Positions 1 through 64,000 of a stretch of DNA of 64,000 nucleotides are shown here, piece by piece. Below the pieces are notes generated by a model, which made no database searches, was not told where the DNA came from, and saw only the letters and a program-made list of their open reading frames with translations. Position numbers and translations under genes: made by a program. The first letter of the stretch is position 1. Each line of letters begins with the position of its first letter. Origin of the DNA: Gimesia aquarii (GTDB taxonomy: Bacteria > Planctomycetota > Planctomycetia > Planctomycetales > Planctomycetaceae); NCBI RefSeq assembly GCF_007748195.1, contig NZ_CP037920.1, positions 4,353,800 through 4,417,799 of the forward strand, given 5' to 3'.

Positions 1-243
1 AATCTCCTGATAGCTGCCTTTCCAGACTCCCATACCCCGTGTTGGTAACAGGGAAAGTCTCAGCGCTCCGTTATCAATTTCGATAAGATCAACGCCGTCT
101 GACTGTCCACCGTGCATTTGTTTTTTGTGAATCGACCAGTTTGGATCTTCTGAAAATTCGGAGTGACTCTCTGCATTTAGCAGAACTTCTTCGATCCAGG
201 TTTGAGTATTAATATCAGTGAACAGGACTTGCTTTGCTTCCAT
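1..243 (-). CDS. DUF4432 family protein, N-terminal part (cut by window edge)
   Basis: Reading leftward from an ATG at 243 there is an open frame to the window edge, giving the first 81 residues. It holds the segment GGQSDGVDLIEIDNGALR followed by PTRGMGVWKG, which matches my memory of the N-terminal part of DUF4432, an aldose-1-epimerase-like beta-sandwich family common in planctomycetes. The family is presumed to act on sugars; the substrate is unknown. The 3' end lies outside the window. The small opposite-strand frame over the same bases is a shadow. The gene is divergent from the glycosyltransferase at 579. Confidence 0.7.
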   Translation of the reverse strand, partial: MEAKQVLFTDINTQTWIEEVLLNAESHSEFSEDPNWSIHKKQMHGGQSDGVDLIEIDNGALRLSLLPTRGMGVWKGSYQEI

Positions 244-578
244 GATCTTACCTTCGTTCTAGCCTGGCCTCTATCCAGGTTGATTGTAGCGTCTCCAGGA
301 CTGTTTGGACCTCGTATCATCGCTTTGGAGCCGCTATGGTTAAATTGGACGCGATATAGAATATCAGTATATTTAAAATATCCGGTATGACCGAATTATA
401 TTGAAATATCAATCTGACAGTCTGGATAATGTAAACCGGTTTGTTCCTCTTGGCCAGCGATGAAAGCCAAAACGAATCAGAAACTCCTCTTGCAGTTGGG
501 ATTTACGACATATAATACAGAAAGTATTACTCAAATCCAAAACCATGTCCTTATAGTTTCATCACGGATTTCCACTCA
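244..578. other. intergenic region between divergent genes
   Basis: 335 bp separating the leftward DUF4432 gene from the rightward glycosyltransferase. It must hold both promoters. I see no clear terminator, riboswitch or repeat. It is A/T-rich around 355-410. Confidence 0.5.
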
Positions 579-1421
579 ATGACACCAGTTCCTCAACCGG
601 ACGAACACGGTTATCCTTACACGACTGAATGGTATGATTCCTTGAAAGCTTCACTGGGAGAAGCCGGTTGTCGTCAACTTGGCTTTTATCCCATTCCGGA
701 AGGCTTTCTGCTTTCCGTTGTGATTCCCATTTTCAATGAGAGCAAAACCGTAGAAAATCTGATTGATCAGGTGAGAGCAGTTCCCATTCGCAAAGAATTG
801 GTACTCGTCGACGATGGTAGCACCGATGGAACTCGTGAGATTTTGAAACGGCTGGAAGAACAAAACAAGTCTCAAGAAGATTCACAAAATCAAATCCGTG
901 TGATTTTTCACGAAGTGAACCAGGGAAAAGGAGCCGCTGTTCGGACTGGGTTTCTGGAAGCGCAAGGTGATGTCATGATCATTCAGGATGCCGATCTTGA
1001 ATACGATCCTTCAGAATACCCGCGTTTATTACAACCGATCATCGAAGGCAAAGCAGACGTTGTCTATGGCAGCCGCTTTCTGGGGGATCAGCCCCACCGT
1101 GTGCTCTATTACTGGCATTTCCTGGGAAACAAGTTTCTGACGACGCTCTCGAATTGTTTTACAAATCTCAATCTCACCGATATGGAAACTTGCTACAAGC
1201 TTTTCAAAAAAGAAGTCATTAAGGAGATCGCTCCCGGTCTTTGCCAGAATCGATTCGGAATTGAACCGGAAATCACAGCAAAAGTGGCACGGCGCCAGTG
1301 CCGCATATTTGAAATGTCGATCAGTTATGATGGTCGCACATACGATCAGGGGAAAAAAATTGGCTGGCGAGACGGAGTGAAGGCACTGTGGTGCATTGTG
1401 CGATATGGATTGAAAGATTAG
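579..1421 (+). CDS. GT2 family glycosyltransferase (DPM/GtrB-like)
   Basis: A 280-residue family 2 glycosyltransferase. The GT-A core opens with [11 protein letters not shown], followed by VDDGSTDGT (nucleotide-sugar binding), and QDADLEYDP supplies the DxD-type metal site. No C-terminal membrane helices are seen, so it resembles soluble dolichyl/undecaprenyl-phosphate sugar transferases rather than membrane-anchored GtrB forms. The likely role is moving a sugar from NDP-sugar to a lipid phosphate or a cell-surface glycan; donor and acceptor cannot be read from sequence. There are about 45 extra residues before the core. No strong ribosome binding site is seen before the ATG, which is not rare in this phylum. 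FtsH follows after 289 bp. Confidence 0.85.
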
Positions 1422-1710
1422 TTAGATATCCAAATACCATGCAATAACATCCCATCTGCGAAGTACTTATTTTGCCGATTGCTTATCTGATCCTTTCTAA
1501 AAACAGGCTTCCAAGCATTGCCTGAAGGGCTGATTTTCTCATAGAATCAGCAACATGTTATCGAAACAAAGAAATAAACATACGTATCCTTCAAGTCTGC
1601 GATGTCGAATTCCCAACGACAGGCAGATTCAAAGTGAACACCACATCATGCTTAATGCATTAATCAGCAATCAGAATCATTAAGATCTCAGTCAACGAAC
1701 GGAAATACAT

Positions 1711-3702
1711 ATGGACTCTCCTTCGGAGAACCCACAAAACGAACCTCCCAAAGGCAAAGCCCCCCAAAAGCAATCAGGCAAAGAAAACCAGGGCACTCCC
1801 TCGACGGGCCCCTGGTTAATCATCCTGCTGATTCTGGTGATTGGCAGCCTGATCATGATGAAAACCTCGCCGGGAAATATCGGCTCGAAGGTGGACTACA
1901 GTTTTTTCATTTCAGAACTCAAACGTGGAAATGTCGATTCTGTAGATTTTCATGGCGACATTCTGACCGGCAAATGGAAGATTCGTCCTGATAATCCTGA
2001 TGAGAAAAAGAAGGGCGAAAAACTGGAAGCGGAATTCAATACTGTTTTGCCTTCACTCCCCGTCGAAGATCGCGATCTCGTTCCGGAATTACTCAAACAG
2101 AAAGTCACCTTCAAAGCTGAAAGTACCAACGTCGGGATAGGTACGTATATCCTGCCCTGGTTAATTGGCCCGCTGTTGATTATTGGTTTCTTCTGGTTCA
2201 TGCTCAGGCGCTCTGCAGATCCAATGGGCTCAGGCATGCTCGGCAATTTTACTAAGAGCCCCGCGAAGCGCTTCAGACCGTCGGAAGAACAGACGACCTT
2301 CGACGATGTCGCCGCAATGGAACAGGCAAAAGGAGAGTTAGAGGAAGTCGTCGAATTCCTGAAAACACCAGCCAAATTCCAGCGATTGGGTGCACAGATC
2401 CCAAAGGGTGTGTTACTGATGGGCTCGCCAGGAACTGGTAAGACCTTATTAGCCCGTGCCACTGCCGGTGAAGCAGGAGTCCCCTTTTATTCGATTAACG
2501 GTTCCGAATTCATCCAGATGTTTGTAGGAGTTGGTGCAAGCCGCGTGCGGGACTTATTCCGAACCGCCAAGGAAAATGCCCCCTGCATTATTTTCGTTGA
2601 TGAAATCGACGCTGTGGGACGGATTCGAGGAGCTGGACTGGGAGGTGGTCATGATGAACGTGAACAGACTTTAAATCAAATGCTAAGTGAGATGGATGGG
2701 TTTCAGCAAAATGAAGCCGTCATCGTCATCGCAGCTACCAACCGACCTGATGTTCTGGATCCTGCATTACTACGTCCCGGGCGCTTTGATCGACATATTA
2801 CCGTGGACCGCCCTACGAAAGATGGTCGCGAAGCGATCTTGAAAGTTCATTCACGAAAAATCCCTCTGTCTGACGATGTCGATCTGAATAAAATTGCCTC
2901 CGGGACAATTGGTTTTTCGGGTGCTGATTTGAAAAACCTCGTCAATGAGGCAGCGCTTTCAGCGACGCGTTTGAATAAAGATCAAGTCGACATGGAAGAT
3001 TTTGACAATGCCCAGGATCGTGTTTTGATGGGGCCAAGACGAGAAGAAATTCTCAGTGAAAAAGAGCGGGAAATGACTGCGTACCACGAGGCTGGCCATG
3101 CCTTACTAGCGTGGTTACTCCCAGAAATTGATCCTGTTCACAAAGTAACCGTCATCCCCAGGGGCAGGGCGCTTGGGGTTACTCAATTACTCCCCGATGA
3201 AGAACGTTATAATATCGGAGAGAAGCAAATTCACTCACAGTTGGCATTCATGTTGGGAGGTCGGGCAGCAGAAAGAATTGTGTTCGGTGAGCATACAGCT
3301 GGTGCATCGGATGATATCAAACGGGCAACCCAGATCACACGTAAAATGGTAGGGCAATGGGGCATGAGTGACGTCATTGGTCCTGTCGCGTTTCGCCATT
3401 CGGATGAAAACCCGTTCCTTGGAAAAGAGATGAAATCTCAAGGGGAATGCAGTGAAGAAACAGCCCATGTAATCGACCAGGAAATGCAGCGATTTTTAAA
3501 TGCTGCCGATGATCTGGCTGAAAAAATGTTAACGGAAAATCGGGAGAAACTTGATCTGCTGGCAAAAGCACTCGTAGAAAAAGAGGCCATTGACAGCAAT
3601 GACATCAAGGAATTGATTGGAACTTCGGTTCGTGAGCAAGCTAGCATTGACAATGCAAATCAAATAAGCAGTCTCAATGCTGATGAAGATCAATCAGAGT
3701 AA
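1711..3702 (+). CDS. ftsH: ATP-dependent zinc metalloprotease FtsH
   Basis: Membrane-anchored AAA+ protease (663 aa) that degrades misfolded or regulatory membrane proteins. Order: a hydrophilic Lys/Gln-rich N-terminus, TM1 near residues 34-50, a periplasmic FtsH-extracellular region, TM2 near 145-165, then the AAA module. Walker A is GSPGTGKT near 237 (Ser replaces the usual Pro), Walker B IIFVDEID near 293, and the second region of homology includes RPGRFDR. The M41 protease domain has the zinc motif HEAGH near 458 and GGRAAE further on. Length is normal for FtsH. Planctomycetes often carry several FtsH copies, so this need not be the only one. A DEAD-box helicase follows on the same strand. 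Confidence 0.97.
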
Positions 3703-3770
3703 CCAGCTCGTCCTTAATGCCTCTTATATGAGATCGATACTTCTCCTGCTACAGCAGGAATGAATTGGAA

Positions 3771-5009
3771 ATGCCGAAAGAAAAGAAAAAGAAGACTCGA
3801 TTTGATCAACTGGGATTGAATCACGAATTATTACAAAACCTCACCCAGGCAGGGTATGAAACACCGAGCCCGATTCAGGCTGAATTGATTCCGGTTGCGG
3901 TCACAGGTCAGGATTGTATTGGACAGGCCAGAACGGGAACGGGGAAAACAGCCGCCTTTTCGTTGCCCGTGCTGCAGCAAATTGATCTGAGACGTCCGGG
4001 AGCACAAGCATTAGTCCTGGCTCCCACGCGAGAGTTGAGTGAACAGGTTGCCGCTGAGATACGTAAGCTCTGCCCCGACAAATCGTTGAACCTTGCGGTG
4101 CTTGTGGGAGGTAAGCCACTCCGTCCTCAGGAAAATCAATTGAAGAAGGGCGCCCAAATCGTAGTCGGTACACCGGGACGTGTGATTGACCATATTAACC
4201 GTGGCAATCTGAAATTGAATACGCTCAATTTTGTTATTCTCGATGAAGCAGATCGCATGCTGGATATCGGCTTTCGTCCTGATATCGAAAAGATCCTCCG
4301 GAAATGCCCTGAAAAACGACAAACACTGTTGCTTTCCGCAACTTTGCCTCCACCTGTAGAACGTCTGGCGAAACGTTATATGCAAGAGCCGGTTATGATT
4401 GACCTCTCGGAAGATCGTGTCAGCGTGGAGTCGATCGACCAGTATTACATCACCGTCGATCCGAATCGTAAAGTCAAACTGCTCACTCGGCTTCTATTTC
4501 AAGAACGCCCCAAACAAACGATTGTCTTTACTCGTACCAAACGGGGTGCTGATAAACTAGATCGTATCTTTTCCAAAAAACTCAAAGCGGTTGCCGCCAT
4601 TCATGGTGATCTCCCACAGTCCAAACGAGATCGCGTCCTCAAGAAGTTCCGCGAAGGAAAAATTCGTTTGTTAATTGCTACCGATGTGATGGGGCGCGGT
4701 ATCGATGTCAGTGGCATCTCGCATATCATCAACTACGATATACCGGAATTTAATGATGATTATGTGCATCGCATTGGACGCGTCGGACGATTGTCATCCG
4801 ATGAAAAGGGTGCCGCGTTTACTTTTGTCGCACCAGACGAAGGCGACCAGTTGACCAATATCGAAAATCGAATCAATCATATGATTTCTGAGTTTCGGGT
4901 TGATGATTTTGAAGCTTATAAACCAAAACAACCCCGCAAAACTGTCGAAAAAGTAGCACACCTCGGCAACACGGGACACTTAATCAACCCCGACTTCGGC
5001 GAATTCTGA
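3771..5009 (+). CDS. DEAD-box ATP-dependent RNA helicase (RhlE-like)
   Basis: A 412-residue DEAD-box helicase that unwinds or remodels RNA duplexes using ATP. Visible motifs in order: Q motif region (F..LGL, TPSPIQ), motif I ARTGTGKT, Ia PTRELSEQ, Ib TPGR, II DEAD, III SAT, then the second RecA domain with IVFTRTKRGAD, ATDVMGRGID (motif V) and HRIGRVGR (motif VI; the more usual form is HRIGRTGR). A Lys-rich N-terminus precedes the core. The C-terminal tail is short, so it is near the minimal RhlE/DbpA-like core rather than DeaD/CsdA. An in-frame TTG lies 6 bp upstream, but I prefer the ATG at 3771. The role may be ribosome assembly or mRNA turnover. Confidence 0.93.
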   Translation: MPKEKKKKTRFDQLGLNHELLQNLTQAGYETPSPIQAELIPVAVTGQDCIGQARTGTGKTAAFSLPVLQQIDLRRPGAQALVLAPTRELSEQVAAEIRKLCPDKSLNLAVLVGGKPLRPQENQLKKGAQIVVGTPGRVIDHINRGNLKLNTLNFVILDEADRMLDIGFRPDIEKILRKCPEKRQTLLLSATLPPPVERLAKRYMQEPVMIDLSEDRVSVESIDQYYITVDPNRKVKLLTRLLFQERPKQTIVFTRTKRGADKLDRIFSKKLKAVAAIHGDLPQSKRDRVLKKFREGKIRLLIATDVMGRGIDVSGISHIINYDIPEFNDDYVHRIGRVGRLSSDEKGAAFTFVAPDEGDQLTNIENRINHMISEFRVDDFEAYKPKQPRKTVEKVAHLGNTGHLINPDFGEF

Positions 5010-5040
5010 GCATCGCACGATCAAGAAAAGATTGCTTCAG

Positions 5041-5910
5041 TTATTTTAGAAACTGTTCAATGCGTGGTAACATGATTTCGTGCGCGTCTTCGAACACATA
5101 ATGCCCGGCGTCGGAAATTCGTAACGTTTCTGCATTAGGAAATCGTCGTTCAAATTCGTCCAGGAAGTTGGTGGTAAAACACCAATCCCGCTCCCCCCAG
5201 ATTAAGAGCATCGGATGGTTTTGAAATTGCTGCAAACCTTCTTCCACATGCAACAGTGTCTGATAACTGGGATGCGATGGCTTTAATGGGATGTCTTTGA
5301 CAAATTGATCGACTGCGATGCGATTCTGCCAGGAATCATAGGGCCCTAAGAAACCGGTTTTGACTTCGTCCGTCATCCGTTCCCGCTTTTCGACCGCCAT
5401 TGAGACTGCAGCTCCTGAAAACAGATTCAATCCTCGCACTCCACAACTTCCCAAGATTGGTATCCGACAAACGGCAATACGCAAAGGGATTTCCTGAGAG
5501 CGGAAGGCAGCTGTATTCATTAACACAAAACGTTGAAACCGTTCGGGCAGATCAACGGCAGCCCCCATGCCGATTGCGCCTCCCCAGTCGTGGGCAAACA
5601 AGGTAATGTCCTGGAGATCCAGTTCCTGAATCAGCGTTTTCAAATTATTGATGTGTGATTCCAGTTTGTAGGCATAGTCCTGCGGTTTATCAGACAATCC
5701 ACAACCGATATGATCGACGGCTATCACGCGATAGTGCGCAGAGAGCTGCTTCACCAAACGTCGCCAGGCAAAACTCCAGGTCGGGTTCCCATGCACCATC
5801 AACAGCGGTTGACCTTGCCCCTCGTCCAGATAATGGTATTGATGCCCGTCTATCTCCAACCAATGCGAAGCGAAAGGATATTCATTTTTGATCTGATCAC
5901 GAAAATTCAT
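5041..5910 (-). CDS. alpha/beta hydrolase, haloalkane dehalogenase-like
   Basis: A 289-residue alpha/beta-hydrolase. The oxyanion region is HGNPTWSF, and the nucleophile elbow is HDWGG, so the nucleophile is Asp as in haloalkane dehalogenases and epoxide hydrolases. The Asn of HGNP and the Trp after the nucleophile are the residues that hold the halide in true dehalogenases, and the catalytic His is in DAGHYVFED near the C-terminus. Length fits haloalkane dehalogenase. The natural substrate is unknown. No signal peptide, so probably cytoplasmic. Convergent with the helicase, with only 31 bp between stops. Confidence 0.8.
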
Positions 5911-5970
5911 GCGGAGTTCTTTTGTACGTCTTTGATGCCACCAGGTTCATGAGATTCTAATTTGCATACC

Positions 5971-7161
5971 TTATCGAGATTCCACATTCCTGGCGAGTGA
6001 ACGATCCAGGGCTTTTAAAAAGCCTTTGAGATCATCTCGTTGATGGGCACAGGTGATCGAAACTCTCAGTCGTGATGTCCCTTGCGGAACCGTGGGCGGC
6101 CTGATCGCCCCTACCAGGAAACCGGATTCTTGTAGTTCTGCCGCAATTTTCATAGTCAGGTCGGGATCCTTCAGGATGATTGGAATGATCGGGCCGGATG
6201 AAGGAGGGACAGAAACTGACGGACGTTGCTGCAACTCTCTGCGTAGAAACGTCGACTGTTCATGGAGTAAACGCCGTCGATCTGGTTCTGACTGAATAAT
6301 CTCAAGTGCCTTACAGGCTGCTGCACAAATCGAAGGGGGCAGGGCGGTCGAATAGATTTGCGTTCGTACTCGATTCCAAAGCCAGTCGATCAGAGAACAA
6401 GGCCCCGCTACAAACCCGCCCATCGTCCCGACCGCTTTACTGAGCGTACCAATCCGAACCGTCACGCGTTCTTCCACCCCCAGTTCCTCAGCCAGACCTC
6501 TGCCGGATCCCCCCCAGACTCCCGTCGCATGAGCTTCATCCAGCATTAATGTAGCGTTGAATTCTTCAGCTAAATCGCAGAGTGAAACTAAAGGTGCCAG
6601 ACTTCCATCCATGCTGAAGACAGAATCAGTAATAATAATTTTTTTTCCGTCACCAGATGTCTTTTCCAGTTCCCGTTTCAGTTTCTCTAATTGATCATGA
6701 CGATACACACGCAGCCTGGCACCAGATAACCGACAGCCGTCAATTAAACTCGCATGGTTCAGCCGATCGCAAAAGATCGTATCTTCCTGATTGGCAAACG
6801 CTGAGATGATCCCCAAATTGGCTGCATAGCCACTGGGAAACAGAATCGCCTCGTCCGTCCCTTCAAAACGAGCCAACTGGTTTTCAAGCTGTGCATGCCA
6901 TTCGGTACGACCACTCACGAGCGCACTGGCACGTGTGCCCACTCCCATTTCTGGTAAGACTGCGGCAGCGGCGGCGATCACACGTTCGTCATGTGAAAGA
7001 TTAAGATAGTCATTGCTGGAGAAATTAATCAGCTCACGACCTTCCAACAGGCAACGCCCGTCAGCCAGCGGGTGGAATGTTCTGCGGGAGCGAAACAGAC
7101 CAGCAGCACGGATCTCCCGTAACTCATTATCAATCCATTCGGGAACTTCTGGAGAAGACAT
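5971..7161 (-). CDS. bioF: 8-amino-7-oxononanoate synthase (BioF)
   Basis: PLP-dependent alpha-oxoamine synthase (396 aa). BioF condenses pimeloyl-ACP/CoA with L-alanine to give 8-amino-7-oxononanoate in biotin synthesis. Visible: the N-terminal FSSNDYLNLS substrate region, the cofactor-holding region LMLDEAHATGVWG (Asp and His), and the PLP-binding lysine in TLSKAVGTMGG near residue 240. The C-terminal domain has GAIRPPTVPQGTSRLRVS, characteristic of the family. 2-amino-3-ketobutyrate CoA ligase (Kbl) is the close alternative, but the GAIRPPTVP motif favours BioF. No other bio gene is nearby. Confidence 0.88.
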   Translation of the reverse strand: MSSPEVPEWIDNELREIRAAGLFRSRRTFHPLADGRCLLEGRELINFSSNDYLNLSHDERVIAAAAAVLPEMGVGTRASALVSGRTEWHAQLENQLARFEGTDEAILFPSGYAANLGIISAFANQEDTIFCDRLNHASLIDGCRLSGARLRVYRHDQLEKLKRELEKTSGDGKKIIITDSVFSMDGSLAPLVSLCDLAEEFNATLMLDEAHATGVWGGSGRGLAEELGVEERVTVRIGTLSKAVGTMGGFVAGPCSLIDWLWNRVRTQIYSTALPPSICAAACKALEIIQSEPDRRRLLHEQSTFLRRELQQRPSVSVPPSSGPIIPIILKDPDLTMKIAAELQESGFLVGAIRPPTVPQGTSRLRVSITCAHQRDDLKGFLKALDRSLARNVESR

Positions 7162-7248
7162 GATTACGAAAGCCTGACTATCACAAACATAGCGATAAAA
7201 AACGCGGCCGATTTCCCTAACTGAATCTGGAAACTTAGAGTTCGCACG

Positions 7249-8388
7249 TTATGTCAGGGAAATCACATGATTACTTAAACGCTCAAATCCGTCTTCTGTG
7301 ATCAGATAATTGTGCTCAATTCTCATTCCCCCAATCCCTTCGACATAGACACCAGGTTCCAGTGTCACCACATCACCGGCCAAAAGAGTGTCGGTGCTCT
7401 CAGGAACCTGAATCGGTGCTTCCGGATGTCCCAGTCCCAGTCCATGACCGGCGTGATGTTGAAAGTTGTCGCGATATCCGGCATCCCAGAGGGGCGCTGC
7501 TGTTGCAGCATGCACGTCGGCACATTTTGTGCCTGCTTTGAGTGCTGACTCGCCTGCCTGCATCGCTGCCTGACAAAGCGAGAATAGTTTTTGCTGGTCT
7601 GCACTTGGCTCACCGACGCTGATGGTATTCGTGAAGTCACTGCGGTAACCGTGAACCACAACTGAGTAGTCCAGCACAAACAAATCGCCATGCTCTAATA
7701 CGTGCGGTGACGGTAGTCCCCCCGCTTTGGGAACTGCGGCATTACAGGCGCGGAAGTCTCCGTAAATGGCTACTGGCATACCCGCTGCCTGGACTACCGC
7801 TGCCTGGACTTTACGGAACACGTCGAATTCACTTTTACCTGCTTCCACAATCTCTCGTGCACAAGCATGACCGGCATCACAGGCCTGCATAGCCAATTTT
7901 AATAAGGCGATCTCATCGGCGTGTTTCTGCCGCCGTAATTGACGTAAGATGCTACCGAGTTCAAGAGTGGCATCGGTTTGTGTAATTTCGAGTTCGTGTA
8001 ACGCGCCTACGGGTAACCACTCGGCTTCAACAGCACCTGCACGACCTTTTAACTGTGGTACGACCGACTTCAACGCCTTAAATAAAGCATGATCACGATT
8101 CTCAACTGAGTGTTTATGATCGTACCATTGCTCAATCGCTTCGTGATCGACATAGAATTCCGCGGCAGCAGAACGCAGGGTGAAATTATCGCCAATTAAA
8201 GTGACACCCTTGTCTCGATCCAGCAATAATAAGGCCCGTTCTCCGCGTGAGAAACTAAAAGGTTGTACCAAAAAATTTGACAAGTACAGTACGTGACGGG
8301 GATCAGCGATTAAGATCCACTGCAGGTGATCGGGAACCGCTTCCCATAATCGCTTCTGGCGTGCCAAACAGCCTTCTTTAGACAGCAT
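7249..8388 (-). CDS. M24 family metallopeptidase (Xaa-Pro aminopeptidase-like)
   Basis: A 379-residue pita-bread fold peptidase. The N-terminal creatinase-like domain covers about residues 1-150 and the M24 catalytic domain follows. Metal ligands are visible in order: [18 protein letters not shown] (two Asp), [13 protein letters not shown] (His), [11 protein letters not shown] (Glu) and [12 protein letters not shown] (Glu). These fit a two-metal aminopeptidase P or prolidase that cleaves X-Pro bonds. No signal peptide is seen. It lies 52 bp downstream of trxB on the same strand, so they may be co-transcribed. Confidence 0.87.
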
Positions 8389-8440
8389 TTCTTTTATGTC
8401 CTTTAACGGAAATCAATGATATGAGAGGCCAACGACGACT

Positions 8441-9499
8441 TTAATCGAACCCTTTGTCAACAAGCCAACGTTCTGCATCCAGCGCCGCCATACAACCACT
8501 GCCAGCAGCTGTGATCGCTTGCTTGTAATGATCATCGGCCACATCGCCAGCGGCAAACACACCATCCACGTTTGTATTGGTACGGAAAGGAACCTTCCAC
8601 TGGATATACCCTTTGTCGTTCGTCTCAATCTGACCTTTCAGAAAGTTGATATTAGGAGTATGACCAATGGCAGCAAAATAACCGGTGGCATCCAACTCTT
8701 CTGTCTGGTTTTCATCCAACGTACTTCTGATCCGTACGCCGGTCACACCCTTTTCATCATCTCCTAACACTTCATCAATGACCGAATTCCATTTCACTTC
8801 GATCTTCTCATTGGCTAAGGCACGGTCTGCCATAATTTTGCTGGCACGAAATTCATCGCGACGATGGACGAGATATACCTTGGAAGCAAACTTCGTTAGG
8901 AACGTACCTTCTTCCATGGCGCTGTCGCCACCACCGACGACAACTAATGGCTGATTCCGAAAACGAGGCATCGCTCCATCACAGACCGCACAAGCCGAAA
9001 CGCCCATATTCTTGAAACGTTCTTCTGAATCGAGCCCCAGATAATTGGCCCGTGCTCCTGTGGCGATGATCACCGTCAAAGCTTCCACTGTTTCGCCATT
9101 CGCGGGAGTTATTTTGAAAGGATGCGAGGAAAAATCAACATCGACGATATCATCGGTGACCACCTTTGTTCCGAAATTGATCGCTTGCTGACGCATCAAT
9201 TCCATCAGCTCTGGTCCACTGACCCCTTCACCCAAATGGGGTGCCATGTATTTTCGTTTGGATTCGTCTATGGAGTCATCCAGATAGGCGTTTAGATTTC
9301 CATTAGGGAATCCCGGGTAATTTTCAACTTCCGTCGTTAGAGCCAACTGACCTAAAGGCAGTGTTCCTTGTAAACGATTTTCTTCTGTTACAGCCCCTTC
9401 AAAGCAAAGGGGTTCCAGATTGGCTCTGGATGTGTAAATACAAGCGGCCCAACCAGCGGGCCCAGATCCGATCACGACGACTTTTTCCGGCACGTTCAC
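8441..9499 (-). CDS. trxB: thioredoxin reductase
   Basis: FAD/NADPH-dependent reductase (352 aa) that keeps thioredoxin reduced. The FAD motif GSGPAGWAA is near residue 12, the redox-active pair is in CAVCDG near residue 170, the NADPH motif is [10 protein letters not shown], and the C-terminal FAD motif is GVFAAGDV. Length is slightly above the E. coli enzyme. The start is a GTG at 9499 preceded by a near-perfect ribosome binding site AGGAGGTGA, one of the strongest in the window. The M24 peptidase gene follows closely. Confidence 0.95.
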
Positions 9500-9697
9500 T
9501 CACCTCCTGATATCGAGATTCTCTGACTGAAATGATTTGAAACAAATTTTCAGTAACGGGAGAATTGCCAGTAGCATGGATTATTGAAACACGAGCAACA
9601 AACACATTGGTGTGCTCGACAATCCTACTGAAGTAGCGTGAGGAATTCCAGAAGGTGGGATGACTCGTTTCTGAGCAGAACTGGAAATTAGGGAAAT

Positions 9698-9740
9698 AAA
9701 AAAGGTGCTTCGAATCACGTGAATGACTGAAGCACCTTTT
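9698..9740. terminator. bidirectional terminator-like hairpin upstream of trxB
   Basis: Arms AGGTGCTTC (9703-9711) and GAAGCACCT (9729-9737) are perfect inverted repeats with A-rich and T-rich flanks, so either strand could form a Rho-independent terminator. No gene ends nearby, so it may close a small RNA or act as an attenuator in the trxB leader. Confidence 0.55.
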
Positions 9741-9921
9741 CTGTGCTGAATGGAGCAAGTGCGGGCCAACGCTTGCCACCATCGCTGTTAATACCTAAAA
9801 GCATAAGCCGTACCAATCGAAAATAATTGTGCAAAAAATACTCTAAGCCATTCATTATTAAACACTTAGTATATAATTAAGATTATGTGAAGAAGATCAT
9901 CGCTAAAGAACATGTATTACT

Positions 9922-9939
9922 ATGCAACATATGTTGCAT
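9922..9939. promoter_or_regulatory. 18-bp perfect palindrome, operator-like
   Basis: ATGCAACAT is followed directly by its reverse complement ATGTTGCAT. A related half ATGCAAAAT follows about 10 bp later. It lies about 200 bp before panB and about 420 bp before trxB, which suits an operator for a dimeric regulator. The regulator is unknown. Confidence 0.35.
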
Positions 9940-10135
9940 TATCATACGATGCAAAATACTACACATTCTCCCCTCCACATGATTTTAAAGAAAAGCAGAC
10001 ACCAGTCTTGCGAATTCAGACTTAGTTTTCATATGGTGGAACCCTAAACGATGCAGAGATGTCTACAATAGTAATCTATTATTGATCTGGTCTGGCTAGA
10101 TGCCCAAACCTGCTGAGAGTTTTAAGGAGAGTTCC

Positions 10136-10951
10136 GTGTCGAATGCTTCCCCAGCACGGCCCAAAAAGTTTACCGTTCCCCAGTTTCTAGCAACCAAGGA
10201 AAAAAAGCAGAAGATTTCCATGCTGACTGCCTATGATTTTCTGTCAGCTAAAATTCTGGATGAAGCCGGATTAGACTGCCTTTTAGTAGGCGACACTTTG
10301 GGAATGGTCGTCCAGGGAAAAAGCACAACACTGCCCGTGACAGTCGATGAAATGATCTATCATGGTGAAATCGTTTCGCGTGCTGTTCAACGGGCGCTGA
10401 TCATTGTGGACATGCCTTTTATGTCATTTCATGTCTCACCTTCACAGGCGTTGGAAAATGCGGGGCGGATTTTGAAAGAGACAGGTGCCGACGCCGTGAA
10501 GCTGGAAGGAGGCGTCAATCAGGTCAAAACGATCGAAACCATCGTTTCTGCGGACATCCCTGTCATGGCTCATCTGGGTCTGAAACCCCAGTCAGTTCGT
10601 GCCCTGGGTGGTATGGGAAAAATTCAACGCGATGAAGACGACCTGATCGCTGACGCTCTGGCAGTCGAAAGAGCAGGGGCCTTTGGGATTATTCTTGAAA
10701 TGATTACCGCCCCCATCGCCAAAAAGATTACAGATACCGTCACGATTCCCACGATTGGCATTGGTTCCGGGCCAGGCTGTGACGGACAAGTATTGGTGAC
10801 GCCTGATATGTTAGGTATGAATGCTGATTTTCATCCACGATTTTTGAAAAAATATGCGGATCTCACAACAGTTATGACGAATGCTGCTCAAGCCTACGCA
10901 AAGGAAGTACGCGAAGGTCAATTTCCCGATGAGTCACACAGCCATACCTGA
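10136..10951 (+). CDS. panB: 3-methyl-2-oxobutanoate hydroxymethyltransferase (PanB)
   Basis: First committed enzyme of pantothenate/CoA synthesis: it adds a hydroxymethyl group from methylene-tetrahydrofolate to alpha-ketoisovalerate. Family signatures: MLTAYDF, GDTLGMVVQG, VDMPFMSF, DAVKLEGG, MAHLGLKPQS and IGIGSGPGCDGQVLV. I chose the GTG at 10136 because AAGGAGAG sits 6 bp before it; an in-frame ATG at 10100 has no such site and would add 12 residues. From the GTG the protein is 271 aa, close to the family norm. No panC or panD is adjacent. Confidence 0.95.
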   Translation: MSNASPARPKKFTVPQFLATKEKKQKISMLTAYDFLSAKILDEAGLDCLLVGDTLGMVVQGKSTTLPVTVDEMIYHGEIVSRAVQRALIIVDMPFMSFHVSPSQALENAGRILKETGADAVKLEGGVNQVKTIETIVSADIPVMAHLGLKPQSVRALGGMGKIQRDEDDLIADALAVERAGAFGIILEMITAPIAKKITDTVTIPTIGIGSGPGCDGQVLVTPDMLGMNADFHPRFLKKYADLTTVMTNAAQAYAKEVREGQFPDESHSHT

Positions 10952-10995
10952 GCAAGCCTTAAGAAATGCTCTACTGTGATGAACCAGAGCGAAAG

Positions 10996-11751
10996 TCAGT
11001 CAGAAGACTGAAGTGTACGAACCCGTTTCCCGAAACAGTTTTCGATTCCAAGCACAAACATCACCCATAAAGCTGAAAATGCCTCACCCAGGTTAATCTT
11101 AGAGCTTCCGAACCGACGTTCTTCGAACGTGAAGGGGACTTCCTCAAAAGTACAGCCGACACGACGGCAGCGATAAAGGATCTCTTCCTGAAATGCATAG
11201 CCCTTGGCCCTCAAGAGAGAAAAATCGATCTCGGCCAGTTTTGAGACCCGATAACAACGAAAACTCCCACTGCAGTCCCGAGATTTCAAACGGAGTAACA
11301 AACGGGCGTACCAATTGATGGCACCACTCATGAAATAGCGTTTCGGCCCCCAGCCTTCAATTTCCCCACCGGGGACATATCGAGAGCCAATTGCGACATC
11401 AGCATTTTTGGTCGCTTCTACCAGCGCGGGCATGTAACGGGGAGGATGACTAAAGTCAGCATCCAGATTCAAAACCAGATCATATTGATTTTCGATCGCA
11501 TATTGAAAACCAGCGACGGTCGCCGTACCTAAGCCCAGTTTTCCACTGCGGTGGATGGAATGGATCCGTTGATCGCTTTTTTTCAGTTCTTTGGCAAACT
11601 CTCCCGTCCCATCGGGGGAATTGTCGTCAATCACTAAGATCGCAGCATAAGGCAGATGTTCGTGAATCTCCGGAATGAGCAATTCCAGGTTTTCTCGTTC
11701 ATTATACGTACAGAGTGTCACTAATAATCTGGGAGAATCAGAGTCTGTCAT
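10996..11751 (-). CDS. polyprenol monophosphomannose synthase (GT2, DPM1-like)
   Basis: A 251-residue GT2 enzyme of the dolichol-phosphate mannose synthase type. The N-terminus has VTLCTYNERENLE and IDDNSPDGTGE; the metal/donor site is LDADFSHPP; then SRYVPGGEIEGWG and SGAINWYARLLL. The C-terminal part has VPFTFEERRFGSSKI, conserved in DPM1-like enzymes. No C-terminal TM domain, so it is the soluble one-domain form. It likely charges a lipid phosphate with mannose or glucose at the inner membrane face for later glycan or protein modification. The 44-bp gap to convergent panB shows no clear terminator. Confidence 0.88.
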   Translation of the reverse strand: MTDSDSPRLLVTLCTYNERENLELLIPEIHEHLPYAAILVIDDNSPDGTGEFAKELKKSDQRIHSIHRSGKLGLGTATVAGFQYAIENQYDLVLNLDADFSHPPRYMPALVEATKNADVAIGSRYVPGGEIEGWGPKRYFMSGAINWYARLLLRLKSRDCSGSFRCYRVSKLAEIDFSLLRAKGYAFQEEILYRCRRVGCTFEEVPFTFEERRFGSSKINLGEAFSALWVMFVLGIENCFGKRVRTLQSSD

Positions 11752-11784
11752 CAGTTATTTCAGGCCCAAAGAAAAACGTCTCAA

Positions 11785-13158
11785 TTATTGAGGAGGAATC
11801 AACGCAGGCGGTTGTTGACTTTTAGCAGGCTCTGGCAAAGGAATCAATGGTGCGCCAGGAGTCTTTGCATCTTCAGGTAGAGGAGGTAGAGACTGGTTAT
11901 TAATCTGGGGTAACTTCGATGAAGGAGGGGGTGGCAGTGATAGTTTTTGCTGTGGCAGCGTTTTTGTAATTGGCGCAGACCGAGATGATCCAGGCGGATT
12001 CTGTTTCTTAGAGGACTGATTCGACTCAAATGCAGGCGGACGAGTTTGCGTTGGATTGACAACAAACCCCGATTGACTCCCTTTTTTCTGAATCGTTTTT
12101 TGATTTCCTGCACCGAAATTGGGATCCAGAAATGCCAGAAAATGATTGCCACGACCAGCCAGACGAACACCGGTCTTTAAAACATCTCTTGCCTGTTCCG
12201 CCTGACCGTCAAAATATAACACGACTCCAAAGATGAAGAGTCTTTCAGGATCACGAATGTCTTCTTTGACCCATTCTGCAACCTGATGTAGCATCGAATC
12301 TTTGGCGATCACATTATCTGGACCAAAAAGATTGCTCAAACTTTCTCCTGTGAGCGGCCATTTCGGATCCAGGGCCAATCCTTGTTTAAATTCATAAGCG
12401 GCCCGGTCATACTGTTTTAATGCAACCAGCGCGAATCCTTTTTTAAAGTGGGGAGTCGGTAGATCCTTCGTCAATGAAGCTGCCAGCTTATATCGATCGT
12501 AGGCTCTTCGATAATCCTGTTTTTTGAAATACTCATCGCCTTTCACCAAATTACGCAGACTTAACTCGCGTGCATGAGGAGTGGAAGGAATGATGTATTT
12601 CTTGATTGTCTTGGTAGGTTTGGGAAGATAATTGGGATCTTCCCAACGTGCTAAATCATCGTTGAGTGCATTATTTAAAGGCAAATTACTCGCTGCACCC
12701 GGATTCGTCAGCTGTGGGTGTGCTGGCAATGTGGGCAACGTGCCTGGCACATTACTATAAGGATAAACGGCCGGTGGCGAGAAACCCTGTCCAGGAAGTA
12801 TCGGATAAAAACCATTCAATGAATAGTTACCGGAGAATAAGACCGGGTTGCCTGCAATGAACGCATCCGTGCTGTAGTATCCAAAACGGTTATAAAAGTA
12901 GGGTCCCCATGGATTACCATAATAGGCATTGCCGGAAAACGAAAAATTGAAATCGACGTTTCCTGAACTTCCCCCAAACGAAAACCCAGGGCTGGGCCAA
13001 GTGCGACCGTAATAGCGTGGATAAGAATGCCTGTGATGGTGGCGCGAATGATGGTAATGACCATGTCGCCCTTGTGAAGCATTCGGCCTTTGCGCAGAAG
13101 CCTGATCGGATAGACCCGAGAAAAGACAAGCTGTGCACAATGTGAGGATATACCGCAT
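11785..13158 (-). CDS. secreted TPR protein with His/Tyr/Gly-rich and Pro-rich regions
   Basis: I chose the ATG at 13158 because AGGAGAAAAC lies just upstream and the protein then begins with a clear signal peptide (MRYILTLCTACLFSGL, cleavage after QASA). The frame could open 48 bp earlier without a good ribosome site. After the signal come a His/Arg/Tyr-rich stretch, a Gly/Phe/Asn/Tyr-rich stretch, then TPR-like helices around DEYFKKQDYRRAYDRYKLAA and QYDRAAYEFKQGLALDPKWP, and a C-terminal tail rich in Pro, Gln and Ser. Proteins with this layout are common in planctomycete periplasm or envelope, but I know of no assigned function. Confidence 0.7.
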   Translation of the reverse strand: MRYILTLCTACLFSGLSDQASAQRPNASQGRHGHYHHSRHHHRHSYPRYYGRTWPSPGFSFGGSSGNVDFNFSFSGNAYYGNPWGPYFYNRFGYYSTDAFIAGNPVLFSGNYSLNGFYPILPGQGFSPPAVYPYSNVPGTLPTLPAHPQLTNPGAASNLPLNNALNDDLARWEDPNYLPKPTKTIKKYIIPSTPHARELSLRNLVKGDEYFKKQDYRRAYDRYKLAASLTKDLPTPHFKKGFALVALKQYDRAAYEFKQGLALDPKWPLTGESLSNLFGPDNVIAKDSMLHQVAEWVKEDIRDPERLFIFGVVLYFDGQAEQARDVLKTGVRLAGRGNHFLAFLDPNFGAGNQKTIQKKGSQSGFVVNPTQTRPPAFESNQSSKKQNPPGSSRSAPITKTLPQQKLSLPPPPSSKLPQINNQSLPPLPEDAKTPGAPLIPLPEPAKSQQPPALIPPQ

Positions 13159-14057
13159 TTGTTTTCTCCTGAAGGCCCAGCTATTACTTACAATTGCATT
13201 ATGCACGCTGAATTCCCTAAAAGCAAGGACTTGTTGAATTGATACAGCGATAAACGGCCTTGCATTAAAGATGAGAGTGCCACTTCACAAAGGCCTTGTG
13301 ATTCTCAAAAACAGCACAGATTCGTTCCCACACTCAAATCTGATTTTCAGGTCAGAGAAACTCGCAGGAAAAGGATAAAAAATAGTTACGATTGATCCAG
13401 ATTATGATTACCAGCAAAGTTGAAATGGGAATCAGGTAGCTTAGAGAAGCTTTTTTGCCCTTATATTCGACCTTGGCACTGAGGTTTATGCCGTAAGTCA
13501 TCTAACAAAAACAGCTGTCAGGAACGGGTTGCTCATTACATTAGGCACAGCCAAAACTATCAAGTCCAGTTCTCCTCTTCAAACTCAAACCACCCATTTT
13601 CACAGGTTTCGAAGGGCATTTCTATTCTGAAACCATCGTAAATCCTGCTCAGCTTAACTAACCGTTACGACACACATAATCCGATGCAAAAATGACGTAA
13701 CCTTTTTATCTGATAATGACTTGAGACATTCAAGCGATTATTCCAGCACGCCGATAGATTGTAGCAGTCGCAATGAGAATTCGCGTCTGAATGATCACAA
13801 GGAAAACAATTCAGCTGTGAATTAGGTCGATGTTCGCGAGAGTATCAACCGCAAACGGAATAACTATTGTAAAGGGATTGTTAACGAACAATCTTTTAGA
13901 CTCAAGCCAGCGCGAGTTGAGGTATTCAACTTGGACCGAAAGTAGTCTCAAAGGGAACAAAACAAGATTCGCGCAATAATCACAATGGTGTGACATAAGA
14001 GGCACATCAATCTGTCTATGATGGTCAGAAAACGACCCAAGAAGGAGACGCTGTTCT
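13159..14057. other. long intergenic region
   Basis: About 900 bp without a supported gene. It separates divergent genes for a secreted TPR protein and a secreted Cys-rich protein. A minus-strand frame at 13811-14005 has no ribosome site or recognisable content. I see no strong repeat or RNA signature. The ribosome binding site for the next gene is GAAGGAGA at its right end. Confidence 0.5.
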
Positions 14058-15287
14058 ATGAAATGGATTAGTCTGTTAAGTGCATTTGTTGTGGCATTAG
14101 GGATGAATGCCGTTGCACAAGCAGATCTTTTTGACCTTTCGCTTAATCGCGGGGCTGCAAAGAGCTGTGAATGTGCCTCGACATGTCAACCCGAGTGTTG
14201 TAAACCCACTATTACAAAACCATGCGAGCCTAACGTTTATACTTACCAACGTCAGTGCTCATCAATTAAACCACCTTGCTGTGGCGAAACTGGTCCCGCC
14301 TGCTGTAAGCCTGCACGTAGGCTCCGCGGTTGGTTCAAAAAACGCTGCTGTAATTCAGGATCAAGCTGCAACTCAGGAAACTGCAACAACGGTTGTGCTC
14401 CCAAAGCATGTGCCGCACCAGCTCCAAAAGCTTGCTGTGCTCCTGCTCCTAAAGCATGTGCCGCACCAGCTCCAAAAGCCTGCTGTGCTCCTGCTCCTAA
14501 AGCATGTGCCGCACCAGCTCCAAAAGCCTGCTGTGCTCCTGCTCCTAAAGCATGTGCCGCACCAGCTCCAAAAGCTTGCTGTGCTCCTGCTCCTAAAGCA
14601 TGTGCCGCACCAGCTCCAAAGGCTTGCTGTGCTCCTGCTCCAAAAGCATGCACACCAGCTCCAAAGGCCTGCTGTGCTCCTGCTCCCAAGAGCTGCTGCC
14701 CAGCTCCCAAGACTTGTGCTGCACCAGCTGCAAACAACTGCTGCAACGACAAGCCTTGCTGCAACGCAGATCCTTGCGAAATCGCAGAATTGATCTACCA
14801 GTCTCAAACAGCTTGCTATGCTAAGCACCGTCGCAAAGCAATCCACAAGCTGGGTGACAAGTTCAACTGTGAGTGCAATCCTGAAATCATGTGTGCTTTC
14901 ATCTACGCTTTGAACGACGCTGACGAACGTGTTCGTGCTAAAGCTGCTGATGAAATCGGCGACCAGCTTCGTAAGAACAACTGCTGCTGCTCACCACAAT
15001 TAACAGCTGCACTGACTTGTGCTCTGGGTGACTGCGACAAGAAAGTTGTTCGTGAAGCAACTCAGGCTCTGGAACTCTGCGGATACGAAGTTGTTGAAGG
15101 TTGCTGTGACAAACCTTGCTGCCACACTGGATGTGCTCCTAGCGGATGCTCTCCTTCAGCAGCACCAGCTCCTGCTCCAACCTCAGATCCTAAGGCTTAC
15201 TTCCCCAGCCGTTTTCAAGACCAAAAACAGTCTCGTCGACGTCTGAGTGGAAACAGCCTGTCTAACTTGTTCGGTCTGATTGACTAA
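14058..15287 (+). CDS. secreted Cys/Ala/Pro-repeat protein with HEAT-like domain
   Basis: A 409-residue exported protein starting at ATG 14058 after AAGGAGACG. The signal peptide is MKWISLLSAFVVALGMNAVA. Residues about 30-110 are Cys-rich with repeated CC pairs; about 113-215 is a tandem array of CAAPAPKA and CCAPAPKA units; about 235-350 resembles HEAT repeats (AKHRRKAIHKLGD, ERVRAKAADEIGDQL, KKVVREATQALELCG). A second Pro/Ala/Cys linker and the tail SGNSLSNLFGLID close it. It may form a disulfide-linked or metal-binding envelope component. Cys-rich wall proteins are known in Planctomycetes; the match to them is inference. Confidence 0.7.
   Translation: MKWISLLSAFVVALGMNAVAQADLFDLSLNRGAAKSCECASTCQPECCKPTITKPCEPNVYTYQRQCSSIKPPCCGETGPACCKPARRLRGWFKKRCCNSGSSCNSGNCNNGCAPKACAAPAPKACCAPAPKACAAPAPKACCAPAPKACAAPAPKACCAPAPKACAAPAPKACCAPAPKACAAPAPKACCAPAPKACTPAPKACCAPAPKSCCPAPKTCAAPAANNCCNDKPCCNADPCEIAELIYQSQTACYAKHRRKAIHKLGDKFNCECNPEIMCAFIYALNDADERVRAKAADEIGDQLRKNNCCCSPQLTAALTCALGDCDKKVVREATQALELCGYEVVEGCCDKPCCHTGCAPSGCSPSAAPAPAPTSDPKAYFPSRFQDQKQSRRRLSGNSLSNLFGLID
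14395..14700 (+). repeat. in-frame 48-bp tandem repeats coding for Cys/Ala/Pro units
   Basis: Several nearly identical 48-bp units code for two octapeptides, CAAPAPKA then CCAPAPKA, with shorter variants at the right end (TPAPKA, CPAPKT). Near-identity at the DNA level suggests recent unequal exchange or slippage. The antisense frames here are long only because the repeat lacks stops. Confidence 0.9.
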
Positions 15288-15324
15288 TTATCAATCAAAT
15301 CCAGTTAGATAACCATGAACTCTT

Positions 15325-15363
15325 AAACGGCTCTCCTTTACAAAAAGGGGAGCCGTTTTTTTT
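15325..15363 (+). terminator. Rho-independent terminator after the Cys-rich gene
   Basis: AAACGGCTCTCCTT pairs with AGGGGAGCCGTTT around a short A-rich loop, followed by a run of eight T. It starts about 38 bp after the stop codon. Confidence 0.88.
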
Positions 15364-15765
15364 GTTGTCCTTGAGAAATCAAGAAACCAGCATTGAATTC
15401 CTTTTATTTTGGACAGTATAATCCGATTACTTGATACCAAAGTCTTAAAGATATGAAAACATTAGACTTAAAATAATATACTCGTAATCTCTGTTATGAT
15501 CTGTTACCATAAAGACATCCCTCCAACCGACACTCATTGTGTCAAAGCGTGCAGTTTAGAAACATATATTGTAAGTTCCCTCCTGATTCACAAGTCGACA
15601 CCCCAAAAAATCCTGCCTGGCCAATTACTGCTAAGTATAACTGTGAAAAATGAAGCAAATATAAACGTAACCCTATGAAGACACTTGTTGTTTGATTTAG
15701 AAATCGAAATGCTACACTCCGAAAACTAGTCAACAATCGCCTTTTCAGATTTGAAGGTTCTCACA
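15364..15765. other. intergenic region before the Rieske gene
   Basis: About 400 bp, A/T-rich, with no supported gene. It presumably carries the promoter of the Rieske-cytochrome b operon; I cannot mark a confident -35/-10 pair. Confidence 0.4.
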
Positions 15766-16284
15766 ATGCGACGTCGAAAATTCCTCAAATACTGCACTAG
15801 TGTTTTAAGTTCTATCTATGCCATTATCCTGGCTGTGCCGGCGCTAGGCTTTTTGTTTTCGACGCTTAAACGAGGACAGCAGGAAAAGGCGACCTATGAG
15901 CTGGCCAAGCTGAATGATCTGGAGCCTGGAGTTCCCCAACGCTTTACAATCATCGATCGGCGAGTCGATGCCTGGACGAAATATCCTTCGGGTCCGATTG
16001 GATCGGTTTGGATCAGTAAAAATGAAGATGAATCAATCACCGCCTTTTCGTCAACCTGTCCTCATTTAGGATGTGTGGTTGATTACGTACCCGGAGATAA
16101 AGTCTTTTTCTGTCCCTGCCATGCGGCCACGTTTGAATCGAACGGCAGCATCGTCAGTGGTCCTCAGCCTCGTGGAATGGATGAATTAAACGCGTCGATC
16201 AAGACGATACGCGGCGAAAAATGGATTGTTGTGGAATACGAAAAATTCGAAACGGGAATTGCAGAAAAAGTTTCGATAAGTTAG
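15766..16284 (+). CDS. Rieske iron-sulfur protein of a cytochrome bc complex
   Basis: A 172-residue 2Fe-2S protein. The two cluster-binding motifs are CPHLGC and CPCHAATF, each giving one Cys and one His, with extra cysteines that can form the usual stabilising disulfide. The N-terminus MRRRKFLKYC resembles a Tat signal-anchor and is followed by a hydrophobic segment, as in bc1/b6f Rieske subunits. It accepts electrons from quinol and passes them to cytochrome c. An in-frame TTG 15 bp upstream is a possible but less likely start. The next gene encodes the cytochrome b partner, 72 bp downstream. Confidence 0.92.
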   Translation: MRRRKFLKYCTSVLSSIYAIILAVPALGFLFSTLKRGQQEKATYELAKLNDLEPGVPQRFTIIDRRVDAWTKYPSGPIGSVWISKNEDESITAFSSTCPHLGCVVDYVPGDKVFFCPCHAATFESNGSIVSGPQPRGMDELNASIKTIRGEKWIVVEYEKFETGIAEKVSIS

Positions 16285-16356
16285 CGCAGTGTCATTTACC
16301 TCAAACCATGACAACGTAGATGTAATCATTTAAATTTCCCATAGGGAGATCATACA

Positions 16357-18354
16357 GTGCTGCCAGAAAAAACCAAAAAGTGGATCGATGAACGAACCGG
16401 ATACAAGAATTTCTTGCATGCGATCTTCTTATTAAATTTTCCCACCAAAAGGCGCTCTCGCTGGCAATTTATCTGGGGGGGAGCTCTGGTATTGATGATG
16501 CTGGTCGAAATTGTCACCGGCACCTTATTAATGACTGTCTATAGCCCTTCTGAAGCAGCAGCCTGGGGCAGTGTGCATTACATTGAAACCCAGGTCAACC
16601 TGGGCTGGTTTGTACGAGGACTGCATCATTACACCGCACATATGATGATCGTCGCTATCATTGTGCAGATCTTTCTAGTGATTGTTTCAGCCGGTTATCG
16701 CAAGCCGAAAGAATTTATTTACTGGACCAGTCTATTAATTGGCGGGGTCATTGTGGGGTTGACGATTACCGGAAACCCGCTTCCCTGGGATCAGAAAGGT
16801 TACTGGTCTTATCAAATTGAAACGGGCATTGCAGGTACCATGCCCGGTATCGGCTCGACGTTGCGCTCTTTGGTTGTTGGTGGGAGCGAATTTGGAAACC
16901 TCACGCTAACGCGACTTTATACAATTCATGTAATCGTTCTACCAGTGATCGCAATTTTGCTGTTTACCATTCACATGGCATTGATCCGCCGAGAACGTCT
17001 GAGAACCGCAAAGATCAAAGAAGCCGCCGATGACCCCGATGTCGATTTCGAACTGGATGAAGATGATCCCTTAAAAGATGAAATTACGCAGCCCTACTGG
17101 CCTTATCAAACAACAAGAACCCTGGTATTAACCTTGTTTCTGATCGGTATCGTCATCATTCAAATGATGACTTATCCCACTCTTAAAAACCAGCATGTCA
17201 ACACTGAGTTGCTTGAATGGGAGGCCGACCTACACCCAAGTGAGATCAAACTCGAAGCGCCTGCTGACAGCGCGTTGCCGTTTGTAGCACGACCTGAATG
17301 GTTTGTAAGATTTCTATTTGAACTCAGACATATGGTCCCCAAGGATCTCGAAGTCTTAGTCACGGCTGTTTTACCGGGCGTGTTACTCGCGATACTGGTT
17401 CTGGTTCCCTTTTATGAAAAAGTTTTAGGTGAAAAGTGGGGGCAGCGTCTGGCTATTGCCGTTTATGTGGGTGGCATACTTATCATCTCGGGTATTAGCT
17501 GGTATGGGATTCAAACGGAGCGTAGTGCTCCCGATTATGCCTTGAATCGCTCGCAGGAAATTGCCTATGCTGCGCGTGCATCCTGGTTGGCCAGTGAGAA
17601 CGGCGTTCCTCCTGAGGGGCCGGCTTCTTTACTGCGGAATGACCCGAAATCAATGGGACCGCTCATTTTTGCGCGCCATTGTGGAATCTGTCACACATGG
17701 AATGGCCATGATGGAACAGGACACTTTATCATGGAAATGAAAGACGGTAAAAAAGTTAAAGCCACTCCCCGTGCTTCAGATCTTGCGGGATTTGCGACAA
17801 CCAAATGGATCGCCGAGTTCCTCACCAACCCGAGAGACCCCAAATTCTTCGGTCATGTTGGTTCTCTAAAAGGAGGAGATGCGATTCTGAATGGCGATAT
17901 GAGCGATTGGGCCGACAGCTATGTCGGACCGGAAGGCATACTCTCAAAAGCAGATATTGAAGCCGTCTCAGCACTCCTGGCGCGCGAAGCAAATCGGAGA
18001 GACTATGAACCTGTCAGTGAGGCTGTCATCAAACGGGGTATTTCTGTTTTCAGTGGTCAGAATTTCAAAGGCAAAGATGGCAAAGTCGTCGATTTTGATG
18101 GCTATTGTGCGCAATGCCACGCCATGAAAGCCGGAGATCCCGACGATGAAGGAGGAGGTGCCGCACCTGACTTCAATGGTTATGGATCGGCCAAATGGCT
18201 CTCTGAGTTCATTCGCAGCCCGGGTGCAGAAAAGTTCTATGGTGATAAAAACGTCATGCCTGCCTTTGAAGAATCCAAACTTTCCAAACACGACTTAAAC
18301 TTGCTTGTCAACTGGATGCGTGGAGAATGGCAACGACCGACAACGGATAAGTAA
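16357..18354 (+). CDS. cytochrome b fused to a di-haem cytochrome c
   Basis: A 665-residue quinol-oxidising subunit. Starts at GTG 16357 after AGGGAG. The first about 220 residues are cytochrome b N-terminal type with paired haem-ligand histidines in RGLHHYTAHMM and later in IHVIVLPVIA and HMALIRRE. Further TM helices near 255-275, 340-360 and 370-390 correspond to the C-terminal cytochrome b part. The last 230 residues hold two c-type haem motifs, CGICH and CAQCH, each in a small cytochrome c domain. So one polypeptide carries electrons from quinol to c-haems. With the Rieske gene upstream this makes a compact bc complex without a separate cytochrome c1. Confidence 0.9.
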   Translation: MLPEKTKKWIDERTGYKNFLHAIFLLNFPTKRRSRWQFIWGGALVLMMLVEIVTGTLLMTVYSPSEAAAWGSVHYIETQVNLGWFVRGLHHYTAHMMIVAIIVQIFLVIVSAGYRKPKEFIYWTSLLIGGVIVGLTITGNPLPWDQKGYWSYQIETGIAGTMPGIGSTLRSLVVGGSEFGNLTLTRLYTIHVIVLPVIAILLFTIHMALIRRERLRTAKIKEAADDPDVDFELDEDDPLKDEITQPYWPYQTTRTLVLTLFLIGIVIIQMMTYPTLKNQHVNTELLEWEADLHPSEIKLEAPADSALPFVARPEWFVRFLFELRHMVPKDLEVLVTAVLPGVLLAILVLVPFYEKVLGEKWGQRLAIAVYVGGILIISGISWYGIQTERSAPDYALNRSQEIAYAARASWLASENGVPPEGPASLLRNDPKSMGPLIFARHCGICHTWNGHDGTGHFIMEMKDGKKVKATPRASDLAGFATTKWIAEFLTNPRDPKFFGHVGSLKGGDAILNGDMSDWADSYVGPEGILSKADIEAVSALLAREANRRDYEPVSEAVIKRGISVFSGQNFKGKDGKVVDFDGYCAQCHAMKAGDPDDEGGGAAPDFNGYGSAKWLSEFIRSPGAEKFYGDKNVMPAFEESKLSKHDLNLLVNWMRGEWQRPTTDK

Positions 18355-18713
18355 TCACTTCGATTATTTTAACCTGTAAAAAGCCTGGCGCTTTCAAAAT
18401 ATCGATCGAGCATGAGTGTAGTTGTTTTCTGATTATTTCAGCCTTTCCTGGATCTGAAAGATCTGATTACCATAGATTACGTAATAATTACCTGAATTTC
18501 GAAACCCACTCATTCAACTTGAGGTAAGCATTCTGAGTTGAGATGATCTCAATTCTTTTTTAAGAGTTGGTAGCCTCGTGTTCATTTCAGTTAAGTAATA
18601 TCTGACTTATTTGAAATTCTTCCTTCTCAATTAATCGAGACGGAACAGAAAACAGCTCTCATTCGCACCAGAGAAATTGGTAGATCGAATAGGGTTATGA
18701 GGAGTGTGCAATA
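18355..18713. other. intergenic region
   Basis: 359 bp between the cytochrome b-c gene and the next rightward gene. Apart from the weak hairpin at 18535-18561 nothing is recognised. Confidence 0.4.
18535..18561 (+). terminator. possible terminator downstream of the bc operon
   Basis: GAGTTGAGA and TCTCAATTC pair around a TGA loop with one G-T wobble, followed by six T. It lies about 180 bp after the cytochrome stop codon, which is rather far, and the stem is A/T-rich. Confidence 0.45.
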
Positions 18714-19745
18714 TTGAAACGTTCAGGGTTGATGATGAGTCACGCTATGACTAAATGTTGTAACATACGCCAGATTGGTTTTGCGCTCTTGTTGCTCATA
18801 TTTTTGACGAGTCAATCGAAGATTGCCTGTTCTCAAGTTAAAGCATCAGAATCTGAGTCAACGAACAATAACTCACACTTGAAGTATTTTGGTTTTACTC
18901 TCATTGATGTCGGCTGGGATGATCCGACCGATAAAAATCACAAGACCAACTATATTGATGAAGTAGCACCATTTTGTAATGTCGCAGACATGCTGGTAGT
19001 GTCTCCAGATGAGAGTATCATCCCCCGTTTACAACTATTTTCCAAACACCGGGTGAAGGCGATCTTACATCTTCATGAACTGTTTTTTCAAAGAGCGGGA
19101 AACAACGCGCCCAGTGGTGCCGCATTCGATTTACGAAAAGACTATCGTCAACGCTGGGACAAATGGATTGCCGTGAATGAATTAAAAAAGAACCACTCTC
19201 TGATGCAAGCTCTTTATATCGGCGAAGAGCCTACCTGGAACGGAATTACGTTCGAAGAACTATCGGCTGCCTGCGACTATATTAAATCGTCACTCCCTCA
19301 ATCGGCTGAGACTGCCATTCTGGTCGTTGAAGCCTATCCGGCAATCAAGGATTTGAAAGTTCCTCAATCAGTGGACTGGCTGGGATTTGATCATTACTTC
19401 ATCAAATCACCTGCTACCAGTCAGAAGCTAAAAAATGAGTTAGCCTTATTGAAATCAAAGCGAAGCAGCCTTCATCAGCGAATTGTTCTTATCCCGGATG
19501 CCCATTTTATTCCTCAGATTCATACTCATTTTGGTGTCAAAGAAACGGATATGAAAGCAATTGCCACTGCCTATTACCAGATGGCCTGTGCAGATACCGA
19601 CATCGTCGCACTCTTAGCCTACTTTTGGCCTGGTGGATTTGACAGTCCACACGCGAAAGGAACCCGCAACCTGAACTCCCAGGTGATTGATGAGTACAAG
19701 AGAATCGGACGAGAAATCACTAACAAAACATCTTCATCAAAATAA
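18714..19745 (+). CDS. secreted protein with a possible TIM-barrel glycosidase-like fold
   Basis: A 343-residue exported protein. The TTG at 18714 has GAGGAG at good spacing, and the protein then has a long signal peptide (hydrophobic core GFALLLLIFLTSQS). An ATG at 18732 is the alternative. Mature features include YFGFTLIDVGWDD near the start, ALYIGEEPTWNG in the middle and VDWLGFDHYF later. The alternating strand-helix pattern with acidic residues after strands resembles TIM-barrel glycoside hydrolases, but I cannot assign a family. A substrate should not be assumed. Confidence 0.5.
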   Translation: MKRSGLMMSHAMTKCCNIRQIGFALLLLIFLTSQSKIACSQVKASESESTNNNSHLKYFGFTLIDVGWDDPTDKNHKTNYIDEVAPFCNVADMLVVSPDESIIPRLQLFSKHRVKAILHLHELFFQRAGNNAPSGAAFDLRKDYRQRWDKWIAVNELKKNHSLMQALYIGEEPTWNGITFEELSAACDYIKSSLPQSAETAILVVEAYPAIKDLKVPQSVDWLGFDHYFIKSPATSQKLKNELALLKSKRSSLHQRIVLIPDAHFIPQIHTHFGVKETDMKAIATAYYQMACADTDIVALLAYFWPGGFDSPHAKGTRNLNSQVIDEYKRIGREITNKTSSSK

Positions 19746-19855
19746 CCTGTATTTTACCGCGGCAACGGCTCAACAAACAGATGTCTCAATCAAAAGGATC
19801 GTTTTTCGATTCCCAAAAACAACTCTCACAAATAAACGGTCTTTTACAGAAGGGT

Positions 19856-21502
19856 TTACGAACGTGGGATGAGTGTCGCCTCGGATTTTGTTTTCTGTTC
19901 TTCGGTATTCTTGCGCAGCTGTTTCAAAGCAGCATTGAGTATGGGGTCCTGGGTTTTTGTAAATTCATCATGCGTTGCCTTCACTTTGACATCAGGCTGA
20001 ACACCTACAGAATCGATCGGCTTTGCGTTCACATCAAGGGCGATCCAACGCGGTAGATTCACAATGATGCCCGCACCTGCGTTGAGCTGCCGGGGATTTC
20101 CACTGGATCCGGCTGTCCGATCCCCCATGGTTGTTACGTTAGGACATTGTGCCAGCATCAGCACAAATGCCTCAGCGGAACTCATCGTTTTCTCACCTTG
20201 TAAAACAATAACAGGCCCACGGTAATACCAATTCTGATTCGGTGCGAAGGTGCGTTTCTGTCTGGTTCCTAAGTCGCTTTGCTGATCACCATTTCGATAC
20301 TGATGCATCGCATAAACTCTGGGACGATCGACAAAGAAGCCTGCCAGCTTCGCGCCTAAAGGCTCTGATCCACCACCATTGGCGCGCAGATCTAAAATCA
20401 GGCCTCTCGTTCCCTTCATTTCTTTCAGAACCGTTTCGAAATCCTTGAAGAGTGACTCATTTACCAGATTATCAACTGCGATATAGCCAATACCGTCTTT
20501 AGTCTGTCCCCATCTCAGTCCCTTTCTACGATCGAATGAACCTAAGAGATGCGCGGCTGCGGCGGGACTGGCATTAAAGAATCGCTCGCGGTTAAAGCCT
20601 TGGGCATAGTTACCATCCACTTTCACATAAACATGCAGATCTTTTAAATGTTTGAGCATTTCATTGAGAATCTGAGCCAGTTCACGATTGCTCTTTGCTT
20701 TCGTTGCAAGTGGCCGGTATTTCTTCCGCAGGCTCTTCCAGTCAACATCTGGCTTGATCAGGAACATGGCATACTCGCGATCAAATGCGTTCCATACTGT
20801 GTCGAAAATCTCTAATGCCCCACCATCCTTCAATGGGGTCGCGACGGGGAGTGTCCGCTGCCGAAACGCATCAACATATTTCACCTCATTTTTTCCCGTA
20901 TCGATCACATAGAATCGTCGCGAACCTTCTTTGGTTTCCAGATCGAAAATAATCGATTCTCTGAGTGGGATCACTGGTCTCCCTTTGTTGTGCCAGCTTG
21001 ATCGCATCTTAAAATTCGCTAGTACTTTTGCCTGTTCAACGAGGGTCACATCACCTTGTTCCCCAACAGTATCAGATGGAAACAGGTTTCCAACAAGTGC
21101 CGGATGAAAACGCATCCATATGCTTGTGATATGCTCCCCCTTACCAGCACCAGCCGACAGAACATCGCCTGGCTTATCGGGAAATACAGCAGCCCAAAGT
21201 ACGTTCGTGCCGTGACATCCAAAAACAACCTGCGAGGTCCCCAGCTTGATTTCAAAATCGTCCGCCAGTTTGTAGTGAAAGGATTTCAGACTCCAAACAT
21301 CCTGTTGACCTGAAGTCCAGTTATAGGCACGGAATTGCTTCGAATAATCTAGATTCGCGGTGTATTTCTTACCAAGATCTTCGGCTACGGCAGTTACCGT
21401 TAAGAAGGTCAGTAATAATCCGAAAATCGAAAGATATTTCAGAGATCGCCAGACCAGTTGCAGGCTGAGAGCGCTTGTCACCATGAAACCACATCCTCGC
21501 AA
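19856..21502 (-). CDS. S41 family C-terminal-processing-type peptidase, secreted
   Basis: A 548-residue exported protein with an N-terminal signal or anchor (YLSIFGLLLTFLTVTAVAE). Residues about 40-230 form a novel N-terminal domain. The S41 core follows: GLILDLRANGGGSEPLG is the oxyanion region, EKTMSSAEAFVLML carries the likely catalytic Ser, and GDRTAGSSGNPR matches the conserved S41 end motif. No PDZ domain is obvious, unlike CtpA. It may trim or degrade envelope proteins. An in-frame ATG at 21484 is another possible start. Convergent with the preceding gene. Confidence 0.75.
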   Translation of the reverse strand: MRGCGFMVTSALSLQLVWRSLKYLSIFGLLLTFLTVTAVAEDLGKKYTANLDYSKQFRAYNWTSGQQDVWSLKSFHYKLADDFEIKLGTSQVVFGCHGTNVLWAAVFPDKPGDVLSAGAGKGEHITSIWMRFHPALVGNLFPSDTVGEQGDVTLVEQAKVLANFKMRSSWHNKGRPVIPLRESIIFDLETKEGSRRFYVIDTGKNEVKYVDAFRQRTLPVATPLKDGGALEIFDTVWNAFDREYAMFLIKPDVDWKSLRKKYRPLATKAKSNRELAQILNEMLKHLKDLHVYVKVDGNYAQGFNRERFFNASPAAAAHLLGSFDRRKGLRWGQTKDGIGYIAVDNLVNESLFKDFETVLKEMKGTRGLILDLRANGGGSEPLGAKLAGFFVDRPRVYAMHQYRNGDQQSDLGTRQKRTFAPNQNWYYRGPVIVLQGEKTMSSAEAFVLMLAQCPNVTTMGDRTAGSSGNPRQLNAGAGIIVNLPRWIALDVNAKPIDSVGVQPDVKVKATHDEFTKTQDPILNAALKQLRKNTEEQKTKSEATLIPRS

Positions 21503-21617
21503 CAGAAAATTGAATATTCACTATCAGATCTTCCCGATGGTATCCTCTTCGCTAGAGCATTACCAATCTTGAGAAAAAAGAAGGATCTTTATCAAGCCCG
21601 GTTTCCTCACTCCTCTC

Positions 21618-24600
21618 TCAAGGACTCTGAATTTCTACTCCTGCCGGTAACTTCACCTGCGAATTACCAGCAAGATAGGCAATCAAATCTGCCAGTTGCT
21701 GATTGCTCAGCTTTTCCAATTGTCCCTCTGGCATGAGTGAGAGATTTGACTGAGTCATCTCCTCAATCTGTTGCCGATCGAATACGAATTGTTCGTTCTG
21801 TGTTTGCAAGGTCAATTGTTGATCTGTCTTTCTGACTACAGTACCGTTCAACACGCGACCATCTTCCAAAGCAAGCACCACCATCTCATAGCCTTTGGGA
21901 ATCAGGGCAGAAGGATCAACCATGTTTTCTAACAGATAATCCATATTCGTCCGGTTGGCACCCGTCAGATCTGGACCAATTGTGCCCCCGTTTCCGAAGA
22001 GACGATGACATTTCGCACACGTTTTTTCGTACAAGGCCCGTCCCTTTGTGCGATCTGCCTGCTGCAATCGCTCTACGGTTAATAGAGTTTTATAATTTTC
22101 AATTTGTGCGCGTTTCTTTTCGGGAGTCTCTCGGGTCTGTCCCCAGACCTGATTCAATTTGTCGACAACTTCCTTATTGCGAAAGTTGCGTAGCTGTCGC
22201 ACATGGAATGCTGAGACATCCTCTTGAGGGATCTGTTTTTTATCGATGGCAGTCAGCAAAAGCAGCACGTATTCTTTTCGGCTGCAAACTGTGTCCAATA
22301 GTGCCTCACGGCCTTCCTTTTTAATCCCTCGATAACGTGTCAGCATGCGCTGAATCGTCAGCGGATCATAAAACTTCGACAAACCACGAATTGCCAATGC
22401 CTGCAACTCCGTGACATTCACTGACTGCTGGATGACAGGTAATAAATCTTTATCCTGCGAACTGTTTAACAAGGTCTCTAAAGCCTGATATCGACTTTTC
22501 ATGGAACGATTCGAATCGACGGCAATCTTCTTGAGGACATCCATTGTCTGGCCATCACCGAAAATGACAGACAACTCTGTAACGAGCGCCTGTAAATCCT
22601 GGGAGTCTGTTTTTGAGACCTGTTGTTTTAAAGTCTGCCAATTTTCTGGTGCCTGCGCTTTGAGTCGTCCTTGCAGTGCGGCCTGAATTCCAGTCAACAG
22701 ATCCTGTTGGGCAACGGGATCCTTGCTATTAATGGTCAGTTGAACCAGCTTCCTGACATATTCGGGATGCTGATCGATGTCTTCCGTCAATCGACGCGCT
22801 ACCAGTTGACGAATCAAAGGGCGGGTGGAATGATTGAGAAACTGTAATGCGGAATCACTTGCACTCATCACCGATGGTTCGATTCCATACCAGAGCATCA
22901 GCGTGAAATTACGATCTGCTGTCTCTTGATGATTCTGATCGAGACCCGCGGCGATCTCCCAGCAATCCTGGGGAGAGAGAGACTGTAAAGCTGATGCGAG
23001 ATAGAGCCTTACTAAACCAGAAGATTCCTGTTTTGCCAACTTCGCAAAACGTTTGACTGCTGCGGGAGATATTTTTTGATCATCTACCAGTAACCGAATT
23101 GCCCAGAGCCGTACGTGCTCATCAGGGTCGTTCAACTGTTGTTCCAGCCAGAAATCATTCACTTGATTCATGCAATATAAAGCCCACATTGCTCGCAGCC
23201 GCCGGGAAACCTCTTTTGATGTCTTATAAATCTTCAATAACTCTGCCTTAGGCTGGCTCCAACTCGCGACGGTCCCAGCGCGCTCAGTTAAAATTCTTCG
23301 CGCATGCCTGACATACCAGTCATTCGGATGCAGTTGCAGTTTGACCAATTCGCTATTCGAGAGTTGATTCAGATCAAGCTGCTTCGGTGGAGTCACATCC
23401 CCATAGGAAATCTTATAGATGCGGCCGCTGGTGCGGTGCACACCATCATGATCATGGCACTCTCCCAAGTCGGCCCAGTCAGTCAGATAAACACTGCCAT
23501 CAGGACCATATTTAAGTTCGATGCCCCGAAACCAGTCTGACCCGGTTAACAGAAAATCGGGACGATGAGTGCCGACGTAACCGGAGCCTTCGCGCTCCAG
23601 CGCATCATTGTTAACACGGTGCCCGTGTGTGTTACACATGAAGATGGAGTTACGATATTTCTGTGGCCAGTTATCTCCCAAATAAATCATGCCACCACAG
23701 TGGCTATGGCCGCCACCCAGCTTACCGTGAACTCCGGAGGTATCTCGCGAATCGGTCCATTTGCCTGAGGAACTATCCCAATGGTCGTGGTCGGCACACT
23801 TCGTCATTAATTCATAAACGTACGTATTAGGATCGCTGCCATGACCCGACATCCGAATATAGTGAGAACCGGGAATCATATGCCATAAATGACCATTCAC
23901 ATTATTCGTGAAAAACATCTGCCCATATTCATCATAATCAAAACCCCAAGGGTTTGTGGTTCCGGAACTGACCTCTTCCACAGTTTTGCGAACCGGATGA
24001 AAGCGCCAGATACCCGCATGAATCAGGGTTCTTCGAGAAGGGTCGGTTTCGGGAGTTCCCACCAGCGAGGTATAGGTAATTCCGTGTCGCCCATACAACC
24101 AGCCATCAGGCCCCCACGTCAGACCGCTGACAATATTATGCCTGACCTGCTTATAGTTCCAACCATCGAGTAACACTTGAGGCTTCCCATCAGGTACATC
24201 ATCGTGGTTTTTATCCTCGAAATAGAGGAGTTCACCGCGACATAACGCCCAGACTCCATGGGAACCGACGGTGAGACTCGTAAGAGGTCCTGGTCCTTTC
24301 CAGAAAACTTTTCGCCGATCCTGTTTTCCATCGCCGTTGGTATCTTCCAGAATGATAATTCGATCGAAGAACTGGTCCTGATACTTACCGTGTGCTTCGT
24401 AACTGAAACATTCTGCAACCCACACGCGTCCACGGTCATCAATATCAAAACCGATGGGTTGATGCACGTCAGGTTCACTGGCAAACAGCGTAACCTTGAA
24501 GCCATCGGGAACGGTCATATTCTTAACGGTTTGCTCAGGAGAGGTCGCGATGTCTTTGGGATCTTGCGTATTTTTGATCGGAAATTCATCAGCAGAGAGT

Positions 24601-24674
24601 GAAAGTTGAATACCGGACAAAAGCAAACATGCAAGAAGAGAGGCATAGCATCGGTGTGGGTCGTTGAAGCGCAT
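21618..24674 (-). CDS. PVC-type membrane-bound dehydrogenase: propeller, HEAT, cytochrome c
   Basis: A 1018-residue exported protein of the planctomycete-type large dehydrogenase family. A signal peptide (CYASLLACLLLSGIQLSLS) is followed by a sorbosone/glucose-dehydrogenase-like beta-propeller to about residue 430 (PIGFDIDDRGRVWVAECF, DGSVYLTDWADLGECHD), then HEAT-like repeats to about 860, and a C-terminal haem domain with CAKCHRLFGNGGTIGPDLTG and a DVVQ-like linker to the end. The expected role is periplasmic oxidation of a sugar or alcohol with electron transfer through the c-haem. Substrate unknown. ATG 24674 preferred over the adjacent TTG; AAAGGTG lies upstream. Confidence 0.85.
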   Translation of the reverse strand: MRFNDPHRCYASLLACLLLSGIQLSLSADEFPIKNTQDPKDIATSPEQTVKNMTVPDGFKVTLFASEPDVHQPIGFDIDDRGRVWVAECFSYEAHGKYQDQFFDRIIILEDTNGDGKQDRRKVFWKGPGPLTSLTVGSHGVWALCRGELLYFEDKNHDDVPDGKPQVLLDGWNYKQVRHNIVSGLTWGPDGWLYGRHGITYTSLVGTPETDPSRRTLIHAGIWRFHPVRKTVEEVSSGTTNPWGFDYDEYGQMFFTNNVNGHLWHMIPGSHYIRMSGHGSDPNTYVYELMTKCADHDHWDSSSGKWTDSRDTSGVHGKLGGGHSHCGGMIYLGDNWPQKYRNSIFMCNTHGHRVNNDALEREGSGYVGTHRPDFLLTGSDWFRGIELKYGPDGSVYLTDWADLGECHDHDGVHRTSGRIYKISYGDVTPPKQLDLNQLSNSELVKLQLHPNDWYVRHARRILTERAGTVASWSQPKAELLKIYKTSKEVSRRLRAMWALYCMNQVNDFWLEQQLNDPDEHVRLWAIRLLVDDQKISPAAVKRFAKLAKQESSGLVRLYLASALQSLSPQDCWEIAAGLDQNHQETADRNFTLMLWYGIEPSVMSASDSALQFLNHSTRPLIRQLVARRLTEDIDQHPEYVRKLVQLTINSKDPVAQQDLLTGIQAALQGRLKAQAPENWQTLKQQVSKTDSQDLQALVTELSVIFGDGQTMDVLKKIAVDSNRSMKSRYQALETLLNSSQDKDLLPVIQQSVNVTELQALAIRGLSKFYDPLTIQRMLTRYRGIKKEGREALLDTVCSRKEYVLLLLTAIDKKQIPQEDVSAFHVRQLRNFRNKEVVDKLNQVWGQTRETPEKKRAQIENYKTLLTVERLQQADRTKGRALYEKTCAKCHRLFGNGGTIGPDLTGANRTNMDYLLENMVDPSALIPKGYEMVVLALEDGRVLNGTVVRKTDQQLTLQTQNEQFVFDRQQIEEMTQSNLSLMPEGQLEKLSNQQLADLIAYLAGNSQVKLPAGVEIQSP

Positions 24675-24802
24675 CAATCACCTTTTGTGGCAGGAATGAA
24701 AAGACGAAAATAACGGACTATGATTAATGCTATAGTAGACCGAGGGCAAGGGCAATCAAATCGCAGCGTAGATAGCCAATAAATTCAGACAAATACGGCC
24801 AA

Positions 24803-25798
24803 CTAATTGTCGCTGGCGTCAAACATTTCCCGGAATTTCCCCAACACTTTTGTGACGGCTGAAGTAAGCGGGCCGTTTAACATCGCTCCAGAAGCTTGTC
24901 GATGTCCGCCCCCTCCAAATGATTCGGCGATTTTGGAAATATCCCAAGTGGTGCGGCTTCGAAAACTGATTTTCACCTGACGACTGCGTTGCTCAACGGC
25001 AATAAAAGCGGCCTGAGTTCCTGCTAACGTGAGGCAATAGTTAACTAATCCCTCTGTATCCACCGGTGTGGTTCCGGTTTCGCTGAAGTCTTCACAACTG
25101 ACAACCGTATAAGCCAGCAAGCCATCAAAATCGGTTTGCACTTTACCAAGCACTCGCCCCATCAGTTTTAATTGAGGTAAACTATTCTGCTCATAAAGTA
25201 GTTCATAAATCTGATGCGGCTCAGCCCCGGCGGAAATCAGATCGCTGACGATTTGCATGGTATAACTGGTAGTCGAAGGAAAACGGAACCAGCCGGTATC
25301 TGTCGCAATCGCCGCATAAATCAGGGTCGCAATCTCGGGAGTCAGCGTACACTTCAGAGCTTTGCCCAAATCATAAATCAGACAGCCTGTGGCAGGGGAG
25401 TTGATATCCTTAAATTCCTCGGCGCCCATTGTATCGGAACTGACATGATGATCGATCACCACTTTTTTTGATTCAGTTTTGCGATAAAAATTCGCCAGAC
25501 CCGGTAATTGTGACCAGGCACTGGTGTCGAGAATCATGTGCAATTCAGCCCATTCGAAATCTTCGGCAGTCACACCATCACCGACATAACGTACTTCGTG
25601 TTCTCCGATCAGAAATTCCAGACTCTGGGGGTGCACCGAGGGATTGATAATCCGTACTTCTTTCCCCAATTGCTTGAGAAAACCAGCCAATGCTAATTCT
25701 GACCCCAGAGCGTCTGCATCAGGTCGGACATGACAGGAAAGGAGAATTTTCTGATGCGTTTCGATTAGTTCACAAAGGGGACTCCAGTTAATGCTCAT
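24803..25798 (-). CDS. DHH-family phosphoesterase (NrnA-like)
   Basis: A 331-residue DHH-DHHA1 protein. The metal-binding motifs are RPDADALGSELAL near residue 23, LDTSAW, and VIDHHVS (the DHH motif) near residue 118. The C-terminal DHHA1 domain ends with FGGGGHRQASGA, the typical glycine-rich RNA-binding loop. NrnA enzymes degrade short oligoribonucleotides and also dephosphorylate pAp; the match is by domain pattern, and which activity dominates here is not visible. ribF lies just upstream on the same strand with a 75-bp gap; in many bacteria rbfA, truB, nrnA and ribF are neighbours. Confidence 0.85.
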   Translation of the reverse strand: MSINWSPLCELIETHQKILLSCHVRPDADALGSELALAGFLKQLGKEVRIINPSVHPQSLEFLIGEHEVRYVGDGVTAEDFEWAELHMILDTSAWSQLPGLANFYRKTESKKVVIDHHVSSDTMGAEEFKDINSPATGCLIYDLGKALKCTLTPEIATLIYAAIATDTGWFRFPSTTSYTMQIVSDLISAGAEPHQIYELLYEQNSLPQLKLMGRVLGKVQTDFDGLLAYTVVSCEDFSETGTTPVDTEGLVNYCLTLAGTQAAFIAVEQRSRQVKISFRSRTTWDISKIAESFGGGGHRQASGAMLNGPLTSAVTKVLGKFREMFDASDN

Positions 25799-25873
25799 TC
25801 ATGATTCCTGCTCAGATTGTTCCTGCGATTTTTTATTTCTGGTTCCGCTTTGTATTGAGTTCATCTTAGAGGA

Positions 25874-26809
25874 TTATTGAGCAGGCTTCCATTGATGGGC
25901 TTGTTTTTTTGCTGTTTCAACATCAATCGCCAATTGTGATTTGAGCGTTTCGACGTCAGAAAAGGTTTCCGTTTCCCTCAGCTTCTCCAGAAATTCGACC
26001 TTGAGATTTTGATCATAGATCTCTTCTGAAAAACCAATCAAATAGACTTCTACCTTCTTCTCAGACTTCTCGAATGTCGGATTCGTGCCAATATGAATCG
26101 CCGCGGGATAGCGATCTTCTCCTACAATTCCAAACCCGCAATAAACTCCCTCTCCAGGAAGCAAGGTTGATACCTCAGACAGGTTAGCGGTCGGAAAACC
26201 TAAAAGTCTTCCCCGTTCCTCACCATGAATCACTCTCCCGTTTACCTGATAAAGTCGGCCCAGCATTTCGGTTGCCAGCGTGAGATTCCCCGACTGAATT
26301 GCGTTACGAACTTCGGAAGAAGAAATCATCCGTCCATCACATACATCAGGTTCAACCACTTCGAAAGAGAGATCCGCACGCGCACATAATTGCTGTAGCA
26401 AGCTCACATCCCCGGATCGATCTTTACCGAAATAAAAGTTGGGACCTTCCACCAAGCCCTTTGCTTTTAATTGATCAATTAAAACCTGTTGAAAGAACTC
26501 TTCCGGACTGAGGCTGAGCAAAGCATGATCAGTGGGGTAGGCAATGACAAAATCGACCCCCAGGCTCTGCAAGATTGCAGCACGCTCTTCGATTCCCATT
26601 AATTCGGGTGGTGCAAATTCAGGTCTGAGAAGATCGATCGGATGCGGATCAAATGTAAAGACGATTGCAGGCAGATTTTGAGCGCGCGCCTGTTGGATCA
26701 GTGTTTGAATGATCAATTGGTGCCCTCGATGCACACCATCAAAATTACCAATTGAGAGTATTCCCCCCAGACAGGCATCGAAACCGTTTAATCCTCGTAT
26801 TAACACCAC
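25874..26809 (-). CDS. ribF: bifunctional riboflavin kinase/FAD synthetase
   Basis: Makes FMN from riboflavin and FAD from FMN (311 aa). The N-terminal nucleotidyltransferase has IGNFDGVHRGHQ and later YFGKDRSGD with ISSSEVRNAI. The C-terminal flavokinase domain shows VNGRVIHGEERGRLLGFPTAN, GVYCG and the Glu-containing VEVYLIGFSEEIYDQ. Length is normal. The start is a GTG at 26809 as far as I can judge; no strong ribosome site is visible. Same strand as the NrnA-like gene. Confidence 0.95.
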   Translation of the reverse strand: MVLIRGLNGFDACLGGILSIGNFDGVHRGHQLIIQTLIQQARAQNLPAIVFTFDPHPIDLLRPEFAPPELMGIEERAAILQSLGVDFVIAYPTDHALLSLSPEEFFQQVLIDQLKAKGLVEGPNFYFGKDRSGDVSLLQQLCARADLSFEVVEPDVCDGRMISSSEVRNAIQSGNLTLATEMLGRLYQVNGRVIHGEERGRLLGFPTANLSEVSTLLPGEGVYCGFGIVGEDRYPAAIHIGTNPTFEKSEKKVEVYLIGFSEEIYDQNLKVEFLEKLRETETFSDVETLKSQLAIDVETAKKQAHQWKPAQ

Positions 26810-27081
26810 TTAACCCAACAATATCTTGTCTTTATTTAGAAATTCATGCTGACTGGAAATCATATCTGGCAGTTTCTATTGAATCGACAACAATTCAGAA
26901 AATGTAGAGTCTTAAGTACCATCTGGTCTTCATTATTGCTACTATTATTGACAGAGGAAGTCATTTCCTCCATACCCGCTTCGCATCAGTGAGAATTCAC
27001 CTGAAACAGTGAAAGCAAACAATATCGTCCTGATGCCCTCCAGTAGCACACCCACTTTATTAAATAACGGGAGATAACGAA

Positions 27082-28578
27082 ATGGACCACAACCCTCTCA
27101 ATCGCCGAGATTTCCTGAAAACTTCGGGAACCACAGCCGTCGCCGCCAGTACCATCGCCGGATTGGCAACCGCACCTGCATTCGGAGCCGCCAACAGTAA
27201 CGAAGCTATTCGCATTGGATTTATTGGTCCCGGTGGACGTGGGTTTGGCGCACATGTGAAGAAGCTGGTCCAGTTAAAGAAGGACGGCATGAACATTGAC
27301 CTGGTCGCTGTTTCTGATGTCTATTCAGAACACCGCGATCGCACAGCCAACTACATCAAAAAGGAGCTGGGCAATGATGTGAATGCCTATGTCGATTATC
27401 GCGACATGCTCGAAAAAGAAAAGCTGGATGCGGTGGCGATTGGAACTCCCGACCACTGGCACGCCAAGCAGACCATCGATGCCATGAACGCCGGCCTCAA
27501 CGTCTATTGTGAAAAACCAATGACGAAGAAAGTCGAAGAAGCACTGGCTGTCGTTGATACCTGGAAAAAGACAGGCAAGATCATGCAGGTTGGTGTGCAG
27601 TCCACCAGTCTTCCCGTTTGGGATGATGTCCGGGCACGACTCCAGGACGGGCAGCTCGGTAAAGTATTACAGTTCCAGACCGAATACTTCCGCAACTCAT
27701 CCATGGGTCAGTGGCGGTACTACGCTCTGAAAAAAGAGATGAATCCGAAAAACATTAATTGGGATCTCTGGCTTGGTACGAAAGACGGATTGGCCGAACA
27801 TCAACCGTTTGACCGCGCTGTCTATGCTCAATGGCGTCGTTTCTGGCCTTTCGGATCGGGCATGTATACCGACCTTTTCGTTCACAGAACCACGGCGATG
27901 TTAAAAGCCACCGGACTGAGATTTCCTGGCCGCGTTGTCGGAGCAGGGGGGCTCTTCCTGGAATATGATGGAAGAGATGTGCCTGATGTCGCTACAGTGG
28001 CAGCCGACTTCAACGAAGGTGTCCAGGGGCTGATCAACGCCACCATGTGTAATCAGGAGACCCGCATTCAGCAGGTCATTCGTGGCCATCATGGTTCGTT
28101 TGTCTTTGGAAACGGCGAAGGATTCGACGGGTACGATTTCGTTCCTGAACGACCACAAGTCACACGAGACAGTTCGTTGAAAAAACAACGTATCGATGTC
28201 GCACAGGTCAAAGACACCACCTATAACCACTTCAAAAACTGGATTGAAGCGATGGAGGCGAATGACCAAAGTAAGTGTAACAATCCCCCCGATCTTGGAG
28301 CAGCCGCGATTGCGATTGTTAACCTGGGCTCCAGCAGTTATCGCGACGGGAAAGTGTTCCACTTCGATCCCGATTCACGCAAGATTTCCGATGGCGATGG
28401 AAGCTGGGCGAAAAAATGGGAAGCCATGTCAAAAGCACGGCAAAAGCCAAAACACATTCCCGGCTGGAAAGCCGGCGATAAAGGAAGCCTTTTGGAAGAG
28501 CCCAAATACATGGCACTTGCAGGTCCGTGGATCGATGGCAAACCACCTAAAGCGGACCCCAACTCCAACGCGGGTTAA
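27082..28578 (+). CDS. Gfo/Idh/MocA family oxidoreductase with Tat signal
   Basis: A 498-residue NAD(P)-dependent sugar-type oxidoreductase. The N-terminus is a twin-arginine leader (NRRDFLKTSG, Ala-rich h-region ending APAFGA), so it is exported folded. The Rossmann domain follows with IRIGFIGPGGRG, then AIGTPDHWHAKQ and NVYCEKPMTK, which carries the conserved EKP lysine. The C-terminal domain contains WDLWLGT and WRRFWPFGSGMYTDL. Planctomycete genomes carry many such Tat-exported copies. Substrate unknown. GGGAG lies upstream of the ATG. The following PmoA-like gene suggests a shared sugar-processing role, although a terminator lies between them. Confidence 0.9.
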   Translation: MDHNPLNRRDFLKTSGTTAVAASTIAGLATAPAFGAANSNEAIRIGFIGPGGRGFGAHVKKLVQLKKDGMNIDLVAVSDVYSEHRDRTANYIKKELGNDVNAYVDYRDMLEKEKLDAVAIGTPDHWHAKQTIDAMNAGLNVYCEKPMTKKVEEALAVVDTWKKTGKIMQVGVQSTSLPVWDDVRARLQDGQLGKVLQFQTEYFRNSSMGQWRYYALKKEMNPKNINWDLWLGTKDGLAEHQPFDRAVYAQWRRFWPFGSGMYTDLFVHRTTAMLKATGLRFPGRVVGAGGLFLEYDGRDVPDVATVAADFNEGVQGLINATMCNQETRIQQVIRGHHGSFVFGNGEGFDGYDFVPERPQVTRDSSLKKQRIDVAQVKDTTYNHFKNWIEAMEANDQSKCNNPPDLGAAAIAIVNLGSSSYRDGKVFHFDPDSRKISDGDGSWAKKWEAMSKARQKPKHIPGWKAGDKGSLLEEPKYMALAGPWIDGKPPKADPNSNAG

Positions 28579-28597
28579 TTCTCTCGCTTGATTCTTC

Positions 28598-28634
28598 AAT
28601 TCCCGCTTTCCTCACTGGAATGCGGGAATTTTTT
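28598..28634 (+). terminator. Rho-independent terminator after the oxidoreductase gene
   Basis: AATTCCCGC and GCGGGAATT are perfect 9-bp inverted arms followed by T-rich sequence, 20 bp after the stop. It shows that the next gene does not start at the upstream in-frame codon at 28588. Confidence 0.85.
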
Positions 28635-28692
28635 CACGTATAACTTGTTTCAAGTACAATCAAAATTCACCTTTTGTCCTATGGATCTCATC

Positions 28693-29679
28693 ATGAAGCG
28701 TTTTTCTGTCGCTCTTGTAGCGTTGATGGCAATCTTGACTTCCCTTACTTCTGTTAATGCAGGAGAAAAGACTGGTTTTACCTGGAAAGATCACCCCGAG
28801 AAAAAAGTGGCCGATCTCTATTACAACGGAAACCCGGTTCTACAATACGTCTATCCTTACGATGATTCATCGGCAGAAAAAATTCATGATACATACAAAG
28901 TGTTTCATCACGTCTACGGACCCGGTAGCAAAGCGATTATTACCAAAGGCCCCGGTGGAAAATTCACTCATCACCGCGGGCTCTATGTAGGCTGGAATAA
29001 AACATTTTTTGATGGAAAACAACTCGATTTCTGGCACTGCAAGAACGGGGCTCATCTCCGACATGCCGAAATGATTGAAATGGCTGGCGGACCTGACTCG
29101 GGAACCATGACTTCTGAAATTCATTGGAACGATGCCAAAGGCAAACCAGTCATTGAAGAAACCCGTAAAGTCACTGTCACCCCCATCAAAGTCTCGACTT
29201 CAAAAGATCCTGCCTGGCAGATTGACTGGCAGACCACACTCAAGAGTAAACGTGGTGAAATTAAACTCGATGGCGACCGTCAGCATGCCGGTTTTCAGTT
29301 CCGGGCTGCACAAGCAGTTGCCGAAGCCAACAACGCCACTTACGTTCGTCCAGAGGGATTCCCTCAGCAGCCAGCTCCGTTTCAGGTTTCGGACAAAAAA
29401 GATCCCAACGGTCATATCAATCTCGGCTGGTTTGCCATGACCTATGAAATTGATGGCAAACGCTACAATGTCGAATATTTTGAAGATCCCAGTGTTCCCA
29501 AGCCCTCGCGCTATTCGGAACGCCCTTATGGTCGCTTTGGTGCTTTCTTCAATACAAAGTTCGATGAAAGCAAGCCACTGGAAATGAAGTATCGAGTCAT
29601 CGTCAGTGAAGGGAAGACGCCGAGTCAGGCTGAAATCCAAAAGCGTTACGATCAGTTTGTTGCTTACCTCAAAAAATAG
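28693..29679 (+). CDS. secreted PmoA-like family protein (DUF6807-like)
   Basis: A 328-residue exported protein. I place the start at ATG 28693, since the upstream extension runs through a terminator and only here does a signal peptide begin (MKRFSVALVALMAILTSL, cleavage near VNA). An ATG at 28681 is almost as good. The body has HHRGLYVGWNKTFFDG, DFWHC, and later YFEDPSVPKPSRYSERPYG and FGAFF. This matches the planctomycete and Bacteroidetes proteins labelled PmoA-like/DUF6807, a beta-sandwich family often next to Gfo/Idh/MocA genes, as here. The name PmoA is historical; methane oxidation should not be assumed. Confidence 0.75.
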   Translation: MKRFSVALVALMAILTSLTSVNAGEKTGFTWKDHPEKKVADLYYNGNPVLQYVYPYDDSSAEKIHDTYKVFHHVYGPGSKAIITKGPGGKFTHHRGLYVGWNKTFFDGKQLDFWHCKNGAHLRHAEMIEMAGGPDSGTMTSEIHWNDAKGKPVIEETRKVTVTPIKVSTSKDPAWQIDWQTTLKSKRGEIKLDGDRQHAGFQFRAAQAVAEANNATYVRPEGFPQQPAPFQVSDKKDPNGHINLGWFAMTYEIDGKRYNVEYFEDPSVPKPSRYSERPYGRFGAFFNTKFDESKPLEMKYRVIVSEGKTPSQAEIQKRYDQFVAYLKK

Positions 29680-29687
29680 GACTCAGC

Positions 29688-30071
29688 ATGAGTAAACCCA
29701 CCGTCGCTATTATTGGAGCCAGCACGGACCGACAAAAATATGGAAACAAGGCGGTCCGTGCTTATCTGAAGCAGGGCTATGACGTTTACCCGGTCCATCC
29801 CCGGGAAACAACCATTGAGAGTTTACCAGTTTACCCTACTCTGGAAGAAGTGCCTGTCGAAGATCTGGATCGAATCAGCGTTTATGTTCCCCCCGAAATC
29901 GGGATGTCGCTGCTGGAATCAATCCGCGAGAAAGGGGCCAACGAAATCTGGTTCAATCCGGGCAGTGAGAGTCCTGAGCTGCTCGCACGCGCCACTGAAC
30001 TGGGTGTGAATGTCATTCAGGCTTGCAGTATTATGGATATCGGCGAATCGCCTTCTGCAATGCATGAATAA
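29688..30071 (+). CDS. CoA-binding domain protein (YccU-like)
   Basis: A 127-residue single Rossmann-type CoA-binding domain. VAIIGASTDRQKYGNKAVR at the start is the nucleotide-binding loop, followed by YDVYPVHP and a later EIWFNPGSES, as in stand-alone CoA-binding proteins. Function unknown; such proteins may sense acyl-CoA. It starts 8 bp after the PmoA-like stop with AGGA before the ATG, so the two are likely co-transcribed. Confidence 0.85.
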   Translation: MSKPTVAIIGASTDRQKYGNKAVRAYLKQGYDVYPVHPRETTIESLPVYPTLEEVPVEDLDRISVYVPPEIGMSLLESIREKGANEIWFNPGSESPELLARATELGVNVIQACSIMDIGESPSAMHE

Positions 30072-30190
30072 CGCAAAACAGGAATCGCGATTGAGGAAGA
30101 CTACCGGTTTGTATAGAATGGTAGCAGATGATTTGAGATTTTCTTCATAAAACTTCATCGATTCAACTGATTCTCCATAAAGTTCACACC

Positions 30191-30715
30191 ATGAAAAAAT
30201 GTAAAGTCTGTAATAAACCAGCCGTGTATCACCTGACCGAAATCCAAAACGGAGAGGCACAGGCGCTGCACTTTTGTGAAGACCATTTTCAGGAATACAT
30301 CAGTGGTCAGGCTCCCCAGGATGAGTGGGAGCCTCAAGACGAAGCCACACTCATCGAACTGAATTCACAAGATTTGGAACTGGATGAAGAACTCGAATGC
30401 CCCAATTGTGGAATTACATTTCAAGAATTCCGCAGTGAAGGGCGGTTAGGCTGTCCACACGATTATATCGCCTTTAGAGAACCACTGATTCAACTCCTCG
30501 AAAACATTCACGGCGAACGTGAACATATCGGCAAATTCCCCAAGCGGGCGCCGACTTCGAGTCAGCAGCAATACGACCTGATTAAATTACGCCGCGAATT
30601 GACAGCGGCGATTGTGGAAGAAAATTACGAAAAAGCGGCTGCACTAAGAGATCAGATCTCCAAACTCGAAGAAGAAGAGCAAAACGAACTCGAATCTGAT
30701 AGTTCGGCAGAATAA
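30191..30715 (+). CDS. UVR-motif zinc-ribbon protein (McsA-like)
   Basis: A 174-residue protein with an N-terminal CxxC pair (CKVCNKPAVYHLTE), then CEDHF, a second zinc pair CPNCGITFQEFRSEGRLGC, and a C-terminal UVR motif (LRRELTAAIVEENYEKAAAL). The layout matches McsA, the activator of the McsB arginine kinase, and related stress proteins, including partners of Clp. No mcsB is seen here. It is the last chromosomal protein gene before the tRNA and the island. Confidence 0.85.
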   Translation: MKKCKVCNKPAVYHLTEIQNGEAQALHFCEDHFQEYISGQAPQDEWEPQDEATLIELNSQDLELDEELECPNCGITFQEFRSEGRLGCPHDYIAFREPLIQLLENIHGEREHIGKFPKRAPTSSQQQYDLIKLRRELTAAIVEENYEKAAALRDQISKLEEEEQNELESDSSAE

Positions 30716-30855
30716 TCACGGTGCGCTTGCAGCAAATCTAAGTCGAAAAACCAAAAACATTTCAGAAACAATCTGAAAATCAGACATTTTTCTCGCGATC
30801 GATTTGTATCAGCTCAGAAAAATCGTTAGTATTCCAGCAGAAGCGAAAACCATCC

Positions 30856-30937
30856 GGGGATGTGGTGGAATTGGCAGACACGCTAGATTTAGGATCTAGT
30901 GCCGCGAGGCGTGCAGGTTCAAGTCCTGTCATCCCCA
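30856..30937 (+). tRNA. tRNA-Leu (anticodon UAG)
   Basis: Acceptor GGGGATG pairs with CATCCCC plus discriminator A. The anticodon stem CTAGA/TCTAG encloses TTTAGGA, so the anticodon is UAG (Leu, CUA codons). A long variable arm (TGCCGCGAGGCG) is right for a class II tRNA, and the T-arm reads CAGGTTCAAGTCCTG. CCA is not encoded. Its 3' end is the likely attachment site for the island: the integrase follows 885 bp downstream. Confidence 0.96.
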
Positions 30938-31196
30938 ATCACTTTACTGGATTGATTTTACAACGTGGGTCAAAAACTCATGGTATAGAATTAATCTAGT
31001 AACACGAAATCTAATCAGTTCTACTCATATTCTGCATGGTTATTGGTATGTATCACGCTCCTTCCAATAGCTCGGCCGTCTTTTAAATCAGTAAAAAACA
31101 GTCTTTAATTATGCTGGTTGTTGGGTGTCCGTAAGGCCCCAGATTTTTTGGTGATTCTTGCTAAACAATAGGCCAAGCAGCATAATTGACCTGGCG

Positions 31197-31228
31197 GGCA
31201 ACTCCGTTTGCGGGGTTGCCTGTTTTTT
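31197..31228 (+). terminator. terminator-like hairpin 1 in the island left arm
   Basis: GGCAACTCCG and CGGGGTTGCC pair with one G-T wobble around TTTG, followed by TGTTTTTT. Confidence 0.75.
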
Positions 31229-31259
31229 ATGTGCCGACCTCAATGAAATCTTGGTAGAA

Positions 31260-31301
31260 CAAACAGCCCCGGTCTTCCAAAACTCAGGGCTGTTTGCTTT
31301 T
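31260..31301 (+). terminator. terminator-like hairpin 2 in the island left arm
   Basis: CAAACAGCCC (31260-31269) and GGGCTGTTTG (31287-31296) are perfect inverted arms followed by CTTTT. Only 31 bp after hairpin 1. Confidence 0.65.
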
Positions 31302-31662
31302 AGGAGGTTATCTCCTACAGCGATGATTTATTACTCCTATCGTCTCCTCTTCTGTGCACCTCTGCATAAAAGTGACACATTCACAAAGTGAGACTGATTT
31401 TTTTAGTGATCGTGTTGACAAACCTTTTGCAGCCGCTATTATCGTTCTCGCCTATTTTGTTTCAAGAATCACCACGCAAACCTTGTTGGTTTGCTGACCA
31501 CAATTTAGAAATGTGATTTGACTCGCATTTTTTGTCGTGGGTGGTGATTGTTATATTATTACGATCAACCGCCCAACTCCTGTGATTCTTGAGGAGTTTA
31601 GGCCGGCAGAACATGCGAGGTTTTTTATGCGCTGCTTCCCACTGATGCGCGTATATATCTGG

Positions 31663-31699
31663 CTGCCCTTGGTGAAACCCCACTTCTCACCAAGGGCAG
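31663..31699. repeat. perfect 13-bp inverted repeat upstream of the integrase
   Basis: CTGCCCTTGGTGA and TCACCAAGGGCAG around an 11-nt loop. No T-run follows. It may be a recombinase or regulator binding site, or an RNA hairpin in the integrase leader. Confidence 0.6.
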
Positions 31700-31821
31700 T
31701 TCTGCGCAGCCTGCTTGCCGAATCATTTGAGCCCGGTTGGTCACCAGCGATGAGAGTCGATGGAGTGTGATTCATTCACGGGAGAAAATCATCGCTGTCT
31801 GATTTGCTAGAGGAGTAAATC

Positions 31822-32844
31822 ATGCAGCTTGAGAAAGACCAGATTTTTTGGTCTGTCTACAAGGATATGTATCTGCAACGTCTGCAGATCCGCGATAATA
31901 ATCAGGTTTATATTGATAACGTTCGCCGTGTTCTAGAACGGTTTACAAGATACTGTAATCTGGTCACGCGTTTTTTGAGCGAAATCACGGTACAGGACCT
32001 GGAACATTATCTCAAAATACGCAAAGGCGAGAAATGCCGTGGAAAATTACTAAGTAATGTCACGTTAAACAACGACCTCCAAGCGCTCAATAGTTGTTTG
32101 GGCGCTGCAGGTCCCATCGAACCGCGTGGGCCCGGACGCGGTAATTACGGATTTCTTGATTTTCCGCCTTATATCGAAATGCTGTCGGTCGATGAAACGG
32201 AACCGAAAGTCGTCACAGAGCAGCAGATCCAAAAATTCAGCGAGGCAGCCAGCTTTGCACGATCTCCCCAAATCGAGGGATGTACGCCAGCGGAGTTTTG
32301 GCGGGCCGCACTTCTGCTGGGAATGATCACAGGGTTGCGTCGACGTGGATTACTGCTGATTGAGCGTCCTTCTGATGAAATGCTGATCGAAAAACGTGAG
32401 TTGTTTCTGTCCGCGAAACATCACAAGACGCGGAACTCGCTTCGGATACCGCTAGGATCGGCAGAAGTCGTGAACATGCTGGCAAAACTGCCCTCACAGA
32501 AAGGGGAACCGCTTTTGCCCTGGAGGCGTTCGACCGGAGAACCGCTTTCCGCGCAACACTTCAGTAATACGATGGCGAAGATTCAGCGAGAGGCCGGAAT
32601 TGCAGAAGGGGATCGCGTGAAAACAAAAAACCTGCGTTCCACTACGGCCACGATTATTGCAGAAGAATTCAACGATGACCTCGCACGGAAACGGCTGGGT
32701 CATTCCCCCAATTCCAAATCAACGCTCCTGGTCAACTACAAGGCGAAACGAGTTTCCGATTTGGATCGGGTGGCAAGCGAAAAGCTGGGGGAATTGGTCC
32801 TCCCTCATGTCACTTCTCCCATTTTAAAAGTATTTGGAACATGA
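31822..32844 (+). CDS. tyrosine-type site-specific integrase
   Basis: A 340-residue phage-integrase-family recombinase. Residues about 1-110 form the SAM-like core-binding domain; the catalytic domain follows. Visible: the first Arg in TGLRRRG near 171, the beta-hairpin Lys in HHKTRNSLRIPL near 200, the second Arg in KNLRSTTAT near 270, GHSPNSKST near 293 and the nucleophile Tyr in LLVNYKA near 305. The usual HxxR box reads KNLR, so Lys replaces His. A good ribosome site (GAGGAG) precedes the ATG. It lies just inside a tRNA gene, so it most likely drives integration of the island. It is also one candidate enzyme for the repeated dif-like sites. Confidence 0.88.
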   Translation: MQLEKDQIFWSVYKDMYLQRLQIRDNNQVYIDNVRRVLERFTRYCNLVTRFLSEITVQDLEHYLKIRKGEKCRGKLLSNVTLNNDLQALNSCLGAAGPIEPRGPGRGNYGFLDFPPYIEMLSVDETEPKVVTEQQIQKFSEAASFARSPQIEGCTPAEFWRAALLLGMITGLRRRGLLLIERPSDEMLIEKRELFLSAKHHKTRNSLRIPLGSAEVVNMLAKLPSQKGEPLLPWRRSTGEPLSAQHFSNTMAKIQREAGIAEGDRVKTKNLRSTTATIIAEEFNDDLARKRLGHSPNSKSTLLVNYKAKRVSDLDRVASEKLGELVLPHVTSPILKVFGT

Positions 32845-33040
32845 AATGAAAAACCACGACGCGAAAGCCGTTCTGCTTTTTGTCACATGTATTAACCTGG
32901 TTAGCTCATCAATTTCCTGCATGTGGCCGCGTCGTGTTTCAACCAACGTAGGCACGTTGTCCCTAACTAACCGCCCGTCGATCGAGGATTCGGTCGGCGG
33001 GCGTATTGCGTTTGTATGTTTCTTTTTCAAAGGAGAAGTC

Positions 33041-33262
33041 ATGAAAACATTCAACGTTTTACTGTGCCGGAAAACAGATCTCGAAAACGAAAAAACATTT
33101 ACGGAACTTGAAGATCTGAAAACTGTCGAAATCAAAGCCATGAATTATGAAGCCGCTGTCATGATCGTTCATCAGGAACACAGTCCTGATGGCTGGGCGA
33201 TCCTGACTTGTGAAGAACAGCATTTTGTCGAGGGCGCTCAAAAATTTGTGGTTACTGAATGA
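33041..33262 (+). CDS. hypothetical 73-aa protein
   Basis: I place the start at ATG 33041 because AAAGGAG lies just upstream; the longer frame from 32834 overlaps the integrase end and has no ribosome site. The product begins MKTFNVLLCRKTDLEN and ends HFVEGAQKFVVTE, predicted as small and mixed alpha/beta. I do not recognise it. First of a tight rightward series of small backbone genes. Confidence 0.6.
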   Translation: MKTFNVLLCRKTDLENEKTFTELEDLKTVEIKAMNYEAAVMIVHQEHSPDGWAILTCEEQHFVEGAQKFVVTE

Positions 33263-33271
33263 GGTCATGCG

Positions 33272-33523
33272 ATGGCTGATTTACTTGCAATCGAATTTTA
33301 CAGAAAAAAACGGGCAAAAGCTCTGAAAGCCGTTCAGGAATTCAACTCGCATCATTCCCCTGGTACGGAAGTCTTTTATTGGTCCGAGGGACGCGATCTC
33401 AACGCGGATCCGGACGGACTGAGTAAGACGACATGGAAAGCGATCGCGTTTCTCGAAGTGGCGGCCGTCTTTGTTGAAGGCGAAAAATGGCCGGTCCCGC
33501 TCTCACGAATCGAAGTTGTTTGA
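33272..33523 (+). CDS. hypothetical 83-aa protein
   Basis: Starts 9 bp after the previous stop with GAGGT before the ATG. The sequence has an N-terminal basic helix (EFYRKKRAKALKAVQEF) and a beta-rich second half with GTEVFYWSEGRD and VFVEGEKWPVPLSRIEVV. This looks like a small SH3-like or regulatory fold but no family is recognised. Its place between a small gene and csrA suggests a shared operon. Confidence 0.65.
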   Translation: MADLLAIEFYRKKRAKALKAVQEFNSHHSPGTEVFYWSEGRDLNADPDGLSKTTWKAIAFLEVAAVFVEGEKWPVPLSRIEVV

Positions 33524-33559
33524 AAATGATTTTTATCAACCATTTGAAAGGAGTCTCTC

Positions 33560-33745
33560 ATGTTAGTTTTAAGTCGCAAACTGCAAGAAAAAATCAAAAT
33601 TGGTGACGACATTTACATCCAAATATTAAAAACCGGACCGGGGGCCGTGCGGGTGGGAATCGAAGCGCCGGTAGATGTTCCCATCGTACGCGATGAACTG
33701 AATCATGAATCGACGGAAGAGGAACCGAAACCACAAGTCGCGTAA
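33560..33745 (+). CDS. csrA: CsrA-family translational regulator
   Basis: A 61-residue CsrA/RsmA homologue beginning MLVLSRKLQEKIKIGDDI, then VRVGIEAPVDVPIVRDEL with the family's conserved RVGIEAP and the RNA-contact Arg in IVRDEL. CsrA dimers bind GGA motifs, often over ribosome sites, and change translation or mRNA stability. GAAAGGAG precedes the ATG. It sits inside the island between small genes and the initiator-like gene, so it probably regulates element genes or resets host regulation. CsrA homologues carried by phages and plasmids are known. Confidence 0.95.
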   Translation: MLVLSRKLQEKIKIGDDIYIQILKTGPGAVRVGIEAPVDVPIVRDELNHESTEEEPKPQVA

Positions 33746-33765
33746 TGTGAACAGGACGTTCAAAA

Positions 33766-34923
33766 ATGACGGATCAAAAAGAACAAGGTTGCCTCAATTT
33801 TACACGAGGTAACAAGATTCATATTTTGAGAGAGATCGCGCCCTTGTTGCCCCATTATCGCATGACGCGCGTTCTCCGAGCCGTTGATGCATGGCAATGG
33901 AAAAACGCTCGCAACGAAAATTACTTCACATTCTCGTATCGCCAGATCGCCGAGTTTGAAGGAATGAGTGTCCCGACGGTCCGACGCGGTATTGCCGATC
34001 TGATCAAATACGATCTCTTAATCAAACACGAAGCTGTCACCAGTTATGGCCAGCAGCCCAATGCGTATAAGATCGCCTGGTCAATCCTTGATGCCGTTGT
34101 GAACGATGGTGAGCCGTTATTGCTCGATCTGGACGAAATCACTGGCGACGAAACTGAAACTCCAGCTCCTGATCTGGATCAAAAATCGTCGCAAGTCCTT
34201 AAAGTAGGGGGTGATCAATTTGATCACCCCCCTGATCACGACGCCCCCCCAGAATCGGCGCAAGTCGTTAATGTAGGGGGTGATCATTCTGATCACCCCC
34301 CTGATCAATTTGATCAGGCCTCCTTATACCCATTAATTAATATTAATCCACCACCCTCCCATAAAGCGCTCGTAACAATTACGCCGGAGCGGGTGGTGGT
34401 GGAAAAAGAATTGCGTTTGATGGGTGTGGGACTCGCGTCCAAAGCCATTGAAACGGCCCTGGGCCGTGGCTGTTCACTCGATGATGTGCTGCAGCTGATT
34501 GAATACGCGCGATCGAAGCCAGACGCGTATGGGCCCGGCGCGCTCAAAAACCGGGTTTGTGAGGCCTTGCCCGGTGAAGATCCCTCACAAGGCTGGCCTC
34601 GGGAATCTGATGAATTTCTCAAGCAGCAACGGCAGGCCGTAGCACAGAAGGAAGGCAGCCAGGCTTCGCGGAAAACGGCAGAACGCGAAGCAAAACGAAA
34701 AGCGAATCAACGCGCCCAGCAAGAGCTGGAGCGTGAATACGGCCCCCAGCTGGACCGATTGAAACGAGACGAGCTCCTCGACTTCGTGAAAGCTCATTGT
34801 GAACCGGTCATTGTCCGGGCTCTGGCCCAAAATCCGGATGTTCATCGTTCACCCGGTTTCTATCGCGTCACATTGCTGGAGGCACTTCGAGACCAGGCAA
34901 CCGGAATGCCTGGTGAAGTTTAA
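33766..34923 (+). CDS. winged-helix replication initiator-like protein (lambda O-like)
   Basis: A 385-residue protein. Residues about 25-110 form a winged helix domain (YRQIAEFEGMSVPTVRRGI, then DLLIKHEAVTSYGQQPNAYK), like phage O-type initiators and plasmid Rep proteins. Residues about 130-190 are a repetitive linker (VGGDQFDHPPD twice) coded by DNA with strong palindromes. A middle domain (about 205-270) reads VEKELRLMGVGLASKAIETAL and is followed by a Lys/Arg/Gln coiled-coil (about 285-330) and a C-terminal helical part. I infer a replication initiator whose origin lies in its own gene. A transcription factor is the alternative. It follows csrA by 20 bp. Confidence 0.6.
   Translation: MTDQKEQGCLNFTRGNKIHILREIAPLLPHYRMTRVLRAVDAWQWKNARNENYFTFSYRQIAEFEGMSVPTVRRGIADLIKYDLLIKHEAVTSYGQQPNAYKIAWSILDAVVNDGEPLLLDLDEITGDETETPAPDLDQKSSQVLKVGGDQFDHPPDHDAPPESAQVVNVGGDHSDHPPDQFDQASLYPLININPPPSHKALVTITPERVVVEKELRLMGVGLASKAIETALGRGCSLDDVLQLIEYARSKPDAYGPGALKNRVCEALPGEDPSQGWPRESDEFLKQQRQAVAQKEGSQASRKTAEREAKRKANQRAQQELEREYGPQLDRLKRDELLDFVKAHCEPVIVRALAQNPDVHRSPGFYRVTLLEALRDQATGMPGEV
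34191..34347 (+). other. origin-like cluster: direct repeats, GATC palindromes, AT-rich tract
   Basis: Two direct repeats about 69 bp apart, each with a long inverted repeat: GGGGGTGATCAA/T/TTGATCACCCCC (34207-34231) and GGGGGTGATCA/TTC/TGATCACCCCC (34276-34300). A third palindrome, CTGATCAA/T/TTGATCAG, is at 34301-34317. TGATCA occurs seven times in about 105 bp. A/T-rich ATTAATTAATATTAAT follows directly (34332-34347). The layout is like lambda ori inside gene O: initiator sites in the linker-coding region, then an unwinding tract. Confidence 0.55.
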
Positions 34924-34924
34924 T

Positions 34925-34959
34925 CCGCGATCGCTGAGGGAATGGCGATCGCGGAATCC
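34925..34959 (+). terminator. Rho-independent terminator after the initiator-like gene
   Basis: CCGCGATCGC and GCGATCGCGG are perfect 10-bp arms with a 10-nt loop, followed by AATCCTTTTT. It begins 1 bp after the stop codon. Confidence 0.85.
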
Positions 34960-35003
34960 TTTTTCAACCGATACGAATTGGATTTTTTAATTTAGGAGAG
35001 TTC

Positions 35004-35399
35004 ATGGCCACGTTAAACATCAAAAAGGAATATCCGGGAGAAATCAAAACCATTACATCTTCCGAAGGTGAAGTCTTTATCCAAGTCAAAGATCTCATTG
35101 CATTTTCCCGACATCTGGAAATCGAAAGTCAAAAGATGACTGAGGGATTTCAAAACGTTGAGTACAAACGGCAAGCCTACGTCTACCAACAGGTTCATTG
35201 CAACTACGCATTAACGTTGGAAAAGATCGAAAGCGTTCAAAAACGTAAGTGGTCACAAAATAAAAAGAAACACGACCTAAATAATAGTTCCGGGTCGGTG
35301 TATAGGCCAACGCCATTCAAAGAAATGTTAATTCCAATTCTGGTACTTCTCTTTCTCTTGATCGCACTTGGAACTCTCGCTGATCTCATGTTTTCTTAG
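35004..35399 (+). CDS. small C-terminal-anchored membrane protein
   Basis: A 131-residue protein with AGGAG before the ATG. The first 110 residues are soluble and mixed, with many Lys and Gln, and the last 20 are a TM helix (ILVLLFLLIALGTLADLMF), so it is likely tail-anchored with the N-terminus in the cytoplasm. I do not recognise the soluble part. It stands between the initiator-like gene and the DUF4031-like gene in the island backbone. Confidence 0.65.
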   Translation: MATLNIKKEYPGEIKTITSSEGEVFIQVKDLIAFSRHLEIESQKMTEGFQNVEYKRQAYVYQQVHCNYALTLEKIESVQKRKWSQNKKKHDLNNSSGSVYRPTPFKEMLIPILVLLFLLIALGTLADLMFS

Positions 35400-35411
35400 G
35401 ACGCGAATCTC

Positions 35412-36086
35412 ATGTCACAAGTTCAACTCGACTTTTTTAATACCCCCGACGAGCCTGCTTTGAATTCTGTTTATGTGGATCCGATGTTAGGCTGTGCCAG
35501 AAATCCTAACTGGCGATACGACGAAGCGTGCCACATGTTTGTGGATCCGGAAACGTCTCTCGATGTACTACATGATTTCGCAACTCGCATCGGATTAATG
35601 AGAGACTGGTTTCAAAATCAATCTACAATTCCTCACTACGATTTGACAAATTCAAAACGTCGCCTGGCTATCAAAAAAGGCGCAGTTAGTGTCGATCATC
35701 GATTTACGAATGCGAAGCTCAAAGCCTGGCGTTTACCTGGGATTTCGTTTTCGATCACAACCGATCAGACCCGGATGAAACGCAAAGACGTAACCCGTCG
35801 CCTCGGTTGGCACGATTTACAGCCAGACACGTTGCTGAAGGCCTGCGTGAAATGCATGGGACTGAAACGTGGGGAAAAACGGGAAGTCATTTGTGTGATC
35901 CGTGTCGTTTCCGTCTGCAAGGAACCGTTGAGCAAACTAATTTTTGATCGTGATTATGGAAATCAGGAAGCGACGCGTGAAGGCTTTCCGGAAATGACAG
36001 GTGAAGAGTTTGTCGCCATGTTTTGTAAAAAGATGCGTGTCGTTCCATCAACCAAAGTCACACGCATTGAGTTTTCTTACGTTTGA
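35412..36086 (+). CDS. DUF4031-like plus ASCH-like fusion protein
   Basis: A 224-residue protein. Residues about 15-100 resemble DUF4031 (VYVDPML, LHDFATRIGLMRDWFQ, PHYDLTNSKRRLAIKKGA). Residues about 110-224 resemble an ASCH domain: RMKRKDVTRRLGW, then REVICVIRVVSV, FDRDYGNQEATREGFPEM and FVAMFCKKM, ending VTRIEFSYV. ASCH domains bind RNA or modified nucleotides, so the fusion may sense or act on RNA. The DUF4031 part has no known activity. It starts 12 bp after the previous gene with AGGA upstream. Confidence 0.65.
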   Translation: MSQVQLDFFNTPDEPALNSVYVDPMLGCARNPNWRYDEACHMFVDPETSLDVLHDFATRIGLMRDWFQNQSTIPHYDLTNSKRRLAIKKGAVSVDHRFTNAKLKAWRLPGISFSITTDQTRMKRKDVTRRLGWHDLQPDTLLKACVKCMGLKRGEKREVICVIRVVSVCKEPLSKLIFDRDYGNQEATREGFPEMTGEEFVAMFCKKMRVVPSTKVTRIEFSYV

Positions 36087-36106
36087 ATGAAAGGAGTAGT
36101 GATTCA

Positions 36107-36559
36107 ATGTTTTTTAGTTCTAAAAAAATAGATGCTCCGGTTCCGTTTGGGGTTCTAGACATCTCTCCAGTTTCAGAAGTTGATCGTCTGACGTTGGATG
36201 AAGGACTCGCCATTCTGGTGACTCCTAAAGCTATGTCTCCCGATTCAATTGAAGATTTCAGTGAGTGGTTATTCGTCTATATGGAACGCAAAGAACGACA
36301 GAACCGTCGTGACTGTCGTCTGGTGATGAGGCAACGACGACGTCGAACAGTCAGACACGAAGGACTTGGAGATAAATTCTATTTTCTCAATTATCCCATG
36401 TTCGATGGTCAGTCCATCCAGGAAAAGTTGGAAGAAAAACTTCGAATTCTTAAAGAGCAACGAACTTGTTTTGATGAAGCGATTGCGTTGACTGAAAAAT
36501 TGATTCATGAAAAGGAGATCGCTGACAAAGTGAATTCTTCTCCGTTCATTTACAAATAA
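36107..36559 (+). CDS. hypothetical protein with C-terminal coiled coil
   Basis: Start at ATG 36107 rather than 36083, because AAGGAG lies just upstream and the longer frame overlaps the previous gene. The product is 150 aa: an N-terminal unknown region (FGVLDISPVSEVDRLTLDE), a basic central part (ERKERQNRRDCRLVMRQRRR) and a C-terminal coiled coil (IQEKLEEKLRILKEQRTC). No family recognised. Its stop codon touches the first dif-like site, which starts 1 bp later, so this is the last gene of the left backbone. Confidence 0.6.
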   Translation: MFFSSKKIDAPVPFGVLDISPVSEVDRLTLDEGLAILVTPKAMSPDSIEDFSEWLFVYMERKERQNRRDCRLVMRQRRRRTVRHEGLGDKFYFLNYPMFDGQSIQEKLEEKLRILKEQRTCFDEAIALTEKLIHEKEIADKVNSSPFIYK

Positions 36560-36587
36560 TGTCTTGGAAAAGACTGTTTACCAGACA
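36560..36587. repeat. dif-like palindromic site 1
   Basis: TGTCTTGGAAA / AGACTG / TTTACCAGACA. Left boundary of the module array, directly after a stop codon. Confidence 0.75.
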
Positions 36588-36620
36588 ACATTTTAAACTC
36601 AGTTTAGAAAGGTTAAAGAG

Positions 36621-36911
36621 ATGCAATTACTCCCACCAAAGGAAGGCACCTGCCCTGTATGTGCTGTCGATCATGAACCTGAAATGCCGCACAATCAGCA
36701 ATCGCTCTACTATCAATATCGGTTCAAATTGGTGAGAGGTCGATGGCCAACATGGGCAGACGCAATTGCACATTGCGATGACGAAATGCGTGTTTACTGG
36801 AAAGAACAACTCGTGAAACTTGGGCATTGGAGTGAGCCAGAGGATGGAGATCCGATAGCTGATCCTCCTGAAGAGTCGTTTCGACAAGTCGTTGAGAACA
36901 ATTCGGAATAA
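36621..36911 (+). CDS. hypothetical protein with CPVC motif, mobile-element type
   Basis: A 96-residue protein with AAGG before the ATG. It has CPVCAVDHEPEMPHNQQS near the start and RGRWPTWADAIAHCDDEM in the middle. I recall similar short proteins in planctomycete mobile elements, but no function is known. The CxxC and later His/Cys could bind zinc. It lies between dif-like sites 1 and 2 and its stop is next to site 2. Confidence 0.65.
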   Translation: MQLLPPKEGTCPVCAVDHEPEMPHNQQSLYYQYRFKLVRGRWPTWADAIAHCDDEMRVYWKEQLVKLGHWSEPEDGDPIADPPEESFRQVVENNSE

Positions 36912-36939
36912 TGTCTGGTAAAAGGTTGTTTCCCACCCA
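36912..36939. repeat. dif-like palindromic site 2 (right arm degenerate)
   Basis: TGTCTGGTAAA / AGGTTG / TTTCCCACCCA. The left arm is good and the right arm has diverged. Starts 1 bp after the preceding stop codon. Confidence 0.6.
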
Positions 36940-37083
36940 TCATTTTTAATCATATTAAGAAAGTCAGAGTTATGGCTTTACTGGAAAACGCTCAGGCTGA
37001 GCGACCTGAGAACTCAACACGCGGTCGTTAAGTAAGCGCCGCGAACTCTTTACGCGGTTGAAGAATCCCGCTCCAGGATCTAA

Positions 37084-37452
37084 TTAAGTCTTCTCTGGGC
37101 GTAGTTTATTAATGATGTACCGTATCGTAAATTGAATCAGGGCATGAATGACACCGATCGTCAAAATTTCAATAACACCTTTGTGTACTTCCCCGCGTGA
37201 AATGGCCACCGTTCCTGGATTATGAAGATGCAGCGCAATCATTGGGAGCCAGAAGAAAAATGCGATCAACCCGTTCCAAATAGGAGACGCTACGAAACCA
37301 AGGACAGCTAGAAACATTAAGAGAAATATAAACGCCGCCAGCATCGCATATGGCACGCCAGCTAAGCCTACTGGCAAGTGGGTGATTATCGTGTAGATAA
37401 GTGCCGTCGTTGCAAGCACCCATAGCAAATGAATTTTGTGAAATGTATTCAT
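37084..37452 (-). CDS. small polytopic membrane protein
   Basis: From ATG 37452 the product is 122 aa with about four TM helices (LLWVLATTALIYTIITHL, YAMLAAFIFLLMFLAVLGF, GLIAFFFWLPMIALHL, ILTIGVIHALIQFTI). The frame opens 12 bp earlier at a TTG. Both termini are probably cytoplasmic. I do not recognise a family. It is read leftward, opposite to its left neighbour, and is alone between dif-like sites 2 and 3. Confidence 0.6.
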   Translation of the reverse strand: MNTFHKIHLLWVLATTALIYTIITHLPVGLAGVPYAMLAAFIFLLMFLAVLGFVASPIWNGLIAFFFWLPMIALHLHNPGTVAISRGEVHKGVIEILTIGVIHALIQFTIRYIINKLRPEKT

Positions 37453-37580
37453 TCTTTGAGCCAAACTTTTTACTAATGTAAAAATTCTACATAAAGTAAT
37501 AGATACAACTCATATGCTCTTAGCAAATAACAATCGTACTGAATTGAAATGACGCGTCAACAGACTGTTCCACTCATTAG

Positions 37581-37608
37581 TGTCTGGTAAAAGGTAATTT
37601 ACCGGACA
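37581..37608. repeat. dif-like palindromic site 3
   Basis: TGTCTGGTAAA / AGGTAA / TTTACCGGACA. Followed by a short echo of the right end (CCGGACAAACTA occurs twice, at 37603 and 37614). Confidence 0.8.
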
Positions 37609-37791
37609 AACTATCCGGACAAACTATAAAGAATAGTGAGATACAATTTGAATCGAGCTCAGCCAGATTGCTTATTCGTCGCTTGACATTTAGTTTCGAG
37701 AATATACAGAATCACAAAAAAAGAATATTTGTCTCAATGAGGTGAGGCTGCTTATTAAGATTCCTTACTTTTCCGGCCACAGGAACAGCTT

Positions 37792-38583
37792 ATGATTTCA
37801 TTTTCGCAAGATACAATCATTAACGCCATTTCTACTCATCTTGATTCAATCCAATCGCTGTTAAATTGGGTCTTGTTGATTGCAATTCCGCTAGCATGGG
37901 CTGGTATTCATGGTTCAACAACAATTAAGACGAGTGTAATTGAAGTCCAAAGAAAATATGCATTCTATTTTGCTGGAGCATGCTTTCTCCTTGTGAATAT
38001 TGCCATTCTCGTAATGTTTCTTCGTCTTGCGGATTTGGTAGAAATGCTGGATAACGCCCACGTTGTTAAAGGAATATCTGAGATGGCATTACATTCATGG
38101 GCACTAAATCCTTTTAGCTTTTACGGTACAGATTTTGTATCACGACTACAGAGTTGTGCTGGATTTGGATTACTTATTGCCTGTTGGTGGATATGCTTCA
38201 CCGCACTCTCGACTCTAAGCGATGACAAAAAGAGTATTCAGTTCAATTTAATTGTATGGGTACTACTTATGCTAGGGCTAGCAGCAATGGGGGCAGTACA
38301 AATGGTTTTCAGTTCCATACTGGATCGTGTGAGTAATGTCGACATGAATTTATATGAAATACTTCAATCGACTGTTAGTGAAAGGTCACTTGCAGTTTTT
38401 GCAGGTGTTGGGGTCGGAGGCGGCATCTACTCGATTGCAATGAGTCTGAAGAAACAATTGACAGATATAAGTTCAAAGCAATCGTCGGAATCGACTAAAA
38501 AGACGCTTATTTCAAACTCTGCTACAGTACCAACGAAACAATCAATCGATGATACGAGTAAATTTCGAGAGGAAAGAAAGTAG
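37792..38583 (+). CDS. polytopic membrane protein, unknown
   Basis: A 263-residue protein with AGGA before the ATG. About four TM segments are visible: LLNWVLLIAIPLAWAGI, FYFAGACFLLVNIAILVMFL, SCAGFGLLIACWWICF and LIVWVLLMLGLAAMGAV, with a weaker fifth near AVFAGVGVGGGIYSI. The C-terminal tail is hydrophilic and Ser/Thr-rich. No domain is recognised. It is the single gene of its module between dif-like sites 3 and 4. Confidence 0.6.
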   Translation: MISFSQDTIINAISTHLDSIQSLLNWVLLIAIPLAWAGIHGSTTIKTSVIEVQRKYAFYFAGACFLLVNIAILVMFLRLADLVEMLDNAHVVKGISEMALHSWALNPFSFYGTDFVSRLQSCAGFGLLIACWWICFTALSTLSDDKKSIQFNLIVWVLLMLGLAAMGAVQMVFSSILDRVSNVDMNLYEILQSTVSERSLAVFAGVGVGGGIYSIAMSLKKQLTDISSKQSSESTKKTLISNSATVPTKQSIDDTSKFREERK

Positions 38584-38681
38584 TTCTTCAAGAGTCTCCA
38601 ATCGTAAATCAAAGTGGCAAATTTGGCAAAATATGTTCGTATGATTTATTATTGCCGGTCAAGATGGTTGAATCTCTTTTT

Positions 38682-38709
38682 TGACTCGAAGACATATATT
38701 TCCTGGTCA
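38682..38709. repeat. dif-like palindromic site 4 (degenerate)
   Basis: TGACTCGAAGA / CATATA / TTTCCTGGTCA. Spacing is right; the left arm has diverged. Forms a doublet with site 5. Confidence 0.45.
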
Positions 38710-38736
38710 CTTATCTTTTATGGGATCACTGTGATA

Positions 38737-38764
38737 TGACCGGGTAACGCTAATTACCCGGTCA
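38737..38764. repeat. dif-like palindromic site 5
   Basis: TGACCGGGTAA / CGCTAA / TTACCCGGTCA. Both 11-bp arms are perfect. Confidence 0.88.
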
Positions 38765-38938
38765 CTGTTCATATAGCTTTGCTAGAATACTATCTGTATG
38801 GCTCACATTATCTAGTCATCATACAGTAATCGCTTATGCCACAAGCTAACTGAAAATCTCTTAATTGAGTCGATAAACTATGGAGTATAATAAGAATTTT
38901 TTTATTCACAATTTTGTTCTATAGCAATCATAGTATTA

Positions 38939-39424
38939 TCAATCATATTCGTATTCAGAATGGTTAGGGTCGAACGCACTGGTTGGTGGTGAATCATCAT
39001 CACGATCCCGTGATAAAGATTTATTTAATTTGTAGACCGGAACTGCATTACCATTTGCGTCTGATCGATCAGTGCTCAGCCAATGTTGAGGATCCCATTG
39101 AAGTCTAGACCATTGGACATCGACATTGCCCTGCATGTTAACAGTCTTGATGGTAATAGCTGAAGGTAACCATGCATCGTTTCCGTAGATCTGGAGATAG
39201 AAGTACTCAATATCGTTAGTACGGTATCTGCGGGTCGGAAGAAACGTAAACGTGTCCGTACGCCCTCGTTCACGATCGTCTCTGTTTGGGTTGTCGAGGT
39301 TGAAGTTCTCAATACGCTCTCCACCTGAATTATATACCTTCAGTCTAACAGTGTCGTCAGTATTAGCACTTGGTACAGTGGACGTAGCAATAGCAATTTG
39401 ATATTCAGCGACCCTGGTCGTCAT
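38939..39424 (-). CDS. small beta-rich protein, PLAT/LH2-like
   Basis: ATG 39424 is preferred because GGAG lies 8 nt before it; the longer frame starts at a TTG. The product (161 aa) has no signal peptide. TDDTVRLKVYNSGGERIENF, FTFLPTRRYR, FYLQIYGNDAWLPSAITIK and HWLSTDRS follow the strand order of PLAT/LH2 domains, which bind lipids or protein partners and often sit in secreted enzymes. This is a pattern match by eye and could be another beta-sandwich. Single gene of its module. Confidence 0.5.
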   Translation of the reverse strand: MTTRVAEYQIAIATSTVPSANTDDTVRLKVYNSGGERIENFNLDNPNRDDRERGRTDTFTFLPTRRYRTNDIEYFYLQIYGNDAWLPSAITIKTVNMQGNVDVQWSRLQWDPQHWLSTDRSDANGNAVPVYKLNKSLSRDRDDDSPPTSAFDPNHSEYEYD

Positions 39425-39445
39425 GTCATTATCTCCAACAATCAA

Positions 39446-39794
39446 AGGGGAAAACTAGGCGACATTGATAGGATGTCCAACGAGAAGAAAGACTATTTGG
39501 TTGTGACAAACTCGCAAGACACGTGCTCAAGAGAACATTGTACGCAATTCTACATAGAGCTCAAGCGTATAAACACTTAATCAGTCATTATTTGTAGATT
39601 TAAAATCCTAGCTTTTTAGTCGGAGATTTCTCTTTTCCCAGCCAAAGTAGAATCGATTGGTTCAAATTAGAACGTGTTGGATGAACTCAGTTTATATCAG
39701 ACCCCGCAAAGCAGACGTTGGGAATTTGACCATCAAAATAACTGGTGTTTTATTCCTCTACTAACCGTACCTGTAAACGAGCACCAAATAAATG
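39446..39794. other. intergenic part of a module
   Basis: About 350 bp, A/T-rich, between the PLAT-like gene start and site 6. A short rightward frame here has no support. It presumably holds the promoter of the leftward PLAT-like gene. Confidence 0.4.
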
Positions 39795-39822
39795 AGACTA
39801 GGTAATAGCAATTACCCGGTTA
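39795..39822. repeat. dif-like palindromic site 6
   Basis: AGACTAGGTAA / TAGCAA / TTACCCGGTTA. Both arms carry changes at outer positions; inner TAA and TTA are intact. Confidence 0.65.
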
Positions 39823-39831
39823 TCCCGAAAA

Positions 39832-40296
39832 TCAATCTCGTACTGGTCCCGAAATTTTTGCACGGTGTTTGTGGTTTTTATACTTATTTTGGAGTTCCTT
39901 TAGGTCATTCTGGAGTTGTTCAATATCACTTGCTTGCTTATCAATTTTCTTTTGCATTTCATCTAGTATTTCCTTAAGCTCGCTACGCTCGTAAACACCA
40001 AATGACTGTTTTTGTGCCAATTTTATTGCACCGTCGCGAGCATGTGTCACGGTAGGATGTGGTTTTGCATTTTCGTGTGGTGTGAAGTGTGACGGAATTA
40101 CATCGGCTCTATACTTTTTTGCCCCATCCTTTACAGGGTAATATCCATAAACACGGACAACTGGATATAGCACACGATAACTCGTAATTAATTCTTCTTT
40201 CTCACTTCCAGTTGGGGCTTGAGATTGTGCATGAGCCATAGTGACAAGGACTACAATTAGACTGATCGTTGCGAATTGAGAAATCTTTGGGTTCAT
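39832..40296 (-). CDS. secreted protein with C-terminal coiled coil
   Basis: A 154-residue exported protein (signal peptide MNPKISQFATISLIVVLVTM, cleavage near AHA) with GGAG upstream. The mid part is ELITSYRVLYPVVRVYGYYP, then THARDGAIKLAQ, and the end is a heptad coiled coil (ELKEILDEMQKKIDKQ). The short motif HARDGA also occurs in the secreted gene at 44212. Function unknown. Confidence 0.55.
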   Translation of the reverse strand: MNPKISQFATISLIVVLVTMAHAQSQAPTGSEKEELITSYRVLYPVVRVYGYYPVKDGAKKYRADVIPSHFTPHENAKPHPTVTHARDGAIKLAQKQSFGVYERSELKEILDEMQKKIDKQASDIEQLQNDLKELQNKYKNHKHRAKISGPVRD

Positions 40297-40493
40297 AATT
40301 AACTCGCTCCATTTTGAAAATGTGGTATAGAAAGAAGGTAGTTTGAAATTCGCTATATAAGTGCATACATGGTATTGTACAAAAAGATGATTTCAAGAAG
40401 CACTTGCAATATTCATGTTCCCAATCATATGGTTGCGAAATAATCGATGCTTCAACAATTAGTAAGTCGGAATCCGGTGTATCAAACAATTAT

Positions 40494-40521
40494 TGATCGT
40501 GTAACGATGTTTTACTGGACA
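40494..40521. repeat. dif-like palindromic site 7
   Basis: TGATCGTGTAA / CGATGT / TTTACTGGACA. Forms a doublet with site 8, 59 bp apart start to start. Confidence 0.6.
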
Positions 40522-40552
40522 CTTTCTTTGGCAAGGTCTCAATACTAAAAAG

Positions 40553-40580
40553 TGTCCGGTAAATAATGTTTTACCGGACA
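40553..40580. repeat. dif-like palindromic site 8
   Basis: TGTCCGGTAAA / TAATGT / TTTACCGGACA. Perfect arms, extended outward by AAAAG/CTTTT, so it could also act as a terminator. Confidence 0.88.
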
Positions 40581-40706
40581 CTTTTATGCTTTAGGTAAAT
40601 AGAGTTGTTATCTTGACAATTGATCTTCCTATGACATGTATTGAAAAGAAAATCAATATTTCAATACAGTTTCAGAATAATTAAAAAGTTTGTTTCGAGG
40701 AAAATC

Positions 40707-41282
40707 ATGAAAGATTGGATACCGTTAATAACGGAACTGATTTGGCCAACTTTAATTGGATTTCTTATTTGGTGGAATAAAAAATGGTTTGTAGAATTTC
40801 TCGATATCATAAAGAAACGGGTAGAAGAAGGAGGAGAAATTCAGCTTGGGCCAGCAGGGTTCTCAGTTGGGAATGCCCCTCTTCTTCCAGCCAGCGTAAA
40901 TCCCGATGATATGATAGACGATGGTTCCGAGCTTGAGAACTCACAAGACACCATCCCTGATGAACCTAGTTCCAATGCTATTGCTGATAAGATTTTACTT
41001 TCTCATAGAACTGCTTTCTGGAAAATAAAGAATGGTAGAGCTTATTACAAAATATTCATAACAACACACGCGGATAATCAGGAGACGAAGTCTAAAATAC
41101 AAAAAGTCGTATATCATCTCCATCCAACATTTAAGAATCCTAGACGAGTGATATCGTCTGAAGAAAATGACTTTCTTCTTAAGACGAATGGCTGGGGAGA
41201 GTTTGTGGTAAGAGCTGAGGTTTATTTAGAAGATATAGACGAACCAGTAAAGCTCAATAGATACATTGATTTAAATCCCTAG
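40707..41282 (+). CDS. membrane-anchored pYEATS-like domain protein
   Basis: ATG 40707 has GAGG upstream and begins with a TM helix (ELIWPTLIGFLIWWNKKW); the upstream extension in this frame is unsupported. Residues about 75-190 resemble the prokaryotic YEATS fold: KIQKVVYHLHPTF, NPRRVIS and NGWGEFVVRAEVYL follow the YEATS core pattern (V-x-Y-x-LHPTF, GWGEF). Eukaryotic YEATS domains read acylated lysines; prokaryotic ones are predicted in conflict and signalling systems. An anchored reader in a cargo module suggests a sensor at the membrane. Read by eye. Confidence 0.6.
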   Translation: MKDWIPLITELIWPTLIGFLIWWNKKWFVEFLDIIKKRVEEGGEIQLGPAGFSVGNAPLLPASVNPDDMIDDGSELENSQDTIPDEPSSNAIADKILLSHRTAFWKIKNGRAYYKIFITTHADNQETKSKIQKVVYHLHPTFKNPRRVISSEENDFLLKTNGWGEFVVRAEVYLEDIDEPVKLNRYIDLNP

Positions 41283-41340
41283 AGTATGGAATACCGTCTA
41301 AAATATCACTGTTTTATACAAAACTATGACTCATGAAAAG

Positions 41341-41368
41341 TGTCCGGGTAACGGCTGTTACCAGGACA
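41341..41368. repeat. dif-like palindromic site 9
   Basis: TGTCCGGGTAA / CGGCTG / TTACCAGGACA. Its 6-bp centre is identical to that of site 25. It ends 23 bp before the DUF2513 start codon. Confidence 0.82.
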
Positions 41369-41391
41369 ATTGAACTTTGAAAGGAAAAATA

Positions 41392-41745
41392 GTGAAACGT
41401 GACATGGAGCTCATCCGAGAACTTATGCTTCAGCTGGAATCAGAAAAGTTACCTCTTCTTAGTGAACCGATCAAAGACTGGAATGTCGATCAGGTAAAGT
41501 ACCACAAGCGTCTGATACTAGATTCAAAATATGCGGAAGGAAAAAACCTCAGTACTTTTGAGCTCGAAGAATATCAATTGACTCGATTGACTAGCAAAGG
41601 TCATGATTTTGTTGATGCAGCTAGGGACAAAAATGTTTGGAAAACTTCCCTAAATAAAGTAATTGAAATGGGCGGAGGTGTTACGATCGCGATTTTACAT
41701 GACTATCTTGTCGCAACCATAAAAAAGAATTTGGGGCTTCCCTAA
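41392..41745 (+). CDS. DUF2513 family protein
   Basis: Start at GTG 41392 with AAGGAAA upstream; the protein then begins MKRDMELIRELMLQLE, the usual DUF2513 opening. It continues with HKRLILDSKYAEG and LTSKGHDFVDAARDKNVW, the family's winged-helix-like core. About 117 aa. DUF2513 proteins are common on phages and islands, with no proven role. The start lies only 23 bp after site 9, so its promoter must overlap or precede the site. Confidence 0.85.
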   Translation: MKRDMELIRELMLQLESEKLPLLSEPIKDWNVDQVKYHKRLILDSKYAEGKNLSTFELEEYQLTRLTSKGHDFVDAARDKNVWKTSLNKVIEMGGGVTIAILHDYLVATIKKNLGLP

Positions 41746-41786
41746 CACTATGCGATATAGACGAAGTTCCACGAAAAAACTCAAAG

Positions 41787-41814
41787 TGTCCGGGTAATGA
41801 GCATTACCCGGTCA
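41787..41814. repeat. dif-like palindromic site 10
   Basis: TGTCCGGGTAA / TGAGCA / TTACCCGGTCA. The right end supplies the TGA stop codon of the leftward gene at 41812. Confidence 0.87.
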
Positions 41815-42435
41815 CTCTTGCACTGCTCTAGTTGGATCTGTAGGCTTGAATTTTCCAAAAAATAAAAGAGAGAAGGAATCAGATTCCGCTTTCACAACTA
41901 TACTATCTAAACTTTGCCTCGAAAAAGTAATTGGTTTTTCTGAAAAAGCAAAATAAGCATAATCAACCGATTCAAATTCACCTGCAAAGGAAACTAGGTA
42001 CTCATTGTCTTTTGATCGTGGTCCAATTTCTTTAATTCCATATTTTGAACGGATACCCGTTACACCTTTGCTATTTTTTGATCCACCATCATAATTAAAC
42101 CATGCGGCGGCCGCTCTTCCATCCAAAGGAATCGATTTTAGTATAGAAGTAATCTCTTGCCCCTCTTTCCTAGCATCGTCTACAACTTTTTTCAGTTTAG
42201 AATCAACCTTTGCTTCTTCAACTCTTCTACGAATTTCATCATCTATATCGAATAACCCTTTAATACCAAAAAAAGCTCCGAGAAGGAGCATAAAAAAACT
42301 TCCGGAGAAGATAATCCACCCTTTACTAGCTAAAAGTTGACCATGCGTGTAGTCAACTTTTGAAATTTTTTCTTCTAGAACTTTCACACGATCAAGGATG
42401 GTATCAATATATTGGTTTTCAGTTTCAGAGTTCAT
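41812..42435 (-). CDS. single-pass membrane protein with coiled-coil segments
   Basis: A 207-residue protein with AAGGAAA before the ATG. Short N-terminal coiled coil (ILDRVKVLEEKISKVD), a TM helix (WIIFSGSFFMLLLGAFFG), a second coiled region (IRRRVEEAKVDSKLKKVV) and a beta-rich C-terminal part (YLVSFAGEFESVDYAYFAF). I do not recognise a family. Its stop codon lies inside dif-like site 10, as if the site had been joined to the 3' end. Confidence 0.6.
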   Translation of the reverse strand: MNSETENQYIDTILDRVKVLEEKISKVDYTHGQLLASKGWIIFSGSFFMLLLGAFFGIKGLFDIDDEIRRRVEEAKVDSKLKKVVDDARKEGQEITSILKSIPLDGRAAAAWFNYDGGSKNSKGVTGIRSKYGIKEIGPRSKDNEYLVSFAGEFESVDYAYFAFSEKPITFSRQSLDSIVVKAESDSFSLLFFGKFKPTDPTRAVQE

Positions 42436-42502
42436 ATTTATTTTCCTTGTAAGAATTTTTCGTATTATTTATATAAACGTACTCATCAAAATAATATTCA
42501 AA

Positions 42503-42530
42503 TGACCGGGTAATAGCCATTACCCGGTAA
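42503..42530. repeat. dif-like palindromic site 11
   Basis: TGACCGGGTAA / TAGCCA / TTACCCGGTAA. Only the outermost bases differ between arms. Confidence 0.85.
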
Positions 42531-42604
42531 ATATTTTAGAGGGTGTCTTTTAAAGGTCGCTCAAAAACGCATTTGAGAAAATGTTTGAGTTTATCGGATG
42601 AGTG

Positions 42605-42705
42605 CAAGAGTAACACCCAAAATCACCGGGTTGCCGCCAGCGATTCTCAGTTGACAATTCGGCCCGGACTGCAACTCCGGTGCATGGTGTTGTTATACTG
42701 CCCCG
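42605..42705 (-). repeat. attC-like imperfect hairpin downstream of the Mrr-like gene
   Basis: On the gene strand the region after the stop reads GTATAACAACACC ... GTGTTAC. Outer arms AACACC/GGTGTT (42612-42617 with 42686-42691) flank inner arms CACCGGGTTGC (42624-42634) and GCAACTCCGGTG (42671-42682), which pair except for one extra base at 42676. A bipartite imperfect stem with an extrahelical base and AAC/GTT-type ends, placed right after a stop codon, is the layout of integron attC sites. The end motifs do not fully match RYYYAAC/GTTRRRY. Confidence 0.4.
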
Positions 42706-43872
42706 TTAGTCCATTGAGTTGAAGTATACCGGATTTCCGTCCCACCGTTCGAATAACTTGTGGTCCGCATGGAAGTAGACCGTGTCATTGTATTCCGATT
42801 TTGAACGCGTGGCGCGCATTACATTGTCGGCATTGAGATTTTCTATTGACGTCGCAGTAGTGTCCGGAACAACGGTACCGACTTGTCCGTCGCCATCGAT
42901 GTGTTTGGATGGAAGATACATCAGTAGGGCTGCGTTCTTTGTTTCCTTGAGAATAATCGCAAAGCTGATGAGTGTGCAGTTATAGCCCCAACTGGCATAG
43001 ACGATTTGCTCGTTATCGTGATCCGTGAGTAGCGATGATACGTGGGATTGCGTGACAAGTTGTGATTTGTCACGAAGGATTCGAGTAGATGCTGTATTGC
43101 ACCATCTCTGAACATCACCCGAAGTCGCAAGCGTGATTCGCTGTTGCTGGCGATCCGCGAACTTCTTCGCGCTTGGCAGAAACCGTGACGTCGTAACGAA
43201 CAGGCCGCGATTCGCCCTCTCGTCCTCAACGACAGCACTAAGGGCGGCGACGGCCTCTAGATTGATTGCGCGACTCTCTGCATACCGCTTCGCTTGAACC
43301 AACGTTGTCACATCTCCGATTGCGTCTTTGTGATAGAGACGCAAGTCGACGCCACCATCTCCAGATCCCGGTCCGAGTGTGGAGAGGTAGCCGTTATTTC
43401 GAAATACAGAATCCAGCAGTCTTTCAAAATCGCGATGGTGTAAATCACGAAGACGTTCAGGCTTGGCTTGAAAGTACTCAAACAGTTCTTCGTAGAGGTC
43501 TCCATAGTCTTCCGCGACAAGTTTGCAAATCCATTGCCACTCGAAGAATTGCTGGTAGTGGGGAATGAGTTCATCGTTCGATGGGTAGAAGCACGCGGTA
43601 ACGTGGTCGTGTAGCTCGAAGTAGAATCCGGTATCATCGAAGAGTTCCGTGAACTCGTCTTCGAGTGCTGAGTCCGCATAGCCATTGATGATTTCAAAAA
43701 GAGGCCCTTCATATGTCATCACCAAGACGCACGGAATCTGGGTAGGTTCCATGTCAAAATGGGTCACCCAGTCGGTGAACGACGAGTCGTACCACAGGTC
43801 GCGTTCAGTCGCCCAATCAACAATGAGCTTTCGCAGATCTTCGAGTTTCTGTGTGAGTTCTGCGTCTGTCAT
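42706..43872 (-). CDS. Mrr-like restriction endonuclease-fold protein
   Basis: I start at ATG 43872 (388 aa, MTDAELTQKLEDL), since longer in-frame starts lie in a duplicated leader that also precedes an unrelated gene at 61340. The nuclease domain at about residues 165-255 shows HHRDFERLLDSVF, GSGDGGVDLRLY and TTLVQAKRYAESRAINLEAV: the E..GGxD..QxK pattern of Mrr-type PD-(D/E)xK nucleases. Flanking parts are unknown. It may cut modified DNA as an anti-phage enzyme. Base composition is richer in G/C than neighbouring genes, a sign of separate origin. Confidence 0.75.
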   Translation of the reverse strand: MTDAELTQKLEDLRKLIVDWATERDLWYDSSFTDWVTHFDMEPTQIPCVLVMTYEGPLFEIINGYADSALEDEFTELFDDTGFYFELHDHVTACFYPSNDELIPHYQQFFEWQWICKLVAEDYGDLYEELFEYFQAKPERLRDLHHRDFERLLDSVFRNNGYLSTLGPGSGDGGVDLRLYHKDAIGDVTTLVQAKRYAESRAINLEAVAALSAVVEDERANRGLFVTTSRFLPSAKKFADRQQQRITLATSGDVQRWCNTASTRILRDKSQLVTQSHVSSLLTDHDNEQIVYASWGYNCTLISFAIILKETKNAALLMYLPSKHIDGDGQVGTVVPDTTATSIENLNADNVMRATRSKSEYNDTVYFHADHKLFERWDGNPVYFNSMD

Positions 43873-43877
43873 TACAG

Positions 43878-44089
43878 CATAACTTGAATTAGACTGAATT
43901 ATTTCGGTATAAACCATTAAGGGTAGAATTAGTGAAATTCTGTTTAAACAGAGATGAATTGTCAAGATAAAATTGAGGAAGTTGCTATGATCAAAGGAAT
44001 TAGGTTGAATGACTTGAATTGGGAAAAGCGGAATTCTGAACGGCGATCTAAACTCATTCTCACGCCCTTCTCAATATGATTTAAATTAG
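43878..44089 (-). repeat. duplicated leader segment, copy 1
   Basis: About 210 bp nearly identical to 61947-62158. Both copies run from a dif-like site (12 or 27) to the motif GTTATG just before the start codon of a leftward gene, and the two sequences diverge exactly there. Contains a promoter and a short leader reading frame that includes TEIIQSNSSY. Confidence 0.85.
43937..43965 (-). promoter_or_regulatory. promoter in leader copy 1
   Basis: Leftward -35 TTGACA (43960-43965), 17-bp spacer, -10 CAGAAT (43937-43942). It lies about 65 bp upstream of the Mrr-like start codon. Confidence 0.6.
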
Positions 44090-44117
44090 TGTCTGGGTAA
44101 TAAGAGTTACCCAGACA
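44090..44117. repeat. dif-like palindromic site 12
   Basis: TGTCTGGGTAA / TAAGAG / TTACCCAGACA. Perfect arms. Doublet with site 13, 55 bp apart. Confidence 0.88.
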
Positions 44118-44144
44118 TCAGCCTGTGATCTCACAAAGGAATAA

Positions 44145-44172
44145 TGACCGGGTAACAGCTATTACCCGGACA
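44145..44172. repeat. dif-like palindromic site 13
   Basis: TGACCGGGTAA / CAGCTA / TTACCCGGACA. Confidence 0.86.
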
Positions 44173-44211
44173 ATTTAAATAGTCAACAGGAGAATAAATG
44201 GGGCAGCTTCA

Positions 44212-45474
44212 TCAACGAAGTGTGATGCGACGTAGCCTCGGAGTTACCTGCCAGAGTTCCCTGTCGTTTTTGACCATGTATAGTCTGCCATTTGCGAAAG
44301 CCAATTTCTTGCGTTCCGGACTAGTGTTGAGCACATCGTGAGGACTATGCTCGTCAAGAGGATTACGTATTCTCCATACGTGACCATTTTCAAGAGCGAC
44401 ATAAGGTTTGTTATTGTCATCTACTGCGATGCTTGTTGCAGAATATGGAAGCGAGTAACGTATTTTTCTCGGTTTGGCTTGCCAAAATTGTGTCCCATTC
44501 TTAATTCTGTAAACTTTATTCCGGTAATTGGCAGCCACGTGTGTAGTGCCAGGATTAGCTATTAACTTGAAATCATCTACGTTTTTTTTGCCTCCCCATC
44601 GAAATAGTTTTTCATTATCGACAATCATGTAAAGTCGATTAGTGTGAAGAATGGACTTCCTACCATTTGGTGCTGGGATTCGAATTATTTGAGGTTTTAC
44701 TTGAAAAAATTGGTTTCCACGCTTAACCATGTAGACCTTTCCATTAATTCCCGTTAACTGTTTTTCTTCCTTAGTCCATTTTTTGCCAGAATCGAAGATC
44801 GGTGTTGGCACTCCGTTCTTGAACTGCCACATCTGATACTTTTCCTTTACCATCAAGAGTCGATCTCCTCCGTTATAAAGGACCTTCTGTTCTTCAGATG
44901 AATCAATCGTTACCATTTCATTACCACCAGTATATCGTAGTACTTCCGAACCGTCTCTTAGCAAGTAAACAGCTTCATTCGTGCCAACAATACTAAGCTT
45001 TTCGGCAGTTTTGGGCACTCCACTGGTAGAAAGTCGGTAAACCACAAAGAAAATCCATGAACGGGGTGTTTCGGAATAAACATATTTATTGCCTTCTCGA
45101 TGCTTCACCCAAATTTGACCGTACGTATAAGGTTTTTCTCTACTGATATCGACTCCCACCTCCTTTGCTTCTTGGTCAATTCGATCTACGTCTTTTTTAA
45201 AGTCTTTACTCACACGCTTTATGGTTTCCATCCATAACGGGTTTCCATCTCTATCTGTAGCACCCATTGCCCCTAAACAAATCTCTGCTGTAGCGCGTGC
45301 TCCGTCTCTAGCATGAATTGTGCGTGAAAATCCCACATAGTAGTTGGGGTATCGATCCCGAATTCGCTGCTTTCCTTGTTTTTCTTTTTTACGATTGTAA
45401 TCGCGGACTTCATCGGCGAAACCATTGGGAATAATCGTAAAAACAAAAAGCATCGTAAAAATAAATCGCAACAT
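44212..45474 (-). CDS. secreted repeat protein with beta-propeller-like units
   Basis: A 420-residue exported protein (signal peptide MLRFIFTMLFVFTIIPNGF, cleavage near ADE). Residues about 30-130 are a unique domain with TIHARDGARATAEICLGAMG. From about 160 onward there are five or six units of about 40-50 residues, each with a hydrophobic strand and an aromatic core: KVYMVKRGNQFFQVKP, RLYMIVDNEKLFRWGG, KVYRIKNGTQFWQAKP, RLYMVKNDRELWQVTP. This suggests a propeller or solenoid. Ligand unknown. Sole gene between sites 13 and 14. Confidence 0.6.
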   Translation of the reverse strand: MLRFIFTMLFVFTIIPNGFADEVRDYNRKKEKQGKQRIRDRYPNYYVGFSRTIHARDGARATAEICLGAMGATDRDGNPLWMETIKRVSKDFKKDVDRIDQEAKEVGVDISREKPYTYGQIWVKHREGNKYVYSETPRSWIFFVVYRLSTSGVPKTAEKLSIVGTNEAVYLLRDGSEVLRYTGGNEMVTIDSSEEQKVLYNGGDRLLMVKEKYQMWQFKNGVPTPIFDSGKKWTKEEKQLTGINGKVYMVKRGNQFFQVKPQIIRIPAPNGRKSILHTNRLYMIVDNEKLFRWGGKKNVDDFKLIANPGTTHVAANYRNKVYRIKNGTQFWQAKPRKIRYSLPYSATSIAVDDNNKPYVALENGHVWRIRNPLDEHSPHDVLNTSPERKKLAFANGRLYMVKNDRELWQVTPRLRRITLR

Positions 45475-45552
45475 GGCATGATCCTTATGTTAAGATGATT
45501 TCTACTTTTTTAGTAGATAAATTTTGTCCTCAAGAAAAAGTAAAATGAAAAG

Positions 45553-45579
45553 TGTCTGGGAACGACTGTAACCCGGTCA
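45553..45579. repeat. dif-like palindromic site 14 (27 bp)
   Basis: TGTCTGGGAA / CGACTG / TAACCCGGTCA. One base has been lost from the left arm. Doublet with site 15, 50 bp apart. Confidence 0.7.
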
Positions 45580-45602
45580 TAATCAAAAGATCGCATAAAA
45601 AG

Positions 45603-45630
45603 TGACCGGATAGAAATAGTTACCCGGACA
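45603..45630. repeat. dif-like palindromic site 15
   Basis: TGACCGGATAG / AAATAG / TTACCCGGACA. The right arm is good; the left arm has two changes at the inner end. Confidence 0.72.
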
Positions 45631-45738
45631 CTTAGAATACTTGAGAGATTTGAGATGGAATCGAATTATTCGTTCTAATCAATAGATAAAGTTCCCATTC
45701 TTGTTCGCCATGTATGTAGACAACTTGTCAACATGGTA

Positions 45739-47013
45739 TTACTTCAGCTCTGCGTGATTACCAACAATATGGTGAATGAAATATCCAATCCATTTTTCTT
45801 CAATAGTTCGGCCAGGGATTGGTTTCAACTGATTCTCGATTGATCCTTCGGGGAATTGAAGGTCAATGATTGCCTTCGGTCCACATGGCGGCAAATTTTT
45901 CCAGACTTGTAAGAGGCGACGATGAAACTCTTTATATCCCTCTTCATTTGGAGGATTTCCTACAACGTGATGGAAGATAAACCCAATCCATTTTGCCTCG
46001 TTTGACCTACCAGGAATGTCTTTGAGTTGTTCCGCTAAAGATCCTTCTGGGAATTTGAGTTCTTTAATCGCTGAATTGCCTATGGGCGGTTTTTCTTTCC
46101 AAACGTTTTTGAGGCGACGATGAAATTCTTTGTATCCCTTTTCATTTGGAGGATTTCCCACAATATGATGAATCAGATATCCAATCCACTTAGCTTCAAT
46201 TGACCGTCCCCGAATTGGCTGAAGCTGATTTTTAATACTACCGCGAGGAAACTGTAGTTCAATAATGGCAGGCCTTCCTACAGCAACGGGATTTTGCCAC
46301 GATTGTACTAATCTTCGGTGGAATTCAACGTACCCATCACTTTTCGTGACGCCTAATGAAACACAGTGAGGTGCTTTTTCATATGCCTCTACTTCAAGTT
46401 TATTGTTTCGATAATTCTGATTTGACCGTTTGTATTCTTTGAAGTACTGATATCCAAAATTGGAAAGTGATTTCCTAAATCGCTCATATTGGCGAGAGTG
46501 CATTAATTCGTGCGACATTAAGTCACAAACGTCCTCATCACTATGTTCGCCTTTCTGCCAGCGCGTATAAATATCGTAACCATACGTTTGCGCATCAGAC
46601 TCTGTGTCTGTTAGGCGTACTTTGAATTTCGCCGCTGCCCATTCGTCAAGTGTTGGTGTTCCCCAATGGACGGTTACGCGATCAACTAAGTCATCATAAA
46701 AAGGGCGAAGTTTGTGCTTAATATTTGCAGGAAGTGCTTCACCAGTAGACGATCGTTTGGCCATGATCTTTGCGGCAGTCACATAGGCGACTCGCCCAGC
46801 TTCACCCCAGAGCTCTTCTGAAGCATTGGGTGGATTGAGATTGCGAATTTTTTCCCAAACGTCTTTTATTTCTCTCCCAGCATTTTCGAGTTCCCTCTGA
46901 AAGTCGTTTGCTGTAGGAGGCTTGGTTGGAATTCTCGGTGGCTTAATTCGGATAAGTTGGGCGTTGGTGGTTATAGGTACGGATAGAAAAAGAAAAATCA
47001 ATACATAGCGCAT
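45739..47013 (-). CDS. secreted putative zinc metallopeptidase with three C-terminal repeats
   Basis: A 424-residue exported protein (signal peptide MRYVLIFLFLSVPITTNAQ) with GGAG before the ATG. Near residue 160 lies LMSHELMHSRQYERF, an HExxH zincin motif. The last about 195 residues are three tandem units of about 63 residues, each from GY.EFHRRL..VW through AI.EL.FP.GS...QL..I.GR to KWIG...HH.VGN. The repeats may bind a cell-surface ligand. The overall layout, HExxH domain plus repeats, is like proteins that clear or modify neighbouring surfaces, but I recognise no family. Confidence 0.6.
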   Translation of the reverse strand: MRYVLIFLFLSVPITTNAQLIRIKPPRIPTKPPTANDFQRELENAGREIKDVWEKIRNLNPPNASEELWGEAGRVAYVTAAKIMAKRSSTGEALPANIKHKLRPFYDDLVDRVTVHWGTPTLDEWAAAKFKVRLTDTESDAQTYGYDIYTRWQKGEHSDEDVCDLMSHELMHSRQYERFRKSLSNFGYQYFKEYKRSNQNYRNNKLEVEAYEKAPHCVSLGVTKSDGYVEFHRRLVQSWQNPVAVGRPAIIELQFPRGSIKNQLQPIRGRSIEAKWIGYLIHHIVGNPPNEKGYKEFHRRLKNVWKEKPPIGNSAIKELKFPEGSLAEQLKDIPGRSNEAKWIGFIFHHVVGNPPNEEGYKEFHRRLLQVWKNLPPCGPKAIIDLQFPEGSIENQLKPIPGRTIEEKWIGYFIHHIVGNHAELK

Positions 47014-48254
47014 GGTAGTTCTCCAAAGTATTAGGTGTTACTGTAATCAAACAATTAGACACATAGTTATTGAACTATTTACGATCTAATTTATAGTTGA
47101 GTAAATCCAAATAAATCATTGAATTTGATTCCATTTGAAAGAATTCTTTACATAACAAAATGAGAATTTGTTACCTCTGTTTTCCTGAATTATCATTCAA
47201 GGTACGTACCAATTCCCCAGTTTTGAAGTTAAGGGGGAAACCTGAAAATCAGAAATTAGATGTAATTGAAAGTAATTCAAAAGTATTAACATCAAAAAAA
47301 TGATCTTGATATTTATTAAATGCATTTCTGGGGCATCAAGCGGACAGCCATTCCAAATTTTATTGTAGAAAAAATAAAATTAGCATCGATGGGTCATTAT
47401 TTACCGCTACAAAATATTTTGTTTCGTGAGATACAGTTGTTCGATGAAGAATCTAAGAAGCAAGAGATTCAGTTGTACGATCACCAAGGCAATTTCTGCA
47501 TCCTAGTGTTGACCTAGTTCCCTTAACCATATCCCTCTGAATTATGGAAACATTTCGACTTTGGATTTTTTTTAGAGAGAGTGATAAATAACGAAAAACA
47601 ATTTACTATTGAGCAGATCATTCCGATTTTTTTGTGATGCGAAATTCGAACTGGATCGTGGCGAGACGATTGGTCTAGACAATAAAAATTGGAAATGAAC
47701 GATCAATACGTAACGAATACGTCGGAGTTCGTACCGATCGGCCACACCGATGATCCCAGGGGCATAGACTTTATATCCGTCCGGCTGTTTCATGGGAAAC
47801 GATTCAGTTCGTTGACGACGTCAATAACTTAATCGTGAGAGTCTGGACTGGTGGACTTTCTTCATCAACTTGACTTTAAAATTATTCTGATTAGTAAATC
47901 GATAGACTATGTGAATTTTGAAACATTCAACGAACGAGTTGGAGAGGAATTTCTAAACCAGTAGTAGTTTTCCCGCGTGTTCGAGGTTCGAAATCAAATC
48001 GACCAGTGGCGGCTGGATTATAAAGAAAACCGCCCACATAGCTCACTATGAAACCAAACCCCTGTGTAGTCTGCGAAAAATTCATCCCTGGCGCGCCAGG
48101 GATGAATTTACCTTGGATTTCTAGCATTCCAACTGGTACAGAGTTGGGTGCAAGTTCAAGTCAAAATAAGATATTTAGGGAAATGATGGACTTATATGAT
48201 TGAACTACGTAGGAGATTTAATAGAGTAAAAGTATATAAATATACCTCAGGTCT
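47014..48254. other. 1.2-kb region without a supported gene
   Basis: A/T-rich stretch between the metallopeptidase and sigma factor genes. Short frames at 47320-47517 (+), 47572-47793 (-) and 47927-48127 (-) lack ribosome sites or signatures; the last ends GLEIPLQLVR and could be a gene remnant. It holds a perfect 32-bp palindrome at 48078-48109. No dif-like site is found. Confidence 0.5.
48078..48109. repeat. perfect 32-bp palindrome
   Basis: AAATTCATCCCTGGCG is directly followed by its exact reverse complement CGCCAGGGATGAATTT with no spacer. It is unlike the dif-like sites in sequence. As DNA it could be a dimer binding site; as RNA its hairpin would be long with a tight loop. Confidence 0.85.
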
Positions 48255-48893
48255 ATGTGTTCAAATGAATTTGGTTACATCTTTGATTTTCCCATCTTAA
48301 GAAGGCAGCACAAATTGACTGCACAAAGTTCGTTCCAGGACCTTCTAAACCAACTTCAGAGAGGCGATCAAGATGCAGCAACAAAGATATACGAACGCTA
48401 TGCACAGCAATTGATTGCAAAAGCTCGCATCCATCTCGGTACACGTTTACAAAACAAAGTGGATGCTGAAGATTTAGTGCAATCGGTATACCGCAGCTTT
48501 TTTCACCGCTTTGCCCAAGGACAATATGAGTTGGAGAACTGGGAGAGTTTGTGGGGGTTGCTGATATTAATCACACTCCGAAAGTGTGGTAGAAAAATCA
48601 ATCATTTTTATGCAAACAAACGTGATATCAATCGGGAAATAGAACCAAATATTGGAACAGAGGAATCAGCAAGACACTGGGAAGCGATCGCACGAGAGCC
48701 CACACCAGAAGAAGCAGCAGTGTTAACTGAAACTATGGAGCAATTTTTGGAAACATTTAATCCCAGACAGAGAAATATGATTACTCTTTTCCTCCAAGGA
48801 TATACGCAACAAGAAATTAGCAGTCAAGTGGGTTGCAGCGAAAGAACTGTGCGCCGTGTTCTCGACCTAGCACGAATAGAACTGAATACTTGA
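48255..48893 (+). CDS. ECF-type RNA polymerase sigma factor
   Basis: A sigma-70 family protein of up to 212 residues. Region 2: GDQDAATKIYERYAQQLIAKA then VDAEDLVQSVYRSFFHRF (the DAEDLVQ motif). Region 4: FNPRQRNMITLFLQGYTQQEI then SSQVGCSERTVRRVLDLAR, a clear HTH. The start is uncertain: ATG 48255 lacks a ribosome site, and a TTG at 48315 would trim 20 residues. No anti-sigma gene is adjacent, but a Ser/Thr kinase-WD40 gene follows 75 bp downstream, a common planctomycete pairing in which kinase signals are thought to control the sigma factor. Confidence 0.9.
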   Translation: MCSNEFGYIFDFPILRRQHKLTAQSSFQDLLNQLQRGDQDAATKIYERYAQQLIAKARIHLGTRLQNKVDAEDLVQSVYRSFFHRFAQGQYELENWESLWGLLILITLRKCGRKINHFYANKRDINREIEPNIGTEESARHWEAIAREPTPEEAAVLTETMEQFLETFNPRQRNMITLFLQGYTQQEISSQVGCSERTVRRVLDLARIELNT

Positions 48894-48968
48894 GGAGGAT
48901 TGAATCTCGTTCCATCTAGGATTACTTGGCTTTGGATGAAGATGTCTTATGTTAAAGGTTGATCTCCT

Positions 48969-51900
48969 ATGAATTCGCAATTACGACAGGGACATATTTC
49001 TGTGGTAGACCAGAAAACGGTGGAGAAAATTGTTGAACGATTCGAAGTTGCCTGGCAAACGGCTACTCCTCCTGCTATAGAAGATTTTGTTCCTGAAACC
49101 GGACATTTACGAACTGTAGTGATCATTGAACTAGTCCATTCTGATCTTGATTTTCGCATTAAAGCGGGTGAACGAGTTCGTATTGAAGAATACTTCAATC
49201 GATTTCCCGAACTTCACAAAGACAAAGAAACGTTCTGTGAGTTGGTTGAAGCAGAATATCACATTAGACAACGACAGGAGCCATTGCTGAACCCCTCAGA
49301 ATACTGGGCACGATTTTCTGAACAGCATCAACTCCTTCGACAGATCTTTCCAGATCAAGTGATAGTTGCAGCAACAGGTCACTCTTTTAATTCTTCACCG
49401 TCTCTTAAAGAAGAGACGACGAATCCACCTAAAACAAGGAGAGATCCAGCAGACATTCAAGGCAAACAGTTCGGGGATTATGTCCTGATTGATGAAATTG
49501 CACGGGGTGGAATGGGGGTCGTTTTCAAAGCCGAGCAAAAAAGGCTTAATCGTGTTGTAGCCTTGAAGATGATTCTGGCTGGACAATTAGCAACAGAACA
49601 TGACATCAACCGTTTTCAACAGGAAGCGGAAGCGGCAGCCAAGTTGGAACACCCCAATATTGTACCAATCTATGAAGTGGGTGAACATCATCAACGACAT
49701 TACTTCTCGATGGGGTTGATTGAAGGGAATAGCCTGGCAGATCAACTCAAAGAAAGCCCATTGCCATCGGAAGAAGCAACTCGTATTTTGATCGCTGTTA
49801 CTGAAGCGGTTGCGTATGGTCATGATCAAGGGATCGTTCATCGTGATTTGAAGCCTGATAATATTTTAATGGACAAAAACGGGCAACCTCGTGTGACAGA
49901 TTTTGGGTTAGCTAAATCACTTGGCGAATCTAGTGGGATGTCAGTCACGGGACAAATCATGGGAACTCCTAGCTATATGCCTCCCGAACAGGCGAGAGGA
50001 GATCATAGTGCCATTAATCAACTTTCAGATGTTTATTCACTCGGTGCAGTTCTCTATGCTACATTAACAGGTCGGCCTCCCTTCCAGGCTGCGAATGCCA
50101 TGGACACCCTCAAGCAAGTTCTTGAACAAGAACCAGTTTCACCTCGTCAACTGAACCCGGCAGTCGATGCGGATCTTGAAACCGTTTGTTTGAAATGTCT
50201 GTCGAAAGAAAAGGCAGGACGGTATCAGTCAGCAAATGCCTTAGTAAAGGAACTAGGGAGATATCAAAATGGAAGACCCATTAAGGCTAGACCTATTGGA
50301 ATAGGCACACGTTTCGGGCGGTGGTGTAAACGTAACCCGATAGTGGCTGGATTGAGTACAGCTCTGGCTGTTTCTCTGGTGATTGGTACTATAACATCAG
50401 CCCTTTTCGCCGTAAAAATGAACAGAAGCGCGATTGAAGCAAGAAAAGCAAGTCAAGAAGCAGCTGAAATGTCTGAACAGCGACGTATTGCACTTGTTAA
50501 TGCAGAAGAGGCAATAAAGAAAGAGCGACGAACAGCTGAAACTGAACGTAAAGCACGACAAAAAGCGGACCAGTTATTGTATGCTAGTCAGGTTAGAACG
50601 TCCCAACGCCTTTTGAAAGAAACACATATTTCAGCAGCCAGAAACATACTGATGGCAACGAGCCCGACCTTACGGAGCTGGGAGTACTCTTATCTCTACA
50701 GTATGTTAGATGTGAGCAAGCAGACACTCCAGGGACATCTCTCTAAAGTCATCAGTGTCGCCTTCAGTCCGGATGGAACGCGCATCGTCAGTGGTAGTTG
50801 GGACAACACAGTGAAGATTTGGGATGCCACGCAGGGTCAGGAAATACGCACACTCAAGGGACATAAAGGCAGAGTCAACAGTGCCACATTCAGTCCGGAT
50901 GGAACACGCATTGTTAGTGGCAGTAATGACAACACGGTGAAAATCTGGGATGCCGCGCAGGGCCAGGAAATACGCACACTCAAGGGGCATACCTCTGGGG
51001 TCACCAGAGTCGCCTTCAGCCCGGATGGAGCACGCATCGTCAGTAGCAGTTTTGACCACACTGTCAAAATCTGGGATGCCACGCAGGGCCAGGAATTGAT
51101 CACAATTCGAGGACATTCTAAATATGTCACCAGTGTTGCTTTCAATCCGGATGGAACACGCATTGTTAGTGGCAGTAATGACAACACGGTGAAAATCTGG
51201 GATGCCGCGCAGGGCCAGGAAATACGCACACTCAAGGGGCATACCTCTACGGTCAGCAGTGTCGCCTTCAGCCCGGACGGAACGCGCATCGTCAGTGGTA
51301 GTCACGACAACACGGGCATAATTTGGGATACCAAACAAGGTCGGGAGTTGATCACACTCAAGGGACATACAGATAGTGTGACCAGTATCGCCTTCAGCCC
51401 AGATGGAACGCGAATAGTCAGTGGCAGCTGGGATTTCACCATGAAAATCTGGAATGCCGCGCAGGGCCAGGAAATACGCACACTCAAGGGGCATACCTCT
51501 TCGGTCAGTAGTGTCGCCTTCAGTCCGGATGGAACGCGCATCGTCAGTGGCAGCCGGGACAACACGGTGAAGATTTGGGATGCCACGCAGGGTCAGGAAA
51601 TACGCACACTCAAGGGACACACAGACAGAGTCACCAGTGTCGCCTTCAGTCCGGATGGAACACGTATTGTCAGTGGTAGTGGAGACAAAACGGTGAAAAT
51701 CTGGGATGCCGCGCAGGGCCAGGAAATACACACACTCAAGGGGCATACCTCTTCGGTCAGTAGTGTCGCCTTCAGTCCGGATGGAACGCGCATCGTCAGT
51801 GGTAGCTGGGACAACACGGTGAAGATTTGGGATGCCATGCAGGACCAGGAGTTGATTACACTCAAGGGACACACAGACAGAGTCACCAGTGTCGCCTTCA

Positions 51901-53024
51901 GTTCGGATGGAACGCGCATCGTCAGTGGCAGTAATGACAACACGGTGAAAATCTGGGATGCCGCGCAGGGCCAGGAAATACGCACACTCAAGGGGCATAC
52001 CTCTGGGGTTCGCAGCGTCGCCTTCAGCCCGGACGGAGCACGCATCGTCAGTGGCAGTGGAGACAAAACGGTGAGAATCTGGGATGCCACGCAGGGCCAG
52101 GAATTGGTCACACTTCGAGGGCATTCTAAATATGTCACCAGTGTTGCTTTCAATCCGGATGGAACACGCATCATTGTTGGCAGTTACGACAGCACAATGA
52201 AAATCTGGGATGCCAGGCATGGTCGGGAGTTACTCACACTCCGGGGGCATTCCTCTGGGGTCAGCAGTGTCGCCTTCAGTTCGGATGGCGCGCGCATCGT
52301 CAGTGGCAGTTTAGACAAAACGGTGAAAATCTGGGATGCCACGCAGGGCCAGGAGTTGCTTACATTCCAGTGGTATAGCTCTGGGGTCAGCAGTGTCGCC
52401 TTCAGCCCGGATGAAGTACGCATTGTCAGTGGTGGTGGAGACAACACGGTGAAAATCTGGGATGCCGCGCAGGGCCAGGAAATACGCACACTCAAGGGGC
52501 ATACTTCTGGTTTCAGCAGTGTCAGATTCAATTCGGATAGAGCACGCATCGTCAGTGATAGTAATGACAAAACGTTGAAGGATACACCGTCAGTCGTTCT
52601 CGCCCGTGAAAGAGGATTAAATCTCAAGATACCTAGCTACAATGGAATACGAATGGGTATCTCACTGGATAAGATGAAGAATGAATTAACGAAGCAAGGC
52701 ATCAAATATGGAAACTTTTTCACGTATAAAGATGGCAAAGGTTTTGTTGTATCTAATACTAGTTTTCGGTTCACATCTAGCAACAAACTCTTTCAGATAT
52801 ATGTGTTCGGCCCAAGCATGAAAATCCAAGGTGGACTTAAATTGCAATCTTCGACAATTAAAGAGTTTGAAACATTTCTAGGAGTTCGCAGTACAAAAAC
52901 AAAAGCACCAAATGGACACGAGTTCCATCACACAATAATTGGTGATACAGCAGAGCTTATTCTGATCTCTCGAAATGATACTCCAGAGATAGTTTCTTAT
53001 ATTATGTTGACGATTCGAAACTGA
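48969..53024 (+). CDS. Ser/Thr protein kinase with WD40 repeats
   Basis: A 1351-residue membrane kinase. Order: N-terminal acidic domain (1-150); kinase domain about 170-435 with GGMGVVFKAE (P-loop), VALKM (Lys), HRDLKPDNILM near 290, DFGLAK and YMPPEQARG; a TM helix near 460-480 (IVAGLSTALAVSLVIGTITS); a coiled coil (about 485-540); then about 15 WD40 units of 42 residues to about 1200; and an unrecognised C-terminal domain. With the sigma factor upstream it forms a likely signal unit: an outside propeller and an inside kinase. The repeats are very similar in DNA. Ligand and targets are unknown. Confidence 0.93.
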   Translation: MNSQLRQGHISVVDQKTVEKIVERFEVAWQTATPPAIEDFVPETGHLRTVVIIELVHSDLDFRIKAGERVRIEEYFNRFPELHKDKETFCELVEAEYHIRQRQEPLLNPSEYWARFSEQHQLLRQIFPDQVIVAATGHSFNSSPSLKEETTNPPKTRRDPADIQGKQFGDYVLIDEIARGGMGVVFKAEQKRLNRVVALKMILAGQLATEHDINRFQQEAEAAAKLEHPNIVPIYEVGEHHQRHYFSMGLIEGNSLADQLKESPLPSEEATRILIAVTEAVAYGHDQGIVHRDLKPDNILMDKNGQPRVTDFGLAKSLGESSGMSVTGQIMGTPSYMPPEQARGDHSAINQLSDVYSLGAVLYATLTGRPPFQAANAMDTLKQVLEQEPVSPRQLNPAVDADLETVCLKCLSKEKAGRYQSANALVKELGRYQNGRPIKARPIGIGTRFGRWCKRNPIVAGLSTALAVSLVIGTITSALFAVKMNRSAIEARKASQEAAEMSEQRRIALVNAEEAIKKERRTAETERKARQKADQLLYASQVRTSQRLLKETHISAARNILMATSPTLRSWEYSYLYSMLDVSKQTLQGHLSKVISVAFSPDGTRIVSGSWDNTVKIWDATQGQEIRTLKGHKGRVNSATFSPDGTRIVSGSNDNTVKIWDAAQGQEIRTLKGHTSGVTRVAFSPDGARIVSSSFDHTVKIWDATQGQELITIRGHSKYVTSVAFNPDGTRIVSGSNDNTVKIWDAAQGQEIRTLKGHTSTVSSVAFSPDGTRIVSGSHDNTGIIWDTKQGRELITLKGHTDSVTSIAFSPDGTRIVSGSWDFTMKIWNAAQGQEIRTLKGHTSSVSSVAFSPDGTRIVSGSRDNTVKIWDATQGQEIRTLKGHTDRVTSVAFSPDGTRIVSGSGDKTVKIWDAAQGQEIHTLKGHTSSVSSVAFSPDGTRIVSGSWDNTVKIWDAMQDQELITLKGHTDRVTSVAFSSDGTRIVSGSNDNTVKIWDAAQGQEIRTLKGHTSGVRSVAFSPDGARIVSGSGDKTVRIWDATQGQELVTLRGHSKYVTSVAFNPDGTRIIVGSYDSTMKIWDARHGRELLTLRGHSSGVSSVAFSSDGARIVSGSLDKTVKIWDATQGQELLTFQWYSSGVSSVAFSPDEVRIVSGGGDNTVKIWDAAQGQEIRTLKGHTSGFSSVRFNSDRARIVSDSNDKTLKDTPSVVLARERGLNLKIPSYNGIRMGISLDKMKNELTKQGIKYGNFFTYKDGKGFVVSNTSFRFTSSNKLFQIYVFGPSMKIQGGLKLQSSTIKEFETFLGVRSTKTKAPNGHEFHHTIIGDTAELILISRNDTPEIVSYIMLTIRN
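50722..52560 (+). repeat. 126-bp tandem repeats coding for about 15 WD40 units
   Basis: Each unit codes about 42 residues: LKGHTxxVxSVAFSPDGTR, IVSGSxDNTVKIWD, AxQGQEI. Many units are near-identical at DNA level, some separated by others, so gene conversion or unequal exchange is recent. Minus-strand frames over this stretch are shadows. Confidence 0.92.
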
Positions 53025-53150
53025 AAGTCTGATTAATCATTTGAACTGGTGCCATAGCTTTGACGTTACTCTTACCTTTGTTCGATATACACAAACGTTT
53101 TGTTTAATGCGTTTTTAAACGACTCTTTTAAAAGAAACTCTATAAAATAT

Positions 53151-53179
53151 TGACCGGGGTAACTGATGTTACCCGGTCA
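53151..53179. repeat. dif-like palindromic site 16 (29 bp)
   Basis: TGACCGGGGTAA / CTGATG / TTACCCGGTCA. One extra G in the left arm. Right boundary of the first module array. Confidence 0.82.
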
Positions 53180-53285
53180 CTTTATCATTAATAGGTGGCG
53201 CCATTCACGCGATACGATTTCATTTAAACCCTAATTGACGTCTCTCAGGGCAGATTGCGATCGTATTGGCAAAATCAATGTACAA

Positions 53286-53480
53286 TTAATGAACATCCTT
53301 GATCGACGGGGATTCATTGACTGGTTGCCGTGGATACCGTCTCTTCAAATCGTCGATCAATGGCATCAACGTTTTTCTTGCGAGCCCTCGAATTGAGATA
53401 TTCTCTTTTGCCGCGTAACGACATAGCGGCCACCAGTCATCCCGATCAAGCTCAATCGTAATTGTTTTTTTTCTTCTCAT
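53286..53480 (-). CDS. small DNA-binding-like protein
   Basis: ATG 53480 gives 64 aa beginning MRRKKTITIELDRDDWWPL; the longer frame to 53600 has no support. The start RKKTITIELD followed by AAKENISIRGLARKTL resembles a ribbon-helix-helix regulator, although longer than a typical Arc/MetJ unit. It is leftward, unlike the other backbone genes, and could repress the rightward genes beyond 53906. The identity is a guess from pattern. Confidence 0.45.
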   Translation of the reverse strand: MRRKKTITIELDRDDWWPLCRYAAKENISIRGLARKTLMPLIDDLKRRYPRQPVNESPSIKDVH

Positions 53481-53905
53481 AATCCAACTGCCCTTGACTT
53501 TTTTAAACGAGTTAATGCGAAATTGTAACTGCGAAAAGAAACTGGTGTAGAATGATGGATCGCATGAAACGCCAGTCATTTTCAGAGAGCGGTAGGGCAT
53601 GGATGAATTACCGCTCTTTATATCATTTCTTAATCAGGCAAGGAAGCCGAATCAATACTCGAATAAACTCCCTCTCAAGCCACTTGATGGTAAGACAACC
53701 TATCCCACTGCATTTCTGACAATTGTATTTTCCCTACGTGGGTTCCGGACATGATCGATGAAGGTGCGCCAGCTCCTGATGACGGATCGCTCTTTTCTTT
53801 AATGAGTACGCTCCACATTGGCAAGAGGGGCCTCAACGGAAACAGGTTTCGTCGTCTTATTTGCTCTGATCTATCCCGGATTGAAATTGTTGAAAGGAAT
53901 CAAAT
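53481..53905. other. regulatory-type intergenic region
   Basis: About 425 bp between a leftward small gene and a rightward small gene. It holds a hairpin at 53586-53617 with arms AGAGCGGTA and TACCGCTCT followed by TT. Otherwise nothing is recognised. The ribosome site GAAAGGAA of the next gene is at the right end. Confidence 0.45.
53586..53620. terminator. terminator-like hairpin
   Basis: AGAGCGGTA (53586-53594) pairs with TACCGCTCT (53609-53617) around a 14-nt loop, followed by TTA. The short T-run makes it weak as a terminator. Confidence 0.45.
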
Positions 53906-54109
53906 ATGAAAAGCCACAGCTCAAATGATCGTCCAGCAGATAAATTACCGGGAGCTGATCCCGTCGTTCAGTCTAATGAAGATCTCGACAAGGCTTTGAA
54001 TGAGCTGTCATACCTGGACGAGTTTGATCAGTCGACCAATGAAACTTGCACCAGGTACATCGAGCAACTCGAGCAGGAATCTGAGCAACAAAATAATGGT
54101 TTTGATTGA
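53906..54109 (+). CDS. hypothetical 67-aa acidic protein
   Basis: GAAAGGAA at good spacing before ATG 53906. The product is acidic and helical (ALNELSYLDEFDQSTNETC, YIEQLEQESEQQ). Not recognised. It precedes the cos-like patch and the TerS-like gene in the second backbone block. Confidence 0.55.
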   Translation: MKSHSSNDRPADKLPGADPVVQSNEDLDKALNELSYLDEFDQSTNETCTRYIEQLEQESEQQNNGFD

Positions 54110-54193
54110 GGGAGAGAAGAAAAGCAATTCGTTTCCACTCAGCTCGGTAAGCGTTTAAGATCAGCCAGCCAAGTACAAGCCCGGCTAAAAAAT

Positions 54194-54233
54194 TCGCGGG
54201 TCCTCCTGCGGGGGCCCCGGGGTCGCGCGCGGT
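54194..54233. promoter_or_regulatory. GC-rich cos-like patch
   Basis: A run of about 40 bp almost all G/C (pieces CGCGGGTCCTCCTGCGGGG, GCCCCGGGGTCGCGCGCGG) in an otherwise A/T-rich stretch, 170 bp before a Nu1-like gene. Phage cos sites often look like this and sit before the terminase small subunit. Inference only; no ends are visible. Confidence 0.45.
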
Positions 54234-54387
54234 TCCCTAATCGCAATTTTTTGGTCTCAAAACGCAATTTTAAGTCACTTCTTCTTCTTCCTATTAAATT
54301 GATAGGCAAAAAATCAGAAAAGCGATCGTCCAAAAAAGTCGCATCAAAACGCACCACCTCAAAAACGAAATAAACACCTAAAAAACA

Positions 54388-54410
54388 GGCTCCAGTGAAA
54401 AAATGGAGCC
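54388..54410 (+). promoter_or_regulatory. hairpin covering the start codon of the Nu1-like gene
   Basis: GGCTCCA (54388-54394) pairs with TGGAGCC (54404-54410), which includes the last two bases of the ATG at 54403. No ribosome site is seen. The stretch ATGGA fits the ANGGA pattern bound by CsrA, and the element carries csrA; that link is speculative. Confidence 0.4.
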
Positions 54411-54774
54411 GGTCAAATGTATCATTGGATTTACTGTCGCTGCCGAACGGTGGGACGTGAGCGACAAGGCGATTCGGAACTGGATCAAAAAAGGACTTCC
54501 GGTTAGCGGATCTCAACGAAGGAGAGTTTTCGATGTTTCTGAGTGTGATGCGTGGGTGGCATCTTATCGCGATGAGATGCTGATCAGTCGGGAAGAATAC
54601 GAGTTGTTTGCCGCAGAATGTGTGATCGAGGCCCGCGACCAGATGTTGACACTACCAAAGGAAATGCGGCGGCATCTCTGCAAAAAGTGTCAGTCAAAAG
54701 TGAAAGAGATGCAAACAATGATTGAGCAGACATTGCAGCGGTTATCTGAAATCGAAGAGGGACCGAAAAAATGA
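54403..54774 (+). CDS. Nu1/terminase small subunit-like HTH protein
   Basis: A 123-residue protein. The N-terminal domain TVAAERWDVSDKAIRNWIKKG, then LPVSGSQRRRVFDVSECDAW, matches the Nu1 winged-helix pattern of phage terminase small subunits, which bind the packaging site; excisionase-like MerR folds are the alternative. The C-terminal half is helical with CKKCQ and a coiled coil (KEMQTMIEQTLQRLSEIEE). The GC-rich cos-like patch upstream and an overlapping downstream gene stub support a packaging role. Confidence 0.6.
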   Translation: MEPVKCIIGFTVAAERWDVSDKAIRNWIKKGLPVSGSQRRRVFDVSECDAWVASYRDEMLISREEYELFAAECVIEARDQMLTLPKEMRRHLCKKCQSKVKEMQTMIEQTLQRLSEIEEGPKK

Positions 54775-54857
54775 TCGCTCATACTTCTCATCCCATACCG
54801 AACCACGTGGATGATGACGAGACGCCGTTTCATTTTGAGGGCGTTTACCAAGATTGA
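54771..54857 (+). pseudogene. 28-codon gene stub ending in dif-like site 17
   Basis: ATG overlaps the Nu1-like stop by 4 bp (ATGA), the usual coupling of terminase genes. The frame reads MIAHTSHPIPNHVD and ends at a TGA that is the first three bases of site 17. It looks like the N-terminus of a larger gene, perhaps the terminase large subunit, cut off by the array. Identity cannot be shown from 28 residues. Confidence 0.5.
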
Positions 54858-54882
54858 CCGGGTAACCGTAATTGCTCAGTCA
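54855..54882. repeat. dif-like palindromic site 17
   Basis: TGACCGGGTAA / CCGTAA / TTGCTCAGTCA. Left arm perfect, right arm altered. Left boundary of the second array. Confidence 0.75.
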
Positions 54883-55037
54883 TTTTTCTTTGAAAAGCGA
54901 TAGTTGCAATATACTGGCCAAATATTCATAATTAATTAGTCAGAGAACTCTGGAATCGTTGTTCAAAATATACTGATTGCAATCACATGATTTAGGTGGT
55001 CTTTCAATTAGTAAATCGAAATGAGGTGTTATTTCTG

Positions 55038-55985
55038 ATGAAAGTTTTTTTCAGTCACTCAAGTCGAGACAAATCGCTAGTTCGTGAGATAAAGAATCAC
55101 TTTCCTGACCACTTTTCTGTTTGGATCGATGAAAAAGAACTCTTAATTGGAAGAGATTTATCTCAGAGTATTAAAAATGCGATCAGTTCTGATGAGGTAG
55201 ATTTTGTAGTTCTTTTTCTGAGCACCTATGCCCTTTCTTCAAATTGGGTGGAGCAAGAACTCAAATGGGCTCTTGAACGTGAAAAAGTGTTAAAACGTAC
55301 TTTTGTCATACCTGTTTTATTAGAAGACATATTATCGAGCGTTGAACCGCCTGAAATTCAAGATCACCTTTGCCTATCTTGCTTCGATCAGAGTGAAAGC
55401 TTTGTCAAGTATTTTGCTAACCATCTTTATGAAAAAATAGTACAGCTCCATTTCAGTGAAATGGCCGACCGAAAAGTTGAATTGAAATCAAAGATTGAAC
55501 TTAAATGTTTGGATGGTCTATACCATATGCGAAGCTATGATGAGATCTACAATTTAGCAATTAAATTAGTTGATGGCGCTAAAAGTCATATTTACTCTAC
55601 GGCATTTGGTGGCGGCAAGTATGAAGGCCGAGCTGAATTTATTGAGAGTCTTGCTAAAGCAGGGGCGCGTAACGTTCATCATAAAGTAGTGTATTCAAAT
55701 CGCCTATCGATAGCTCGTAATCGAAGTATGCTAGATCGTAAACAGGCATTCGAGAAAATGGGGGCAAGTGAATTTATTCAATTCGCTCTTGCAGAACCAT
55801 GGGGAGCAGATTTCTTAATAGTTGATAATTGTCATGTTCATCTATCGTACCATCAGCCAGCTGGTGATGCTTTACAAGCTGGTTTAGAGATAACCAATAC
55901 TCCCAATGGTGTCAAAGCGATAAGTGAATGGTTTGAAAAAGTTGTCTGGAATGACAATGGTGTAGATTTCGGTGCACTTCTCTAA
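55038..55985 (+). CDS. TIR domain protein with unknown C-terminal domain
   Basis: ATG 55038 has GAGG upstream and directly starts the TIR domain (MKVFFSHSSRDKSLVREIKN); the longer frame is unsupported. TIR covers about residues 1-140, with VWIDEKEL, VDFVVLFLSTYALSS and NWVEQELKWAL; the Glu in VEQE fits the catalytic Glu of NADase-type TIRs. The C-terminal part (about 165-315) has SHIYSTAFGGGKYEGRAEF and VHHKVVYSNRL and looks like a phospholipase D-like or sensing domain without a clear HKD motif. First gene of a three-gene operon. I infer an anti-phage role. Confidence 0.78.
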   Translation: MKVFFSHSSRDKSLVREIKNHFPDHFSVWIDEKELLIGRDLSQSIKNAISSDEVDFVVLFLSTYALSSNWVEQELKWALEREKVLKRTFVIPVLLEDILSSVEPPEIQDHLCLSCFDQSESFVKYFANHLYEKIVQLHFSEMADRKVELKSKIELKCLDGLYHMRSYDEIYNLAIKLVDGAKSHIYSTAFGGGKYEGRAEFIESLAKAGARNVHHKVVYSNRLSIARNRSMLDRKQAFEKMGASEFIQFALAEPWGADFLIVDNCHVHLSYHQPAGDALQAGLEITNTPNGVKAISEWFEKVVWNDNGVDFGALL

Positions 55986-55995
55986 GGAAAAATTG

Positions 55996-56586
55996 ATGGC
56001 TCAATTTTTGTTTGTGTATGGTAGCTTGATTGGTTCAGATAGCGAATGTCTAATTGGTCCCTCATTAAGCCGCGTGCCAGCACGCGTGATTGGTTTACAG
56101 CGAGGATGGTTCTTACCTATTCCAGAAGATTGTGATATGGGACTAGGTGTAGTTTTTCAAAAAGACTCTACGTGCAACGGGGTTGTGTTAGAAATTAATT
56201 CTAAGACTATTTCAGAAGCCGATGAACGTGAGATTCAACACGGTTATTCGCGTGTGCAGATTCCATCTGATACGATAATTGCATCTAACCGATCTTACAA
56301 TAGAGATGACAAGGTCTGGGCATATATCACTAACAATGCTCAAAATCCTTCAAATATGAACCCGATTGCCCAATCTTATATTGACGTTGTGCTTAGTGGC
56401 TGTATTGAGATCAGTAAAAAATTCGCGAAAGAGTTTGTCGAAACAACGCATGGATGGGAGTTTCCTTGGATTGATGATCGTCAGATGCCAAGATACCGTC
56501 GTGCGATATCGACAAATGCTGAACAGGTAGACGAATTATTGGAGCAAGTTATTCCAACGGAATTCGCTCGTCGACGGGTGATTTAA
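55996..56586 (+). CDS. gamma-glutamylcyclotransferase-like protein
   Basis: ATG 55996 starts 10 bp after the TIR gene stop with AAGGAAAAA before it; an upstream in-frame GTG overlaps the TIR gene. The 196-residue product opens MAQFLFVYGSLIGSDSE, the VYGSL glycine loop of the GGCT fold, and has ISEADEREIQHGY with the likely catalytic Glu region. The fold usually makes 5-oxoproline from gamma-glutamyl amines; some members act on other small substrates. Pairing with a TIR gene suggests making or breaking a signal molecule. C-terminal part unknown. Confidence 0.72.
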   Translation: MAQFLFVYGSLIGSDSECLIGPSLSRVPARVIGLQRGWFLPIPEDCDMGLGVVFQKDSTCNGVVLEINSKTISEADEREIQHGYSRVQIPSDTIIASNRSYNRDDKVWAYITNNAQNPSNMNPIAQSYIDVVLSGCIEISKKFAKEFVETTHGWEFPWIDDRQMPRYRRAISTNAEQVDELLEQVIPTEFARRRVI

Positions 56587-56657
56587 AAAGAAATTGGTCA
56601 TAGCTTCCAAATATCAGACTTACTTTGCTGTGACTGATTAAAAAAACCAATCTTCTT

Positions 56658-57164
56658 ATGTACGTTTACGGATTATCAAAAATGAAATGGAAAGAATGGT
56701 TAGATAAATGGAGTATGTCCAGCGTAAAGCTCAGTGCTGGATTTGCAGAACTGGAATTTAGTCCCAAAGATCCAGATAGGGATGCTGCGTGGGAGTTATA
56801 TATCGAATTGTTAACACGCGTCACAACACAGCATGTACTACCAGAACACAACGAGGAAAAAACAGCTCTGACTAGTATTTATAAGTTGTTTGGCTTGACC
56901 CGTGAAACACTAAAAAACCAAGGTCGACAATGTAACGAGTTTACAAAAATAGCAATTCCAGTTCTTAATCAGGTTGTTCGACCATTCACATCGAAGTGGT
57001 ATAGGAAGTCTTTGGATGGAGCCTTTGAAGATGAGGTGATTTCTCAAGAGTTCCATGTGGAGTTGGCAGATATTCAAATACAACTGCGTAAATACACTAA
57101 GATGCTCGCAGATATGGCTAATGTCGAGGATCTAACTGAATTGGATGATACACACAATAAGTAA
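56658..57164 (+). CDS. helical protein of unknown function in the TIR operon
   Basis: A 168-residue helical protein; the ATG at 56682 (MKWKEWLDKWSM) is another start. Features: WLDKWSMSSVKLSAGF, DRDAAWELYIELLTRVTTQ, TALTSIYKLFGLTRETL and AIPVLNQVVRPFTSKWYRKS. I recall short bacterial proteins with a similar AAWELY..L.TR and LN..VRPF pattern, but no assigned function. It follows the GGCT-like gene by 71 bp and ends next to half-site 18. Probably a sensor or partner of the TIR protein. Confidence 0.55.
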   Translation: MYVYGLSKMKWKEWLDKWSMSSVKLSAGFAELEFSPKDPDRDAAWELYIELLTRVTTQHVLPEHNEEKTALTSIYKLFGLTRETLKNQGRQCNEFTKIAIPVLNQVVRPFTSKWYRKSLDGAFEDEVISQEFHVELADIQIQLRKYTKMLADMANVEDLTELDDTHNK

Positions 57165-57165
57165 A

Positions 57166-57176
57166 TGACTGGTAAA
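57166..57176. repeat. dif-like half-site 18
   Basis: TGACTGGTAAA, with no matching right arm 6 bp later. It starts 1 bp after the preceding stop codon and is the first of three closely spaced sites. Confidence 0.45.
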
Positions 57177-57210
57177 GTTAAAGCAGTAGCCTTACACAGC
57201 TGTAATTCAG

Positions 57211-57238
57211 TGTGTAGGAAACGAGCATTTTCCGGTCA
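57211..57238. repeat. dif-like palindromic site 19
   Basis: TGTGTAGGAAA / CGAGCA / TTTTCCGGTCA. 11-6-11 spacing retained; both arms diverged. Confidence 0.55.
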
Positions 57239-57265
57239 TTGAGTGTTAGTCGGATCGTTGATTTA

Positions 57266-57293
57266 TGGCCGGGTAAATGATGTTACCCGGTCA
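57266..57293. repeat. dif-like palindromic site 20
   Basis: TGGCCGGGTAA / ATGATG / TTACCCGGTCA. Confidence 0.85.
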
Positions 57294-57571
57294 TCATTAT
57301 AAATGAGGTTAAGAAATCCGGTGCGGAGTGAGTAAAGCAGAATTGAATTTGTTTGTCGCCGATCGTCTTGCCGCTTTGGCCGACCCATTTGCCTAGTTGT
57401 AAATTGTTAGACTAAAACAATCGTTCTCTCCTGAAGAACCTCATTTTTGTTTCATAACTTATAACTCAACAATGGATACTTGCCTCCTACTTCTACTGTT
57501 TGTATACTAGTGTACTAAACTCTTTCTGTAATTTTATGACTCCCGTTCTATTGCTAGAATCCAGGCGAACA

Positions 57572-60235
57572 ATGAAGCCACGTATTTTCATTTCTGCTGT
57601 CTCTTCGGAGTTTCTTGAAATCCGTAAGCAGGTCGCGCTTATTCTGTCGGGCTTGGGGTACGAACCGGTTGTGCAAGAGCTTTTCACGACGGCATCGGGT
57701 GATCTGCGCGAGATGCACAAAACAAAAATCGACAGTTGCGGTGGTTTGGTTCAAATTGTGGGTGATGCCTACGGCTATGAGCCGCCGAATCCAGATCCTG
57801 AGTTTGGTCGTTGCTCATTCACGCAGTTTGAATATTTTTATGCAAAGCAACAGAAGAAAGAGGTCTGGGTCATTCACGCGCAACAGGGATGCAGTACGAG
57901 CGCAAAAGTATCACAACTTGATTTGCCTGCCCCGGAAGAAAACCTTTCAAACGAACAGGCAATCACGTATCAGAAAGAACGGCGAGATTTACAAATTGCC
58001 TATCGTAAGCGGTTGGAAGCGGAAGGGCAAATTATGCATGCGGTGAATTCGGATGACGGTCTGGCTTTAAAGCTTAACAGTTTGAAGGATGAACTGGCAC
58101 GATTAACAATCGCATTCAAATCTTGGCAGAAATGGGTAGCAACCACATTGGGAGCAGTTGTGCTGATGTTGATAGCAGGAGGAATGTATTTCATTAAGTC
58201 AATGGACGATGCGAGGAAGCACTGGAGCGACTCAAATAATAAAATTGCAGGGACGATTACCGATGCGATCAAGAAAGAATGGGATATCGAGGATTACCGT
58301 ACAGGATTAATGGTTGCCGCCGGTCGGACGTATACACAGGCGTTAGAAAAAGTCGAAACGATTGAAGACTGGAAAGAGAAGCGAGACGCAAAAAAGCGGA
58401 TCGAAGCGGAACACAAAGCACGGCTCGAACAACTCCATTCGACGATTAAGATGATTCAAGCAGATTATCTTGCGGGGCGCGTTTCAGAAATCACACGTGA
58501 GTTCGACCGAATTGTTGCCAATAAAGCACAGGGTGGATTAGATGCCGCTCTCGAATACTTCGATTCAGAGCAGGAAGCAAAAGTACTGGCACGAGCGGAG
58601 GCGAAAAGCAAAGAACAACAGACGGAATTAATGCCATTATTGCGTGCCGCCGATGGACATTACCTGAAGGGGAATTTATCAGAATCGATTCGTCTTTGTG
58701 AGGCAATATTGAAAATTCATCCCGGTTGGAATGACGTGTGGCATCTTGGTTACTTGGCTAATTTAGAACTCACAACAAAATTTCTCTCAAGCCGTGGTCC
58801 ACAAGCGGCTCGCACGCATGCAGAAAAATCATACCACTACTCTATTTTATTCGTAAAATATGAGCCGAAAAATCAAACGGCACAGCGAGACCTCTCTACT
58901 GCGCACAACATTCTGGGGGACATTTTTCTAAAAGAGGGAAATCTTCCCGAAGTACGAACGCAGTATGAGCAAAGCCTCGCGATCCGCGAGAAGTTAGCGA
59001 ACGAAGACAAAACCAATGCAAATGCACAGCGAGAACTCGCTGTTGCGTACGACAAGCTGGGGACTATTTTTCTGGAAGAAGGGAATCTACCAAAAACACG
59101 AAAGCAGAATGAGAAAGCTCTCACGATCTTCGAGAGATTAGCGGTTGCTGACAAAACCAATGCAGATGCACAGCGAGACCTCTCTGTTGCTTACAACAAT
59201 CTGGGAAACATTTTTCTGAAAGAGGGAAATCTTTCTGAAGCACGAAGACAGTATGAGCAAAGCCTCGCGATCAGCGAGAAATTAGCGTCCGCCGACAAGA
59301 CCGATGCACAGGCCCAACGCGACCTCGCTGTTTCGTACGACAAGCTGGGGGATATTTTCCTGAAAGAGGGCAACACTCCGGAAGCACGAAGACAGTATGA
59401 GCAAAGCCTCATAATAGTCAAGAACTTAGCGTCCGCCGACAAGACCGATGCAGGTGCCCAACGCGACCTCTCTGTGTCGTACAACAAGCTGGGGGATATT
59501 TTCCTGCAAGAGGGGAACATTCCGGAAGCACGAAGACAGTATGAGCAAAGCCTCACAATCAGCAAGGAGTTAGCGTCCGCCGACAAGACCGATGCACAGG
59601 CCCAACGCGACCTCTCTGTTTCGTACAACAAGCTGGGTGATATTTTCCTGCAAGAGGGGAACCTTCCGGAAGCACGAAGACAGTATGAGCAAAGCCTCAC
59701 AATACGCAAGGAGTTAGCGTCCGCCGACAAGACCAATGCACAGGCCCAACGCGACCTCTCTGTTTCATACGACAAGCTGGGGGATATTTTCCTGCAAGAG
59801 GGGAACCTTTCGGAAGCACGAAGACAGTATGGGCAAAGCCTCACAATTGCCAAGGAGTTAACGTCCGCCGACAAGACCAATGCACAGGCCCAACGCGACC
59901 TCTCTGTTTCGTACAACAAGCTGGGGAATATTTTCCTGCAAGAGGGGAACCTTTCGGAAGCACGAAGACAGTATGGGCAAAGCCTCACAATTGCCAAGGA
60001 GTTAGCGTCCGCCGACAAGACCAATGCTCAAACGCAGATTGATTTGATGATTTCAAACTACAAGCTAGGAAATCTTCTTACGAAATCGGAAGAAACACGG
60101 GAAGCAGGAGTGGTTCATTTCCAGGCCGGACTTGATATTTTACTAAAGCTGGAAAAATCAAATCAGCTAAAGCCGAATAGGAAATCCAATATTAAGATTC
60201 TTGAAGAACTAATCAAGAAACACACCAAAGAATAA
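57572..60235 (+). CDS. DUF4062 domain protein with TM helix and TPR repeats
   Basis: ATG 57572 is preferred because the protein then opens MKPRIFISAVSSEFLEIRK, the normal start of DUF4062, a TIR-like domain that begins many STAND or TPR signal proteins. It continues with LREMHKTKIDSCGGLVQIVGD to about residue 100. A TM helix is near 187-205 (TTLGAVVLMLIAGGMYFI), then a helical region and nine TPR units of 48 residues (about 433-865). 887 aa in all. Such proteins are candidate sensors in immune or conflict systems. TPR units are very similar at DNA level. Sole gene between sites 20 and 21. Confidence 0.82.
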   Translation: MKPRIFISAVSSEFLEIRKQVALILSGLGYEPVVQELFTTASGDLREMHKTKIDSCGGLVQIVGDAYGYEPPNPDPEFGRCSFTQFEYFYAKQQKKEVWVIHAQQGCSTSAKVSQLDLPAPEENLSNEQAITYQKERRDLQIAYRKRLEAEGQIMHAVNSDDGLALKLNSLKDELARLTIAFKSWQKWVATTLGAVVLMLIAGGMYFIKSMDDARKHWSDSNNKIAGTITDAIKKEWDIEDYRTGLMVAAGRTYTQALEKVETIEDWKEKRDAKKRIEAEHKARLEQLHSTIKMIQADYLAGRVSEITREFDRIVANKAQGGLDAALEYFDSEQEAKVLARAEAKSKEQQTELMPLLRAADGHYLKGNLSESIRLCEAILKIHPGWNDVWHLGYLANLELTTKFLSSRGPQAARTHAEKSYHYSILFVKYEPKNQTAQRDLSTAHNILGDIFLKEGNLPEVRTQYEQSLAIREKLANEDKTNANAQRELAVAYDKLGTIFLEEGNLPKTRKQNEKALTIFERLAVADKTNADAQRDLSVAYNNLGNIFLKEGNLSEARRQYEQSLAISEKLASADKTDAQAQRDLAVSYDKLGDIFLKEGNTPEARRQYEQSLIIVKNLASADKTDAGAQRDLSVSYNKLGDIFLQEGNIPEARRQYEQSLTISKELASADKTDAQAQRDLSVSYNKLGDIFLQEGNLPEARRQYEQSLTIRKELASADKTNAQAQRDLSVSYDKLGDIFLQEGNLSEARRQYGQSLTIAKELTSADKTNAQAQRDLSVSYNKLGNIFLQEGNLSEARRQYGQSLTIAKELASADKTNAQTQIDLMISNYKLGNLLTKSEETREAGVVHFQAGLDILLKLEKSNQLKPNRKSNIKILEELIKKHTKE
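58870..60060 (+). repeat. 144-bp tandem repeats coding for TPR units
   Basis: About eight units of 48 residues (AQRDLSVSYNKLGDIFLQEG, NLPEARRQYEQSLTI, KELASADKTNAQ) plus one diverged unit. The five rightmost good units are nearly identical in DNA, so the array has been expanding or homogenising recently. Minus-strand frames here are shadows. Confidence 0.9.
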
Positions 60236-60251
60236 ACAGCATTTAAAATTA

Positions 60252-60279
60252 TGACCGGGTAACACGTATTTCCCAGACA
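60252..60279. repeat. dif-like palindromic site 21
   Basis: TGACCGGGTAA / CACGTA / TTTCCCAGACA. Confidence 0.8.
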
Positions 60280-60352
60280 ATATAATAAACGAGTTTTAAA
60301 AATCCAAAAAAAATAATGGAAACAGAAAGAAAGGATTGACGTTAGGTGCACG

Positions 60353-60757
60353 ATGCATAACTGTTTTTTATCATTTATCCTCGTATTCGCGATCGGCTGT
60401 AGTCCAGGTAGTCCAGATTTTCATGGTGCACTCAATTTTAGAAATCATTCTACGCAGCCAATCTATGTCGAGTCAGTCGAAGGTTTCGGCTTTAATTACT
60501 CCGTTGGATACATGGTGCCAGATTCAAGAAGATTTAATTGTTGTTACAATATTTCTGAGCTTCCGAGCAGTTGCAAAATTACTTATTGGCCACTGCGAAA
60601 AACCCCTGAAGACATATTCATTGAAATCAAAGGCAAAAGAAAAACTGTCGATGTTGATCTTAAAGAATTGAAAAAACATAAAATTGAAAGGTTAAACTTT
60701 CATTTTACGAATAAAGAAAAATGGGTTGTTGATTCTTCGGCAGAATCTATGAAATGA
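60353..60757 (+). CDS. small lipoprotein
   Basis: A 134-residue protein with a short lipoprotein signal (MHNCFLSFILVFAIGCSPG; lipobox AIGC), so it is anchored by lipid to a membrane. The mature part is beta-rich with FRNHSTQPIYVESVEGF and FNCCYNISELPSS, then a Lys-rich end. No family recognised. Sole gene of the module between sites 21 and 22. Confidence 0.6.
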   Translation: MHNCFLSFILVFAIGCSPGSPDFHGALNFRNHSTQPIYVESVEGFGFNYSVGYMVPDSRRFNCCYNISELPSSCKITYWPLRKTPEDIFIEIKGKRKTVDVDLKELKKHKIERLNFHFTNKEKWVVDSSAESMK

Positions 60758-60772
60758 CACCCGTTCAAATAA

Positions 60773-60800
60773 TGTCCAGGTAAATCACGTTACCCGGTCA
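60773..60800. repeat. dif-like palindromic site 22
   Basis: TGTCCAGGTAA / ATCACG / TTACCCGGTCA. First of three closely spaced sites. Confidence 0.85.
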
Positions 60801-60813
60801 TTGTGCTTTTCTA

Positions 60814-60825
60814 TGGCCCAGGTAA
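60814..60825. repeat. dif-like half-site 23
   Basis: TGGCCCAGGTAA with no matching right arm. It lies between sites 22 and 24. Confidence 0.45.
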
Positions 60826-60834
60826 CATTAAAAT

Positions 60835-60862
60835 TGTCTCGGTAATTATTGTTACCCGGTCA
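60835..60862. repeat. dif-like palindromic site 24
   Basis: TGTCTCGGTAA / TTATTG / TTACCCGGTCA. Confidence 0.82.
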
Positions 60863-60931
60863 TTAGATCTGTTTTTTGCTTAATAATTTTCACTTCACTT
60901 TAAATCACAGTTTTTCTTGCCAAGGTTAGCT

Positions 60932-61213
60932 ATGAAGGAAGTTCAAGAAATTCTAGAAAATGTAACAGACGAAAAAACCTTTCTTAAATTCGTACATGCT
61001 CTTATTGCTGATCGTGAACCTCACGAAGGCAAATCTATAGATGAAGTAGGTTTTACAGAAGATTGGGCAAACAATACAATTTTTCAATTCCTTGAAGGAG
61101 CTGTGTCTTGGGCAGAAGATTCAGAATTTGGCGTCACGCAAGATCCATGCCTAGCTCAGAATAATTGGAAGCAATTTGCAGTATTTCTCTATTGCGGCAA
61201 AGTCTATGAATGA
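60932..61213 (+). CDS. DUF7660-like small protein
   Basis: ATG 60932 with AAGGT upstream; the frame could open at a TTG 15 bp earlier. The 93-residue product has TDEKTFLKFVHALIADR, then EDWANNTIFQFLEGAVSWAED and NNWKQFAVFLYCGKVYE. The W-N-T-x-FLE-A--W pattern resembles DUF7660, a small helical family often seen near toxin-immunity genes. This is from memory and unproven. Sole gene between sites 24 and 25. Confidence 0.6.
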   Translation: MKEVQEILENVTDEKTFLKFVHALIADREPHEGKSIDEVGFTEDWANNTIFQFLEGAVSWAEDSEFGVTQDPCLAQNNWKQFAVFLYCGKVYE

Positions 61214-61245
61214 TTGTTTTAGATCACTAATCTTTAAAAGAGCAA

Positions 61246-61273
61246 TGTCCTGGTAACGGCTGTTACTCAGACA
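61246..61273. repeat. dif-like palindromic site 25
   Basis: TGTCCTGGTAA / CGGCTG / TTACTCAGACA. Centre identical to site 9. Doublet with site 26, 43 bp apart. Confidence 0.8.
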
Positions 61274-61288
61274 TCAGAAAACAGCAAG

Positions 61289-61316
61289 TGTCAGGTAAAT
61301 GACTATTTACTGGATA
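61289..61316. repeat. dif-like palindromic site 26
   Basis: TGTCAGGTAAA / TGACTA / TTTACTGGATA. Confidence 0.75.
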
Positions 61317-61339
61317 CTTTTGACATTGTTCGGTTGAAA

Positions 61340-61930
61340 TCAGGTGTTACATTCGACATGACACGAGATACCTAGATCATGCAACGCGCGAACCACATTG
61401 AACGCGTCTGAACGGACGACATTCGGAATGACGAATGCGCCAGAGCGGAATAGGCCGAGCAAATCGGACGATGATTTGTCGCAGATCGGTTTGATTTCGG
61501 TGATGGCAGCGGTTTTCGATACACCATCAGGGATTTCAGTTACGCGAACAGCGTTGTCGTCAGTATCGGTATCGATAAATGATTCATATTCGTCGGTGAG
61601 CCAATCAATGGCGGTATCAAATACACCTTCGATTTCAGTGTGTACCTCGTGATCCCATGTCGTTAAAGCTGGAGCCTGCGAGACATGACAGAGGAAATAT
61701 GAGAAGTAGTTGTCGGAACCGAAGCAAATCCAATCAGGATACGTTGTTCGATTGCAATCGGCCATCTTGTGGATGTTGGCAAATGGCAGTGTCAATCCAT
61801 CCGAAAATGAGTACAGTGGTCGAAGAGTATCTGGAACGATGGCGACATCTGTTGACGGCGAGATTGGAATCGACACACCGAACTCACGCTCGATTTGTGC
61901 AACAAGCATTGCGAATGGGGAATCTACCAT
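61340..61930 (-). CDS. SUKH (SMI1/KNR4)-like protein
   Basis: A 196-residue protein. The N-terminal 130 residues resemble SUKH immunity proteins: DTLRPLYSFSDGLTLPFANI, then YPDWICFGSDNYFSYFLCH. The C-terminal part is a small alpha/beta domain (SDLLGLFRSGAFVIPNVVR, ALHDLGISCHVEC). SUKH proteins often neutralise polymorphic toxins. The gene is preceded by leader copy 2, the same leader as the Mrr-like gene, and its composition is richer in G/C than most neighbours. No intact attC-like hairpin follows; site 26 lies 23 bp after the stop. Confidence 0.62.
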   Translation of the reverse strand: MVDSPFAMLVAQIEREFGVSIPISPSTDVAIVPDTLRPLYSFSDGLTLPFANIHKMADCNRTTYPDWICFGSDNYFSYFLCHVSQAPALTTWDHEVHTEIEGVFDTAIDWLTDEYESFIDTDTDDNAVRVTEIPDGVSKTAAITEIKPICDKSSSDLLGLFRSGAFVIPNVVRSDAFNVVRALHDLGISCHVECNT

Positions 61931-61946
61931 CAGGTTATCTTAGCCA

Positions 61947-62158
61947 CATAACTTGAATTAGACTGAATTATTTCGGTATGACCCATTAAGGGTAGAATTA
62001 ATGAAATTTTGTTTAAACAGGGATGAATTTTCAAGAGAAAATTGAGGATGATGCTATGATCGAAGGAATTAGGTTGAATGATTCGAATCGGGAAAAGCAG
62101 AATTCTGAATGGCGATCTAAACTCATTCTTACACCCTTCTCAATATGATTTAAATTAG
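61947..62158 (-). repeat. duplicated leader segment, copy 2
   Basis: About 210 bp nearly identical to 43878-44089, from site 27 down to GTTATG before the SUKH-like gene. Here the short leader frame (TEIIQSNSSY) ends at a stop before the gene start instead of running in frame into the gene as in copy 1. Confidence 0.85.
62006..62034 (-). promoter_or_regulatory. promoter in leader copy 2
   Basis: Leftward -35 TTGAAA (62029-62034), 17-bp spacer, -10 CAAAAT (62006-62011). Weaker than the TTGACA version in copy 1. Confidence 0.5.
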
Positions 62159-62186
62159 TGTCCGGGTAATACACATTACCCGGTAA
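62159..62186. repeat. dif-like palindromic site 27
   Basis: TGTCCGGGTAA / TACACA / TTACCCGGTAA. Confidence 0.85.
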
Positions 62187-62216
62187 CTATGTACGCCAAT
62201 TCATCAAAACGAACTT

Positions 62217-63611
62217 TTATTTCGAGAGCTTTTCTGGTTTCTTTCTATGATATGGTTTTCCTGCAAGATATAGCTCTAACCTCTCTTCAAAATCCCGCTT
62301 GTCGGCACTTTCATTTAGCATTTTTAGTAGCATTTTTTGATACTTTACTGCCTGTTCGAAGTCACCAGACTCGGCATAAGCTGCAGCTAAAGTGTCAATA
62401 AAATTTGGCTCTTTCCAATCCGAGAATTCACACGCTTTTTTTCCGGCTTCGACAGCCTTTTTACCATCACGATATTTAATATCAGGACAGGTTGCCCACA
62501 ACCAAGCTAAACCATTGTAACCATCAGGTCGTTGAGGATGGAGTCGAACTGATTTATTATAGTCTAGTAAAGCTTCTTTATACGCTCCTTTTAAGTCCCA
62601 GGAGTTGCCACGATGAACAATTATTACTACATCAAAGGGATCAAGACGCATAGCAACTGTTTGATCTTTAATCGATTTGTCGTATTTACCTAATTTTGAC
62701 CATGTGTTGCCTCGAGCGTTGTATGCGAGCATAAATTTTGGATCGAGTTGAATTGACTTGCTAAAGTCTTTAATGGCTTTATTGTATTTACCAATCTTTG
62801 ACCAGGCGATACCACGATTGTAATGGGCATAGGCATCTTTCGAATCGAGTTGAATAGACATAGTATAGTCTTTAAGGGCCTTGTCGTAATCACCTTTCGT
62901 GAACCAGGTCATACCACGTTGATGGTAGGCTGGTGAATACTTAGGATCAAGTTCAATCGATTTGTTGTAGTCTTTAAGTGCGCGATCATAAGCAGGAGTG
63001 TAGCGGGCTCCTTTGGAATAATTGGCGTTGCCTCGATAATAGTATGTCATTGGGTTTTTGGGATAGAGTCGAATGGCATCATTGAAGTGCATGATGGCTG
63101 TGTCATATTCTCTTCTTGAAAGCCATAGCAAGCCTTCATAATGATAGGCTAGTGAACTATATGGATTGAGCCGAGTTGCCCAGGCGAAGTCATTAATAGC
63201 ATTGCTAATAGCTTTGCTGCTTTCTTTTTGTTCGGACCAGACGATTCCCCGATTCATATAAGCCCAAGAACTAAGTAGGTTTTGGGTCTTGAGGTAATCG
63301 GTATAATATGAGATGGCATCATCGAGGGGAATTACATGCGATTTCTTGATCCACCCCGCTCCCACTAGCAATAGATCACCATCGATCTTGGAAACTATAA
63401 GTGGAAAAAGAATCTCCTCTGCAGGTATCTTAGTATCGTCTTTAACGCCTTTTATAAATTTCGCCTCAATCTTAGGCATAAATTTCTTGCCAATCCATTC
63501 TTCGGCTGAGATGGTTGACAAATTGAGAAACAGACATACAACAACGATTAGATAGAGCACTGAGATTAATTTTGTATGTTTAATACGTCTTAGCATGTGA
63601 ATATTTTCCAT
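62217..63611 (-). CDS. secreted TPR repeat protein
   Basis: A 464-residue exported protein. The signal or anchor is ISVLYLIVVVCLFLNLSTIS; an ATG at 63596 with GGAAA upstream is the alternative start. After a domain of about 100 residues there are seven or more TPR units (SLAYHYEGLLWLSRREYDTA, SPAYHQRGMTWFTKGDYDKA, DAYAHYNRGIAWSKIGKYNKA), then a C-terminal TPR part (FIDTLAAAYAESGDFEQAV) and a basic tail. Likely a periplasmic scaffold. Partner unknown. Sole gene between sites 27 and 28. Confidence 0.72.
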   Translation of the reverse strand: MENIHMLRRIKHTKLISVLYLIVVVCLFLNLSTISAEEWIGKKFMPKIEAKFIKGVKDDTKIPAEEILFPLIVSKIDGDLLLVGAGWIKKSHVIPLDDAISYYTDYLKTQNLLSSWAYMNRGIVWSEQKESSKAISNAINDFAWATRLNPYSSLAYHYEGLLWLSRREYDTAIMHFNDAIRLYPKNPMTYYYRGNANYSKGARYTPAYDRALKDYNKSIELDPKYSPAYHQRGMTWFTKGDYDKALKDYTMSIQLDSKDAYAHYNRGIAWSKIGKYNKAIKDFSKSIQLDPKFMLAYNARGNTWSKLGKYDKSIKDQTVAMRLDPFDVVIIVHRGNSWDLKGAYKEALLDYNKSVRLHPQRPDGYNGLAWLWATCPDIKYRDGKKAVEAGKKACEFSDWKEPNFIDTLAAAYAESGDFEQAVKYQKMLLKMLNESADKRDFEERLELYLAGKPYHRKKPEKLSK

Positions 63612-63817
63612 TTATAAAATAAATCAATCTTGCACTTTATCTCTTCACTGTATTCGCTTTTAACAAGCTAAATTCAAAATGCTTTGATTGTATTAATCAA
63701 CACACTTGAGCACAATCGTCTATTATTATGCAATTCTTATTTGAATATTATTGTTCGGGATATTATGCGATTACTAGAAACTTAGCCGTTACTTAAGATT
63801 ATCTAAAACAACGAAGG

Positions 63818-63845
63818 TGACCGGGTAACAACTATTACCCGGTTA
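63818..63845. repeat. dif-like palindromic site 28
   Basis: TGACCGGGTAA / CAACTA / TTACCCGGTTA. Doublet with site 29, 66 bp apart. Confidence 0.86.
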
Positions 63846-63883
63846 CTTTTTGTTGAGAGATGGTGAGCACCACCGTGTCGAAC

Positions 63884-63911
63884 TGTCTGGGTAACGTGCG
63901 TTACCCAGTCA
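63884..63911. repeat. dif-like palindromic site 29
   Basis: TGTCTGGGTAA / CGTGCG / TTACCCAGTCA. Last site in the window. Confidence 0.87.
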
Positions 63912-64000
63912 TTATTTTAGAGTGTGTCAATTTCGGATTACGTCAAGATTCGCAGGGACGCTACGAATGGATATCGACAACTAATCCAAGTCGATCAGCA
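63912..64000 (+). other. possible gene fragment at the right edge
   Basis: An open frame runs out of site 29 to the window edge and includes RQDSQGRYEWISTTNPSRSA. The residue mix is protein-like, but no start codon with a ribosome site is seen, so it may be a remnant cut by the site or chance. Confidence 0.2.

Follow-up and report, generated by a model that had tools for sequence, protein, structure and literature searches.

Can a chromosomal island that carries an integrase, a replication initiator, and packaging genes, with no visible capsid or tail gene, travel in the particles of another phage? The question is raised by a 64,000-nucleotide stretch of the Gimesia aquarii chromosome (hereafter the window; C1:4,353,800-4,417,799 of a single contig of 7,397,129 bases), in which a first-pass annotation had proposed a helper-dependent phage satellite. 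We compared the island in the window (island C) with three islands elsewhere in the same genome (A, B, and E), one in the sister species G026 (island F), and three prophages, of which D lies in the G. aquarii genome and G and H lie in the genomes G030 and G032, respectively; the loci were examined together with their surroundings, ~80-120 kb in each case.

We put the probability at about 0.7 that the islands are satellites of a lambda-like phage family with a gpA-type terminase, packaged near helper size and arisen by deletion in the helper's own lineage. Judging from gene content, the four in the G. aquarii genome probably travel in particles made by a relative that looks complete and resides in their own chromosome. 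We also lean slightly towards a more specific account, in which a single deletion form has been caught soon after its origin, having reached at least five tRNA sites across two species, in which cargo fills the unmodified head of the helper, and in which four islands and their likely helper are found together in one chromosome.

Integration sites and shared modules of the five islands

Island C is 38,579 bp long and is bracketed by 57-bp perfect direct repeats of tRNA-Leu, as identified by repeat search. The integration target is the tRNA-Leu gene at 30856..30937 (+ strand; ARAGORN and Rfam tRNA), and the attL core lies at 30883..30939 (+ strand). The attR copy was found 5.5 kb past the window end, at genome position C1:4,423,261-4,423,317, on the side of position 64,000 to which the first-pass annotation had pointed. 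The other islands are likewise bounded by perfect att repeats at tRNA genes: island A (~0.27-0.31 Mb; 40,783 bp) by a 79-bp repeat at tRNA-Leu, island B (6.81-6.85 Mb; 37,533 bp) by a 61-bp repeat at tRNA-Leu, island E (2.07-2.11 Mb; 39,439 bp) by a 42-bp repeat at tRNA-Arg, and island F in G026 (42,994 bp) by a 72-bp repeat at tRNA-Phe. The five islands occupy five tRNA sites in two species with a mean length of 39.9 kb (CV 5%), although no more than 25-35% of any one of them can be aligned with one or more of the others.

When the flanks of B, C, D, and E are joined, each junction matches one uninterrupted place in G026, at 92, 95, 98, and 94%, respectively, which indicates that these elements were inserted, or were lost from G026, since the two species split. 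Over a 3.6-kb host flank, the two species are 96% identical. In G024 and G030, the same four junctions gave no more than partial matches, and no clean empty site for island A was found in G026, G024, or G030. A second tRNA fragment 2 kb past the attR of island A suggests an older adjacent insertion. An integrase fragment also lies past the attR of island B, and a second tRNA-like fragment lies 5.5 kb past that of island E; together, the fragments beyond A, B, and E point to earlier insertions in tandem at the tRNA genes concerned.

A left module consisting of integrase, small genes, CsrA, rep, and DUF4031 is common to A, B, and C. In island C, the tyrosine integrase (340 aa; 31822..32844, + strand; Pfam Phage_integrase, 2.8e-10) shares 69% identity with that of island A and 62% with that of island B (blastp). 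The module continues with a CsrA-like regulator (33560..33745, + strand; Pfam CsrA, 1e-19), a replication initiator (33766..34923, + strand), and a DUF4031 protein (35412..36086, + strand; Pfam DUF4031, 5.7e-15). The initiator has a weak lambda-O-like match (PHROG 428/678, E 1e-4 and 1.5e-3) and is 63% identical to the initiator of prophage D (tblastn), and 55-bp repeats lie within its gene at 34,184-34,307 (sequence inspection and blastn). Islands A, B, C, and F and phages D, G, and H all have the CsrA-like gene, possibly a switch of the satellite or phage programme; the DUF4031 gene is conserved in the same four islands. Island F has most of the left module, with a phage-type integrase. The integrase of island E is different and is located between the packaging module and the tRNA gene, and a tblastn search for the phage-type rep/initiator gave no match in E and found it in the other four of the five islands.

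All five islands share a ~3.2-kb module that encodes a small membrane protein, two lipoprotein-like genes, Gam, a G/C-rich patch, a 194-aa TerS, and a zinc ribbon. One of the lipoprotein-like genes has a weak Rz-like match (E 0.029); neither the 91-aa lipoprotein-like gene nor that for the small membrane protein matched a family in Pfam. With att repeats, an integrase, rep (of a type other than the phage one, if any, in E), and no matched virion genes, the islands have the general make-up of satellite genomes.

The cargo of island C includes an Mrr-type restriction endonuclease domain protein (42706..43965, - strand; Pfam Mrr_cat, 1.2e-25; PADLOC mREase_IV) and a TIR-domain protein (54996..55985, + strand; Pfam TIR_2, 4.6e-19; PADLOC TIR families). 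Window positions 48,255-53,024 hold a gene for an ECF sigma factor (Pfam, 1e-18) and, after it, one for a 1,351-aa protein in which PADLOC PD-T4-6 models match a kinase-like part and WD40-like repeats were recognized by eye. Between the cargo genes lie repeats of ~110-220 bp (43,877-44,100 and 61,947-62,170; 42,501-42,613 and 53,066-53,173), and islands A, B, E, and F have relatives of one or the other. Also between cargo genes is a perfect palindrome, ACCGGGTAA-N6/7-TTACCCGGT (38,739-38,762; 42,505-42,528; 63,820-63,843). All seven of its sites in the 7.4-Mb genome fall within islands B, C, or E or prophage D, elements that together with island A make up 2.7% of the genome, and its half-sites are denser inside the elements than in the flanks, G030 excepted. 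The palindrome may act as a terminator or provide a platform on which cargo is exchanged.

Missing late genes and a shared deletion scar

No capsid or tail gene had been visible in the window, and structural genes were to be sought beyond its right end. We searched the five whole islands by tblastn with late-region frames of D (30), G (28), and H (30), 88 in all, and found no homologue of their TerL, portal, or capsid genes, or of other late genes apart from those given below, so the earlier observation extends to the whole element by homology to D, G, and H, a measure that would miss virion genes unrelated to them. As a control, 27 of the 30 D late frames match G and 27 match H. The late frames that did match the islands were the zinc ribbon (five of five), fragments of the right-end integrase (C) and methyltransferase (C and E), and a cargo methyltransferase in F at 35%. 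The possibility that island C is a complete prophage continuing past the window was rejected on this homology; the element ends at attR with no virion match.

In the phages, the genes run in the order TerS, TerL, zinc ribbon, small gene, portal. In all five islands, TerL is missing, and a short scar, ATGAT(C/G)GC(T/G)CAAACT..., stands between TerS and the start of the zinc ribbon. The first codons of the scar, MIAQT in A, B, and C, resemble the TerL starts VIAPT (G) and MIAAAT (H); as a trace of the deletion this likeness is suggestive only. Because one scar is found at five tRNA sites, the spread came after the deletion. Of the phage right-end genes, the integrase persists as a remnant in island C (56% over 54 aa), and the methyltransferase in islands C (71% over 85 aa) and E (62% over 42 aa). 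The islands seem to have lost the virus shell genes and kept the packaging end.

Prophage D and its relatives

Prophage D (1.15-1.19 Mb in the G. aquarii genome; 43,181 bp) is integrated at tRNA-Asp with a 49-bp repeat, and both of its relatives are at tRNA-Phe, G with a 46-bp repeat (46,820 bp, in G030) and H with a 49-bp repeat (42,115 bp, in G032). The lengths of the islands are 87-100% of that of D. Prophage D has a packaging module as in the islands, followed, in open frames, by TerL, zinc ribbon, portal, further head genes, and large genes in tail position. Its TerL matches GpA_ATPase (1.1e-42) and GpA_nuclease (7.4e-35), and its head genes encode a portal (2.2e-31), an S49 head protease (1.7e-32), and a Mu gpT-type head protein (1.3e-26). 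The tail was assigned by position to large genes, where three large proteins are without a Pfam hit. On the basis of size, gene order, and conservation in G and H, prophage D is apparently complete.

The TerL of D is the only gpA-type TerL in its genome. TerL genes of this kind were found in three of 17 genus genomes (G. aquarii, G030, and G032), and TerL matches at E < 1e-20 were found in 11 of 170 genomes of the order. No gpA-type TerL of the D kind was found in G026, which leaves island F without a resident helper of this kind. Among the best 20 of 696 phage records matched, identity to the D-family TerL is at most 29.5%. Relatives of TerS and TerL were also sought in viral contigs, and none were found save one distant TerL match (19%); the patch had no hits there as an exact 21-mer or as a gapped pattern. 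No close relative was thus seen in virus-derived data.

Island F and phages G and H are all at tRNA-Phe, with flanks that are 78 and 74% alike and integrases that are 77 and 60% identical. Within the G. aquarii genome no att site is shared, D being at tRNA-Asp and the islands at tRNA-Leu (three) and tRNA-Arg. Each of the prophages D, G, and H carries two different tyrosine-integrase-like genes, one per end, the right one of D being the one compared with Pfam. The segment G000:C1 1,156,704-1,163,233 of prophage D shares cargo with the segment 2,094,125-2,100,910 of island E, namely an 831-aa protein (84% identical), a repeat protein (78%), and a third protein (44%), and cargo thus seems to move between the likely helper and a satellite.

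Two copies of the packaging module and selection on TerS

The gene that had been read as a Nu1-like small terminase (54403..54774, + strand; 123 aa in translation) is indeed a TerS relative (PHROG 57, E 6e-14), but it is a shortened duplicate whose intact copy lies past the window. It belongs to an inner packaging module (53178..54873, + strand; blastn between islands), a second, partly decayed copy of the right-end module. The 123-aa protein consists of the DNA-binding domain fused to the C-terminal region, matching residues 21-92 and 128-194 of the full 194-aa TerS; the N-terminus and the linker (residues 93-127) are gone. The Gam-like gene of the inner module is also truncated (67 aa; 53906..54109, + strand; 45% identical over 53 aa to Gam of D). 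The intact set of Gam-like gene, patch, 194-aa TerS, and zinc ribbon is at the right end of island C, where Gam has its full length of 220 aa (C1:4,421,002-4,421,664; Pfam Phage_Mu_Gam, 1.1e-11) and TerS lies ~4 kb past the window end. By blastn, an inner copy of the module with a truncated Gam is present in all five islands (A, B, C, E, and F). Island A has lost the TerS of this copy, island B has a frameshifted and shortened form of it, and a shortened open frame is retained in C, E, and F (123, 117, and 155 aa, respectively).

The 194-aa TerS matches PHROG 57 (E 4e-22) and Pfam Phage_Nu1 (E 0.0021; 18.1 bits, below the family cut-off of 30), and its best solved-structure matches are terminase small subunits (PDB 6hn7, E 0.008; 1j9i, E 0.015). 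Its predicted wHTH DNA-binding domain and its TerS family match place it with the lambda gpNu1-type proteins.

We estimated dN/dS by the Nei-Gojobori method, using our own script, over 10 island pairs or, for the left-module genes, 6 pairs. Over the 10 pairs, the ratio is 0.125 for TerS, 0.106 for Gam, 0.125 for the small membrane protein, 0.128 for the zinc ribbon, and 0.20 and 0.23 for the lipoprotein-like genes; over the 6 pairs, it is 0.10 for DUF4031, 0.23 for CsrA, 0.31 for a 131-aa gene, and 0.32 for Rep. Comparison of islands with phages gave values for two genes only (lipo91, 0.16; Rep, 0.26), and the integrases of A, B, and C yielded no ratio among themselves. TerS and Gam are under purifying selection in the islands, and these low ratios mean that the genes look to be in use in elements that have no TerL. 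Between islands and phages, TerS is 71% identical in its C-terminal part and 48% in its DNA-binding domain. The divergence among the phages' own TerS proteins is similar (69 and 57%, respectively), so the pattern is not special to the islands. In lambda, the C-terminal part of TerS is described as binding TerL (PMC6739421), and by analogy that of the island TerS may do so as well.

The G/C patch as a candidate cos site

The patch in the window (GGGTCCTCCTGCGGGGGCCCCGGGGTCGCGCGCGGTTCCCTA; 54198..54239, + strand) had been described as nearly pure G/C; it is present and is the G/C peak of the window, with six overlapping 40-mers (starts 54,193-54,198) tying for the 64-kb G+C maximum, but at 34 G/C among its first 40 bases (85%) the wording was slightly generous. 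At a tolerance of up to three mismatches, the 7.4-Mb genome has three occurrences of the patch (0, 2, and 2 mismatches), all of them in the sister islands, with the 2-mismatch copies at genome positions 299,660 and 6,835,738; the reversed patch has no match in the genome at the same threshold. This recurrence, the empty control, and the G/C maximum led us to reject a chance G/C patch. A looser gapped pattern found nine copies in the G. aquarii genome, one in G026, and one in G030, and none in the remaining 167 of the 170 genomes of the order, a count that includes G032, whose prophage carries a diverged copy missed by the pattern. By eye, no similar patch was seen upstream of TerS in one Pseudomonas phage and one Rhodobacter phage.

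In the islands and the three phages, the patch sits between Gam and TerS, and it is conserved in an alignment of the 3 phages and 10 island copies. Islands and phages have an identity of 0.80 across the patch and 0.76 across the block that follows, compared with 0.62 for gam and 0.59 for the N-terminal half of terS; within the islands, conservation of the patch (0.85) is below that of terS (0.95-0.96). Two direct repeats of CGCAATTTT (54242..54273, + strand), with starts 21 bp apart, fall in the conserved block downstream of the patch and are candidate TerS binding sites.

The inner copies of the module in islands B and E (B1 and E1, where the digit 1 denotes the inner copy and 2 the full copy) show no difference over 1,128 bp that end at the 37th base of the patch, beyond which they differ by 6%, a contrast that was reached by none of 100 shuffles. 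In a breakpoint scan of 16 copy pairs, from a set that excluded A1 and the phages, this one pair breaks at the patch and the others break at module edges or elsewhere. The identity begins at the left edge of the module (~B 29,648-30,775; E 52,908-54,035, in locus coordinates) and is a very recent exchange between the two islands. By its position, its conservation, and this one recombination edge, the patch is a candidate cos site.

The patch might instead be an intrinsic terminator between the gam and terS units, with the packaging site elsewhere, for example in the downstream block or inside terS; we regard this as possible but doubtful. The patch folds as two hairpins followed by T6, and the hairpin GCGGTT-CCCT-AATCGC (54229..54244, + strand), followed by its T run, is terminator-like and was scored as such; across 13 copies, the form GCGGTT-N4-AATCGC is paired in 97% of cells while the loop varies. 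A terminator scan, on the other hand, found 2 sites in the 2-kb region against a shuffle mean of 1.9, and no compensatory, two-sided stem change was seen in the 13 copies, though a lack of covariation in itself favours neither the cos nor the terminator reading. In hairpin 1, 8 of 13 pairs are broken in some copy while the 5' arm is invariant in 12 of 13 columns, which resembles a protein site more than a stem. The absence of the patch pattern from elsewhere in the genome and the recombination edge inside the patch also speak against a terminator. This alternative concerns the patch alone and can be combined with the satellite reading.

We had also considered that cuts from the inner to the outer patch would yield a small genome of constant size, an idea we dropped on finding that the spacing differs among islands (~9.8, 10.9, 13.7, and 20 kb in A, B, C, and F, with opposite orientation in E).

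Proposed mobilization and alternative explanations

We propose that induction of a resident phage, D or a relative, would lead the island to excise and replicate. Island TerS would then bind the repeats beside the patch and recruit the helper TerL through its conserved C-terminus, and the helper TerL would cut at or next to the patch. One island length, at nearly the size of D, would be packed into an unaltered helper capsid, with Gam predicted to protect the linear ends and the membrane genes to assist lysis. Cargo (TIR, Mrr, TPR, kinase-like, and others) would be swapped while the total length stays near helper size, and the inner patch and short TerS of the window would represent the second, partly decayed copy of the packaging module.

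The proposal of a helper-dependent satellite has held up well, given the precise ends of island C, the lack of matched virion genes, selection on TerS and Gam, the four sister islands, and a resident prophage with patch, TerS, and TerL. Among the findings that count against it are that G026, which hosts island F, lacks a TerL of the D kind, that island E has another integrase and no phage-type initiator, that the patch also reads as a terminator and is broken at in one of 16 copy pairs, and that no close relative was seen in viral contigs. The lack of such a TerL in G026 would fit domesticated defective prophages, in which int, rep, lysis, and packaging genes persist as relics or for the benefit of the host and movement is rare or of another kind, with no helper packaging. 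The right-end integrase and methyltransferase remnants in C, the methyltransferase remnant in E, the decaying inner TerS copies, and the large, partly defence-like cargo point the same way. We nevertheless judge domestication unlikely, given that the shared scar at five tRNA sites means movement after the deletion, that purifying selection on TerS, Gam, and the zinc ribbon is unexpected for unused relics, and that the empty sites in the sister species speak for recent turnover.

Less probable still is that the islands are canonical cos-type phage-inducible chromosomal islands (PICIs) that acquired phage packaging genes, rather than phage derivatives. Such an origin would account for the Int-rep-cos-TerS layout, the accessory genes, and two cos-like sites like those described for EcCICFT073 (PMC6739421). 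It sits poorly with the homology of Rep, Gam, TerS, and the membrane genes to those of the phage family, with the phage right-end gene fragments retained in C and E, with the integrase type and tRNA-Phe locus that island F shares with phage G, and with a size about twice the 7-20 kb given for satellites (PMC13376191).

If packaging is confirmed, the satellite reading makes these elements a direct test case for a reductive origin of satellites and for head-size limits on cargo, with the parent family of phages and the scar of the deletion preserved alongside several derived islands and their likely helper. A published essay asks about the origin of helper-dependent elements and the reason for their being 'systematically smaller than their helpers' (PMC11389934). 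Confirmation would also establish a satellite system in planctomycetes, in which we found no phage satellites described in the part of the literature covered, at title and abstract level.

Comparison with known systems

Cos-type PICIs, such as EcCICFT073 and SaPIs of the SaPIbov5 type, resemble the islands in having att repeats, their own int and rep, no capsid or tail genes, a cos-like site, accessory genes, and, in some PICIs, a TerS homologue (PMC6092414, PMC6739421). EcCICFT073 is described with two cos sites (PMC6739421), to which the two patches of the islands, as candidates for a cos role, are alike. The islands differ in being 37.5-43 kb long rather than about one third of helper size, in having core genes in common with the helper family, in keeping Gam and lysis-like genes, and in carrying a full-length TerS rather than an Rpp adaptor. 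The criteria given for PICIs include genes exclusive to them and absent from other mobile elements, att sites that no temperate prophage of the same species uses, and Rep followed by an iteron origin (PMC6092414); a PICI is further expected to be induced by a helper and to interfere with it. Rep, CsrA, Gam, TerS, and the membrane genes of the islands are shared with D, G, and H, so the likeness to phage-inducible islands that the first-pass annotation drew from the int-rep-cos-terS set is sound in function, but the sharing of core genes with phages places the islands outside the PICI definition. Capsid-forming PICIs are described as having their own capsid, portal, and both terminase subunits (PMC10690885), and the islands have no homologue of the capsid, portal, or TerL genes of the related phages. 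P4-like satellites are characterized by psu and sid genes, with very little similarity to phages and an origin called unknown (PMC8628076).

The lambda gene order is lysis, cos, TerS, TerL, and that of the related phages here is alike, with the patch as candidate cos site. The elements described here resemble lambda-like gpNu1/gpA phages in the weak match of TerS to gpNu1 (PDB 1j9i) and in the gpA-type TerL and lambda-family portal of D. Unlike such phages, the islands have no matched TerL or virion genes, and D has a Mu-type Gam and a Mu gpT-type head protein.

The size range given for phage satellites is 6 to 18 kb (PMC11389934) or 7 to 20 kb (PMC13376191), or about one third of helper size (PMC10803314). 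The PICMI and AH14b satellites use unaltered helper capsids, reported or proposed to be filled by concatemers of 6.1- and 16.8-kb genomes (PMC10803314, PMC4936722). As in those systems, we propose a particle filled to helper size with no remodelling of the capsid; unlike in them, a single island genome is itself near helper size. The reductive evolution model predicts 'proto-hitchers', phages that through gene loss become dependent on a helper from their own lineage (PMC11389934); where that model predicts such elements, we find one deletion form at five sites in two species, with its packaging genes under selection.
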